Of a DNA stretch of 64,000 bases, positions 1 through 64,000 are shown in pieces (positions within the stretch are counted from its first letter, which is position 1; each line of letters begins with the position of its first letter). Source of the DNA: Membranipora membranacea (Eukaryota; Bryozoa; Gymnolaemata; Cheilostomatida; Membraniporidae); assembly GCA_914767715.1 (NCBI GenBank), contig OU612069.1, positions 4,278,001 through 4,342,000 of the forward strand, read 5' to 3'. Both the position numbers and the translations under genes were made by a program. The notes under the pieces were generated by a model. It was not told where the DNA came from and ran no database searches. It saw nothing but the letters and a program-made list of their open reading frames with translations.

Positions 1-3000
1 CAATAACCAAACCCTGACAGTCAAGATAAAGATATTAAAACAATAGTCCAGCTGTGCAGATATGAAAATCAGACAGACATTGAGGATGAAATTGTGGTCA
101 AAGAACAGTTTAGGGTGGAATACCCTGCCACCACCCTGAGCAATCAACAATGAGCGAAGAGCCAAACAATGAAATCATGAGCTACAATCTCTAAAAAAAA
201 CTCCCAAAAACTAGTTCAAATAGATCACAGAATCACTAATGATACATCATTAAGTGCCACTAATGAGTATCAGTGTGGATAGCTTTTGTGCTCAAGATGC
301 ATGTTGGGGGTTGTATGTGGGACAACACCTAGTACCCCCAACAGTCTCTCACCAAAAAGTGTAGAGTACCCAAGCTTGGAAGAAAGCACTGTAGTTCTTT
401 AATTGGGTACAATTTGTATCCAAAGTGCTCAACAGTGCACATAGGACATAAATTCAGGGCATTATCTTGCACAGCGCCAAATGAAATGCTTAAATGAAAT
501 GCGTTTGAGAACTGCTGTTCATAATCACTACATTAATACAGTGATATAGGGTCTGACAGACAAAAGGGTAGAGTGTGCTTCTTCCACAAGATTGATGACT
601 CATGTATAGGCCACTTCAAATGTCACTGACACTATTGGAAATATGATAAATGATTTATTAATGTCATAATCCAGATGTGTGACCGGTGGGGCCAGAAGGT
701 CAGGGCATCAAGTGACTGTTAGTCAGTAGCAACCTAGACCATTGGGAGTTGCTGCCGGTCCACTGGTCACCTGCGGCTTGACCAGTGGCATGGAGCAACT
801 GGAATGCAGACAGTTGAATTCAACTTGATCTAGTAGCAACCTGTCCATTTGCTGATGTTATGAAATTGAGGCAAATCATAAATGATACTCATAATTGTGC
901 ATCCACACAAATATATCTGCTGAATAATAGAAATGGCTGGCATTCAAACTATGTATGACAAAATAACGAAAAATAGCTGAATCCCAAGTATATAGGCTAC
1001 TTGATGAACAAAGAGCAACGATCAAATGAAACTGAACGGATATTGATGTCCCAGAAAGCTATGCATTGAACCACTTTGCAACACGCTAGACTCCACTAAC
1101 TTGATTTTCCACCAAAGGCTGCTGGAAATACCCTAAAGATGAGAAATATGTTAATATCATCAGGGATCAAGGTGAGCCAAACCTTCCTAGTCATTATGCC
1201 TTTAGACCGAATTGGGTAAGATATTGTAAAAGTTCGCATCAGGTTAGATCTACAATGACATACATATGGAACCAAATCATCAAGTAGCTTAGGTGATGAC
1301 TCATTGTCCTCTTGGAAAGCACATCACAAGATCGTTAATTTTGATTATTTGAGAGAACCCTATCTGCTCAAACGCACAAAAATATACACAGTGTATATTC
1401 TACCATCAAACATACATGGTCAGAATCAAAAGAAATGGATTTCAATTGATGGTTTGGAAGCCTAACTTGATAGATAGTAGTAGCAGCCCATGTGTCTGTA
1501 GCGATACATTTTCTCCTCCAATCTGGTCCATTAACTAAATGAATTCCATCACCATCTGGCATTGAATTGCTTGGGAGCCTCTAAATTCTTTGTAGAAGCC
1601 TACAGAGTAGGTACAGGTACCACAGGCCGAACTACTCTGTCCCACTGGCTTGCAAACCCTGACTCTCACCATGGTGGTGAAACCGGTATCCTGAACTTGG
1701 AACGGATTACATACAAACAGAGTGCCTCATTACCTGAGCATTCAAAACTATGAAGCGGTGATCATGCCGGCAAGTACCAAGTACCGTTTGTTCCTTTTTT
1801 TAACTCGTACACAAACAGGGTTCCTGGTGATCAGACAGACGGTCACAGTGTCATTCATGTAAATTATTATTGTCCTCACTTTACTAGGTCTAGTAAGACT
1901 CAGGCAAATGGAGTAAGTATTACACTACTACTCTGTTGTCAGCTGACTATCTCAGAACAGAACGACTACACTAACTTTAACTAACTTAGTCTTAGAGTTA
2001 GGTTAGTCCCATTTACAAAATTTATGAATATAAAAATGATTCAGGCCAATGTGAAACAAACAAACCAAGTTATAATGATTATTATAATGTATACATGACT
2101 GGATTCCACTCAATAAACACAGCCACTGGATCAACATCAATGCAATCCACCACCGCCACACCATGAGTGATCAACAAACAACAATAATTGTGAATTTACT
2201 GAAATATATATATAAAAATAAAGACATGAAATAAAAATAATTTCAGCAAGCAACTTTTATGACTTACCAAACACTTTTTGAGCAATCTCAATCTGTTACA
2301 CCCATCACAAGAGTGTGACCTTCAACACTGAGTCACAATTGGATTTCATTTGCTATTGTCAGTCACTACAGTCTATTATGCAGCACATTCACTGTTTTTT
2401 CGGGTTGATAAATTTGGCAAAATGAGTGAATCACTTCATCTCATTGCACTTTAGTGATTTGCCCAGGATATTGATGCGCAAACCTATAAATGCTCTTTTC
2501 ACTTTCCCAGATTACCAATTATGAATAATGAATCAAATCTTAATACATTTTAGGAATAAAAATCCTCAATTTCAACTCCGAAATTAGTATGTTATCAACA
2601 AATCTTGTGAAGTGAACAAAGTCAAAGTGTTTTAATTTCAGAGTAGTGATACAAATTAGGGGCCAGACAGTCTGGCGCCAGTGGACCATGTAATCAACTA
2701 GAGTGTGGGGGTTTCAAAAGCCAGACAGCATATATCTTATGAATTGAATAGAGTCTCAGTCTACACCGGATACAGCATGGTAACTGTTGTTGTTGTAACA
2801 AATTTTCTATTTTCCGTACTGTCCAGACTTCACAGAATATGTACATGTAAGTGAGAATTTGTTCTATTCGGAATTTGTATGACATGAGTTATGGGGATCT
2901 GTCTTGCTGATGATCGATCTGCTTGTATACGGATATATCTAATGTATTTGCCATATGTTTATGTATAGTATTTCTATCAATAGTTAGTGTTACAGTGAGT

Positions 3001-3225
3001 AGGCTACATTCAATCAAGGACTCCTGAGTCCCTCCTTAGGGCTATTTCTAGGTCTGAAGTCTTGATGTTGCTGTCAACAGGGAGGGTGTAAGGCTGTCTT
3101 GACAAGCTTTGTTCGAACTAAGCTTGTCAAGACAGGCTAGGAGGGTGCATATATGTCATACATTCACTTTGTACATGAATTTAGGAGTTGTCAAGTTTGT
3201 GTATACTGTAAGTCATGAATTTCAG
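1..3225. other. Gene-poor AT-rich stretch
   Basis: No convincing coding exon was seen. Overlapping short open frames at 1368-1562 (-) and 1562-1753 (+) lack a consistent splice context. The only local structures are a small hairpin near 304-342 with GGGGGT/ACCCCC arms and the perfect inverted repeat at 3094-3135. Some of this could be introns or 5' sequence of the gene whose candidate last exon is at 3226-3455. Confidence 0.4.
3094..3135. repeat. Short perfect inverted repeat (hairpin)
   Basis: Two 16-base arms, 3094-3109 and 3120-3135, are exact reverse complements (core TGTCTTGACAAGCTT) around a 10-base loop. The short direct repeat GAGGGTG lies on both sides, as expected for a small foldback element. 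It could also be a structured element in a transcript. Confidence 0.6.
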
Positions 3226-3455
3226 AATTAATTCAAATTAAATTGGATAATCATCAAGTCGTTGAAAGAAGTGGCCACCACTGCACTGGTGATATAACTA
3301 GTTTTGCTTACTATGAAGTAATGAGATTGCCTGGCTTCAGTAAGGATGCCAAGTTTGCGGCTCTGTTCTTGTATATGGGCATTGATGCTCATGAGGTGAT
3401 GTCGTTGCTCGGTGCTGACATGCTTCCCACGTTTTTGAATCGGTCTTTTGGGTAG
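3226..3455 (+). CDS. Candidate terminal exon of an unrecognised gene
   Basis: An acceptor (TTTCAG, ending 3225) opens a frame running about 75 codons to a stop at 3453-3455. An AATAAA signal follows at 3565-3570, about 110 bases downstream, as expected for a last exon. The frame has no ATG near its start, so earlier exons would be needed; none was found. The product looks like a folded, moderately hydrophobic segment (for example KFAALFLYMGIDAHEV) rather than low-complexity translation. No family is recognised. It could be a chance open frame; the acceptor plus polyA spacing is the main support. Confidence 0.35.
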
Positions 3456-3564
3456 TATTCAATTTTATCATTCTACCCAACGTAAAAATATGTACGATAT
3501 AACCGATTTACATTGTACGGGTTTTATATAGCCTTGAAGTGTCAACAAATGCATTTATCATTAT

Positions 3565-3570
3565 AATAAA
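3565..3570 (+). terminator. Candidate polyadenylation signal AATAAA
   Basis: AATAAA lies about 110 bases after the stop of the candidate terminal exon at 3226-3455. It is the first such hexamer after that stop. Confidence 0.35.
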
Positions 3571-3869
3571 TTCCACATTAGGGTAGCCATTGTTTTAACT
3601 CATTTTAAGATAAGTGGTGTTTTGAATCTATGAAAAATCCCTTACAAATGTTCATATCTATTTCACGCCATGATAGCTTGATCATGTATTCTCCGTTTTG
3701 CCTGCGTTCGGAGTTGCCTCATTCGAACAGCCCGTAGCTGACCAGAAAAATGGGATCAACCAGATAACAGGAAAATTTGATTAATATTTATTTATTGCAG
3801 AGCTAGGTGTTGGCCAGCAGTTGTGCCCCCTTTGCTTCTTTTTAACAAAAAATTGTTTTTCTATTCCAG

Positions 3870-6181
3870 CCTATTGAAGAAAACAAGATACAGAAATGGC
3901 TACCACATCTAAGAGTAAGAATGTCTTGATTGGGTGTAGTGGAAGCGTTGCCTCAGTAAAACTTGAACCTCTTGTTGCCTCAATCAAGAGTTGGTTGGAA
4001 AATGCCTCCATCAAAGTTATTCTTACGGAGTCAGCTCAGCACTTCACAGCAGTCAGAGAATGCACCGAGGCTGTACAGTATTACACAGACGCTGATGAAT
4101 GGGCCGTGAGTATCAATTCAGTTCAATGGATCGACCTGACATTTTTTTCAGGACTCGAGCCATGGAGATACCACCCGGGCGAGCGGATAGCATCAAAGAA
4201 CATTAGCATGGCCTTTCAAGTCCAGGTGACAGCAGATTTTTTTTATGTTTTCATCTCAGCTCTATATGGGCCTATGGGAATGTATGTATGTTTCAAGGGC
4301 AAGCCAAGAGGTGACGACTCAGCTCAAGCTAGGCCGACCTCAAAATCCACATAGAAACGGATGGTGTATGTCACATGTGCAATCTGAGCCTTTAGATAGC
4401 TACATATATGACATCTAGTCTGAGCCTAGTCTCCTTGGTAAAATATGCTGTAGTGCAACACTGAGATCACACGTGCTGGTAGAGGGGGGGGGGGGGGGCT
4501 ATTCGAACGCTGGAAAAATGGATAAAACTTGATCTATGTTCTCTCTAAATTTATTTTTATGTGACCCTTTCAAAGGCTATGATCTTTACAGTTTAATAAT
4601 TGCAATTAGTTGTCTGTATATAGATCACAGAGTTGTGACTGAATTGATACAGTCAGCTAGAGATTCTTGCACGTCAACTTAGCACCCAGGCTCCACACTA
4701 CAATTGTTGAAGACCTAACATTTCACATATGAATAAAAGTAGATATTCGACCCTGCAGATACTGATATTTATATTTGTTGCAGGCCTGGAGTAAACTTGG
4801 TGATGATGTTCTGCACATAGAGCTCGGTAAATGGGCGGATGTAATGTTGATCGCTCCCCTGAGCGCTAACACTCTAGCAAAGATAGCTAATGGCCTCTGT
4901 GACAATCTACTGGTGAGGGAAACCTTCTAAAACCCCCAGTCTCGATCCCCCCACCCCCTGATATCCCCACAGTCTCCCCCAGATATCCCCACAGTCTCCC
5001 CCAGATATCCCCACAGTCTCCCTCAGATATCCCTACAGTCTCCCCTCACCCGCCCTGATAACTCACAGTGTAAAAACATTTAGAAAGTTGTATTAAGTGA
5101 CCGTGTGAAAATTATAAAATTTGTCAGTTTTAACTTCTGCGGCTTTGAGGATTTGCTTATAGAGGAACACCCAATGAATAATGGAGGTAATATTTTTCCG
5201 TTAGAAAAATCAATGATTCAATGGCAACCTTTCTGCCTGTCGGGTAGTCTTATGATGTAATATATGATACGTCAAAATCTAAAGTTCTTGAGAATGACCA
5301 AAGTAAATTCAAAACCAGATTGCACACTATATGTATGTATCTAAGGAGTGTCTCAAAATTTTAGGAAATGTTGGTAGTTTTTGAAATTGTCCACGCTTTA
5401 ATGCATAGCACATTACTCACGATTCATCATGGTGATTATTCATATCTCAGGTGCTAGGATATTTCGGGACAAAACTTTCCCAAAACTTCCAAATGTCCCA
5501 AATGCCCAAGTGATATGGCACTAATAATCTTCTATGTCATTTTGTGCAGTCAAGAAGTTGTTCTGTAAATCCATTGGAAAGCATCAGTATGGGTCACTGG
5601 AGCTCTTGACATGGTGTGTTTTAGCATCTTGTTCCCGTGACAACCATTAAGCACAGCATGCTCTTTGCTATGATATGCAACATGGCTAGATCTGAATTTG
5701 TATATCTATGCATTTACGTTCAAGTATCATTGATATAAAGTTTCTCTAGTCTTTTATGGTCAACAGGAAACCTATCTCCATCGTTACGAGCGATCCTGTA
5801 TCTTCGAAAATGCTTGCAGAACTGACTGCGATTTTGAGGCTCCAATATTTAATCTATAGCCTACTTTCTGGTCGATGTGAAATCACAGTTTAATGTTATT
5901 TTAATTTTATTTTATTTTTGTGTTTATAGACTTGTACAGTTAGAGCGTGGGATATTAACAAGCCTCTCCTGTTTGCTGCAGCTATGAACACTCGTATGCT
6001 GGAACACCCGATAACAAAGCCTCATATAGACACTCTAATAAGTTGGGGGTACACTGAGATACCTACTGTATCCAAACTGTTAGTCTGTGGAGATAAAGGA
6101 AATGGGGCTATGGCAGAAGTAAAGACAATCACTGATAAATTGTGTGACGTTCTGTCTCAACCTGAGGTTCCCGGCGTGTAA
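3870..6181 (+). CDS. PPCDC: Phosphopantothenoylcysteine decarboxylase
   Basis: This flavoenzyme decarboxylates 4'-phosphopantothenoylcysteine to 4'-phosphopantetheine in cytosolic coenzyme A synthesis. Three coding exons join in phase 0: 3896-4105, 4784-4912 and 5930-6181, giving 196 residues, close to the animal enzyme's usual ~200. The ATG at 3896 follows a 5'UTR acceptor at 3869. Visible family motifs are the flavin-binding start (NVLIGCSGSVAS), the active-site His in HIELGKWAD, the PASANT-type motif PLSANTLAKIANGLCDN, the MNTRM segment (PxMNxxMW motif with the Trp replaced by Leu) and the substrate-clamp motif CGDKGNGAM containing the catalytic Cys. Donors are GTGAGT and GTGAGG. Intron 2 holds a 22-base tandem repeat, and a LINE remnant lies just downstream. 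Nothing in the motifs suggests inactivation. Identity is very likely. Confidence 0.94.
4959..5046. repeat. 22-base minisatellite in PPCDC intron 2
   Basis: About four copies of a C-rich unit (core GATATCCCCACAGTCTCCC) lie in tandem just after the exon 2 donor. The first two full copies are nearly identical and the last two carry single substitutions. Confidence 0.8.
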
Positions 6182-6371
6182 AATGACAGAATGTTATTAT
6201 TTTTAACTCTTATTATATATCCCAGTTTTGACATAGAAATATCATATGGGTTAAACACTTTTTAAGCGATTAAAGTATTGTGGTCGCTTGGATGCCGGGA
6301 TCAATTCAGTTTTTGCAATCATAGGTTTAACGTTTTTAATAGTCTGCAAATTTTCCCTTGTGTTTTTTTTT

Positions 6372-6377
6372 AATAAA
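6372..6377 (+). terminator. Candidate polyadenylation signal for PPCDC
   Basis: AATAAA lies about 190 bases after the PPCDC stop and follows a T-rich run. It sits at the edge of the LINE remnant, so it may belong to that element. Confidence 0.3.
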
Positions 6378-6690
6378 TGCAATTCAAGAACGAACTCGAC
6401 TTTTTAAACATTTTATCCGTCATAATTTTTCTGTAGATATAACTAGCTACGTAGTCGAAAGGATTCGTATTTTAGCCACGAATTATGCCAACTGGGATGA
6501 ACATATTTTAAATAACTGCTATTCATGCCCAAGAGTTCAATACCTTTTGCTAAAAGTAAGGACCAGCAGATTTCTAAATAGTTTTATACCTGTTAGTACT
6601 ATGATTTTAAATAACAGAGACATTCCAACACTTTCATTGTAATATGTCATTGACAATATTACCAAATAAATCTAATCTAAATCTAAATCC
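6378..6690 (+). mobile_element. 5'-truncated LINE remnant (RT C-terminus and 3' tail)
   Basis: An open frame ending at 6642 reads like the last ~90 residues of a CR1/L2-type reverse transcriptase ORF. The segment VRTSRFLNSFIPVSTMILNN matches the usual pattern near the end of these proteins (basic, RF.NSF.P....LNN). The stop is followed within 25 bases by an A-rich tail of short repeats (ATCTAA units, 6665-6690), a common LINE 3' terminus. Everything upstream of the RT C-terminus is missing, as expected from 5' truncation on insertion. No clear target-site duplication was seen. Confidence 0.6.
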
Positions 6691-9600
6691 TTTCTCTATA
6701 GATGTATTCAGGAATTTTCTTTCCACGGTCATGGTATTAACACTCTTATGTAGCATGAGGTCTTTGACTTAACCTGTATGACTGCTGTTTACGTTGTGTT
6801 CTCACTCATACATACAACATACATACAGTAGTGCACATACCACTGCACAATACACAGTTCTTCAGCTAGAAACCTTGATTCAAACGCTATTTTGAGGCGT
6901 TCTCTAGTGCAACCTCTTCATGGCCGCTGGCCCCAGCAACGTGAAGCCACCCCTGTGTGTAGATGAGCATCTCATTCAAACACTTCCAGCCTTCAATGCA
7001 TATTATCAGCTTCGGTATTTTGACATAATAGGTGTGTTAATGATGTAGGTGTTAGTTAAGTAATGGCAAAGTTGAAGTGCTGAAAGTCTGCCCTTGAGTT
7101 TCACTTTAGGCTACTCTGACAGAGTGTGAGCACTTATACTATGTTATAGACAGACATCAATTTTCAAGGGTTGTAGAAAATTGTGTTTTTAGTCGAGATT
7201 TTGTGATTCTTCTCATCAATAGAAATCCTTGATTTGTCTCATCTTGTAGTAAGGCGAACTCGCCTGTAACTGCAGTTTCAGGCCATCAATCTCCACCATA
7301 CCACCACCATATTGCTTCAATCACCCGAACTATTGACACAAAATGTCATTGCTTTGGTGAATAGCGCAAGGTCAAATGACTCAGCAATATTTTAATTTGG
7401 ATTCACATTTCCTTGTATCGAGAGCTTTCCAACGGCATATAGAAAGTCAATACATATATGCTGACCCACGTGGCCCACGTGGAAATTTCAGTTTTTCGAG
7501 TAAATATTGCTGTTTTTCGGGAAATTGTTCATGTGACACCCTGTTGGTCGCTTGCAAGAAATTTCACTGGCAGTCAGTGGACTCAAATTTGTTTTCTCCT
7601 ATAAAAATAAGCCAATTTCAAACGCAAACCCGACTTCTTAATCACAAGTACATGGCTAGCTGGTTTTTTAAACTCTGTATGTTCTTCTCAGCAATGAAGC
7701 TGTGACTATACACAGTGATTTTATTACAGGTCGACGCCCAGTATCGGAGGATCGACCGATCTCACTACTAGACAGCCATATTAACTGTACGAAGCAGTCA
7801 GTCTGTTGATTTAAATGGGGTTATGGGTCAGGTGCCTAGATTGACCAATGGGATTTTAAGGGCAAACAAAGGCCATGTTGAATGCGCTCTCCATCTTGAT
7901 CTTTACCAAATAAAATTTCGGACTATTGCAATATTGATTTTCAGATGCCATACTATTGATGTCATGTCAGGATAACCTCTATTTCCAAGTTCTACTGCTA
8001 TTACCTTCCATATATTCTCTACAGCACCTCTCAGGTTGTTGCCATTCGTGGTTATTGTATTCGGATAATTACTTAGATTCCTTTGTTTTGACTGACTTAT
8101 GAACTGTTTGATTGTCAAAATAATTATCCTCTTTATTGTAATTTGCAATGTGTAATGAAGACTAGGAAAATGGATCAGCACCTATCTTATCAGGTTTATT
8201 TTTATAGAGAGCACAACCATCACTCGCTCATCACACCGCACAGCTAACATACACCCAAATCTGCAGGGTTAGAGTCTCATAAGGTCATAATTTGTAAGTT
8301 CATATCAACCGTTTTTGATTATATTATAATGATTGTTTTATGCCAAACCTACTCTGTTTATGTAATATCGTATAATTTTGAACGTTTATAGAATCTTATC
8401 ATAACAATTGTCATTTTTATACAGGTTACGATATCAATACAATCAGTTAACTTTTACGACAAGACCTATCCTGCAACAGTTATTCTATCATAAATATATA
8501 AGAGGGTTTGGTTTACTACAGATATCAACATCTCCATTTTTTGATGGCCTAATTTTGAATTGGTGATAGCAGAATATATACAAAATATACCGCTTTCACT
8601 TAAATCACTTTTTGGTGATGTCAGGTGTGACTGCATAGATAATCTGATTGTAAGAATGTTGAACTTAGAACTTTTCATAACACACATCATTTATATAAAT
8701 TATAATAACTCACAAATTATCTTTTTACCTCAACGAAGAAATCCATCAAACACAAATATATCACAGTTTCTTTTCGGACTTGTCCTCTTTTTGAGCACAG
8801 GGTTACAACTCCAAGTTGAAGGCCATACGTCTGGATGCTCCAATATTTCATTATACTTACAGTAATGATGAGACTGATCCAGTCTGCAATCACCCGATTG
8901 GCCAAGACAGGAATCTGCTTACCTCTTGCTCCATACTGTTTGGAATATCAAGTTTGGTGGCGCTTGAATGAGGTCATGACCTTCACAATTCTATGTAAAT
9001 GTTATACACTGAAGTTTCCTGTACTACACTTACCCCTTACCATTACCAATAGACATACTTAATTTATTATATTGGTTTATTTAGGCCTGGAGTGCATCAT
9101 TGGGTCCTGTTATAGATAGCCACTACTTTGTCACACACGGCAACACTCTCTCTAATTTGTAAATATGAAAAAAAAACAAATTTAGAAACATTCGATAGCA
9201 ATCTAAATAAAGGTGTCCTCTGCCAGAGGCATCGCTTTTGATTCTTCACCTGCTCTCTATTCAACTGAAATCATCGACTTAAGCGTATATCACCTCACAT
9301 AGTGGTTTACCAAATTAGGAAGATAAATTAGAATAAGTATATATTTCAGTTGAGTTCGAAATACCAACAATGGCCAAATAAAAGTATTTACTGTTTGCTC
9401 TGCATTCCAATTGTCCTGTCAGGCTTAAGAAAAAGACGTAGCCAACATCTTACAGGTCGACCTCCATGTATTTGGTATTGTAATACTTATATTAAAACAG
9501 AGCTATCAGATCATCATGACATCTAATTGGTTGCATTACATAGAAACGGCCAGCCAATCTTATTTCTGTGAATATTCTGCACGCATCTTGCCAGTATGGG

Positions 9601-12154
9601 ATCATCAACATGCATCGAGTCAGGAGAGAGACACCGAGGATACAGGGAGCAGGATATAAAACAATCGACCTGAAAAGATCTCCTAACACGACTCAAAACT
9701 AAAAGCTCCTGTGGCACCAACCGCTGGCAGTGAGCGGTAAGCATGCTAACAGAGCGCTCCATCTCGTAGTGACACCATCCACACACAAAATTAGTTTTTA
9801 TCTGTTTAGCCAGCCTTCCACCTTTAAAATCGGTCTCAAATGACATTACAATTGCCACCCTCCCTCCCCATCCTTCCCACAGGAGTGATTTTATTAAAAA
9901 TGTGATTACCAATATCTAGCATTTGAGTTCTCTTGAAACACGCATTAAACTGCCTCCTCCTGCGATTTTGACATGAAAGTATAATATTACCATTATAAAG
10001 GCATTTTATTACAACTCCGTCACCACAAAAAATACCAAAATCAAACCTATTTTAACACCGTTTTTCTCTAGTTACTTGATGCTCAGTTCATTAAAAGTAT
10101 TTTGGCTTCAAGTTGCTGTAGAGTTATCTTCTCATTTTCATACAATGTCGTACTTATTACGAATTAGAAGTTATCCCACTTTGCCTTATTTATCATATCC
10201 CGTCCTTGTATCCAGGTAAACATACAAACTTAAATGAGAGAATTCGTTACAGAAGAAGAATCTAGGATCAAAATTGAATGTCTCCAATATCAGAACTTAT
10301 ACCAGCATACAAGTTCTCCCTGTATACAAGTTTTATTTCAAACTCCAAGCACCAAGCAGAACAATCAATTGTGTCAATCTGATTAAATAACTCTCCGTAA
10401 GATAGCTGCAAGATAGCAAGAGAATAGGTAGTGATAGATATTTGATTTACTATTTCCAATCCAAATTCAATACTACTGGTTCTAAATTTTGCTGGATGGG
10501 GTCAAAGTTTTTGAGGGGGGTTTAAATGAGGTCGCATAATTCATCTACTGGTACTTGTGTCAACCGACCTTACCCAGTGATATGAATTAAATTTAAGCCA
10601 GGGATACCCATCAAACAGTTATGAAATATTTCAATCCTAAAAAATACACAAGAAGGCCTGACACTATCACATTTTAAACAAGAATTGATTGAGGAAACAA
10701 TTTGTCAATTAAAAAGTATTGAAGATTATTAGGGTTGTTTCAAACATAAATTACTGTCTTTCAAGTAAAATTTTTAAGAATAGATTGGGCAGTGCTTCTG
10801 AATTGTGCGAAAATAAATGTCACGTTAAAATCCCAAATCCTTCCATCAAAGAAGCCTTAATAGTAGTAGTATTGTTATAATGAAGGCATATTAAATCACA
10901 TATAAAATACTTCTGGTTTCTAGTTACTATTTGATTATGTAATATCAGGGCTCTCAACCTGGGAGGATTCGAAACCTGAGTTTTGATATAAGCATGTCCC
11001 ATAGTGGTATTTTAAAGGTGTAAGATGCCCTGAGCATAAACAGCTGAGGGTACGTCTGAGATGGCACCGAAATGTTGTCGGTTGAAATACCTGAGATTTG
11101 AAGATTATGTGCAAAGAATAGCTGGCAAAGCAAGTCAAAGAATGTATGTTGCATCTAAGTACAAAGCCATTAGCTTCCATGATGTTCAAAAGTTTTTTAG
11201 TTTCCCTCTTGATGTATTGTCTGCCTGCCTGAATAAAAATTTTGTTGAGATATTAATCATTGAAATAAGATGGGAAACCAATCAAGACCATTTGTGCCTA
11301 AGACTTATTTCCACATTTGATGTTGAATGATGAGATTTCCTGCTAAATTACTGAATTCGAATAATTTACTTCATGATCAGAATATTTTGTAAAATGTAGT
11401 ATTAACAATTTATAATCTTTGGTAATCACGGTATTAGGCTACCAGTAGCAGATTATAATTGTACTTGTTGCATTGGGGACATAGGATTTTTGTGCATCAT
11501 ACATAGATTGAATTGAAAGCTTGATATAGAAGAGGCTTTGTTTAGACAAAGAGAGTATATCAAAGGCTAAGGTCTCTGGTGTATTGCGCAATCGTAAGCA
11601 CACATCAGGCATAATTTCAAAAAGCAGATATACATAACACATTTTGCTTGCATGCAACTTGCAATGATGCAAAAATCGGAATATCTGGACAGCCCTATTC
11701 TGGATAACCAAAAGAAATTTGGAAGTAATTGGACTATTGGAAGTAGGTTTGCGATACATTACTTTGTTAGTAATGGCTGTTTTTTGTAGATTTCTTTGAG
11801 AAATAATAATTTTTTAAAGATTATTGTGGCTCATTGGGTTTATATTGGTATAATATATAATTATATGTGGGTTTAGTTCACCCATGATAAATAAACTTTG
11901 GTTTGGTTTGGTCAGGAGGAGATAATCACAAAATCAGCCAGTACTTTTAATGAACTGAGTGGAAGGTTTGCAATGGCAAGGATGTGTAGCCCAAGACATA
12001 TTTAACAATATCCTTTGCCTGACAATGGTGGAGGATTGTACAGGGTAACCACCCTGGCACAGGGCACCTGAGCTGAGCCTGGTTGTTAAATCACTCACTC
12101 AGACAAAATACTGACAGTGAATCAAGCACAACACATGATCAGCCTGATGGTAGT
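6691..12154. other. Long intergenic stretch without a supported gene
   Basis: Several frames of 60-130 codons occur (for example 7376-7705 +, 8560-8865 +, 9523-9912 -, 11061-11330 +, 11439-11759 -). They lack splice context, recognisable domains or coding-like composition. The frame at 11439-11759 (-) contains IQNRAVQI, slightly reminiscent of an RT thumb region, but not enough for a call. Apart from the probable element tail at 11868-11912 nothing is assigned. Confidence 0.5.
11868..11912 (+). mobile_element. Probable LINE/SINE 3' tail
   Basis: AATAAACTTTGG followed by tandem TTTGG units resembles the short-repeat 3' terminus of CR1/L2-like elements and their SINE partners. No matching ORF was recognised upstream, so this would be a strongly truncated copy. 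A related TTGGTTTGG run occurs at 21026-21043. Confidence 0.35.
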
Positions 12155-12261
12155 TTAAGCGCTAACATGATGTCCGGAGAGCTGGTGGTAGCATTTCATT
12201 ATCAACCACTTTGCCAATGCCAATGCTACTACCAGCTCTCCGACACCTATTAAGCGCTAAA
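12155..12261. mobile_element. Small foldback element (MITE-like)
   Basis: The arms 12155-12194 and 12223-12261 are imperfect reverse complements. Both contain AGCGCT near the outside and GGAGAGCTGGT.GTAGCAT inside, separated by ~28 bases. Length and structure fit a non-autonomous foldback transposon. No target duplication could be assigned. Confidence 0.6.
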
Positions 12262-13126
12262 ACCAGTCTCATGGTTAAAACTCACTTCCTGTTTAATCCA
12301 ACTAACTTGACATTAAAACTTAACTTGTCCCCCCCCCCACTACACCATTGAGACAAGTTTGTCTTAGCAAAATATCCTCATAGTTATACAACAACTAGCA
12401 TAATCTGGCTCAGATCCAGTAGGGTCGGTATTCCAAGACTGATTTCGATGTAAACCGATATCAATATCAATATCAATGTTTGATTGTCGTCTGTCACAAA
12501 TGTTTTGGCTAGTGATACAAGCAACAGGTGTAGTATTATAAAAGAAAACATCAGTACAGATTACTGGTTGCACTCAATGTACAACATAATGAATGAGACA
12601 ATATTTGATAGAGCAGTCCTTGTCAATGCACAATAGAGAATTACACAATCAAACATAGGCATATTAATCTCATCATGAACTGTTTGCAAACAAGGGGAGG
12701 TTCGTAACTTCTGTACGTCTCTTGGTATGCGCTTGTTCATTATATCTCATCATATTGTGCAATTCAGAGGTCGCCAGAGATGATGAATTAGAGACACAAT
12801 GCAGTGTTAATATCTGCGCCGCCTGCCATTGTATAGCAACAAGTCAAGGCCAGAGGAAGGATATATTGTTACTCTGTGTTTATATCATATAGAATCAAGC
12901 CATCTACATCACTAGAAAACAGATATTAACTTCTCAAAGCTGGATACCCTGTGTAGACATGTACTGGTAGTTTGAAAATCAGAAATCATAGGATGGTGAC
13001 CACTGATACAGACTTATATTACTGGTAGAGACAGATAGGATTACGTGGATCACCTTCATTTCTGTCTTCTGACTGCAGATACCAGGTAAGCTTATCTAAT
13101 CAATGCTGTCACCAGGACAGTGGTCA

Positions 13127-13902
13127 CTCTACATCAGCTGTGGGCAACCTACGGCCTTTTTGCCAGTGCGGCCTAATTGGTAATATTTTGCGGCCTAATT
13201 GTGGCCTTTTGCCTATAAAAGTTGGTACGCATTAATTTTATTTCCCGTTTTGTTATGTGGATACCAAGTTTACGTAGCGCTCTGATAGCACAATATTCAT
13301 TTAAAAAAATGGTGGCCATTCTGTACTATGCATGTAGCTTTGCTTCCCAAGCTATTCTACACAAAAATATTTTCAAGTGCTTTATTTTCAAATTAAACCA
13401 GAACAGTGGCCTCTGGATGTTGAAATCACAAAGTTGTATAATACTATATTAATTATTATTTTGCAAAACTGTCATTTTGAACAAGAAAGGCAAAATTGTA
13501 TCAACGTGTTACAAGAGTGATGCTGCATTTTGGCTAAAAATTTCCAGATTCGTACCTCTTATTTCACAAAAAATTCTCCTTGCGGGAGGGCGCTACAGCA
13601 CCCACCCTGCCCTATGCCATACACATGACACACAGGGGTATGATCATGTATACACAACCAAATCAAATCATGAGAAATATGACACCATAAAACATCAGAA
13701 GATTCGATAAACCAGTAATTTTGTTAAGATGATATTTCTTGCAAAATAATATTATTACAGTTTATAATTTATACAAAAGAATTGCCAAAAATTGTTACGC
13801 CTGTTCCAAATCCAAGCTTGTAAGATATGTTGCGGCCTTTTGAGTTGAGACTTCGTAAAATGTGGCCTTTTTCATAAAAGGTTGCCCACCCATGCTCTAC
13901 AT
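13127..13902. mobile_element. Non-autonomous hAT transposon with exact 8-bp target duplication
   Basis: The element spans 13135-13894 (760 bp). Its ends are CAGCTGTGGGCAACC and the reverse complement of CATGGGTGGGCAACC, a typical hAT-type terminal inverted repeat. Identical 8-base direct repeats, CTCTACAT, flank it at 13127-13134 and 13895-13902, the duplication size made by hAT transposases. Subterminal GCGGCC/GGCCTTTT motifs recur at both ends. Internal frames at 13222-13452 and 13477-13710 show no transposase motif, so a transposase in trans was needed. The exact duplication suggests a fairly young insertion. Confidence 0.92.
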
Positions 13903-14547
13903 TATAACAGGAATAATCAAAGACCCATAGCAGAGCTTATTAATATTTATACTCATACGGACCAATACAATCTTGATTCAACTGCTTTCATCGGAGTGGC
14001 ATTATCACACAACATGGATGGCCAAAGGCTCTGCCAACCTCAATAACCATTATTGGCACTGAATTTTACATAATGTAGGAGACCAAAGATCAGATTGCAA
14101 GTTAGTTAGTTAGTTTTTTATGAGCCAGCACCATACTGACTCTCGTGATCTGACTGGGCATGTAGATCAATGATAAACTATGCTATAATTACCACAAAGC
14201 AAGTGTCGTAAAGCTAAGTATGCATCATGCGTGACTTGTATTTGCGCATGTGCAAGAACAATGAGTTTAGTTTGGGTTCTGATTGCAACTTTGGAAAGGG
14301 GAAATGGGATATCCCCTGCATAAACTGTCAATCAAAATCAGCTAATAATGACAAGAGAGGATAACTATTAATAACAGATCCGCACGCTTTGGGGAGGATG
14401 TCACCAGAGCAGGTAGCCAATCAGATGGCTTCGGAATTCCGAGGCTCAATTTTGCAGAGATCAGCTCATGCCCAGAGCTGAGCATGCGCAGAATGAGCCA
14501 GCACTGCAGCGTCGTCATCCAATATAGCAAATACATCCTCATTCTCA
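13903..14547. other. Intergenic spacer, nothing assigned
   Basis: No exon, RNA gene or element boundary was recognised. A GTTA run lies near 14101-14115. Confidence 0.4.
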
Positions 14548-15276
14548 CGTGAAACTACACTGACGTCCATAGCATGAGCAACTGTCAGAACTCAGGCTAA
14601 TCTCACAAACAGCCTAAACTACACTGATGCCCATAGCATGAGCAACTGCCAGAACTCAGGCTAATCTCACAAACTGCCTATACTACACTGACACCCATAT
14701 CATACCGCCAGAAGAAATCGGGCTCATAAACTGCCTAAACTACTCGGACACCAATACCATACGCTACTCTCAGAACTCAGGCTAATCTCACAAACAGCCT
14801 AAATTACACTGACGTCCATAGCATGAGCAACTGTCAGAACTCTGGCCAATCTCACAAACAGCCTAAACTACACTGACGCCCATAGCATGAGCAACTGCCA
14901 GAATTCAGGCTAATCTCACAAACTGCCTAAACTACACTGACACCCATATCATACCGCCAGAAAAAATCGGGCTCACAACCTGCCTAAACTACACGAACAC
15001 CCATATCATACCGTCAGAAGAAATCGGCTCATTAACTGCCTAAACTACACCGACGCCCATGGCATAGGCTATTCTCAGAACTCAGGCTAATCTCACAAAC
15101 GGCCTAAACTACACTGATGCCCAAGGCATAAGCTACTGTCAGATCTCAGGCCAATCTCACAAACAGGCTAATCTCACAAACTGCCTAAACTACCCTGACG
15201 CCCATAGCATAGGCTACTCTCAGAACTCAGGCTAATCTCACACACTGCTTTAACAACACTGACCCCCATATCATAA
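14548..15276. repeat. Minisatellite built from two alternating units
   Basis: About eleven to twelve diverged tandem units share the opening GCCTAAACTACACTGA. A 64-base unit continues through CATAGCATGAGCAACTG and CAGGCTAATCTCACAAAC. A 57-base unit instead reads CATATCATACCGCCAGAA and ATCGGGCTCA. The short unit appears at about 14676, 14925 and 14982, interspersed among long units, giving a loose higher-order pattern. One unit near 15121 carries an internal duplication of GGCTAATCTCACAAAC. Confidence 0.9.
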
Positions 15277-16918
15277 GGTGAGATATCTGATCAGTGACAC
15301 ATTCTTAGTCACTGTGACGAACAATATCATATTTCTCTGCTGTGAAAATGCAGGCATTATCATGGGCCCCACGGACTTACATGTCTTTACTTTGCCAATG
15401 TCCACTATCAACCACCCAAGAAACACCAAACAGGAAAAGACACAAAAAAATTATTTTGACAACCGACCTTGAAATATCTCACAATATCTCTCCCCTCCTT
15501 CCTCTTTCATTTGCTTCAGGTATGAAGTTTCTAGCACAAACAGAGCTGACTTTATGGACCAGAGAAAAAAGATGCTTTCTTGCATCTAGATGCCAGATCA
15601 TGTGACATGTCATAGCAATCGAGGACGATTGCAACCAAGGGAGTGCAGATGTCACATCTGCAGAGCAAACAGGAGAATTTTCTATATCATCATCAGTACA
15701 CTCAAACTCAACTTGAGGACACGCTAGTAACAGACAGGACATTTAACCTCGATCAAAGTTAACTGAATCAAAGTGAACATCGATCAAAGGCAACTGAATT
15801 AAATCAAAGCACTAATTTTAATATCTGTACCCACTCTTGGGACCGATCAACCCACTCTTGGGGCAGATGTATTTTGTTGTTTTTCTTGTGTTTGTTTACT
15901 GATGAGTGTCAGCAGTGTTTTAATGGGTTTGAAACCATGCTATATAAGAACATGGTTCACAAATGGAAAGGCCTCTTCGTTTGCAACTTCATTTGGAGGC
16001 AGGTCAGTTTTTAAACATGGAAGTTTTACAGTTTTTATCATAATATTATTCTCATTTTACATTAGTTATATTTATAGGGAAATAGAACTTGCCTTATTTT
16101 TGATAATGGCACAGTATAACACTTGGTTGGATTATTTGTATCATCAATTAATTTAGTTAAATGAATTAAAGTGAGCATGCATGGCATCATCAACTAGAGA
16201 GAATAACTTGTTGAAATCAGACATGTACTGTTAAGTTGAATAAATTGCGCTTGATTCTAAACTTGAACGAACTAAAAGACACGCTCTTAAGTCAAGTGTT
16301 TAATCGCGACATCAAATGAGATCACATCTAAATAAGTCAGTGTCGCATAGTGAGAATCATCATGCCAAGCTCATGAGCACAGATCTCAGTAGCGGAGAGT
16401 TAATGCGGTGACTCCATAACCCGGAATCCCACAGCTTCTACAAAATTCACAAAACCTGAGTAGGCTGAAATGGCTGCATGAGTATTGACATCCCCACGTG
16501 ATTATTGTACTTATATTTTATTTCACTAAATGAGTTAGTGTGAGAGAGTTCAAGGTGGGTTGTAAAAAAATTCTTTTTGTGTCTTACCCTGTTTGGTGTT
16601 TTTGAGTGGTTGATAGTGGACATTGGCAAAGTAAAGACATGTAAGTCCCAGGGGCCCATGGCTATTATCCATTAATGCATATGAGTTACATCGTGTGAAT
16701 AAACTTGGTCATATTTGAATAATCTAATCCATCGAGCCCAAAACACATATCATATCCTTGTTCATCATTTATTGCATTGTTGTTATCGCCCTCCTCGCAT
16801 TCTCTCATAATAAGTTTATCAACAGGTTGAGCGTATGTAGTGCATTGCACTAACTTGTGCGCAGCAGGCCAAAGCGAAGCGTTGATCGTTGATTTCTCTT
16901 GGTAATCTCAGTCTAAGC
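15277..16918. other. Intergenic spacer with a pair of inverted ~105-bp copies
   Basis: Segments 15362-15468 and 16556-16662 are reverse complements with ~85-90% identity by eye (shared core TTACATGTCTTTACTTTGCC), about 1.1 kb apart. They may be ends of a decayed DNA transposon or two opposed copies of one short repeat. No gene was recognised between them. Confidence 0.5.
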
Positions 16919-17950
16919 ATGGACGCCGTTTTTCAAAGGTTCCTAGGCAGTATGTCTAACTCGGACATTTCAGCCTTAAAATCCAAATGTAGGTTTAGAG
17001 GCATTGATTTTAATGGTGACAAGAGCACCTTCTTATCTCGGCTACAGCAGTTACTTGAAAAGGAGTCTTTCGCACCGGTGCCATCTCAGAGTCAGCAAAA
17101 CCAAACTCTGGCAGCAACTGACTACACATACATGTCTGTAGCTGCGGAGCACATGTCAGGATACGCTGATTAGATACAGCCTGAACAATATAACGGAAGC
17201 CTATCAACAGGACAGCACTCACTATTAGATGGAGACCAGCCAAGATATCAACATTCAGGAATACAATGTATCAACACCCAGCACAAGTCAGCTTAGCAGA
17301 AGCAGAATCTCTAGAAGGCTCTATTCTTTAATATGATAACTAGACAGATACAAAAGCTCTCCAGATTATCTAGCATTAGCTCATTATGATGAGGTTCACA
17401 ATTTACTCAACTTCTCTAGGTTATCAAACCACATCAAGTACTAGGCACACCATCACTAACACCACGGCAACTAGACCATCAGATTTGCAGGCGACAGTTA
17501 ATTGATCACCAGGAGTGTAACACCAGCCCCTCGATCTCCAGGTTTGCAAGCATCATCTCCACTACAAAGTCATCACTTAAAGGGATAATACACTTCTGAT
17601 CTCTGTTTTGCAGCCAATGGAGCACAGAAAAATGTATGCAAAACTACAATTTAGAATGCACATTTGAGCAGAACAAGGGGTTTTGAATTACAAATAAGGA
17701 GTTTATGTATGTACATACATTTTTCTGTGCTCCATTGGCTGCCAAACAGAGATCAGAAGTGTATTTCCCTTTAACTATGCGTTCTTCTACAGGTTTGAAT
17801 TAATCAGCCAGCAACAGGTCATCCTGTACCAGCACAAAGACTCGAATTATTATAAAAAAAACTCTGCAGCGTCAGCTAACATACAACCTGATACCCTACT
17901 ATCAGCAACCTCACCAGTACGATCCTACAGCCAAATACTATTACAAGGCG
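16919..17950 (+). pseudogene. Decayed SAP-domain gene fragment
   Basis: An ATG at 16919 opens 84 codons to a TAG at 17171. Residues ~12-48 fit a SAP domain, the helix-extended-helix DNA-binding motif: SDISALK..CRFRGID.NGDKSTFLSRL matches the family pattern of Leu-rich helix, RG, G.K, L..RL. A Gln-rich tail follows. The same frame continues coding-like past the stop (Q/Y/S-rich) until further stops near 17306. Scattered coding-like pieces continue to ~17950 (for example PYYQQPHQYDP). The MITE at 17577-17774 interrupts this tail. SAP proteins usually bind scaffold-attachment DNA or RNA-processing complexes. The lack of introns would suit a retrocopy. An intact short SAP protein of 84 residues cannot be excluded. 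Confidence 0.5.
17577..17774. mobile_element. MITE with ~60-bp inverted repeats and TTAA duplication
   Basis: The element 17581-17770 (190 bp) has near-perfect ~60-base terminal inverted repeats, AGGGATAATACACTTCTGAT against AGGGAAATACACTTCTGAT, both running on to CCATTGGAGCACAGAAAAA. TTAA flanks both ends (17577-17580 and 17771-17774), the target duplication typical of piggyBac-type transposases. It carries no ORF. High arm identity suggests recent activity or insertion. Confidence 0.85.
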
Positions 17951-19296
17951 TACAAATTAAGGAAATTCATATCACATATACCCAATGTGCATCTGTCATA
18001 TTGTTTATCCGATGAGTGAGAGTCGAAAATAGAGTCTCTGACTCCTTGGCTTACCTGATGTTTAAAAATTAATTTGCATCATGTGGGTCTATGTTAGACA
18101 ATGATATGACATAACTCATTTCAAAAATCCAGATTACTGAAAGTGTAGTATGACTTGTGTCTTAGCACTAATTGGCTACGCTAAGATGTATAGCTTCGAG
18201 GTTGGATGATAAGTGAAAGTTGGAAAGGTGCCCTTGCTCAATTATCAAATGAATTTATGGCCAATCACAGGAAGGTATGTGTGCAGGACAAATTGCCATT
18301 GCAACAGATACCTAAAGATAATGTGCCCGCTTTTCTCCCACTGGACCAAACCGCAGGCGGTATAACAATCATTGAGGTGTCTTCTCTGTGATATATACTC
18401 TGTGATTTAAAATACCAAAAAAAATCATGCTGATATAATTAGTCTTTAAAAGAACAGTTGAGTCACAGTCACACCTGGCACATGAGCAGCCCCTGAACGG
18501 TAATCACTAAGGGGTTGATTTTATGAAAGACCACATCGGGAACAACACTCTGCTCCCTTACATGCTAGTTATTTCTCATATAATTTTTTCGTTTGTTGGA
18601 ATATAAGGAGTATGTCAAAGATAAATCAGGTAGGCCTAAAGTTAAATCTAGTAAGAATTCCATTTCTGTGCCATACATCTTTTGGGGTGGCAAACCATTT
18701 CCAGCTTTAGATGACAAGGCTAAACACTGGCTTTCTTTGACCCTCTCATGATAGTATAGATGGGTAGTATAGAGGAGAGAAGGTAGTTAATAGAGAGCTG
18801 ACATTTAAACCTTGGAATGAGTGAGAGTTAGTTTTTGTGCTTGTCTAGCCAAACTGCTTGTGACATGTTCCAAAAGCTCAAGTTTCTGTTTTCTCCTAAT
18901 GTGATGCAAATTGGAGATTAGCTTCTAACACTAACAATCATTGTACTATGACAGGCACTGACGATGTTTACCCACCATTCAAACACCCTTGCAGCAAAAT
19001 GTCATTATCATTTGGAGTTGTGGATCCCCGTACACTTTGCGCATGCATGTGCATCAATCAGTTCAGGTTGGTTACCTTTGCGACTGAACTAATTCGAATG
19101 TGCTTGAGTTATCAAACTAAAAGGCCATCCCACCCGTACTGGGAAAAAATTAGCTTTTTATGGGCAAAATGAAAATAGGTCATTCGGGCCAGTTTGTGGC
19201 ACTGTAGCTACATTGCAGAGAGACTCGTATCACAGAGTTGATCTGAAAGAAGTGCGGACAGACAGGTTATGACTTGTTCTAATTATCTTGTTTATT
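17951..19296. other. Spacer without a supported gene
   Basis: Short frames at 18206-18391 and 18948-19172 have no splice context or recognisable domain. No element was recognised. Confidence 0.4.
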
Positions 19297-19471
19297 AGAT
19301 ATAACAGGGCTGAGATCTATGGCATATAGTCATGTTTCTGGAGTAGATAATTTACCTGATATGATGGGTCTGTATACCACTCATCTAATGAAGACTTTAA
19401 CGAATCAGTACAGACTATCACCACACATCAAACTGGATATACAGATGAGCAACAGGAATCGGAATATCAAG
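19297..19471 (+). pseudogene. Relic exon resembling exons of the downstream tyrosine-rich gene
   Basis: Between an acceptor (TTATTAG) and a GT at 19472 the sequence is open in two frames. One frame reads YDGSVYHSSNEDF, closely resembling AYDGSFYEDD (exon 20836-20901) and NSVYHSSNGDM (exon 22912-23073). A TGA precedes that segment in the same frame, so as it stands it cannot be spliced in from the acceptor. It looks like a duplicated and then frameshifted exon of the gene at 20836-28621. The alternative frame (DITGLRSMAY) has no similarity to that gene. Confidence 0.4.
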
Positions 19472-19757
19472 GTTTGTGATTGTTGCGGCTTTGAATAGTG
19501 TTCCATGTTCCCTGCATTGGTGGTGGACATTTTACAGTTCAGAGATATGTAACTTGCATCATATTCGAACAGAAAGTGGATCTGATATTCATATGCAGTA
19601 TCAAGTTCAATAATCATACATGACATCGTCGGGTTGGGAATCGGAATATCAAGGTGAATGATTGTAACAGTTATATCCATAGTACACGGGTTCTAAGGGT
19701 CTGTTTAATTGTCCCCCTGCATTGGATGTGTCGGAATATCAAGGTGAGTGATTGTAG
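19455..19757 (+). repeat. Repeated exon-end/donor motif
   Basis: The string TCGGAATATCAAGGT recurs at about 19458, 19638 and 19733, each followed by related sequence (GTGAGTGATTGTAGC-like). Downstream stretches with TATATC.ATAGTAC also recur near 19672 and 20032. This is diverged tandem duplication of an exon end plus donor region. The SINE later inserted into the third copy. Confidence 0.5.
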
Positions 19758-20025
19758 CTGATAGTTGATTAATATTGCAAGGTAAAGTCACTCACCACAT
19801 TTCGAAGAATGAGCAGTGAAATAGTGGGCGCCTTAGGGGCTAGGCCGTGATGTCTGCGCCATTTTGCTCTCAGTTTGTAGGGAGGTCGGAGCACACCTGG
19901 GGGTCCAACAAGTCCCAGTTGTCAGTGGACTGCAGTGGGACTCGAAACCCACGACCTTCAACATTACGTGTTGAAGGGACAGCGCTCTAACAAACTGAGC
20001 CACCTCCTACTCCTTGTGATTGTAG
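19748..20025 (-). mobile_element. tRNA-derived SINE with 10-bp target duplication
   Basis: Read on the minus strand, the element (19758-20015) begins with a tRNA-like head. It has a Pol III A box (TGGCTCAGTTTGTTAGAGC) and, 30-odd bases on, a B box (GGTTTCGAGTCCC, one base longer than consensus), followed by a tRNA-unrelated body. Identical GTGATTGTAG repeats flank it at 19748-19757 and 20016-20025. The anticodon-arm region CCTTCAAC.....GTTGAAGG is an unusually long perfect stem. It is not a functional tRNA gene. Confidence 0.88.
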
Positions 20026-20835
20026 CGGTTATATCAATAGTACCGTGAGTTCTCAGTGTCTGCTATAGCTGTCTCCCTGTATTGGAGGCAGAAGTATGTA
20101 ACTTGTTGTCATTCTGCCCGGGGATTTAGATAGAACTCTTTGTTCCACCCACTATATTATTGGAACGCAAGGCGAATCTGGACATCACTTTGCAGTCTCC
20201 ATTTCAGTATACATACAAGACATCCAGGTTTTTCGACCTGGCCATTGCCAGGGGTCCCATAGTGGGATGGGAGTAGACCTTCAAGCATGCAGTTGCGAAG
20301 AAACAGCTCCTGTCCAGAAGGTGTTACTGCTCAAACATCCCATCTTCGTTTTGTTGAAAGTCATCCTACCCCCAGGAGATATAAATATAACAAACGCACT
20401 GTGACTGGTCTTTCAATGCTGCACTTCAACAGTATATGACCATTATATCAGCAAAAAATGAGATTCTTTTCACATAAACTAGTTGTTTAGAGTTTAGACA
20501 AAGGAATATGTACCTGGCAATGATTATGTTGAGAGACCATCTGACACCATGTTTTAGAATATCAACAGCATGCAAACTTGACAATTGATGCGATTCATAC
20601 CATGTGGAAGAACCATTTGATGGCATTGTCAAACCATTGTTTTCATTAGATTGAGATAGATATTTTATTGCCTTGATTTTATTTTTGTTGTATTATCTTG
20701 ATTTTGGTGTTTTTCGCACATCAGGGAGAGCATCTTTCGATGATGGTAGCTGCAAATAGTAATGTATATATGTATATTAAAAGTGAAGTGACCCCTGAAA
20801 AACATTCATTGATAAGTTTTTCATGTATTTTTTAG
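20026..20835 (+). other. Intronic or 5' flanking sequence of the tyrosine-rich gene
   Basis: A possible 21-base microexon lies at 20725-20745 (acceptor CATCAG, donor GTAGCT). Its phase-1 to phase-1 reading, RASFDD, would join exon 20836. It is too short to call firmly. No promoter motif was recognised. Confidence 0.25.
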
Positions 20836-23800
20836 ATTCTTTAGAGGGGTCACCAGCATATGATGGCAGCTTTTACGAGGATGATATCCACCAAGCCATG
20901 GGTAGGCTAAAATATACATGTAAAAGTCCATATTTGCTGGATAAGCTAACGGGGCACAATACAAATGAGACTCAACATCTTACCAACAGGTAATTATTGC
21001 AATGTCACCATCTTTCTGTCACTCTTGGTTTGGTTTGGTTTCTATTTTATCGAACAAGTTAAAATATAAGAAACTCAAAATATTACGTAAAGTGGTGTTG
21101 AGGCCTACATGCGCAATAGCTTTGACAATCTTGCAGCTAGTAGAGGCCCAAGGCCAAATTGTCGTAAAAGATGCGGCAATAGAATTCAATTATATTACGA
21201 TGAAGCAAGTTCCAACCTCAAAGCCAAGAGGTGACACTCTAGCCCTCGTCTGTATAATCAGGAGCAAACACTGTAAGTTTCTCTATGTCTCTCTGCGTTT
21301 CCTCAATTTTAAGTTATTTGTTCTGTCACTGCATGAAAAACATTCAAAAATATGATTGCAGATTGCCAATAAAAGTATATATATATATATAAGTCTCTAT
21401 CCACAATAATACCGCTTTATCCAGCTTGCTATCCAAATTCTCTTCCCGAATAAAATACAGGCTGTTAACTGTGAGGCCTGTTCAGATATAACAATAATAT
21501 GTTAATTTTTTGTTGATGCTCATGACTAAGACAAAACAGATTTCCAAAGACCATATATTTACCATTGTAGTCAATGATATTCATGGATTGGGAAAACATA
21601 TCTGACCCTGGACAAGCATATGGCAGTTTATGTATGAATGCTGGAAACAATTCCTCATCTCTGATTGGTCCCAAAGCTCCCTAATGCTACAGCTGACCCC
21701 TGGTACTTATTTGTCAAGTAGCTTGTCCGAGTTTTTAAAGGTCGTTTCTGGGACGTCAGTCAATGCATATCGTAAAAGCTGCCAAAATTTTAGCTAGCTC
21801 CAATTACTTATTTTCTTATATACTGATGTAATTTTCCCATAAATAGCCGTACTGTGTATTTTACCACTAATCCATGAATTCATATTAATGATTGTAGTAG
21901 CTGCGATGAAGCTCACTCTCAGAGCGTGGCGTACTCTCCGACAGCAGACATCACCCACGCTTCGACTATATACAACGATGTGACGCCGCAGTGTGTTCCC
22001 TACGGTAGATCTGATCCCGAGTCACATCATGAACCATCTCCTCATCCTTACAGACCTGCCATATACAGCTGTAATTCACCTCTAGTCCTCGAGGTATGTG
22101 GACCGTATCCCCGCACTGAACTTGTAATATTCTATTGCATGATTATCTCAAATCAGATCATGAATCAATCCATATGCCACTCAATTTTGGTGATTTTGGC
22201 TGGAAATCGGATAATAGAAGACCAGGGCATAAGAGGTACTTTGATCAAATTGACTCTAACTATCAAAGAAACAGATTCTTAAAGTGTGATTTTGAGATCA
22301 AGGTGAACACATCGTAAGCTGCAGCTTTTTTGCTCAGAAACTCAATTATTCAGATTACTTGAGATCAAAGTATAACATATCCATATGACTGCGCTAAACC
22401 AATTACTGCCATCTCATAGATTAAGTCAGCCTTGGTCTCGTGCCTTGTTCCTTTTATGTGTTTTTTAAAATAAACAACCCTCCACAATCCACTACCTGTC
22501 ATTGTTTTGCTGTTAAACATTCTAATGCTATTATTAGAATTTCTATGAAGGTGATGATGATGATATCGACAGGCGGACTCGTACCACAACAACTACAGGT
22601 AATAAATATAACACAAATACTACAGGTTATATTACCACAGCTGCAACATGATCCATTCAGCAGACAATTGTTACAGGTTATTTACATGCTATATACTTGA
22701 AATAAAAGTCATCTCATAATACTGAGTTGTCTGCTCAATGTCAAGGAGCAGACAACTTTATACTACCAAGTTGATGTTCACGTTGGAGTTTTTTTACTAC
22801 AGTATAAAATTTCCTTTATGAAAATCAAGGTGTGATTAATCTGCCTGCTATAAAGCTGACTTCTTATACGATGTTTGATTATATATAACCACTAACTAGA
22901 TAGCTTAGCAGACAGTCATACTGTGCAGGTATATAATGAGGAGACTGACTACGAGAATACTACAGATGAAGAGGAGGGGCAGGAGGGGGACAACTCAGTA
23001 TATCACTCATCTAATGGAGATATGCAGAGTACCTCCGCCTACTCTCATCACTCTGAGCCGACTACTGATGCAGGTAACGGTTAGATCAAGTATAGTTTAG
23101 TATATTATCAGATCTGATATTATCATGTGATAACAAAAATGGATCACAGGGTGCTCTAGGTAAAAACTGCACTAGAAATTTATCAGCTTACATAATAATA
23201 GTTGGCACGGTATGATGTAAAAAGATTAAAAAAGCTCCGAGGTCTCTTCTCAGTGCAATATCGCTTTAGTCTACAATTACTGACTGTCCAAGAAGATTTT
23301 GTGAGGAGTCATTAAAAATATTATATTGTGTAACGGGTGGGTAGGATCATTTAAAACTTTACTAAAGTATGACCTAATTTGCCTGTAATTTGGGTTCGGG
23401 CCTCACCAGTAGACTGGGAACAACTAGAATGCAGGCAAGTTGGATGAAAATTGATCTATTGAATAATATTATGAAACCTATATGTGCGAGCTTGGAAGGG
23501 AGAGGACAAACACAGGAGATTTGATGTTTGTACAATGTATATTATAGGTAGCAAGGGTGCATCCTGTTGGATAAAGGTTAAGGCTTGGGGTCTTTATTAA
23601 AATGCGAGTGAGCCTCCTAAAAACTCACTAGCAAATGTGACTGCTAGATTTCTTGGTCCAAAGACCTGGATACAAAGGATCAGGTTATCAGAAGCCAGTG
23701 AGGGGATCTTTTAAAGCTGCAGGCATGATAATACAGTAATTTGGTCAGTATTAACGTGTAGAGAGTTCTGAGTGTGCCGGAAATGGATGCATATCGCATA

Positions 23801-26800
23801 AGTTTATTTCTTGTGATTCACAATAGTAACATATCATTTCCTCGACTTCCGGGTGGTGCGGTTTCTCATTTTTATACAAAACTTATGAAATGATACTAGC
23901 TAGAGCTTATTATCCTAAAATCACCACTGCTTGATAGGCAAAGTATATATATTTTTAGTGACCAATTCAGGATTGATTTCACCTGGAGGTTAGACCACAG
24001 AAGAGAAAAGGAGCAACTGGCTCTAAAATCCTCACTAATTCTGATCGAATGACACCGCCCTTCCCTCCTGGACTAGCTTTTACTCATAGTTGTTAATTTC
24101 ACTCACAGTTATTATTGAAATAATACTTCTAATATACTTTTAATAGGCGATCAAGATGATGCAACCAGTCTTTATTGCACAGCTGATGAGGATGAGGCTT
24201 CTGCACCCGAAGCGCTAGCTCCTTTTTCCCAATTCGGTGAGTAAATCTGTGTTTGATAAATTGCCAGGGGTTGCCAAGTGCACAAAATGGGGTATGAAAA
24301 TAAAACCCTTCGAGATTTGCTGTTAAGCAAGAAACAGAAGATTGGGCTGCCCCTAAAGAGGGACGCAAGGTGCCCTAAATCCTCATACTGAGAATGTGAT
24401 ACATCCTAGAAAACTAGAATGCATCCTAAAGGTGAGGCCATAGAAGACCTAATCATGGGTGTGCAGCGAGCTGCCAAAACTGAACTTGCACTAATCGGCC
24501 ATTGGTAATGACACTTTGATCCTAGCCAATAGGCTGAGATTTGCATGTATCTTCATTATCATCATCTTAAATCTTTCCCAGTTTGTAATGTAAACCACTA
24601 TCTGCTTGGTTAACTTTTAAATGTAGTTTATATATATTTAGTAATACAATAGTTATAGATAATAAAATAGCTTGATGAGACAACTCTGAAATAGAAGAAT
24701 AGTCTATATTCACCTTTCTCTTACTCTGACAGGATTAGGAGGGGCGATAGTTGGAGGTATTATTAGACAGAGGAGACAAACCTATTCCTGTAACAGCCCA
24801 TTTACATCGCCACAGTGAGCACACATCTCCTATCGATATGTCTGCTATGCATAGTAATACACCTTGTGTGTGGTGAGTGGAGCTATGCACCCCTGAGGTC
24901 ACCTTCGATATAATGCTTAATTAACCATAGAACAGAACAAAGACTCACTCATCACCTTAGCCTTTTGGTTTGATTTCTGTGATATTTGAGTGTAGTGGGT
25001 ATCTACTGTTGATAATAAAACTGTTGATAAGGCTGTCAGGCACAGTATTACACCTTCTGAGAATACATAACTAAAAGTGTATTAAAATTCCTCAACTCTT
25101 TTAGTAAGATATATCTACTGATAAGTTACTATCATCACAGTCTGGAATCAATATTACACCAAATGATAACACAACAATGGTCCCTGTTTTTATCTGTAAC
25201 CTCTTCACTGTGGCTCATTTCTAGTTAGGTGACGTAACAATAATTATACCTCTCCTTACGTTGTGTGTTGTAGCTTGGCAGGGTTAAGCCGGTTGAGACT
25301 TCAGTCCAGAGAGATGCTCTACTTGGATACGAATGAGATGTTAGTCCTTCCCTCAACTGTTGGTGAGCCTACTGACCAAGTGATCCCTGAGCACCACCTG
25401 GAGCAGCCATTACTCGCCACAGAACATAATCAGTCAGAACGGTCATCTCTTCAGGAGAAGAGAACTTCACATTGCTCATCAGATACAAGAATTAATATAG
25501 AAATGAATGGTCTCGAAGCAGGTATTGCTAGCTACTGTATTGTTAGCTACTGTGTTGTTGGCTACTTGTATTGTTAGCTATTTTCACCTACACTTAGCAA
25601 ATGTGTTGGCACTGATTGGCTGGTGGGAGAGGGAGATTCAATGCTAGGTCAGATGGTACTTTCCTGAAAGAACATATTGGTGTTATAGTGACATGTGAGA
25701 GTAATTCATTTTCACTTTCACTGTATTTCACATGTTATATTTTGTGAGCTAGCATTGGCTCTCTCTCCCACCCAAAAGTCGATCAGATAAGAGCCCTCAC
25801 TTTGGCTACCTACCTTGTGGGAAAAATTAAATTGAAGCAAACTAGATAAGCTTATAAAACTCATAATTTATCTAACAGACTCTCTGTGTATACACCAAGT
25901 GGTTAAGTGACACAAAAACTTGGACACAGTTGTAACGAGCTGTTAAAGATTGGCAGTTGGTGAATCTTTTGAACTTACTTTTAACTTCAGACTCTACAGA
26001 CTCTGAGGCAGAGAAGCAGTCTCAGAGTATAGGTGAACGTTTACTGCAGCAGGCCAGTCCTCATATAGCAGAGTATCTCAACTCTCAGTCTGAACTTTAT
26101 AACAACAAATCTACCGCTGAGACAGGGGAGCTTAGTCATCGGTCGGCAGACCCGGCTCATCATCAGTGAGCAGACCCAGCTCGTAACATGGAGGGTTTGG
26201 TGGAAGGTGAAAGCGATCAACTTCCCGAGGAGTATACTGTGGGTAAACCTCCCAATGAAGCTCATCTAGCAATGCTATGCAATGAATCTGTAAGTTTAGG
26301 GTAAAATATGTAAATAGACATTGGGTAATTTTCTACTAGCTCTATGTTCAAAATATTTAAGAGCCAAACATTACAACAATGATATGGTGGACACAAAGTT
26401 AATCTGACCGCGCTGACACACATCAACAGGGTCACAGAGACAGACACATACGCAGTCAGATTAAAAAATCAGTAAATACATGCTGCTTTGCTGCTGTTAT
26501 TCTTTTTGTAAACTCGTTTATTGGCACACTATATCATCCCAAAATTGAAATGTTTTTCAAATAGTGCGGAAAAAAAGGTCAAAAGTAAATAATAGCAAAC
26601 ATTTTAGAGTGGGAATATAGTAACGTAAGAATGAAATCTGAATGTATCTTTACTTCCTATCATATATCAATATATATATACTTTTATTGGCAGCCAAGGT
26701 CATCTCATTAGAAATGTTTTGCATTCAGTGCCAGAAAAGAAATTGAAAGTAAGACAGAATGGAGTAGCGTTAACGTTGTTGATTAATTTGATAACATATG

Positions 26801-28621
26801 GTTGAATAGCGATGTTCGAAATGAGCTGAACTCTTATTTGTACAGACGCCGAGGAAATCTGACCTCGCTGACCTAGCTGACCTCTCTGACCCTGATCGGC
26901 AGCTGAGGCAGCAGGCTCACAGTATAGAAGATATGGAGAGAGAAGAAGACCACATGACTACAGAGACAGGAGCTGGTATGTCAGATGAGATAAGAGATAT
27001 GCAGAGCATTCTAGGTTAAGCACAAGGTAGACATTTATATAATATATAATAAAGTATAAAAATAAAAACAATTAATATAAAGGCATTTTACTGACATTAA
27101 AACAGTGCTCTGAAGGAGAGGAGAATTCTGGAGATGTAAAGCTCGCTACTATCCATAGTCCTGAAACTGAAAATTTGTAGCTTGAAATCCATAAACCTTA
27201 TTACATTACATTTACCTGGAAATTTGCAATTTTGCTGGCTAACATTAAATCACCCAAGACTTGCTGAACTGAACTCTTACCGATATTTCCTCTCTTAGGA
27301 TTTCGCTTACTCAATAAATACAAGCTGAGGGAACAAGATTGTTGAGTCACTGGTTAAACATTGTTCTTATTTGTTTTTTTGTTACTTTATTTGGCAGTCC
27401 AAGTCATTTTCAGGATAATGTTTTACATTTAATGCCAAGGCAGTAAAAGAAAAATAAAAAGAAAGAAATCATATGAGATACTTTTACACACAACCTGTAG
27501 TAATTAAAATGTAATTACTCCCAACCAACGCTTTCTACATTGATAATGACTGAGTCATTATCATAATTTCAGAACGTTATTATTAACTTTATTTCCTCTA
27601 TGTGTATTCATCTACTCTAACCAAAAAAAAATAGCACACTATTTAAGTCCAAACATTGGCATTGATCTGGTAACTGGCGCGTTCTGGGATGTCGCTGACA
27701 CATAGTCGGAAAACCCTGACTGGAATTCTTGGATGCCATGACTGGTGGTATTCCACTACATATATCGAGCATATATACAGATGGTCAACTGGCCATTACA
27801 ACTAACTTGCTCAACTAACTGATCTAAACTAGGTTGCTCACTTGCTTTTCTGGTACTCATATTGAGCTCATACTCAACTGGCCATTACAATTCACTAGCT
27901 CACGTATCTGACCTAACAAGGTTACACACTTATCACACAACATTGGTATCCGTTCCATTCATACTCTCACCTGGACAAACTGACAGACACACTTGACATC
28001 TAACTATCTGGTAATTATTATTTGCATCTAAACCTTCTTGCATACTGATATAAATCTTAGCTGGGCTAAGTAGAACCACCTTGCGATTGCTTTCAACCAC
28101 GTATCACATCATAATGGTTTCCCATGAAAACTGTATTTTCTTCAGGCTAATAATAAAAGCTCATGAAAATTTGCAAAAGTTCTTAGACCCCAGTCAAGTT
28201 TGTCTTCCTACAGGTCATACAACTATAGAGTGTAAATTAAATGCTTTGACAAATTTGCAAGTTCTCTTCAAGATCAGATTTAGTGATGATCTTGATGTGC
28301 ATTTTATTATTCTTCCCTCCCCATCCCAATAAATACAGGAAAAACTTTTGTATATGATCAAATCTCTTTTTTTTTGTGAATAAAGTAAAAGTATATAAGT
28401 AAGATGTGGATGTGCATAAAACAACTTAGGAAAGACCAGACAATTCAAATGAGCAGAAAAATTTTGTTCGTGACTATTTTACTGTTTTTTTTTGTACAGA
28501 AGCCAGAGAGTATGAGATGTCGGCGGCAGCAGCGGTTTATGATGAGTCAGTGGAGGTCGGCAGCAGCTCACAGATTACTCTGTACCGCAGGCCTGGTCTC
28601 TATCACCCCAACCTTGACTAG
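20836..28621 (+). CDS. Twelve-exon gene, acidic Ser/Thr/Tyr-rich protein of unknown family
   Basis: The exons are 20836-20901, 21137-21230, 21898-22093, 22538-22598, 22912-23073, 24147-24236, 24733-24814, 25274-25521, 25991-26032, 26174-26289, 26846-26975 and 28500-28621. All internal junctions keep one frame (phases 1,2,0,1,1,1,2,1,1,0,1), giving ~469 residues ending GLYHPNLD. The start is missing. The product is low-complexity and acidic, probably disordered. Short tyrosine motifs recur: STIYNDV, DYENTT (YxN type), VYNEE, NSVYHSS, SLYCTADEDE, AVYDES. A Gly-rich segment GLGGAIVGGIIRQRR sits mid-protein, and CNSP occurs twice (SCNSPLVLE, SCNSPFTSP). Such tails are often kinase substrates that recruit SH2 proteins; that role is inference. 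At 24815 a TGA-overlapping GTGAGC donor is needed; without it the frame ends at 24818. No signal peptide or clear membrane segment is visible. Confidence 0.65.
21026..21060 (-). mobile_element. Possible LINE tail fragment
   Basis: Read on the minus strand, an A-rich stretch ends in tandem AACC units (AAACCAAACCAAACC), like the tail at 11868-11912 in opposite orientation. It lies in the intron between exons 20836-20901 and 21137-21230. Too little remains to classify. Confidence 0.25.
26033..26173 (+). other. Short 141-base intron open except for one TGA; possible retained intron
   Basis: The donor (ATAG/GTGAAC) and acceptor (GTGAGCAG) define a 141-base intron whose length is a multiple of three. 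If retained, the frame stays open for 45 codons (ending SADPAHHQ) before a TGA at 26167-26169. The next exon then resumes in the same frame with the similar ADPARN. Retention would give a truncated protein; removal gives the full one. Confidence 0.4.
27786..27935. repeat. Two diverged tandem ~90-bp copies
   Basis: CAACTGGCCATTACAA begins two consecutive copies at about 27786 and 27876. Both continue with CTAGCTCA/TTGCTCA, CTGA.CTAA and GGTT..ACACTT-like segments. They lie in the last intron of the tyrosine-rich gene. Confidence 0.6.
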
Positions 28622-29171
28622 TAAAAATTGGTGTCAATACTAAGTTACCCAAAAAATGCTAGACTAAACTCAAGTTTATGTTTAATTATTAATTTACTTG
28701 TCCATTTACCAACAAGATTATCGCGGATAGTTTAATATAGTATAGTAATGCCTCTATTGGATTGCCATCTTGTTAGATGAGGTAAAACAAAAACATTATA
28801 CTACCAAAAGACTTTAGTTCCACTTATCTTATTTTATATAATATTATTTTGCTGAAAGTGGTCAGTTTGAAATTAGGATTGACTGAAGAGAAAAGCACTT
28901 ACACAGGTTTTCACCATAAAATTATATGCTATATATAATTATATTTATATATGTTTATGGTCATTGCATAACAATTCGGCGCCTTATGAGTTGGCTGTAC
29001 ACAATGAAAGTTGCTCTGTCCACGAAATCAACTTGAGGGTCAACAAATTTTAAATCTTATCTACAAACTCATTTTGAAGCTATTATTGCCAGTTGTAATT
29101 TCGTTCACCTGGATAACAGAAGGAATTACTCTTAATGAAGTTTCCTAATTACTATATTCTGTTGTTTGCAG

Positions 29172-30780
29172 CTGAAGGAGAGAGAAGTGAACTTCAACAG
29201 AAAATGGTTGTTGGGACTAAGAAAACTGAGAGTAAGCTTTCTTTGCTACAGCATAATATTGGTTGTATTTTGCAAGTAGGAAATTTCAAATTTTCCCATG
29301 CCAATCTCCCCAGAAGTCAGTATAAATCTGGTCCTCCTAGATAGACTAAGAAGGGAAGTGGATTAGAGTTTTATCTGTTGTCATTGACTTGTTCTTATTG
29401 GAGAATGTTAGAGCATTGCATCATGGGATACTCTGTGATATGCCTACTGTTCACAGACGTTTCTGCTCTCTTTTGGAATTCCAAAAAGTTGCATCATGGG
29501 ATATTCTAAAACATACCCACTGCTTGTAAGCCTGCTCTTTTTACTTGGGAATTCCTGAAAATTGTATCATTGGGTGTTCTTTAGAATTCCTACTGTTCAT
29601 AAGCCTGTAAGTTCCACTGAGAAATTCGCGAAAATGACATTATGGTTTTTCTTTGACACGCCTGCAGTTTAAAGAACCTCTTCCTCTACTTGAAAATTCC
29701 AGACATTTCAATTGTTTGATGTTCTTTGACACGCCCTTTCATGGGTATCCTGTTTTGATGTCACATGGCCTAACTCATTTGGTAGAGAAGGGAACAATAC
29801 AAAATAGACGGATAAATCTGCAGCGCAGTAAGGCTGTGTTATCTGATATCAGTAGTGAAATCAACCAAGATGTACATTATCAGGGTGAGGGTAGACCATA
29901 GAAATAGACCTAACATGGACATAGACGTAGTCTTCTGTATTGTGTAACATGAGATGATGTTTAAATTAGTAGACAACGGCATTTTGTAACATGTTCACCT
30001 GTAAGATAAGTGTCTATCAGTCTCACAGTTGTGAATTGCATTTTAATCTCCAAATCAATCACTAAGTAAAAGAATGTTAGTGCAAATCGCAATATATTTT
30101 ATGCAGATTTGACGTCAAAAGTTTAATTCGCTTATAGCAATGATGCTTTTAAGATTCATAGAAATCTTATTGGAGAGCATTAGATCAAAAATTAATCAAT
30201 TTAAATGACTTTTCTATTTTAGACGAGGAGGAGGTAGACCAGTATACACCACCAGGTCAGAGTACCAGTAGTAGAATCTGCTCTGTGACTCCTAACCTAT
30301 CTCTAGTAGTATCTAAGTCTCCGGCACATCAAGTCATACAAAGGGAAGACGGATCCTCTGGTGACATCAGCCAATCAGCTGTAGCCAACAACCAATCAGA
30401 TGACTTCCCTGTAGCTGACAGCAAATCAGATGAGCCCGCTGTAGCCGACAACATTCTTGAGTGTGAAGCCAATAAAGCTGTCAGGACAGCAGAAGCTTCT
30501 GATGAAGAATCTTCTGTGTCAAGAAATAGAAACCGTGTACTACCACTTCCCTCATCTCAATCTGGCAGTGATGTCTCTATGGATTATTGGGCTGCTGCAG
30601 CACCAGCTAAGCGCTCTGTTGATTATGGGACAACAGTATCAGGTTCTCCAACACATGCTCAATCAACCAATGACAACTCAGTAGATGATGGAGTTGCTGT
30701 CCTCAGCGGAGCTCCCTCAATTGACTACGGGGCAGGAGTCAAACCAGCCCTGACCCTCCCTTCGTCTCAGGCAGTTAGCT
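29172..30780 (+). CDS. Further exons of a Ser/Asp-rich gene (alternative 3' part or second gene)
   Basis: Exon 29172-29231 (acceptor TTTGCAG, donor GTAAGC) starts and ends in phase 1 and could be joined directly from 26975, skipping the terminal exon at 28500. Exon 30223-~30780 begins in phase 1 after TATTTTAG and stays open for ~185 codons. It reads DEEEVDQYTPPGQ, then repeated NQSDD/KSDEPAVAD motifs, then three degenerate S.DYG/S.DYW units (VSMDYW, SVDYGTT, SIDYGAG). A third possible exon at 29820-29880 (RSKAVLSDIS) is phase-incompatible with 29231. The product appears disordered and rich in SP/TP-like sites. The downstream part is interrupted by a LINE. No family is recognised. Confidence 0.45.
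29413..29740. repeat. Diverged ~73-76-bp minisatellite
   Basis: About four to five copies begin near 29418, 29491, 29563, 29635 and 29712 with GCATCATGGGATA..CT or a variant. Each continues with CC.ACTG.T.....GCCTG and AATTCC.....AAA. The last copies are strongly diverged. Confidence 0.65.
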
Positions 30781-30783
30781 GTG

Positions 30784-31505
30784 CGTCTTTTTTCTTTGAG
30801 TTTGAAGTTTGTTTATTGCCTAAATTCTAATATCCATCCTGGGATAGGTTGATAGCATCGAATGTACAGCACATACATGGAAAAATGAAAATAAAAGGAG
30901 TCTGAGCTGCATTAGTTAAAAAATCGCATGTAAAATTCAAAAAAGGTATTTTTTGGTTGTTCTACACTTGGATGGCCTATATTTATCTATTTTTGCTCTA
31001 CGAGCAGATGTTCTGTTTGTGTTTATTTTAATACGAGAGTTCAAGGGCTGATTATCGTTGTCAGCTATTCTAGTGAAATGTTCACTGCAAGTGGTGTGCA
31101 GGAATGTTGTGATGGGTGGCAGTGCTAAATGGTCCAGCTTCTGCTCGTAGTTGTCAGAGAATGTTAGTACAATCCGAGTAGCAGAGCGCTGTATCCTCTC
31201 GAGTCGAGTGATTTTTGTTGAGGGTTTCCCGGACAAATTTTCCTTTGTTTTGTCTGAGGAGTCGTTGGCAGATAGTTCTCAGTAGTTTGTGCGATGGGCA
31301 GCCTTTACGGTACGCCTCATTTTTGGCACAGATTACTTTGTGTAGTGTGTCGCTCATCCAGGGAGGTTTGTCGACCCGGACTTTGGTGGTTTTTATAGGG
31401 CAGTGATTATCAAGAATCTTAGATATAGTTTTGTTCATTTAATGAACTTTGCTGTTTATATCCTGGGTATTTAGTACTGAGGACCAAGACTGTTCAGCTA
31501 ATCCC
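30784..31505 (-). mobile_element. Internally deleted LINE fragment (CR1/L2-like)
   Basis: On the minus strand the frame from ~31500 reads WSSVLNTQDIN, a stop, then NHCPIKT and PPWMSDTLHKVICAKNEAYRKG. This is the segment usually found between endonuclease and reverse transcriptase. Near 31200 it jumps frame to TRLERIQRSATRIVLTFSDN and YEQKLDHLALPPI, the C-terminal thumb part of the same kind of protein. The whole RT core is therefore deleted. An AATAAA-containing tail (GCAATAAACAAACTTC) ends near 30790. It is inserted between two stretches of plus-strand coding-like sequence. Confidence 0.8.
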
Positions 31506-31507
31506 TT

Positions 31508-33883
31508 CAGAACCATAAGCTTTCCAACTGTTGACAATGAAGCTGAGGAAAAACTTGTAGAGAGAGGGACAAAGAAGAAGAAGACAGTCGGGAGTACAGC
31601 CAGCGACGTTTCTCAGGCCCACAGTCGTGTTCCAGCAGATTCTTGTAGAGTGTTACCTGAGCCCACTCCTTTTCGAAACGTCCCAATCTTGAGATTAACA
31701 TCCCAGTGCCAGAGGCCCCAAAATCCAGAAAGAGAAAGAAATCAGTACCCAGACAACAAAAGACACCACGCCCAAGGAAGCAAGCTGCTGCTAAAGCTCT
31801 GCAAAGAAAAAGGTAGCAGCGGGGAAAACTGACACATTCTACTTCGTGTCCCAGGCTGGCTCTTAATGATGGCTTAGAATCATCCAATAAGTCACCTTGG
31901 TTCACACCTATTGATAAAAAGAAGCGCATATCCAACATTCAACAAAATGGTAAGAAGGTTTCTGAGCACAAGCAAGATCAGAATGAGCCCATACAAACAA
32001 GTGAAAACACACAGCAAAGACGCTCATTCAGTCAAGATAATAGTATTGTCTATGGCTCAGTAACTTTACCATGGGAAGTAAGGAAAGTGTTCTCTTGAGT
32101 TAACCGCTCACATAGCTCTCATAACTCGGCTAGATTGGCTACAAAAGAATCAACTGACCATGTTGTGGTTGATGAGGTTGTTCTACCTAGTGTGGAGAGT
32201 GAACGAATGGAGCCTATGCAGAAGCGTGATGACATTGATTCGAACTCTGGGCCTTCTCTGACCCTCAACTCTGTAATTAGTCCACATCAAGAACCTGAGG
32301 CCACATCACACAGAAGGCCCAGTGGTTGGGTCTGCTGCACCTGATAACGAATCGATTCTCTGTGAGAATGAAACAAATTTGGAAGTCAAAACCAAACCAT
32401 TTACACCCAAACAGTTTCTGAAAACAGTTGATATCAAGCTGGCTGACAGCCCAAGTATAACCCAGGATCAACAGCGATCAGATGAAAATGAAATCAATGT
32501 TCAGGTTGACCCTGAGCCTGATGTTATGGGAAATCCCCTTTTGGAAAACCAAGGCTTGAGCGTAGCAACAAAAGGAACAACATCAAAAATCATGAAGTTC
32601 AAGAAGCCTGTTGCTAAGGCCGACAGTCCCCCAGCGGTTTAATTACGAGATAAGGTATGTGAAAAGTTTGCTGACGTGAGCTTGTCACAACAGATTAAGA
32701 ATTCCCAAAAAGAACCTGTTGATGAAAGGCCCATCGTGAAAGATAGCATGAAAAAGGTGAACAAGAAAATCACTAAAAGTATGCAATTAAATGTCAGTTA
32801 GGCAGTTACTGGTCATTTTAACAACATTGCCTCAACACACATCTAAAACAAAGTACATGACGGTGGTGTCACACCTTCTAGTGCACTCTTATCTCATAGA
32901 AATCCATCAGAGAAGCATTGTGCTGTATCAGATGTTACACAGATAGACAACGATACTGTGCCAGAAACACAGGATGCTCCTCCTGTCGCTACAGGAATGG
33001 GCGATGATGAGAAGTTTGAAACTGTACCTGAAACCCAACAGTCCAGGCTGGAGACTGGCGGAGATGTTGAGGCTGAGGTGTCAAAAACACCATCATAAGT
33101 TCAGTGTGACAGCGATAGTGCAGCTGACAAGGAACATGTAAACGCTCAGCCTATTGAAAAAAATTACTGTCCCATCTCCAATCACAGTGCGGCCTAAGCG
33201 AGGTAGACCCGCTAAGAACACCCGGACAAGAACGCGATCGGAGCCTACTAAACCAGCTACTACAAAGAGAGCAGCAAGTAAGCGAGCGAGGAGCCTATCA
33301 GAGCCACAACCCAGAGCACCTGCTGATGATGAGGAAATCAAAAGTGTGTAAACCAAACCTAGAGTGTCATTCGCTGAAATAGTTAAGTATGCCATGACGC
33401 CGCGTACTAGAGGTCAAGCTATAGTGGTTATGTTTGAAACGCCTGAGTTAAGTGGTGCCATCACACCTATCAAGACTATACTGAAGTCAACTGGATCAAC
33501 TCCTGGTAAAGAGTTACATGCAAATAGCTTTGATTGCTACAATGCTGTGGCCGGAGAGATAACTCCCAAGGCCATGCCTGCCAGTGATGGTTTGGTAGAC
33601 AAAACTGGAGATGACGTATCGTCCAATTCAGATGACACTACAGTGAAGGCCGATAGTATAGCAGCTCGCACTACGTTGAAGGACCATAATTCAGCAGATT
33701 ACAACACTAAAGGGAAGGCCCATAATATAATGGATGACACTATAGTGAATGTCTGTAACCCATGTCTGGCTCAACATGAAAACAGCAGCAGCAGCAGTCA
33801 CTTCATGTTCATCTATCCACCTGTTGAGTTGAGTGATCAGATTGATTTAATCGAATTTTGGTTATGGAGGACAATGAATTGAA
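31508..33883 (+). pseudogene. Decayed long exon of a Lys/Ser-rich nuclear-type protein (AT-hook, RVSF)
   Basis: About 2.4 kb still reads as one protein if frame changes near 31670, 32330 and 33160 are allowed. Stops occur at about 31814, 32096, 32640, 32800, 32846, 33098 and 33349. Recognisable pieces in order are EEKLVERGTKKKK; the basic PKSRKRKKSVPRQQK; KSPWFTPIDKKKR; TVPETQ twice; the AT-hook RPKRGRPAK; then PRVSFAEIV with a PP1-docking RVxF core; and ITPIKTILKSTG. AT-hooks bind the minor groove of AT-rich DNA and RVxF recruits PP1, so a chromatin or mitotic scaffold is plausible (inference). The many substitutions to stops argue for real decay rather than sequencing error. The LINE directly upstream may have started it. 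Confidence 0.6.
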
Positions 33884-34253
33884 TTTCTTATGTTTTATTG
33901 AATTCTGTGTCTTGTTGTCATCGGGGTTTAACTATTTCCAAACAGAAATGATGAATAATGAGGGACTATCAGCATATGCCCCAATGATTGCTCACAATTA
34001 CAGATAAAAAGACACATACAACGAATAATTGCGTAAAGTAACAAGGTCTGTCATCAATATACTGCTACGGTATTTGAGCCCATTTCTTCAAACACTTGGG
34101 AGTTGCCCTAACCGTCAGAGCTACACTGCCTTCTGTTCTATTGTGTTGGAGGTACTGTCTTTAAGCCCTTCTGATTTGCAAGCATTCATCTGAAAAATCA
34201 CGAATTCGACAAACTGACATGAAATCATTTCAAGTTCTTTCTCTTTGCTGCAG

Positions 34254-35435
34254 ACAAAACCGAAGACTAAAACAGGCGCAATAAGAGCAGTGTCCATGAT
34301 GTCTCCTCAACCTTTGATGAGTTTGACAGTAAGCTGAGAAACTTTCTACTTTATGAATCTTTAAATGAGAATAAGAGAGCGACCACACCTACGTCTCACC
34401 CTCATACACCCGGCAACTATACCTACATCTCAAAATCCCACAACCGGTAGTTATTTGTTTTTATATGTGTCATATGAAGCGGGCATTGATTTTAGGAGAT
34501 ATCTGCTCACAACTAAAGGAAAGACAATTAAAATTAATGTTTACTTGCTGCATTGCCTGCTTGGTAAGCTGTATAAGTAAATCGAATATCAAATGAATTG
34601 ACTAACTGGAGGAATACACGGTGGCTTGTACATTTTAATATGCCAAATCTTTAAGAAGGTGAATTCTGACATGGATAGCGTGTTTCTGTGATTTTATTCA
34701 TACTGATACCTTGACTCAGCAGAAAATGATGAGATGAGAGGTGGTAGTGACGGAAGATTGTTCTTCAGTTGACAGAGAAAAGAAAGAATCTCCAGATACA
34801 GCCTTCTATCAACATGTCACGGCAAGTTCAAGTCTGTCTGTACCAGAAAATTGCTCAATACCAAAACCCCACAACAAAAACCAGCGCGTAAGTTGATAGT
34901 TTATTCTTGCAAGGATGTAAAGAAGGAGATAAAATATTAGATGCGCAACCTTTTTGGCTTCCTGCTTCAACAATTGACAAGGTCACGTTTTAATAAATGG
35001 AACTGCCTCCGGTATTTTTATTGGTAGCGTTGGCAAAGAATTTTATCTTTTGTCACGTTTTTGATTTTGATACGGGATATTTTAGTGAGTTTTAAAGGGC
35101 AAACAAGGTTTCGCAGCAATACATTAATTGTTAGTAAATCATATGCTAGGCAGCATCAGCTTTGTGCATTCTATTTGTATTCTATTTTAGCTGAGTTTGA
35201 GTACCTGATAGATGAACTGTTTCACAAAAATTATGACAGAATAATCATCTGAATTAGACTCTGTTTTTTCCCTATGCAGAAGGTGCAATCTGCTATTAAT
35301 CCTCGGGTTAGGTCTATACGATCAAAAAGAAAATCTCAATCCATCGTAGATGAACTTAGCTTGGCCTCGCTCGGCTATACATATTGGAGTGAGGGTAGTG
35401 ATAGGTCCCCCATTCCCGGATCTACGCAAAACTAA
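34254..35435 (+). CDS. Three candidate 3' exons, basic Ser/Lys-rich C-terminus
   Basis: Exon 34254-34328 is phase 0 (TKPKTKTGAIRAVSMMSP, donor GTAAGC). Exon 34769-34887 reads DREKKESPDTAFYQ in a frame starting in phase 1 and ending in phase 0 (donor GTAAGT). Exon 35280-35435 follows in phase 0: KVQSAINPRVRSIRSKRK, then SLASLGYTYWSEGSD, ending GSTQN and a TAA. The last junction is phase-consistent; the first two exons do not match each other, so one exon boundary is wrong or an exon is missing. They may be the C-terminus of the gene whose large exon decayed at 31508-33883. An AATAAA lies about 415 bases after the stop, near 35850. Confidence 0.4.
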
Positions 35436-36437
35436 CGAGAGAGAGTCTTATATCCCACAATGCAGTTCATACTCAGCTCAGGATGATGATGATGTCAATC
35501 AACAGTGTTTCATGCAGGTGGAGTTATGATATAACAACAATTAGAACATATCTTACCTTTCAAGTCCCGTATCCTAAGATAGGCATAGTGACTCCATTAC
35601 CCAATGTAGCGTCTCCATGCCAAGCTGTCGGATTGCTCGTCGAATCATTATTTATTATTGGAGGGATTAATCTAAAGAAAACTTCACCCAGTCTTGCCAC
35701 AAAATTGAGGGAGGTTGAAAACCCAGGTTAGGCTCAATAGCAGGTTCACCTCTGCTGGGAGTTTGACAGAGCTTGTTATTACAGTATATATACATCAGTG
35801 ATTTGTTATTGTGGTGACCCGTCATATTAATTTTTAACTAGCCCTTATATAAATAAAAAAAGGTACTCCCAATATACCTGCTGTACTTGAGATCTGTCTC
35901 TACTCAGCTAACAATAACAAAAGTATCAAATCCAACAGGTTCAAGATTTAAGAATATTGTATCATAGCTCTCAGCCTACGATGGTGAACTACTCATGTTG
36001 CATATAATATCAACAATCTGCATTCTCTGCACAGGCTATTTATATAGATAATATATCATGGAACATGAATTCTGTTCCAGATAGGTGCAAACATAACACT
36101 TAATTAAATACAGAATTATATTAATACAAGAAATAACAATTATCTACATCCAGACAGTATAAATATCCTAGCCTTATCAAGTGGCAAATTTCTTTGTTTT
36201 GGGGAAACCACAAAAAAAAGACTGCCGCATGACAAGGCCTATCCGAACAGTAACGGATACAGAATTATAATAGATAATATTAGTACACGGAGTTATCCTC
36301 TATCATGCAAAGAGAAGGTAAGTGCCATAACAACAGTCACAAAATGACAAAAAGAGGAATGAAAAGCGATATAGATTGTGAAGATCATGTTGTTCAGTCT
36401 ACAGCCATAAATTCGTAACATATGTAGGAGACTACCC
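35436..36437. other. Spacer between convergent genes
   Basis: The spacer lies between the plus-strand exons ending at 35435 and the minus-strand LRR-Roc-COR-caspase gene. A short frame at 35483-35731 has no supporting context. Confidence 0.4.
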
Positions 36438-36662
36438 TACAGGAAGAAATGTTTGGTTGGAATTAAATTTTGCGACAATTTATTCCACCAAAAAATTGAT
36501 CCGAAAAGGAAGAAAATAGAAAAATTAAAAAAATCCGAAAAAAAGTTAGAAGTTATCTTCTCTTTTTAGCGAGTGGACAACTTCGCTAAACTTATATTCC
36601 TCTGAATCACCCATGAGAGAGCAACTTGCGAAATGAAGTTCCACCAAACATTTCTTCCTCTA
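36438..36662. mobile_element. Small TA-flanked inverted-repeat element (MITE)
   Basis: The element 36440-36660 (221 bp) has inverted ends CAGGAAGAAATGTTTGGTTGG and GAGGAAGAAATGTTTGGTGG, followed by GAA..AA.TT.GC. TA dinucleotides flank both ends, as with Tc1/mariner-type insertion. It carries no ORF. It sits ~95 bases beyond the putative polyA signal of the minus-strand gene. Confidence 0.7.
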
Positions 36663-36753
36663 GGGTATTCCGCCATTGTTAACCGTGACAAAAGTTGTAA
36701 AAGTTAATGCAGTACAAATAACCAATTGATTAGCACAGTCTATAACATGGTGT

Positions 36754-36759
36754 CTTTAT
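36754..36759 (-). terminator. Candidate polyadenylation signal of the LRR-Roc-COR-caspase gene
   Basis: AATAAA on the minus strand, about 70 bases after the stop codon at 36828. Confidence 0.55.
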
Positions 36760-36827
36760 TTTCAAGATAAACCGACACGCTAATGAATAGTTGAGGTGCT
36801 TACTTCTCTTAATAATGTGTGAGACAG

Positions 36828-39800
36828 TCAGTGCTTATATTGCCTGTGGGTAGCCAAGCTTTTTAGGAGACTCTCCTTTGTATGCTTGGATCTTCGTAGA
36901 GAGCCTGTCCTGCTCACTACAGGAGGAAGAACAAGGTTCTTCTGAAGTGTATTCCGTGATTCTGGAGACTGATCATACTGGTCTCCTTCATTCTCCTTCA
37001 TGTCCATGACAGCATTCGTAACCATCTCATGTATGGTTGTCTTCCCATCAGCCTTAGCAAACTGCCTGGCTATGGCTCCAGTAAGAGCTCCTCTGACAGC
37101 CATCTCTCCAACCACTGTTGACATCAGTAGCAGTGTATGAGGCCTCTTTAGTACGACATGGTCCACCTCATTTGGTTTAGCTCCCTTTGCATCAGAATGG
37201 CTTGTTGAAGGTCCAGCTGCTTGTGGAGTTTTGTAATATTGGCAGGCCTGAATTATGGCAATCTACAATGTGTAATATATTATATCGATTGACTACGAAT
37301 ATTTTGAAAGTATAATATAGTGTGCAACCGTAGTTACAATTTTATTTTGTTTGATAGTCAACAGATGGTTATTATTCGAATGAGAAGTTATTACATCATC
37401 AGCCCATGCCACATATTGATCCATTTTTCCGATCATCAGCATGTTTGCTGCCGTGGAGTATTGAAGAATGAATACATACCATTGGGACATGCTCAGACAA
37501 CTTATTATCTAGTATCTGTAGAACATCAGTGATGGGGATATGCGAGCCATTGCAGCCATACAGCATTCCGGCTTTTCCATGGGTCATGATGGATATGACA
37601 AGAAGGGAGATTCCTTGGGATGGAAGCTCAGCAATTCTGGGACGCAGGTCTAATGTACTTTTCCATTCTATCTTCTGAGTCTCGCATCCTGCTGCGACTA
37701 GGCTGTCAGCCATTTTATTAGCTTCATCTTCAGCATCAGGTCTATTCTCGGTGTTGAACAGCACCAGACCGTACCTCTTCATATGATCTTGATGATGTGG
37801 TATGATGTACTGGTCACTCTGAACAAATAGTCGATTGATGTCGTTAGCGTCTAATGGATGCTTCTCTATGACCTCCTTCAGTATCTGTGACTTGTCACCT
37901 GGTTGAAATTAGAATTCAAGTCGAAGAGATATAGACAACCTGCAGCTTCCATTCTATTGTATATATAGCATTTTACAATTGTAGATTTTAATATTTAAAT
38001 GAGATATAGATATATATATGATTGTGACATATAAACTCATATTTAAGACGAGTGGTTGTCATCATTAGTATGCATTGATGTACCCAACAAATATCTCTGC
38101 TAGCTGTGCAACTTGGTGTCACATTACAGTAATGTCAGTTGTAGCACCTTACCACTGACTTCAGATATAATGATAACCATAAAACATATATAACTTGAAT
38201 CAAATTAGCAGACTTTTGTTAGAGAGTCATAGTTGGCTAGATCAAATTTTGTTGATTTGCTTGATTTTCAAGTTTCTCCCATTTATGGTCACACTAAGAT
38301 GATCACACATAATACGTAATATAATGTAATATATAGATGTAATACAACAACTTTTAATGGATAAAAACTGATTAAACATGTACTAAGTTTTATAAATTTT
38401 AATTCAAATTAATTCGGAAACTTACTTGATAAGACAAGCTTTGATATGTAGCCTTGAAGTTCAGTATGACCAGCCTCTGTTATGCTTGAGCCTAAAATAT
38501 TCGCAAAGAATCATTGATAATAAAATGAGTTTTCCATGCACACAAAAATCAGTGTCTGGGAGGGCTGCTGAAGAGGGGGTTCAAGGTAGGTAAGCAGCTG
38601 TAGTGGCTGGAGCACAGGGAGATGGTGCTTCAAGTTCATTTTATTAAAGCAATTTGCCTTTTCCATGCCAATAAAGATACTTTACACTATGATAATACAT
38701 ATTTTTAGGACTTTTACATACATGGTTTCATGAGTGGTTGTGGAACAAGTCGGTTCTCTTTGTTCTGCACTTCCTTTCTGCAGACAAACTTCTCATATCC
38801 GGTAAAGCTGGGAGCTTTTTCTCTAGAACTATCTGGAACATCCTCTTGGTACCAATCAGGATCAACAGCTGTTTGTGGGTCTAGTTTGATAGTTAGTAGG
38901 CAGTGAGAACAGTAGAAGACACTCTCATAACGAACTCCTTTCCAGACAGATTTGAGTTCGGTGGTGAGCTTTCTCAGGGTCGAAATCTGCTCTTCTCTCG
39001 CTTCACAGAGGCTTTTCTGAGGTGTCAGAGTGATTAGAGTGACACGCTTTTCACCTGCATTGTGAAGGAGGTGTTCGATTATCCCATTACTCTTGGTCAC
39101 AGTAGCACCATTCCCACCTGCCTCTGGAAAGTTTGAAGGATTAGAATTCATGTCTAGATAGACGGCAGTGATGAGGGAGAAGATGTAGCTGGGTATGGGT
39201 AGACCGCGGAGATGAAGATCGACCTTCAACGGCACCAGTTGATCGTACACTTCAGGGGCTGTTATTGTTCGGCTGGCAAAATACGGTATAATGTATTTCT
39301 GATTGCTTATTGCAGCATTTGAACCGCATTGATGCACAAGATGAAATGTTCTTAGGATTTCGATGGACACATCGGCAGGGAGTTGGGATTCTTGCCCTAA
39401 GAGGTGTAGAAGCAGAGGTGCATCCATCACTCCTGTGTCATTGAATGTGTCTATCATCTCTACATATCTGCTCTTCTCTATGGTTTTTCCGTCAACAAGA
39501 GAAAACGGAGTAAATTTATCTAGCCTTTTGTACCAGGATTCCTCTTTTGTGTGGTTGTATAGTACTTCTATCACACTTGTTATGACTTTAGAGCGATGGA
39601 ATATAAAGTTTGATAGCTTGTTTAGTCTCCTGAACCACATTATTTGACTTATTTCATGAAGATACTCGAGAGTGACATGTCCTTTATCATCAGGGAATTC
39701 TTTCTCTATTTCAGACAGGGTGAGCATGGGCTTGTCAGAGTGTTGGACTAGCTTCTGTAGTATTCGATACCAGCTACCGGGAATCTCAGTGATTAATCCT

Positions 39801-42800
39801 GCGCCAGCTGCTATGATAGCATTTTTCAGCTTGTCGATTTCAGGCTGTCCGGATGTCTTCGAGAAGTGATGGATGTCACAAGGCCTTATCAGGACTTCTG
39901 AGGTGTTGGCGAAGCTGGTCATGGTGAAGATCGGGTTAGAGTCCTTTTTCTGTTCGACATTATTTTCTGCTTGAATTATACGTTGGCGCAATTTCTCAGT
40001 CACTTTGAGCAGTTGATGAGTCGTCTGTTCAACCTTATCAGGTATACTGTCACAGTGAGTGAGGACTACTACAGGTCTTTTCAGTTGAGGACACGCAATG
40101 TAGAGGTGGGATAACCACTCAATACAAAGCTCTTTACAGGCAGATTCCTCACCTTTCTCTGAAACTAATCTTTCAAACTCAGCAATGTCTATCACTAGCA
40201 GCGGCACACATTTTCTTCTAAAAGTCAGTCTATAGGAAAATTGGTAGATCTTCTGGCCTCCGAAGTCAGTAAAGAGTATTTTTGATTTCTCGTCAGCTTC
40301 CGCCTCGCTCATTTCAAACACTTTAGTGGCAGCATCCAATTTCCCCTCATCAGAATCGCGTTCCGTCAGCACCCTTTTGTTTGCTTGCACACTGTTAACA
40401 AGGCTTGTTTTACCAGCTCTGCTTTTCCCTATGACAGTGACAGGTATAAGTCTCTGATTACTGGCTTTCTCAATATGGAGGTCATGAATGTACTTTCTCA
40501 CAGCTTCTACACCTTGCGTACAGACACCTAGTGGTGGAGAAGTTAGAGAATCACAGTTATCACACTCTACTTTTTCTAATGTGGGGATACTGAATAAGCT
40601 CTCGGGGATGGTTGTGAGAGATCTGTTATACTCGATATCCAAACACTTCAGATTAATCAGCTGGCTGATGCTGCAAAAGAACAGAAGATAAAGTGTATTG
40701 TGTGAGAAGGTGAAGTGGTCACCTGGTTATCATCTTATTCAGAGGGGATAATGCTGGGAAGAGAGGGATGTGGCAAAGTATGCTGAATCGTTGGGTAAGT
40801 AGAACCTTCCTACAACTTCTTTAAAGAAATGAAGGTGAATTGGTTATAAGGTCCTTTTAACTAACAAAATGAAAATGCTCCAATTCAATTTCAATGACAA
40901 TCTAGAATAATATTTATGAATGCATACAAATTTTTATATACGTGTTTCTGTAATATTCATAGAGACTCGACGATATTTGAGTTCATTAACTTCAAGCTCA
41001 AAAACATTTCTGAGATAAACTCATCTAGGCTCAACATTATCTGTAAGTATTTAAAAAATTAAAGTGCATGGATTCGAGGAAGAGACACAGGGGTCAGTGA
41101 ATATCAACATTCTGTATTCCACTGGAATGCTGCATAGCTACTGATCAGTAACAGCTCATAAAAATGTGATTGGATGACATTGTGTCATTTCATCCAAGAA
41201 ATGAGGCCAAAAAGGCTGTTTTTACGAAAGTGGGTGGCTGAGCTGATATGATTTCTGTATATTTCAAAACAGGTTATATTTATTCTTAGAGATATAGTTC
41301 ATCCTGAATTTACATTGAAAATAATATGTGATGGGCCTTTTATGTCACTTATTTATGCCAGTGATCTTTTAAATTTTATGATTCAATGTGAAATTTTTAT
41401 GCTACGATTTGAGACAGATCGGATAATTTTTGCTGTTTCCCACTGAAGTGCTGTTTGAATGACACATAACAATAAATTATCAAGATCATCGAGAGTAGAT
41501 AAATTTTGCCTCATTTTTACATAGAGCCAAACATGCTGTCAAAGGGACCATTACAAAGGCTAGACCTTTTTTAAAAAAGAAGTTTGTCTGGCCTAAATAA
41601 TGGTCCTTTTGACAGGATGTTTTGCACTATGGAAAAATGACCCGAATTATATCTACATTCGATAGTCTGTGCTGATGTTGAATACTTGCACTGCCAAATT
41701 TGGAAGAGAATCAATTTAACTGTGAAGATTGTTGTCAATAGATGTTAAGAAAAAATTGTTATACTGCTGAAAATTTGTGTGTGGGTCATTCAAACAGCGC
41801 TACAGTCGATAATAGCGAAAAATTGGGTCTTACTTATTCGGTCTGTCTCAAATAGTTGCTTAAAATTTCACATTATTGATCATCAAATTTCAAAAACCAT
41901 GTGATGTCAAATGCCGCAGTAGGCTCATCATATATCATTTTCAACCAAAAATTGGGATGGTCTATATCACTTAGAAAAAATATGACCTGTTTTGAATTTC
42001 TTAGCAATCTAATAAGCTCAGCCATCCACATTATCTCGTACATGGCGGACATGGCGGACATGATCAATTTCAGCTCTGAGAAAAATTAACATAATACAAA
42101 CAATACCAACACTCAACCTAGTACTACGGAACACTAAACCCTGCAGAAAGGTGTACCAAACCACAAGATCAGTTCCTGAACACTGCCAGCTGGATACGAG
42201 GAGTCTTTGGTTGTCTTAGGAGGGTCACTGTGGCTGATCATTTTTGGCTGGAAACTGAAAACTGAGAAAGTCTAGAGTAGCTACACCAGTGGAACATCAA
42301 ACAACTCTAACATCTTGGTATTTATAGCACAAATATCAAAACCACAACTGCACCATCTTATTCAAACCTATGATCACCCTTCTTGCCCATTTAAGAATAG
42401 CCATATACTATCCCCTGAGCTCTAGAACTAGCGCTTGGTAGGTTGGTGATTTCTACTACTTTCGCTTACTTGCACTGATCATAGTGTTCTGAGTTTGTCA
42501 GACATGGCTGGTGCGACTAGCAGTAGGCCTAACAGTAGAGAAAGCAGTCCTGCCTCAAAGAACGTTGGCTGTGTTGTGTCTTCAATGAGAAAAGGTAAGA
42601 AGCTAAATTTTATCTGTGCAAGTTGCAATAAACCAGCCCATACCACCTGTATGGAAGACTGGAAAGAAATCACAACTGGTCAAGATCTCAAAAATATAAT
42701 TGGTAAATCTGGTTCACTCTGGTACTGTCACGCTTGTCTCCCTAAATTACCGACTTACTCTCCGACACCTGGTGTTCCAGAAGCATTAGATTAGGTCGGC

Positions 42801-45800
42801 AAAAAGCTAGAGAATATGATGAAATTGATCGCTGTCACTAATACTAATAATGAATCATATAGTGAGGGGAGGTGAGTCCAAACCTGACCCAACTGTGAAT
42901 CAAGTCTCAGGTCCAGCTCAAAGGCTTGACGATCGACTCAAACAGGTTGATAAAGTCAATGCTAAGCAGATTGGGAAAACTTGTGCCATTTTGCACGAAA
43001 TATCTGAGGAATCTAATACACATTCCATAGTATTTGATTCTCTTGCTGATCTTTCTATGCATGAACACACTGTTGTAGAAATTAGCAGGTTAGGCAAGCA
43101 AAAAAGTACCTACTCCGAACCTCGCCTTATAAAGATTCGAAGTCAACAAGATCGAATTCATGAAATGTTACAGTAAATACGAGGGCAGAGAGGATTCATT
43201 TGCTACCAACGATCTATCACCAGAGATGAAAGACCTCGAGTACCAGCTGCGTATCAAAAAACGTGAATTAACCCAAGCTAACACTGGGTCTAAATATCAC
43301 GTAAGCAATGGGGCACTCTACATCTACGATAAAACAGCCAAACTATGGACAATAGTCGAAGTTGACTTAGAACAGATATCGGTTACTCAAACTGCATCAT
43401 CAAATACTGACCAATCACTGCCTAACAGTGAATAAATCAACAGCTAACGAAAACCAACCTACTACCATTATAAACAATAAACACAATCTAAAAATCATGT
43501 ATTGGAACTGCAACGGCATCAGCGGTAAGAGACACCACCTCAAAACTATGCTAGACCATCATACACCGAACATCTTCGCTCTATCGAAGACAAAACTTCT
43601 CACCTCCATCACCGATCGTGAAGTATGCGATAAATACACACTCCATCGCTACGACCGCACTCACGGTGTGGGTCGTGGTGGCGGAGTACTTGTAAGTATA
43701 TCCAACAGTAGTAACATTCATATATTGAAATGTAACAAATATGATGGTGGTGAAATCCTTTCGCTTGATGTAAATGTTAACGGTTTTTCTTTTGCGTTCG
43801 TAGTTCATTATCACCGGCCGTGCGTGAAAAACATAGATGATTTTCTAGCTTGGCATAAATCTATCCTATCTGCAAAGACAGTTGTTGTCGGTGACTTTAA
43901 CCTGCACGACATTGACTGGCGAACATCTTCACTGAAAAATAGGAGAGATCTGTATATGCATACTTCGCTTTTAGATTTTCTAGATTCCAGTGACTTAACG
44001 CAACATGTGAAGTCACCCACTCATATCCTCGGAAACATTTTGGATCTCATTCTCACAAATCTGGAGATATCTGAACCTGACATTCAACCCAGTAGTTCTG
44101 ATCATCATTGTCTAACCTTCAATCTGTATTCTGATGTCCCAGTCATACATGCTGCACCTAGCGTGAACCCGACTCAATACTGGAAGTTCCACAAAACTGA
44201 AAAAAACTCTTCTTGCGCTTCTCAGTTCGACACTTCTCAGGATAGTATTTTGATATTACAGGTTTATGAGAGGATGTTTTAAAATTATTGATCTTGATTC
44301 TATTAAAAAAGAGGATGGCTCGAGTCCTCAGAAACTTTGCTAAAATAGTGTGCACAGACGGAAAATAAAAACTTGTCAGTCTTTAGAAGATTAAGCTGAT
44401 CTAATAAAGAAAAATAATCATCAACCTCGGTTAAAACAATTTTACTACTAGTTTTATCTCAATCTTTACCAGAAAGTGATGACATAATGGAGTCATTTGC
44501 CTAACAATCAAGTTATTGATATTACTAAACTGGTTTGGCAGATCAAGCAATATTTATCAAGCTGCCATACAGATTACCAATTACTAATTTACAACAGTCC
44601 AAGGCTGTGAATACCTTCCAAAAACTCTCCTGACTTGATGACTGCTGGCCTCATTCATACCTGGGGTGTATTGCTATTTAGGTGAATTGAGATTTTCAAT
44701 CCAAGAATATTTCTTGCCAAAGTATGTATGTATGTATGTATGTATGTATGTATGTATGTATGTATGTATGTATGTATGTATGTATGTATGTATGTATGTA
44801 TGTATGTATGTATGTATGTATGTATGTATGTATGTATGTATGTATGTATGTATGTATGTATGTATGTATGTATGTATGTATGTATGCATGTATATTGTAT
44901 TGTTATCAATACTTGATAAAATTCATTGTTGTTTTGCTCTGTGATGCCAAAAAATATAAAATAAATTATAAATAAAAAATATTAAAAAGTAATTGTTATT
45001 ATTATGATTACCAAGTTATAGATTCACTTAGTTGTTATTATAAATAGATGATTTTCAAGTGGGTTATGTGGAGTGAGCGTCATCACAAATATTTTCCTGA
45101 ATTAATATCAAAAAATGTATTATTGGGATAAAATTATGGTTATGACAGTGCTGTACAACTATCGGTTAGACACTGTGTCGTTTGCTTATTTAAGCCTGCA
45201 TGACAAGAATAAGTACCATTTTTAACAGCATGGTAAGAGCGTTTGAATTTGTAAGAACAGAATTCCTAATTTGGCAATACGTGGGCGTAGATTTGTGATA
45301 CAGATAGTAGTTTGAACTTGATCTGTGCTGCTGAAAATTACTTATTATAATTATGATTTATTATGATATTCATTGTTTATTTGAGCCAATTGTTAAATAT
45401 TAAATGAAATCATTTTCAGTTACATAGACTATGAGCCAACCTGCCAGCATGTCCGAAAACAACAAAACTAATCAGGTGGTAAAGACTGTGACAATAATTA
45501 ATTTCCATTTTTGTTTGCGTTATATAATTTTGAGAAATAAGGTGCTTTAATTCATCAAATTAAGAAAGTATGGCCTCATATCTGACTGTGCATTGATACA
45601 ATGTTAAACCGTTGATTTTTAATTTAAAACACCCACCAGAGGTGTGCGGCTGATGGGATTCCAAACTGTCCACTTGTGTCCATGTGTCCTTTGCCCATCT
45701 GTTGGACACATTTGATGGGAAATTTGTATTAATGGACAGACAATTTTAGCTGGACGGATAGACCGAATTGAATGGCCAATTCTTTTTTCAGCTCAATGAC

Positions 45801-48313
45801 CTCTTCCCACTTGCTCTGAATGAAATTAAATTGGCGTCAAAGCGTTTTTGGACTGATCAATTTAACGAGCCACCTGGGAAAGAGGTATGTGTTGGGTATA
45901 CCATGAATTGGGTACATTTTTAATAGAAACAGAGGGGCAAAAAAAATTGCATAGTATACCACCTGTATTATTGAACCTTATTGGTGTGAGAGTTGAACAA
46001 TCTAACCTCTTATATCATTGGCTGACCTATATATCTCAGGCAAACCAAGCCAATGTTCCCTCCCATGACCCTAAGAGAGGTAACAAACCAACTGGTGCTT
46101 AGTGTGCATCACCACCCAGTGGTGCGTCTACTGTAACCGATGTGGAAGTTGATCAAACACCAGACGATACCCAAAGTTTGATCATCAGTCATTCCAGAAG
46201 CGACCCGTCCTTGTTTGTTGGTGATCAAGTTAAAGATGAGCCAAAAGTTGAAATCCCCGAAAGCTCACGCCCAAGAGCAACCTCTGGTTCTTCCAGATCT
46301 GGCAAATTTGCCGTTGTCAAAAAAAGTTATTAAAAGTAAAATCAACTCTCTTCTCCCTGACCAAGCCAAAACCCAAAGAGGGAGATGATTGAACTGAATA
46401 ACAATAGTAATAATGAATTAATATGGTGATTGAATTTTAATGTAGGGTTTTTACAAGAAACGTTGAATTTAAACCATGTTATATCTTGCATTATAGCTTG
46501 ATAGTGTCCCTTTCTACATTAATTATATAATCAATTCCATATGTACCTATTCCATGTTTCTTACCAGCTATATAATTATAAGTAGTACCAGATTCATCAT
46601 CTTGACCAGTTGCTTGAAATTTAAACCATGATGCATCACATCCTTGTCATATTCATTGTCTTTACCAGGTGTGTGATTAATACTAATGATGAATTCCAAG
46701 TGCCTGGTTAGCTCGTCGGTTCAATACCTTACGGAGCTAGTTATACTTGATCTGACCATAACAATTCCAATATCACAGTGAGACGCCAGTCCTTTTTAAC
46801 CATCCCCATATCTCACTCCCCTATGTTGATTTCCTTTCCAATACACAATCGAGAAAAAAAGGAAGACATGTGAGAATTGAATAAAGAGGGAAGGCATGTG
46901 AGAGTTGAACAATCTAAACTCTTATATCATTGGCCTATATATCTCAGGCATAGATCGGAACTACGTCAGAACCCGGGAACCTCAAATGTGTGCCTCAGCC
47001 CTTTACATCTAATATTTCAAGGTGAGAAGTCATAAAATTAATTCTCTCATCAATATTAGCTGTTATACTTGTCACATAAGTATCACAATTGGAACAGACC
47101 TAAATGGACCTAGATGAACATGCGCGGCAATGGCTGGTTTAGGCCACAAAGTTTTTTGCAATCATTGATTTGAGTTTCATATATCACCAATACAACGTCA
47201 ATCGAACCAAGTCACATTTTATTAAAGCAGTCCTTTAAGAACCAGTCTTTGATTCGGTCAAACACTTATTTTCTCTTGACATACTTTTTTGAGAACAAAC
47301 TACTGCAGCCTGTCTAGCAATCCTGTACAAAGAGAACTAGTTGTGATACTGTTGAGCTATTTGAAGACTAGATGCATAAAATTGACAAAAAGAGAAGGTT
47401 TTGTTAATTTGAAAATGTCCAGTTATGTCTTTTCTCTTTACATGAGAGCTTCAATTCAGTTTCGATCAATGAAACTTAATAGGTGACCAATTTTGAATTG
47501 TGTGCATGATGAATATTGCTAATATAGTTAAATTGTTAATATCGAATCGTAATATAATTGCATATGTATGTCCTTTCATTTTCCGCGCGCCTATTTAAAT
47601 CGATGATGCACCAACTAAATTATTTGCACTTTAAACCGGAGTTCCCAATTTTAAGTTTTCCTGAAAGGAATGTTGGTGTAATGGGGTCAGCCCAATGTTG
47701 TCCTGACCTCTTTTAGCGCCGCTGTAAGGAAGCGCATCTCGCTTACCCAAAGGTTCTACTGTTGCAAACATCTGACTCACATGTTTTTTTCAGATATTCG
47801 TAGGTATTTCAAGCGATGCAAGTTACACGATTCAGATTTGAAACTTATTCTATAATTGCTGACTAAAAATATAGACTTAATATGTAAATATCAATGCTTT
47901 ATTAAACTTGCTTTCTAGTGATGCATGTTATGGGATTCAATTTATCAATCCATAGTGACATTTCACTCCATCCATAAAAAATGTGGAGTATTCACTAGCC
48001 TTAGCTTCTGACTGGTATAATTGTGATGCATTGATACTCGATGCATCAAAGACAGATGTTATGACATGTTATGTCAATGAGATTAAACTTAACCTAACCC
48101 AGTCATAGGAAACTTTAAGATAAATCACCATACTCACAGGGAAGAAACTAATTGTGTCTGCGTCTGACTCACCTGTCTGGAAGGCTGGTCAAGCCACAGC
48201 CACTCGCACCTATACTCTTCAATGATTGAATTTCCCCCAATCCTGCAGGTAATGTCTGTAGACCCTTATTCCCACTAACATCTAACGACTCCAGTCCTGG
48301 CAGTGTGCAGATG
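36828..48313 (-). CDS. LRR-Roc-COR-caspase fusion protein (3' part of gene)
   Basis: The minus-strand exons are 48313-48173, 40670-38722, 38491-38426, 37898-37480 and 37262-36828. They join in phases 2,1,1,0 with good splice sites, giving ~1,002 residues and a TAA/TAG-type stop. Order: two leucine-rich repeats (LESLDVSGNKGLQTLP) and a third partial one; a Roc GTPase with P-loop GKSRAGKTS, G3 DFGGQ and G4 THCD; a COR region (IPGSWYRILQKL, LHEISQIMWF, IPYFASRTI); a ~65-residue linker; then a caspase fold. In p20, the catalytic His lies in MTHGKAG and Cys in IIQACQYY (usual QACRG). The linker contains NEVD, a caspase-type cleavage tetrapeptide. p10 contains MAVRGALTG. Roco proteins are dimerising GTPases and caspases activate by dimerisation, so ligand-driven self-activation is plausible (inference). 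The N-terminus is not found. The caspase part could be a separate gene, but every junction keeps phase. Confidence 0.85.
41190..42060. repeat. Long imperfect palindrome (~400-bp arms) inside the caspase-gene intron
   Basis: The two halves pair around ~41595. Matching blocks from outside in are GTGGCTGAGCT near 41240 with its complement near 42018; TTCAAAACAGGT; GATATAG.CCATC..; TTTGAGACAGA.CG; GTGCTGTTTGAATGAC against GCGCTGTTTGAATGAC; TCATTTTT.CATAG; and ATG.TGTCAAA.GGACCATTA. Arms differ by many substitutions and small indels (~75% identity by eye). No ORF is present. It may be a foldback transposon or two opposed copies of one repeat. A transcript through the intron would form a long hairpin. 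Confidence 0.8.
42504..43435 (+). pseudogene. LINE ORF1 with PHD-like zinc finger, frameshifted
   Basis: The first part (ATG 42504, stop 42792-42794) carries a PHD-like finger: FICASCNKPAHTTC then SLWYCHACL, i.e. C-x2-C-x4-H-x3-C ... C-x2-C. Coding-like sequence continues in a second frame (42850-43176: RLGKQKSTYSEPRLIKI) and a third (43160-43435: LSPEMKDLEYQLRIKKREL). Together these resemble the RNA-binding ORF1 of CR1/L2-like LINEs, where a basic (..RP.K..) segment precedes a LTP...YELR..L.RR segment. At least two frame changes break it. Its stop overlaps the beginning of the ORF2 frame. Confidence 0.75.
43428..44282 (+). pseudogene. LINE ORF2 endonuclease domain, truncated
   Basis: This 284-codon frame encodes an apurinic-type (EEP fold) endonuclease that nicks target DNA for LINE insertion. 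Visible motifs are MYWNCNGISGK (N of the active site), GRGGGVLVSI, VVVGDFNLHDIDW (GDFN), FLDSSDLTQHVKSPTH, ILDLILTN and SSSDHHCL (SDH, catalytic His). The usual catalytic Glu in E-T-[WK]-L is replaced: the site reads LSKTKLL. The frame ends in unrelated residues after ~44200, with no reverse transcriptase. First in-frame ATG is at 43498; the GTG at 43428 overlaps the ORF1 stop. Non-functional. Confidence 0.85.
44722..44889. repeat. (TATG)n microsatellite
   Basis: About 42 uninterrupted TATG units, with one C near the right end (TATGCATG). On either strand it gives long spurious frames (MYVC or HTYI repeats) that are not genes. Confidence 0.98.
45431..46102 (+). CDS. Small three-exon gene in module A, unknown function
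   Basis: Exon 1, 45431-45475 (MSQPASMSENNKTNQ), follows a 5'UTR acceptor TTTTCAG at 45418-45419. Exon 2, 45792-45884, reads LNDLFPLALNEIKLASKRFW then TDQFNEPPGKE. Exon 3 starts at 46040 (ANQANVPSHDPKRGNK) and stops at 46100-46102. All junctions are phase 0, giving 66 residues. Beyond the TAG the same frame remains open to 46333 with coding-like, acidic/Ser-rich content, including VKDEP (a consensus SUMO-acceptor pattern). The stop may therefore be a recent lesion in a longer protein. Other module A copies hold broken versions of exons 1 and 2. No family is recognised. Confidence 0.4.
45986..46950 (+). repeat. ~54-bp direct repeats bracketing an insertion in module A
   Basis: GTGAGAGTTGAACAATCTAA followed by CTCTTATATCATTGGC and CTATATATCTCAGGCA occurs at 45986-46042 and again at 46899-46950. 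The other module A copies lack both repeats and everything between them: they read straight from CTTATTGG into AACAGACCTAAA. The repeated block contains the acceptor of exon 3. Confidence 0.75.
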
Positions 48314-48970
48314 CTGTGGTGGATAAATAGCAGAATGTTTAAATACCATGCAATACTGCTTGTCAGTTGATGGAGCAAAGCGAATTGAGCAACGCATTCT
48401 ATTAATTGGAGAAAGTTTCAGATTGATCAATTAACCATGTAAGTTGTAACTATCAGATATAGATGTTAGATGATTATACGCATGTATTTTTAATCCCATG
48501 TCAAAGAGATCAAATGAAACCTAACTCAATCATAGCAAACATTGAGAGAGAACGTAAGTTTTTGAATGAAACCTTAGCTGCAGTCGTGTACACAAGGTAA
48601 ATAAAACCAAAGATTGAATATAACCTTATTGTTCTACTTAAGATATCTAAAAGAGTCCTAAGAGTCGATAGAAGATGTTTAAACATCATAAATCTAAATT
48701 ATCTTACATTTAGACAAGGAAAAATCATGTCAATTTCATCATCAAGCGGTACCATTATTTATACCTTTTAACCGTTTTCAAACTGACTTGAATTGGTCTC
48801 ACTAGTGAACTTTGGAGCCAAATTATTTAATGACTTGCCTCTGACCATTAAGCTGTGCCCTGAGCTCAAATTATTCAAGTTAGACATAAAAATCCACTTT
48901 TTTGTGCAGAATTATTAAACTTTTCTACCTCATAATACTTGTATTTTTATTCTTCCTAATCTGAAAATTT
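47910..48970. repeat. Repeat module C, copy 0, split by the LRR exon
   Basis: Homologous to 52000-52560 and 61830-62210 (shared CATTTCACTCCATCCATAAA, CTTCTGACTGGTATAATTGT, TTAGCTGCAGTCGTGTA, AAGATTGAATAT). Between 48120 and 48498 it is interrupted by the LRR exon (48173-48313) and its flanks. The module sequence GTCAA.GAGAT.AAAC.TAACCTAAC.CA.TCATAG is present on both sides of that segment, at 48072-48111 and 48501-48540, but only once in the other copies. Confidence 0.7.
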
Positions 48971-49244
48971 CAACTGTAATCTCTTTAATTTTTACGTTTT
49001 GGTTTTCCTAGTAGTTCAAACACACTTTCATTATTTTATTCTTTTAAAAGAAATCCTTGGTACCCAGGTTATTGACCATATTCCCTTGACTTATTAGTAC
49101 TACCAGAATGAATATATGAAATATATATAAGTGATTGTGAGAGCATTGTTTTAATTAAGGTTGTATCCCTGTTGATTAATATTACTTTTCACAGGTTTCA
49201 AGATTATATATCACAAAGCTAGAAGATATCCATAGATTGGTTCT

Positions 49245-51060
49245 CCCAAATGCCAATAATACTGATACACCTATGACATAAAATAATTGAATTAAAAATG
49301 GCAATCAGTTGCCACAACTCTGGAAATTGGTATTGCATATCTTTTTCAGCATATCAACAACACTCTGAATCATCAAAATCAAAAATATAGTCTGCTGTGC
49401 CTGGCGGGTAGCTTTATTTTTGTGTGCCTAATACTGTTTGCTGACAAAACACTAGTCTAGAAGTTTTGAAATATTACAACTTAACGCAGTGGAATTGCTG
49501 TGTGTGCCCCTGTGCGATTTAAGATGGTTGAGATACAATGCTTGGATGGAGCTTGAATTTGCTACTCTGTGACAGGGATTTGCGAGATCTGGTTTCTATT
49601 AACAGTGCTAATAGTGATGATGTGTAAATTTGCTTTAAGGTATGATATGGGCACGATACTGAAACCTGGTGGCCTGAAGTTAGGAGAGGCAAGCTCATAA
49701 GACTTGAAAAGTTATCTTATAGGTTTTAAAATAATTAAGAGTGTACGGTGATCACATTCACCCCCTTCATGTGTACTAAAATAACTTAGGTAAAATAATG
49801 AATAAATCTGCCAGTCCCTGTTTTAGAATCCCAATATTTCTTTGTCATGTGGAGGGTTCTAAAATTACTGGTTCTTCTATCATACCTAGGTACTTTATAT
49901 ATTCCGCTTTCACAATTAAATATGGGTTCCGTTTTCATATTAGGAACAATAATCTATGTGGGCATTCAATACTCATAGTCTGATATTATAAGTGATGTCA
50001 TGTTAGAAGACAAGACTACAGGTTCACATCAAATCTTCATTGTGATATGAATATTGTATCATTGTATTGTGCTGATTGTGAGGCCTCTATAGAATTCAAT
50101 ACTTTTCATTGTTTCAACTTTTGGTAAACAAAAGAATCCTTTATATGCTGTGCCTGATTCTTTTCAATAGAGGATAAATATAGCATGTCAGCTTGCATCC
50201 AAAGTTTATGTGAGAATACTGAGAATAAATTTCTAGAAATGCTGCATTAAATGAATGGAAAACACGATAGAGTGACCCTAAATGAATGTTCTTTTGGCAA
50301 CGTCACAACGAGGTCACACAAAAAAGTGGACGCTTTTAGCATTTGTAGAAAGGCATTTCAATTGAGTCATCTGGTTAATAAAAGATAATATTTTGCCAAC
50401 ATTTCATCACGTTGTATGAAATTCATGATTTTTTGCATTCATTTCGAGGATTAAATAGTAATTACACCGCTAAGCCTGGACAGTAACTTTCAATCATGTT
50501 GTGATGGTTTCTGCATCAAATTAAAAAAAATGTAGGGGGAGATGAAGAGGAAACCATATAAGTCACTTAGAAGCAGAAATAACATCAAGTTGGTAACAAG
50601 ATGCTGCTGTTTGTAAAGCAATTTTGAAACTCGAAATCCGATCAAAATTGATTGAGTTATTTTGACAGTAAACCAATGATAATATCATTGCTTACTACAC
50701 CTTCCAATGACGTTGTGTTACCCACAATTGAGTGCCTCATTTCAGCTATATGTAGTTTCCTGTCTAGGTTTCTAATTAAGTCTATGGGTGCAATTGATTA
50801 TGTTACAAAAATTAATAGAAATTTGTTATCATATTTCAATTAAGGTGCAATAATCTAGTATTTACCCTAAAATATACAGCCTATATCTTGCTCATGAAAT
50901 TGGTCACAGCTTTAGAGTGTCACAATACACAAATTAGTAATATTTACTTCTAAACTTAAAACTACTGATAACTCATAATCGTTTAGTTGAGGGACGAAAA
51001 ATCATGCTGCTAGATTTTTTGTCATCACTCGCACATACAAATCTTCTGCAAATAAGCTTA
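49245..51060. repeat. Repeat module B, copy 1
   Basis: Collinear with 53130-54835 at roughly 85-90% identity by eye. Shared strings include AAATGGCAATCAGTTGCCA, CAGCATATCAACAACACTCT, CAGTGGAATTGCTGTGTGTG, AATGAATAAATCTGCCAG, GGTTCACATCAAATCTTCAT and GGGAGAT.AAGAGGAAACC. Frames such as 49798-49983 and 53635-53865 are equivalents in the two copies but have no recognisable domain. Confidence 0.9.
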
Positions 51061-51999
51061 ATCAGGAAGTGATAATCACTAAATTTAGTCGATACTTAAT
51101 AAATTGAGGGAGGAATTTGACATGCTGAGTCAAGCTTGGCGCTATCAATTCGTAAGGTTCAATGCTAAGGGTTTATATTTGTAAGATGAGTGATCAAATT
51201 GGTGCAAAGCTATAGTATTATTACATCGAGTGCAAAGACAGTTTTAACTAGATGTACAAGCGAATTTGTTGCTCTCAATTATTTGTTGATTAAGAACAGG
51301 GACAAGCTGGCCCAGGATAGCGAATTAAGGTGGAAAAATGATAATTTATTTGAGCATCATGTTATGTCATCATTATCAATGATTCTTCTATACATATGAG
51401 TTTTTGCAAAATACTCAATATTAAACTCAGCTCAACTTAAATATTCATTGTTAGAGCTGCGGTGTGAGATAACAAAGCAGCCCAATGGCAATGATATGAT
51501 TATCATTGAAATGTATAGACAGACAATGCCCTAAGACAATGGATGAATGTTATGTGTATTCGTTGAATTTTAAGTTTGTCAGTCTAAACTAGGCCTCAAC
51601 TAGAAGTATAAACTTCTGGAATTTAAACTTCTAAACTTCTAAATTGCTATAAAAATGTACTTTTTTTGCGATAACTCTTCTCAAAGAATGCAGAATCTAT
51701 TTTAGTAAAAATGTATACCCAGCATCAACATGACGAATAAGTCTGTGAATTTTCGAGTTAACACGGTTATTTTTGACCCTATATAACTTCGTTGAAAGAC
51801 ACAAAGTAATAAATGCATCAAAAAGTACCGTTTTTTTAGACTTTATGGTTATTTGTTTTAAGATTTAACAACATAAAACCAAAATAAACATAGTTGCAGG
51901 TTAATAGGAAGCTAAAAGAGTTTTTGAAGAGTATAAGGCAAACTAAGTTTGAGGTAGGGAGAGATAACAAGGAAATTGAGGGAGAAGTATAAGTCACTG
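51061..51999. other. Sequence between repeat modules, nothing assigned
   Basis: AT-rich. The frame 51190-51399 lacks splice context or recognisable domain. Confidence 0.35.
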
Positions 52000-53125
52000 A
52001 GTAATGATGCAAGTTATGCGATTCAATTGATCAGTTGATAGTGATATTTCACTCCATCCATAAAAAAATATGGAACATTGACTAGCCTTTGCTTCTGACT
52101 GGTATAATTGTTATAAATTGATACTCAATGCATCAAAGACGGATGTAATGACCTCATCCTATTTCGATACTGATTTGATTTTCTCAAACTTATTTTTCAG
52201 GGCATGACCTTCAAGCGGTCTGACAAACTGAAACATAAATCAGTTTGGAAAAATGAGATAAAAGTATGAAATTTAAATCCAATGTCAATGAGATTGAACG
52301 AAACCTAACCCAATCAGAGCAAGCTTTGAGAGAAATCGTAAGTTTTTGAATGGAACGTTAGCTGCAGTCGTGTAGGCAGGGTAAATAAAACCGAAGATTG
52401 AATATTCCACTCCATTTCCTTATTGCTCTAATGAATATATTTAAAGTAGTCCTAAGAGCCGATAACAGATGGTTAAACACCATAAATATAAATTGACATA
52501 AACCTGAGACAAGACAAAGGCATATCAATTCCACCATCAAGTGGTACCATTATTTATACCTCTGAACAGTTTTAAAATGTATATAAGTGATGATGAAATA
52601 ATAGTTGAATTAAGGTTGTATCCCTAAACATGTTGATTCATAATTCTTAGGTGGACCTGTGGCTGTTATTTGAGATTACTGTAATGTTGTAAGTCCGGAA
52701 ACCTAATTCAGCCACTTGAAAGCAAGAATTTGGCTTTTATTCAAATTGTGTAGCTTGTTGTATGGTCATAACCTTTGTGTGTGATGCTACAATGGTTATG
52801 ATAATTGTGTATTCATTTTTCGTTTCTTATTAGGATATATTTTCTTATTTATTTGTTCTGCAGCTAGCTGCGTATCAAATCTGCTTCTCGGTTTGTACCT
52901 AATATAGAGAAGCCTAGGTGATGACTGTGAAATGTAAAGTTGATTCTTCTAAAATCTTTCATTCAAGTAATTTTTAGCAGAGAGCAAGTAATGTCTTTAT
53001 AAATGACATTAATTTTTGTGATGCTTTTTATTATGTTCTCTCAAGCAAAGTTTTGCTTGTTTTACTCTTTCACTTGAGGTTTTGAACAGGAAATCTGAGA
53101 CTAGCCCCATCTTTGCGTGTTGATC
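52000..53125. repeat. Repeat module C, copy 1
   Basis: Collinear with 55405-56160 (second half) and with 61830-62760 (nearly all). Shared strings include TATGGAACATTGACTAGCC, TATATAAGTGATGATG, GTTATTTGAGATTACTGTAA, TTCTGCAGCTAGCTGC and TGACATTAATTTTTGTGATG. It contains no gene. Confidence 0.88.
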
Positions 53126-53129
53126 AGTA

Positions 53130-54835
53130 AGTCCCAAATGCCGATAATACTGATAAACCTATGGCATAAAATAATTAAATTAAAAATGGCAATCAGTTGC
53201 CATAACTCTGGAAATTGGTATTACATATCTTTTTCAGCATATCAACAACACTCTGAATCATCGAAATCAAAAATAAAGTATGGTATGGCTGGCCGGTGGC
53301 TATATTTTGGTGTGCTTAATGCTGTTTGCTGACAAAACACTAGGGTCTAGAAGTATTACCACACAACGCAGTGGAATTGCTGTGTGTGCCCCTGACCGAT
53401 GTAAGATGGTTGAGATACAATGCTTGGATGCTGTTTGAATTTGCTACTCTGTGACAGGAAATTTGCGAGATCTAGTTTCTATTATCAGTGCTAATAGTGT
53501 TGCTTGATGTGTAAATTTGCTGTAAGGTTATGATCTGGGCAAGATACTGAAACTTGGTGGCCTGAAGTTAGAAGAGGCAAGGCTATAAAACTTGACAAGT
53601 TATCTTAAAGGTATAAAAAAATTAAGAGTGTATTGTGATCACATTAACCCCCCTGTACTGTAATGACTTAGGTAAAATAATGAATAAATCTGCCAGACCA
53701 TGTTTTAGAATCCCAATATTTCTCTGTCTTGTGGAGGTTTCTAAAATCACTGGTTCTTCTACCATACCTAGGTATTCTTTATATTCTGCTTTCACAATTA
53801 AATATGGGTTCCATTTTCATATTACGAACAAAAATCTAAGTCGGCATTCGATACTCATAATCTGATATTATTTCAAGTGATGTCATGTTAAGAGACAAGG
53901 CTACAGGTTCACATCAAATCTTCATATGCTAAGCCTGATTCTTTTCAAAAGAGGATAAATGTAGCATGTCAGTTTGCATCCAAAGTTTATATGAGAAATG
54001 CTACATTAAATGAATGGAAAATACGATAGAGTGATACTAAATAATTCATCCATGGGCAACGTCACAACTAGGTCACACAACAAATTTGATGCTTCAAGCA
54101 TTTGTAGAAGTGCACTTGAATTGAATCATCTGGTTAATAAAAGATACTTTTTGCCAACATTTCAACATATTATATGAAATTCATGATTTTTTGCATTAAT
54201 TTGTGGATCAAATAGCAATTAAACCACCAAGCCTGGACAATAACTTTCAAACATTTTGTGATGGTCTCTGCATCAAATTTTAAAAATGTAGGGGGAGATA
54301 AAGAGGAAACCATATAAGTCACTGAGAAGCAGATATAAAATCAAGTTGATAAGAAGATGCTGCTATTTGTAAAGCAATTTTGAAAGTCGTAAATCCGATC
54401 AAAATTGATTGAGTTATGAACATAAAACCTGAATTGTTGACAGTAATTCAATGTTAATATCATTTATTACTAAACCTGCCAATGACATTGCGTTGCCCAC
54501 AATTGAGGCCAGTTATACTTCAGTTATATGTAGTGTCCTGTATAGGTGTATAATTAAGTCTATGGGTGCAATTGATTATGTTACAAAAATTAATAAATTT
54601 TTTTTTATCATATTCAAATTAAGGTGCAATAATCTAGTATTTACCCTAAAATGTACAGCCTATATCGTGCTCATAAAATTGGTCAGAGCTTTACAGTGTC
54701 ACAATACATAAATTAGTAATATTTTCATCTAAACTTATCCGTGATAATTTATCATCATTTAGTTGAGGGACAAAAAATCATGCTGCTAGATATTTTGTTA
54801 TCACTCTCACATACAAATCTTCTGCAAATAAGTGT
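53130..54835. repeat. Repeat module B, copy 2
   Basis: Second copy of the module at 49245-51060, directly following module C copy 1, with small indels throughout. Confidence 0.9.
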
Positions 54836-54839
54836 AGGT

Positions 54840-55405
54840 AGACTCTTAATCTTTACTAGTAGGGGATGGTCTAATGAAGTCATTTGCCGAACGATCAAGT
54901 AGGCCTATTGAGTTTTTCAATCTCGGAATATTGTTCCATGAAGTAATTGTTATTATTATAATAACCTAACTATGGATTTAATTACTTCTTTTTGTAAGAA
55001 TAATACGGAATCGTCAAGTGGGAGATGTCAACAATAGAAGTTTGGTATAGAAGAACATATTATTGTGATACGGTTATTACAGTATTTTGAGCAATAGTAG
55101 GGCTTTCGGTTAGAAGATGTGTCTTTGCCCATGTAAGCCTGCATTACAAGATTAAAATCCATTTTTTACAGCACAATTGGAGCAATTGAATTTGTAAGAA
55201 GATAATTCCTAATTTAGCGATATGTTGGTGTTGACTTGTGAAACAGATAGTGGTGTGAACTTGATCAGTGCTGCCAAAAAAAAAAGAATTTATAATGGCA
55301 TTCATCGTAATATATGTAGCAAATTTAATTATTCTCAGTAGCGAGCCTGTCTGCCAGCATGTCTGACAATCAACAAAACCGATGAATTGGTAACAACTGA
55401 TAAAA
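54840..55405. repeat. Repeat module A, copy 2 (partial)
   Basis: Contains the first part of module A (GAAGTCATTTGCCGAACGATCAAG, GGCTTTCGGTTAGAAGATGTG, GATAGTGGTGTGAACTTGATC) up to a degenerate exon 1 of the small gene. That exon reads ATGTCTGACAATCAACAAAA and is soon followed by a TGA at ~55383. It then switches to module C. Confidence 0.75.
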
Positions 55406-56430
55406 TTATTACACAGGGTAAATTAGTCCAAAGATTGAATATTCCGCTCCATTTCCTTATTGCTCCAATGAATATATTTAAAATAGTCCTAAGAGTGGAT
55501 AACAAATGCTTAAACATCCTAAATCTTATTTGACTTAAAACTGTCACAAGGCATATCAATTCTATCATCAAGCGGTACCGTTATTTATACCTTGAACAGT
55601 ATTCAAATGTATATAAGTGATGATGTAATAAGTGTTTGAAATAAGGTTGTATCCCTAACAATGTGCATTCATATTCCTTGGGTGGCTCTGGGGCTGTTAT
55701 TTGAGATTACTGTAATGTTGTTAGTGTGCACACCTAATTCAACCTGTTGAAGGCGAGAATTTGGCTAATATTCATATTGTGTAGCTTGCTGTATGTTCAT
55801 AACCTTTGTGTGTCATACTACCATGGTTATGATTATTGTGTATACATTTTGGTTTGTTATTTGTACATATTCTTTTATTTACGTGTTCTGCAGCTAGCTG
55901 CCTACCAAATCTGTTTCTCAGTTTGTACCTAACTTTGAGAAGCCTAGGTGATGACAGTGATATATTGAGTTGTTTCTTCTAAGATCCTTCATTCAAGTAA
56001 GTTTTTGCAGTGAGTAAGTGTCGTTATAAATGACTTCTTAATTTTTGTGATGTTTTTATTACGTCCTCTCAAGCAAAGATTTATTTGTTTTACTCTTTCA
56101 CTTGAGCTTTTAAGCAGGAAATCTGAGAGTAGCCACATCTTTGCGTCTTGATCTTGAATATTTTTCACAGAACAAGAAGTTCCTTATTTATAAAAAATAA
56201 GCTATAATCAATAAATTGGCCAGTGCCATAAACAGAAATCAAATTTATTCCTGTTGTCAGGGGAACACCACGGGTACAGGGATTTAATAAAAAATTGAAA
56301 AACAATAAATCTATTACAGAATAGGTGCTCAATTAGTCTGTGTCCCAATCTCTTACAACTCAGATGTTTCTGTCCAGTGACCAGCAATGCTTCATAAGTA
56401 ACACCAGACAATACTTAATAACTTTTTCAA
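55405..56430. repeat. Repeat module C, copy 2
   Basis: Matches 52380-53125 and continues into a segment (56150-56345: AACAAGAAGTTCCTTATT, CATAAACAGAA, GGAACACCAC) also present at 62755-62955. Confidence 0.85.
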
Positions 56431-56599
56431 GGTATGTAGGCCTACTACGATACAATACAATTCATTCTATATATGTATGGTACCCAGTCATTACGAAGTG
56501 CAGTGAAGTGAAAAAGTTATGTTTGTCATCTAACATGTCAGCTCTTTGTTGTTTGATCTCAACCAAATTTTGTATGCAGTACATGCTTGACACTGAGAA

Positions 56600-59450
56600 T
56601 TTTGCTCTGAATAATATGAGAAAATATGACTGTGTATACAGAAGCTTACTGTGCAGGTCAACACAAATATTTTCCTGAATTAATATTGGAAACAATTATT
56701 ATTGTGCTGATGTTATTAGAGTAATGTACGGCTTTCGGTTAGAAAATGTGTCGTTCCCTTATTTAAGCCTGCATGACAAGAATAATAATACCATTTTTAA
56801 CAGCATGATTAGATCGTTTGAATTTGTAAGAACACATTACCTATTTGAGCAATATGTGGGTGTAGACGTGTGATACGGATAGTGGTGTGATATGTGCTGC
56901 CCAAAATTAGATTCATATTTATTATTATTTTCATTTATCGTGATATTCATTGTTTAGTTGAGCCAATTGTTACATATTAAAGGCAATTATTTTCAGTTAC
57001 ATAGATTATGAGCCTGCCTGTCAGCATGTCCGACAATCAACAAACCTAATCAGGTGGTAAAAACTGTGACAATACTTAATTTCCTTTTTTTACGGTATAT
57101 ACTTTTGAGAAATAACCTCCTTTAGCTCATATAATCGAGAAAGGGTAGCCTCGTAGCTGACAGTGCATTTTACAAGGAAAAATAGAGCTGCATTATAACC
57201 TTCAGCAGGTACTGATTTTCGTATTTGATCACTCACTCACTGCAGCTGATGGAATTCCAAACTATCCACCTGTGTCCATGTATCCTGTGCCCATCTGTTG
57301 GACACTGTTGGCATGCAACATGTACTGGACGGGTGTTGACTGACAGGCAATATGTTTTAATGGATGGGCAGGTTTTTGCTGGACGGATAGACAAAGAAGT
57401 ATGGCCAATTTTTTCAGCTCTTTCCACCTCTTCTGACTCGCGCTAAATAATATTACTTGGCGGCAAAGTGTTGTTAAACTAATCAATTTAGCAAGCCATC
57501 TGGGAAAGAGGTGTGTGTTGTGTAGTGCCCCTATACCATGTGCTGGTTACATTGTTATAGACACAGAGGGGCAACAAAAAATTACATAGTATACCACCTG
57601 TATTATTGGACTAGACCTTATCAAAAAAGACCTAAATTGACCTAGATGAACATGGATGCAATGGCTGGTTCATGCCACAAACTTAAAATTAAAAAACAGA
57701 TCATTGCATCCTCATATGACACTTAGATGTACTTCTTGTGTTTTATATATTGCCAATGAAACGTCAATCGAATCAACTCACAATATATTGAAGCAGTCTT
57801 TTAGTAACAAGTCTTTGATTTGGTCAATCACTTATTTTCTCTTGACATACTCATTCGAGAACAAAATGCTGCCTGTGCTGACTGTGCATTGATACAATGG
57901 TAAATCGTTTATTTTTATTTTTAAACACCCAGCAGAGGAGTGCGGCTAGTGGGATTCCAAATTGTCCACCTGTGTCCATGTGTCCTTTGCCCATCTCTTG
58001 GACACATTCGATGGGAAAACCTGTACTAAAAAGGCATGAGCAGATGGAAAATTTGTTTTAATGGAAGGACAGTATTAACTGGACGGTAGACCAAATTGAA
58101 TGGCCAATTTTTTTTCAGCTCAATGACCCCCTCCCACTTGCTCTAAATGAAAATACATTGGCGGCAAAGCGTTTTTAGACTGATCAATTTAACAAGCCAC
58201 CTGGGAAAGAGGTATGCGTTTGGTATACCATGAATTGGGTACATTTTTTTATAGAAACAGAGTGGCAACAAAAAATTACATAGTATACCACCTGTATTAT
58301 TGAACCTTATTGGAACAGACCTAAACGGACCTAGATGAACATGCATGCAATGGCTGGTTTATGCCACAAAGTTAAAATTAAAAAAACGCTCAATTCATCC
58401 TTATATTAATTAATATGGCACTTGTATGTACTTCTTGTGACACGCCTATTAAGACAACTATAGGGGAACGAGTGACAAAACAGCAGACTGATCAGTTTAA
58501 ACATTCCTACATCTCTAGCTCAAATTTTGTGAAACTCACTTCTTTTTGCAATCATTGATTTAAGTTTCATATATCCCCAATGCAACGTTAATCGAACCAA
58601 GTCACAATTTATTGAAGCAGTCTTTTAGAAACCAGTCTTTGATTTGGTCAAACACTTATTTTCTCTTGACACACTCATTCGAGAAAAAACTACTGCAGCC
58701 TGTCTAGCAATCCTGTATAAGGAGAGCTAGTTGTGATACTGTTGAGATATTTGAAAACTAGAAGCATAAAAATGACAAAAAGAGTAGGTAATGGTAATTT
58801 TAAAATGTCTTTTCACTTTACATGAGAGCTCCAATTCGGTGTCGATCAATGAAACTTAAAAGATGACAAATTTTGAATTGTGTGCATGATAAATATTGCT
58901 AATATTGTTAAGTTGTTAATATTGAATCGTAATATGATTGCACATGTATGTCCTTTCATTTTCCTTGCGCCTAATCAAATCGATGATGCACCAACTAAAT
59001 TATTTGCACTTTAAACCGAAGTTCCTAATTTCAAGGTTTCCTGAAAGGAAATTTGTTGTAATGGGGTCAGTCCAATGTTGTCCTGACCTCTTTTAGTGTC
59101 GCTATGGGGAAGCGCATCTCACTTACTCAAAAGTACTACTGTTGCAAGCATCTGACTCACATTTTTTTTTCAGATATTCATAGGTATTTCTAGTGATGCA
59201 AGTTACACGATTCAGATGTGAAACTCAATCTATAATTGCTGACTAAAGATATAGACTTAATATGTAAATATAAATGCTTAATTAAACTTGTTTTTTAGTG
59301 ATGCATGTTATGCGATTCAATTTATCGATCCATAGTGACATTTCACTCTATCCATCAAAATGTCGAATATTCACTAGCCTTAGCTTCGAACTGGTATAAT
59401 TGTGATGCATTGATACTCGATGCATCAAAGAGAGATATTATGACAGTCTC
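56600..59450. repeat. Repeat module A, copy 3, with internal tandem duplication
   Basis: Collinear with 45080-47900. The part from GGATTCCAAACT.TCCACCTG to GACCTAGATGAACATG occurs twice, starting near 57250 and 57952, before the module continues (TTATTTTCTCTTGACA, CCTTTCATTTTCC, GGAAGCGCATCTC) to ~59450. It lacks the ~1.1 kb insertion found in copy 1. Confidence 0.85.
57008..58215 (+). pseudogene. Broken copies of the small module A gene
   Basis: Exon 1 homologue at 57008 (MSLPVSMSDNQQT) ends in a TAA before the donor. Exon 2 homologues at ~57417-57512 and ~58119-58211 contain stops and frame changes relative to 45792-45884, although flanking CAG acceptors and GGGAAAGAG/GT donors persist. 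These copies cannot encode the 66-residue product. Confidence 0.7.
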
Positions 59451-60119
59451 CTACTTTGATTTTGAGTTGATTTTCTCTAACTAATATTTCAGGGCACGTA
59501 GTCCTCAAATATTCCGACAAATTTACATATTTAGAATAATTTTAGATAAGAATATGAGTTTTATGCAATAATTTGTATGTCATATTGTAATATGCTACCG
59601 GTATCTCAAGTTGTCAGATTTGATGTCAATTACGGACTGAGTACCTGTGCTTCCTGCTTCTTATAGACTTATTTCACTGCCTTAGGTAGAGGTTATTATT
59701 ACTTCCATACCAATTATCCTAACTAGGAAGAGTTACGCAACATATGTAAGAGGGTGATAATTTTGTAATTTTATTGTGTATTTACATGTAGCATAACCAC
59801 ATTATGTTCATCTGTTCATTGTCCCATCGCATTGTTATTTTATGGTCATGTCACAGTGTTTCAATATGTAACGGTCGGAAGTCATCGGCTACTGAATTGT
59901 ATCGACTAATGACTTTGACAATTACTAAAAATATCCTGCTTGTATTTTAAACAATTTTCCAAGGAATGTTCTTTCCAATGCATAAATGAATTGTTTTTAA
60001 TTCACAGGGTACAAAAACCAATAAAATGTTCGTTGACGACCCCCTCTATGTGTATGCTGTCTAGCCTAGCGTCTCTATGGTAGTACACTATTAACTCTCA
60101 ATGGATTAATTTCACCGCA
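59451..60119. other. Spacer; tail of module C similarity then unique sequence
   Basis: Up to ~59510 the sequence follows module C (TTGATTTTCTCTAACT..TATTTCAGGGCA). Beyond that nothing is recognised. Confidence 0.4.
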
Positions 60120-61124
60120 GCAAAGGATTGAAACAGTCAGTACTCCAAAGTAATGGTAAGTTGCCTCCTATTATGTCAATAATCATTAATGTGATATGCG
60201 TGCCATTTTTTATGCGTAGTTTTTTGTTATCTTCCTGCTGTTTTGAATTGCGAAGAGATTGACCCTTGTTGCAAGCTGAGGGTGTTTTTCTTGATTGTAA
60301 AGTGCATGATCGTATCAAGCGTACTTTCATTGTGTTGGCACCTCTGTGTCAGTAACTGGATATAGCTAAAAATCTGGTAGCTTCTACTTTGAGCCTTGAT
60401 TGACATGCCAGTAATACCCTTTATAAACTCAAGCATGCTACTTGACTTCAGTTTTACAAGGGTCGGTTGTAGGAAGTTGAATGAAGTAAAACTGTGTATG
60501 TGTTTAGGAGATGCAAAAATTCATTGTCAAATTGATATTCTATTGTATTGTAGGGGCACTGATACAGCAGTGTTGTACCCAGAAGGAAATAGATATGAAA
60601 ATAGCCGACGTACTGAGAGATGCCCTTCACTAAAAGGGTGGCAAAAAATAAAAGGTAACTTTTTTGAAGTACTTGATATATGAAAAGAGTTCTCTCAATT
60701 GAATTTTTTTTATCCTAAACATGTTTTGCATGCAAATATTCTGGCAAGCACAATTTATTACAACGGATTGACTTCTGAATTACCAATTGTTTTTTGATAT
60801 TTTGCATTTGAGATTTAAATTCAACTTGGGGTTTTAATGACACTGACAAATGGCAGACAGTTCAGTATTCACATAATAAACCTTTTCTCACATTGTCCCT
60901 AACCACTTAGAAATAGTTGCTGAAATTGTTTTGTAATTATTTGCGGTATTCATAAAAACCATCGCTATAATCCATCAAATATGATATAGCTACGAATTTG
61001 AAGTGTAATTTATAATGAATATATATCTAACATACCCTTTTTTCTTTTTTCTGGTACAGCTTCTGTCCAACAGGGCTCAAAGGAATCCCGAGATGATTGG
61101 ATGACTCTAATGGATAGATGCTAG
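60120..61124 (+). CDS. Candidate 3' exons of an unrecognised gene (two possible readings)
   Basis: Reading 1: exon 60120-60155 (acceptor CACCGCAG, strong donor GTAAGT; KGLKQSVLQSN) joins in phase 1 to exon 60554, reading GALIQQCCTQKEIDMKIADV then LRDALH and a TAA at ~60632. An AATAAA lies within 20 bases. Reading 2: exon 60554-60654 is read in another frame (GTDTAVLYPEGNRYENSRR, ending at donor GTAACT) and joined in phase 1 to 61060-61124 (SVQQGSKESRDDWMTLMDRC, stop), with AATAAA at 61285-61290. Reading 1 has helical, coiled-coil-like character; reading 2 has the better polyA position. Only one is likely real unless spliced alternatively. Upstream exons were not found. Confidence 0.35.
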
Positions 61125-61284
61125 ATTCCTCCCAATTTCCAATACTAAATTTTCTTATCTTCTTCCCTTATTTTCATAAGTTTTTGCATCATTTCAATTG
61201 ACTGCCCCATGCATTATCAGTTATTACAACATATTTTGTTCTTATTTTTGTGGATTTCTTATATTCTTATATTTTGTAGATATT

Positions 61285-61290
61285 AATAAA
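61285..61290 (+). terminator. Candidate polyadenylation signal
   Basis: AATAAA about 160 bases after the stop at 61122-61124 in the second reading of the 60120-61124 gene. Confidence 0.4.
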
Positions 61291-61654
61291 ATGTAGAATT
61301 ATTACATGATGATTCGTAAATTTTTTCTTTCAAGATTTCATGATCTTATAAAGTTGCACGAAGACGATACTGCACCATCATTCTTTAATGTTATTTCTTA
61401 ACATTTTTATAACATGGAAATCTGCTGTCACCTGGGGTTATTGTAACGTTATAAAATAATAATGTTCTCATGATGTCGGGTAAACATTTTTGAAAACTGT
61501 TAATCAGCAATATTTAAAATAACATGATCATAACATTGAAACATGTCTACAGTTTTCGCAACTATAACATCACACAAAATCGCTCTGACGAGGAATCTTG
61601 AAGGTTATAGCAACGTTATCATACTGGTATAGAAATGTTTACCGTTTACTGGGA

Positions 61655-62990
61655 TGTTGTCCTGACCTCTTTTAGCATAGCTATAGGGAAGGGCATCTCG
61701 CTAACTCAAAGTTACTACTGTTGCAAGCATCTGACTGACATGTTTGTTTCAGATATTAATAAGTATTTCTAGTGATGCAAGTTACGTGACTCGGATGTGA
61801 AACTCAATCTATAATTGCTGACTAGTGATGCTAGTTATGCGATTCAAATTAACAATTCACAGTGACATTTCACTCCATCCATAAAAAAATATGGAACATT
61901 GACAAGCCTCTGTTCTGACTGGTATAAATGTATAATTGTAATAAATTGTTACTCAATGCATCAAAGACAGATGCAATGATCTCATCTTATTTCGATATTG
62001 ATTTGATTTTCTCAAACTTTTTTTCTGGGCATGTAAATAAAACCCAAGATTGAATATTCTACTCCATTTCCTTTCTGCCCTAATTGATATATTTAAAAGA
62101 GATGCTTAAACATCATGAACCTAAATTGACATGAACCTGAGACAAGACAAAGGCATATCAATTCCACCATCAAGTGGTACCATTAATTTCACCTCTCAAC
62201 AGATTTAAAATGTATATAAGTGATGATGAAATAATAGTTGAATTAAGGTTGTATCCCTAACATGGTAGATTCAAAATTCCTAGGTGGACCTGTGGCCGTT
62301 ATTTGAGATTACTGTAATGTTGTAAGTTCGGAAGCCTAATTCAGCCAGTTGAAGGCGAGAATTTGGCTTTTATTCAAATTGTGTGTCTTGCTATATGGTC
62401 ATAACCTTTATGTGTGATGCTACCATTGTTATGATAATTGTGTATACATTTTTCGTTTCTTATTAGGATAAATCTTCTTATTTATGTGTTCTGCAGCTAG
62501 CTGCGTACTAAATCTGTTTCTCGGTTTGTATCAAATTTGAGAAGCCCAGGTGATGACTGTGAAATATAAAGTTGCTTCTCCTAAAATCTTTCATTCGGGT
62601 AAGTTTTAGCAGAGAGCAAGTAATGTCTTTATAAATGACATTAATTTTTGTGATGTTTTTATAACGTTCTCTCAAGCAAAGTTTTTCTTGTTTTACTCTT
62701 TCACTTGAGCTTTTGAGCAGGAAATCTGAGAGTAGCCACATCTTTGCGTCTTGATCTTGAACATCTTTCGCAGAACAAGAAGTTCCTTATTCATAATAAA
62801 TAAGCTATTAATCAATAAATTGGCTTGCGCCATAAACAGAAGTCAAATTCATCCCTGTTGTCAGTGGAACACCACAGCCACTAGGATTTAATACCAAATT
62901 GAAAATCAATAAATCTATAACAGAATAGGTGCTCAATTAGGTTGTGTTCCAATGTCTTACAACTCAGATTTTGTATGCCGTCCATGCTTG
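61655..62990. repeat. End of module A plus module C, copy 4
   Basis: The stretch 61655-61825 matches the end of module A (GATGTTGTCCTGACCTCTTTTAGC, as at 47693 and 59080). The stretch 61826-62990 matches module C at 52000-53125 and then 56150-56600. Parts missing relative to 52190-52380 indicate an internal deletion. Confidence 0.85.
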
Positions 62991-64000
62991 GCACTAAGAA
63001 TTTTACTCTGAATAATATCCCAAAATATGACTGTGTATACAGAAGACTACTGTATTGGCTGTATGATTACTGAAAATAAGCGAAGGCTCTCAAAAATTAT
63101 CGATCCTACTAATCTGCGACTTTCCCTTGGACAGAGACAGCTAGAGCTTGATAGTTGTATCATCACGAAATGCAGTTGTGTTACTTAGATCAATTTATCA
63201 TCGATATACAGGCAGCTGAATAGAGTGCTAAATTGTGGATTAAAGGTTGATTGTATGATGAGATGAATCTTGACGAAAAACTTCCTGAAAAATTTATCCC
63301 CCATGTTTTACAAGATTGTGCCTATTTTCTACCTCAACAGATATTTTTCAATCAATCCTTATTAATAAATGTTTTATTGGGCTTCCTGAAGTATTAATAG
63401 AATGAAAACAGAATTAACACGGAATCACTGGTTGCCAAGAAATTCACATGTGAAGTTTTCTCATGCGAAAGTGTACGAGATCACTTTGCAGTGAAAGTAA
63501 GCCAACGACTAACTGAGTACTAAATTGTGAGTTCATACTAGCCACATGGCCAATTGATTCCAAGTGTCACTACAGCTGCTATTCTTACAAATTCAATACA
63601 AACTTAACTCCACTTCATTTTCTTCAGGCATGACCTCATCTTGGCCGACAACTGTAATGTAAGATGATAAGTTATTCTTTTTTTCAGTTATCGCTTTTGT
63701 TGTGACAGCTCATGCCCGCCCAATTAATTGTTGATTGTTTTATTTGTTTGATAATTTTCTAATCAAGTTGTACCTAAAACACGCCTCCAAGACCCAGTGA
63801 ATTTATTAATTTGTAAGACCCCGTTGGAGGGGAGGGGGGACTTAAAGCGCCTCTGTCAAACCAAAAAAGCTTTATCTCTTTAACCCAAAAGTTTATTTGG
63901 TGCTCCACTGCGCTGCAAAGGATAGTCGATCATGACAGGATCACATCTGAAACATAAAAATTCCTCCTGATTAGGAAGCCCTAACCTGACCAACCCTGAT
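62991..64000. other. Spacer at window end, nothing assigned
   Basis: No exon on either strand could be supported. Upstream (5') exons of the minus-strand LRR-Roc-COR-caspase gene would be expected in this direction, but no further LRR exon was recognised. Confidence 0.4.

Follow-up and report, generated by a model that had tools for sequence, protein, structure and literature searches.

A putative single gene for an LRR-Roc-COR-caspase protein in the bryozoan Membranipora membranacea

Background

In the best-studied animals, caspases are recruited to sensors by death-fold adaptors. A locus of the bryozoan Membranipora membranacea raises the question of whether sensor, switch and protease may be parts of one polypeptide. 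An earlier note had joined five exons at this locus into a predicted protein with leucine-rich repeats (LRRs), a Roc GTPase, a COR region and a caspase. We followed up this proposal in the window, by which we mean the whole stretch of 64,000 nucleotides analysed (contig OU612069.1, positions 4,278,001 to 4,342,000); all coordinates below refer to it. We give a probability of roughly 0.7 to the reading that a single gene encodes an LRR-Roc-COR-caspase protein, a putative sensor-switch-protease that would work by the steps proposed in the Discussion.

Results

The five exons, all on the minus strand, join into a frame of 1002 codons that has no internal stop and ends with TGA at 36830-36828. Each of the four junctions has a GT donor and an AG acceptor, and the phases agree, which bears out the splice structure originally proposed; the motifs GKSRAGKTS, DFGGQ, THCD, MTHG and QAC were likewise all found where they had been placed. 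The features are as follows.

48173..48313, minus strand: exon 1 in the window (141 bp), about two LRRs, residues 1-47; from splice sites, frame and LRR matches
38722..40670, minus strand: exon 2, last LRR, Roc GTPase and COR region; from splice sites, Pfam, PDB and relatives
40403..40429, minus strand: P-loop GKSRAGKTS of Roc; motif located
40267-40253, minus strand: DFGGQ of Roc; motif located
40060-40049, minus strand: THCD of Roc; motif located
38720..38722, minus strand: end of exon 2 and start of its donor (T/GTATGT, the slash marking the exon end); from base-level sequence and the relatives' shared end
38640..38645, minus strand: AATAAA in the intron 38721-38492, possible alternative poly(A) signal; from sequence
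38426..38491, minus strand: exon 3 of 66 bp (22 residues), with symmetric phases and perhaps optional; from splice sites and open frame
37480..37898, minus strand: exon 4, leader and part of the caspase large subunit with the catalytic His; from Pfam, coding score and relatives
37587-37576, minus strand: MTHG with the catalytic His; exon 4 motif
36828..37262, minus strand: exon 5, catalytic Cys, linker, part of the caspase small subunit and stop TGA; from Pfam and relatives
37250-37242, minus strand: QAC with the catalytic Cys; exon 5 motif
within 37202-37188, minus strand: invariant Asp-Ala in the linker between large and small subunits; exon 5 alignment
36755..36760, minus strand: AATAAA, likely 3' end of the gene, 68 bases past the caspase stop

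Among all 3548 minus-strand GT sites, the donors at 48173, 38722, 38426 and 37480 rank in the top 0.0, 2.7, 0.3 and 1.1%, respectively, by an approximate donor table. When the AG sites were ranked with an ad hoc score, the acceptors at 48313, 40670, 38491, 37898 and 37262 fell in the top 3.2, 0.1, 6.2, 8.0 and 20.8%, respectively. Exon 1 has phase 2 at both ends. Its end at 48313 is an acceptor and not a start, so the gene extends further 5' and more exons are expected upstream; a regular-expression scan within the window found no further LRR exon upstream of 48313. The coding-score test did not distinguish exon 3 from chance-open sequence, so that this exon is placed by its splice sites and open frame; skipping it preserves the reading frame. 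No convincing paralogue was found elsewhere in the window.

The 7.5 kb intron contains a LINE-like fragment on the strand opposite to the gene (42450-44279, plus strand), with an Exo_endo_phos_2 endonuclease match (8.6e-11) and weak PHD/RING-like zinc-finger matches below their cut-offs, and a long simple repeat lies at about 44700-44900, reading (CMYV)n or (HTYI)n in several frames. Elsewhere in the window, a split gene with a Flavoprotein domain (3878-6178, plus strand; 8e-6 and 5.8e-4) is, judged by eye, possibly a phosphopantothenoylcysteine decarboxylase, and a possible SAP-domain exon (16886-17170, plus strand; 4.5e-4) is below cut-off. The region 48500-58000 is AT-rich, with similar sequence blocks that, by eye, recur several kilobases apart, and no exon was recognised in it.

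Searches with the joined protein revealed Roc at residues 124-254 (40441-40049) with a Pfam E-value of 6.9e-7 and 30.0 bits against a cut-off of 27. Five LRR families matched with E-values from 5.6e-6 to 0.0024, all below their own Pfam cut-offs (LRR_4 by 0.1 bit), and the LRRs stand out clearly when compared with LRR proteins of solved structure (E 4.6e-27 for 4u08). In the PDB sequence search, residues 87-209 matched the CtRoco chains 3dpu, 6hlu and 8r4b (E 7e-9 to 1.6e-8), and NCBIfam gave LRR and GTPase matches only. The Roc profile recognises 30 of the 32 family members, that of the window included, and the G, GKT and S of the P-loop are nearly invariant across the family alignment.

Another question is whether the C-terminal part is indeed a caspase. 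Peptidase_C14 was recognised at residues 767-968, in exons 4 and 5, with an E-value of 2.6e-13 and 50.6 bits (cut-off 21.4), so that the failure of profile searches to find a caspase fold, which was to count against the proposal, did not occur. Exon 5 alone also exceeds this cut-off (26.7 vs 21.4 bits); against the PDB it found no caspase and only a weak flagellar protein. The best PDB sequence matches of the whole caspase part are the initiator caspases -2 and -8, all of them weak: caspase-2 leads with E 1.7e-4, and caspase-8 and other caspases are much weaker, at a level where the flagellar protein found with exon 5, which is unrelated, turns up again. The caspase-2 alignment crosses the junction of exons 4 and 5 and thereby supports that join. 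Caspases -2 and -8 carry CARD or DED prodomains, whereas a search at E 0.1 detected neither of these, nor a death domain, in the window's 1002-residue protein, the 5' end of the gene lying outside the window.

The catalytic His is retained in five of five exon-4 sequences, that of the window among them, and QACQ, the linker Asp-Ala and the small-subunit Arg are invariant in the seven exon-5 sequences (the window and six relatives), all seven of which match Peptidase_C14. We take this Arg to stand at the position of the Asp-binding Arg of known caspases. The Asp-Ala precedes a conserved RPHTLLLMS block, the rest of the linker being variable, and is a plausible candidate for an autoprocessing site. 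This retention of His, QAC, Arg and Asp-Ala argues against the view that the fusion is real and its caspase part is no protease in life, serving as a scaffold or dominant-negative like the inactive caspases of the cFLIP type. Such a loss of activity, which we consider unlikely, would fit the Q and variable residues after QAC, where caspases commonly have RG, and the loop near the first substrate-pocket Arg, which looks shortened by eye against known caspases. It would also have a bacterial precedent, since about 70% of the caspase domains in one bacterial effector position are inactive according to the accessible part of PMC7159879.

The COR region required evidence from beyond the window. Of the profile matches proposed earlier as a check, Roc and Peptidase_C14 exceed their Pfam cut-offs, but COR-A in the window's joined protein does not (E 0.098; 13.0 bits, cut-off 35.3). 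COR-A is found at E 0.01 or better in 23 of the 32 family members, the window not among them, and COR-B in two of the 32; the structural model aligns as far as residue ~606. With hhalign, the relatives' alignment scored 76-83% over 73 columns against bacterial COR, and the window's single sequence below 1%. A COR profile from six plasmid Rocos gave the window 3.1 bits or less, where the best of 500 shuffles reached 8.5, and one from 77 bacterial Rocos gave it 7.5 bits vs 5.7 for the best of 1000 shuffles. A predicted model of the COR region, built on an alignment of bacterial rows, was nearest to LRRK1, LRRK2 and CtRoco; an AlphaFold model of exon 2 from the single sequence (pLDDT 32.8) was set aside. 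Thus, a predicted COR domain directly after Roc is recognised for the family and not from the window's sequence by itself, and because that sequence could not demonstrate COR, it is the relatives that settle the assignment.

These data raise a key question: do the Roc-COR and caspase exons belong to one transcript? A search with exon 2 returned 41 proteins, namely 38 close relatives (27-67% identity) and three bacterial ones. The relatives, 35 of which are 534-726 residues long, have the appearance of a single large exon as a gene finder would translate it from metagenome contigs, and one species may have contributed several paralogues. Likeness stops at a common 'P.PL..PC' point in 30 of these 38 relatives. 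The motif was not seen in the remaining eight, of which P0021, P0022, P0028, P0029, P0031, P0032 and P0034 break off or change before it and P0038 has, by eye, 'TCK' near the end of the record. Beyond PC, the tails run for 1 to 68 residues and are mutually unrelated, with mean identity dropping from 0.66 just before PC to 0.11 just after (over the 20 rows whose tails have at least six residues). The residue that follows is E in 17 records, K in 10, M in one and R in one, i.e. one of these four in all 29 relatives that show it; one record ends at PC. At base level, the window reads CCA T/GT ATG TAA. A phase-1 donor after this T, when read through in frame, gives T/GT as Cys and then AAG, GAG, ATG or AGG, which produces the E/K/M/R pattern. 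The likeliest end of exon 2 is therefore a conserved splice donor and not a conserved stop, as deduced from the relatives' protein letters.

The AATAAA at 38645 makes a caspase-less form possible, because it lies in the intron that follows exon 2. One gene could then give two products: intronic polyadenylation would yield an LRR-Roc-COR protein ending in ...KPCM, acting as a regulator or decoy, and splicing would yield the fusion. The signal is 69 bases past the read-through stop, and the exon 2 donor is the weakest of the set. On the other hand, AATAAA is common on this strand (11 occurrences between 36300 and 49000), and the relatives' read-through tails vary in both length and sequence, so no short C-terminus is conserved. 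We regard this arrangement as improbable.

The caspase exons might also form a gene of their own, with the Roco gene ending at about 38.7 kb and a caspase gene, perhaps the second in a trans-spliced operon, starting at 38491 or 37898. Trans-spliced operons occur in several animal groups, the spacing is short, an AATAAA stands 154 bases ahead of an acceptor, and the three records P0049, P0050 and P0051 each open with M just ahead of the part alike to exon 4. These Ms lie 4 to 8 residues further up than the conserved leader, at the place where the window has a stop and the acceptor; they may reflect the need of gene-finder records for a start codon, and a true start there is possible for these three relatives. 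In the window, by contrast, there is no in-frame ATG in exon 3 or between exon 3 and the upstream stop, and a stop stands directly ahead of exon 4. The part of exon 4 that precedes its first Met scores as coding at a level reached by none of 762 open non-coding segments of equal length. This leader is conserved in the three informative relatives (P0049, P0050 and P0051), all of which have Val in place of the window's first Met; a fourth match, P0048, departs in the leader region. A start codon private to the caspase exons, which the earlier note had named among the observations that would tell against its proposal, is not supported by a Met that the relatives do not conserve. Moreover, the apparently conserved donor at the end of exon 2 would be purposeless without a following exon. 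We regard separate genes as somewhat less probable than the two-product arrangement.

The architecture first proposed thus gains support from the relatives through their shared exon-2 end, which reads as a phase-1 donor, and through the conserved exon-4 leader, and the relatives favour Roc-COR and caspase exons sharing one transcript, from which we infer the fusion. The contig given for the Roc-COR relative P0011 is 4898 bases long, and so is the one given for P0047, a relative of caspase exon 5; in jittered draws, a length shared between the lists came up in about 2.5% of cases. Ten caspase-exon relatives were found vs 38 for Roc-COR, and other family members may carry other C-terminal modules.

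P0048 is a copy of exon 4 on another contig, 94% identical over 65% of the query; it shares the window's intron read-through except for the last residue, differs at the start, and is either a sister copy or from a near species. By eye, P0047 goes out of frame over its final third and P0048 is different upstream; some of the copies may therefore be defective. That these two look partly broken or altered, and that the large intron holds a LINE-like fragment and a microsatellite, could be taken as signs of a pseudogene or an assembly artefact. Such an origin is very improbable in view of 1002 codons free of stops, the coding bias, the motifs shared by 38 Roc-COR and 10 caspase-exon relatives, and the close P0048 match on a different contig.

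Discussion

The domains, the splice signals, the Roc-COR exon end shared by relatives and the retained His/Cys pair support, at the level of sequence, a predicted LRR-Roc-COR-caspase protein. Is this design new? The earlier note knew of no characterised protein of this kind. An animal LRR-Roc-COR-caspase was not recognised in the literature searched, which had partial coverage and few subscription papers, so its novelty holds among animals as far as that search goes; it does not hold for bacteria. A bacterial Roc-COR alignment run against a one-genome-per-species prokaryote collection gave at least 539 confirmed candidates, and in 70 of the best 80 of these the C-terminal tail was at least 90 residues long. 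These 70 tails contained TIR_2 (23), TIR (18, possibly overlapping with the former) and CHAT (9), and none of them contained Peptidase_C14 at E 0.001. A smaller set of ten bacterial tails comprised eight CHAT and two TIR domains, and we take the CHAT tails to belong to the caspase clan. In bacterial LRR-AP-GTPase-COR proteins, the C-terminal domain comes in at least 24 kinds, caspase included, according to the available text of PMC8195603; an LRR-Roc-COR protein with a caspase-type output was therefore already known in bacteria.

The bacterial LRR-AP-GTPase(Roc)-COR proteins at loci L007, L008, L009, L011, L018, L019, L078 and L082 share the window's layout of N-terminal LRRs (read from the consensus of the 77-row alignment), Roc and COR, followed by a C-terminal caspase-clan domain (CHAT here, 'caspase' in PMC8195603) or TIR domain. 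They differ from the window in that the loci scanned have CHAT and no Peptidase_C14 caspase, and in that their genes are uninterrupted. In the six plasmid Rocos scanned, COR is clearly recognisable, unlike in the window, and caspase is absent. Plasmid tblastn gave 15 records whose matches were confined to LRRs or LRR-Roc and in no case covered 80%; a nucleotide search of phage records, one scan of viral contigs and PADLOC with three pieces queried returned no match or relative. A Photobacterium plasmid Roco gene (L005, 4575-7313) lies between transposition genes (TnsA, Mu-type transposase and TniB) and TniQ with type I-F Csy2, and is perhaps cargo of a CRISPR-associated Tn7-like element. We regard the bryozoan gene as an animal version of a design already known from bacteria, the presence of LRR, Roc, COR and a C-terminal effector in one predicted polypeptide being favoured by gene model and relatives.

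Among eukaryotes, the animal Rocos LRRK1/2, MFHAS1/MASL1 and DAPK1 have an LRR-Roc-COR core like that of the window (in DAPK1, Roc-COR with a death link), and carry a kinase, a death domain or nothing where the window has a caspase, as described in the available part of PMC6337361, which sorts Roco proteins into three groups and in which the word 'caspase' does not occur. Placozoan Rocos combine Roc-COR with CARD, death or, in a legend, TIR domains; these are links to caspase pathways, and the accessible text of PMC4104024 mentions no fused protease. Brown-algal ROCO genes are multi-copy candidate immune receptors with shuffled LRR exons that are in phase 2, as in the window, and their COR likewise often stays under Pfam detection (18 of 111 detected), according to the part of PMC11378527 available; unlike the window, they are LRR-ROC-COR only, with no occurrence of 'caspase' in the text. 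In NLR-type genes of the sponge Dysidea avara, a legend in PMC12909245 shows CASc and COR among the domains. These genes, unlike the window's, are NACHT-based, and a COR-CASc fusion is not stated in the accessible text of that source.

How might such a protein work? We propose that the LRRs would detect a ligand or damage signal and that the Roc GTPase and COR would change conformation and oligomeric state with the nucleotide. This switch would bring two C-terminal caspase units together, or free them from inhibition; the caspase units could then cleave the linker that separates their large and small subunits, at its conserved Asp-Ala, and the processed caspase would act on downstream substrates in cell death or immune signalling. 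A separate death-fold adaptor would be unnecessary, and the 'on' nucleotide state could be either one. The original interpretation, that COR dimerises and the fused caspase therefore fires, keeps its architecture but simplifies the switch, since the bacterial Roco CtRoco, when active and bound to GTP, is a monomer, as given in the available text of PMC11052575. Firing driven by dimers would thus need another nucleotide state or clustering through the LRRs, and a simple story of a GTP-driven dimer may be reversed. The toxicity of human MASL1 in cells is enhanced by loss of GTP (PMC3995007, accessible part), which leaves the direction of the switch either way.

Conclusions

More tentatively, and with somewhat less than even confidence, we suggest that the gene belongs to a large family of animal death receptors, each a single chain switched by GTP, in which the conserved phase-1 boundary after COR accepts varied modules, here a true caspase with a processing site of its own. 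If this is so, it would combine an inflammasome-like sensor and a protease in one protein, as an animal counterpart of the bacterial LRR-Roc-COR-CHAT/TIR proteins. A caspase inside a Roco protein would allow a direct test, with a protease readout, of whether the Roc-COR nucleotide cycle gates an attached enzyme, which is an open question for LRRK2. It would also link the death receptors of animals with the LRR-Roc-COR conflict proteins of bacteria, and might show how, in nature, modules are swapped at a single conserved exon boundary.
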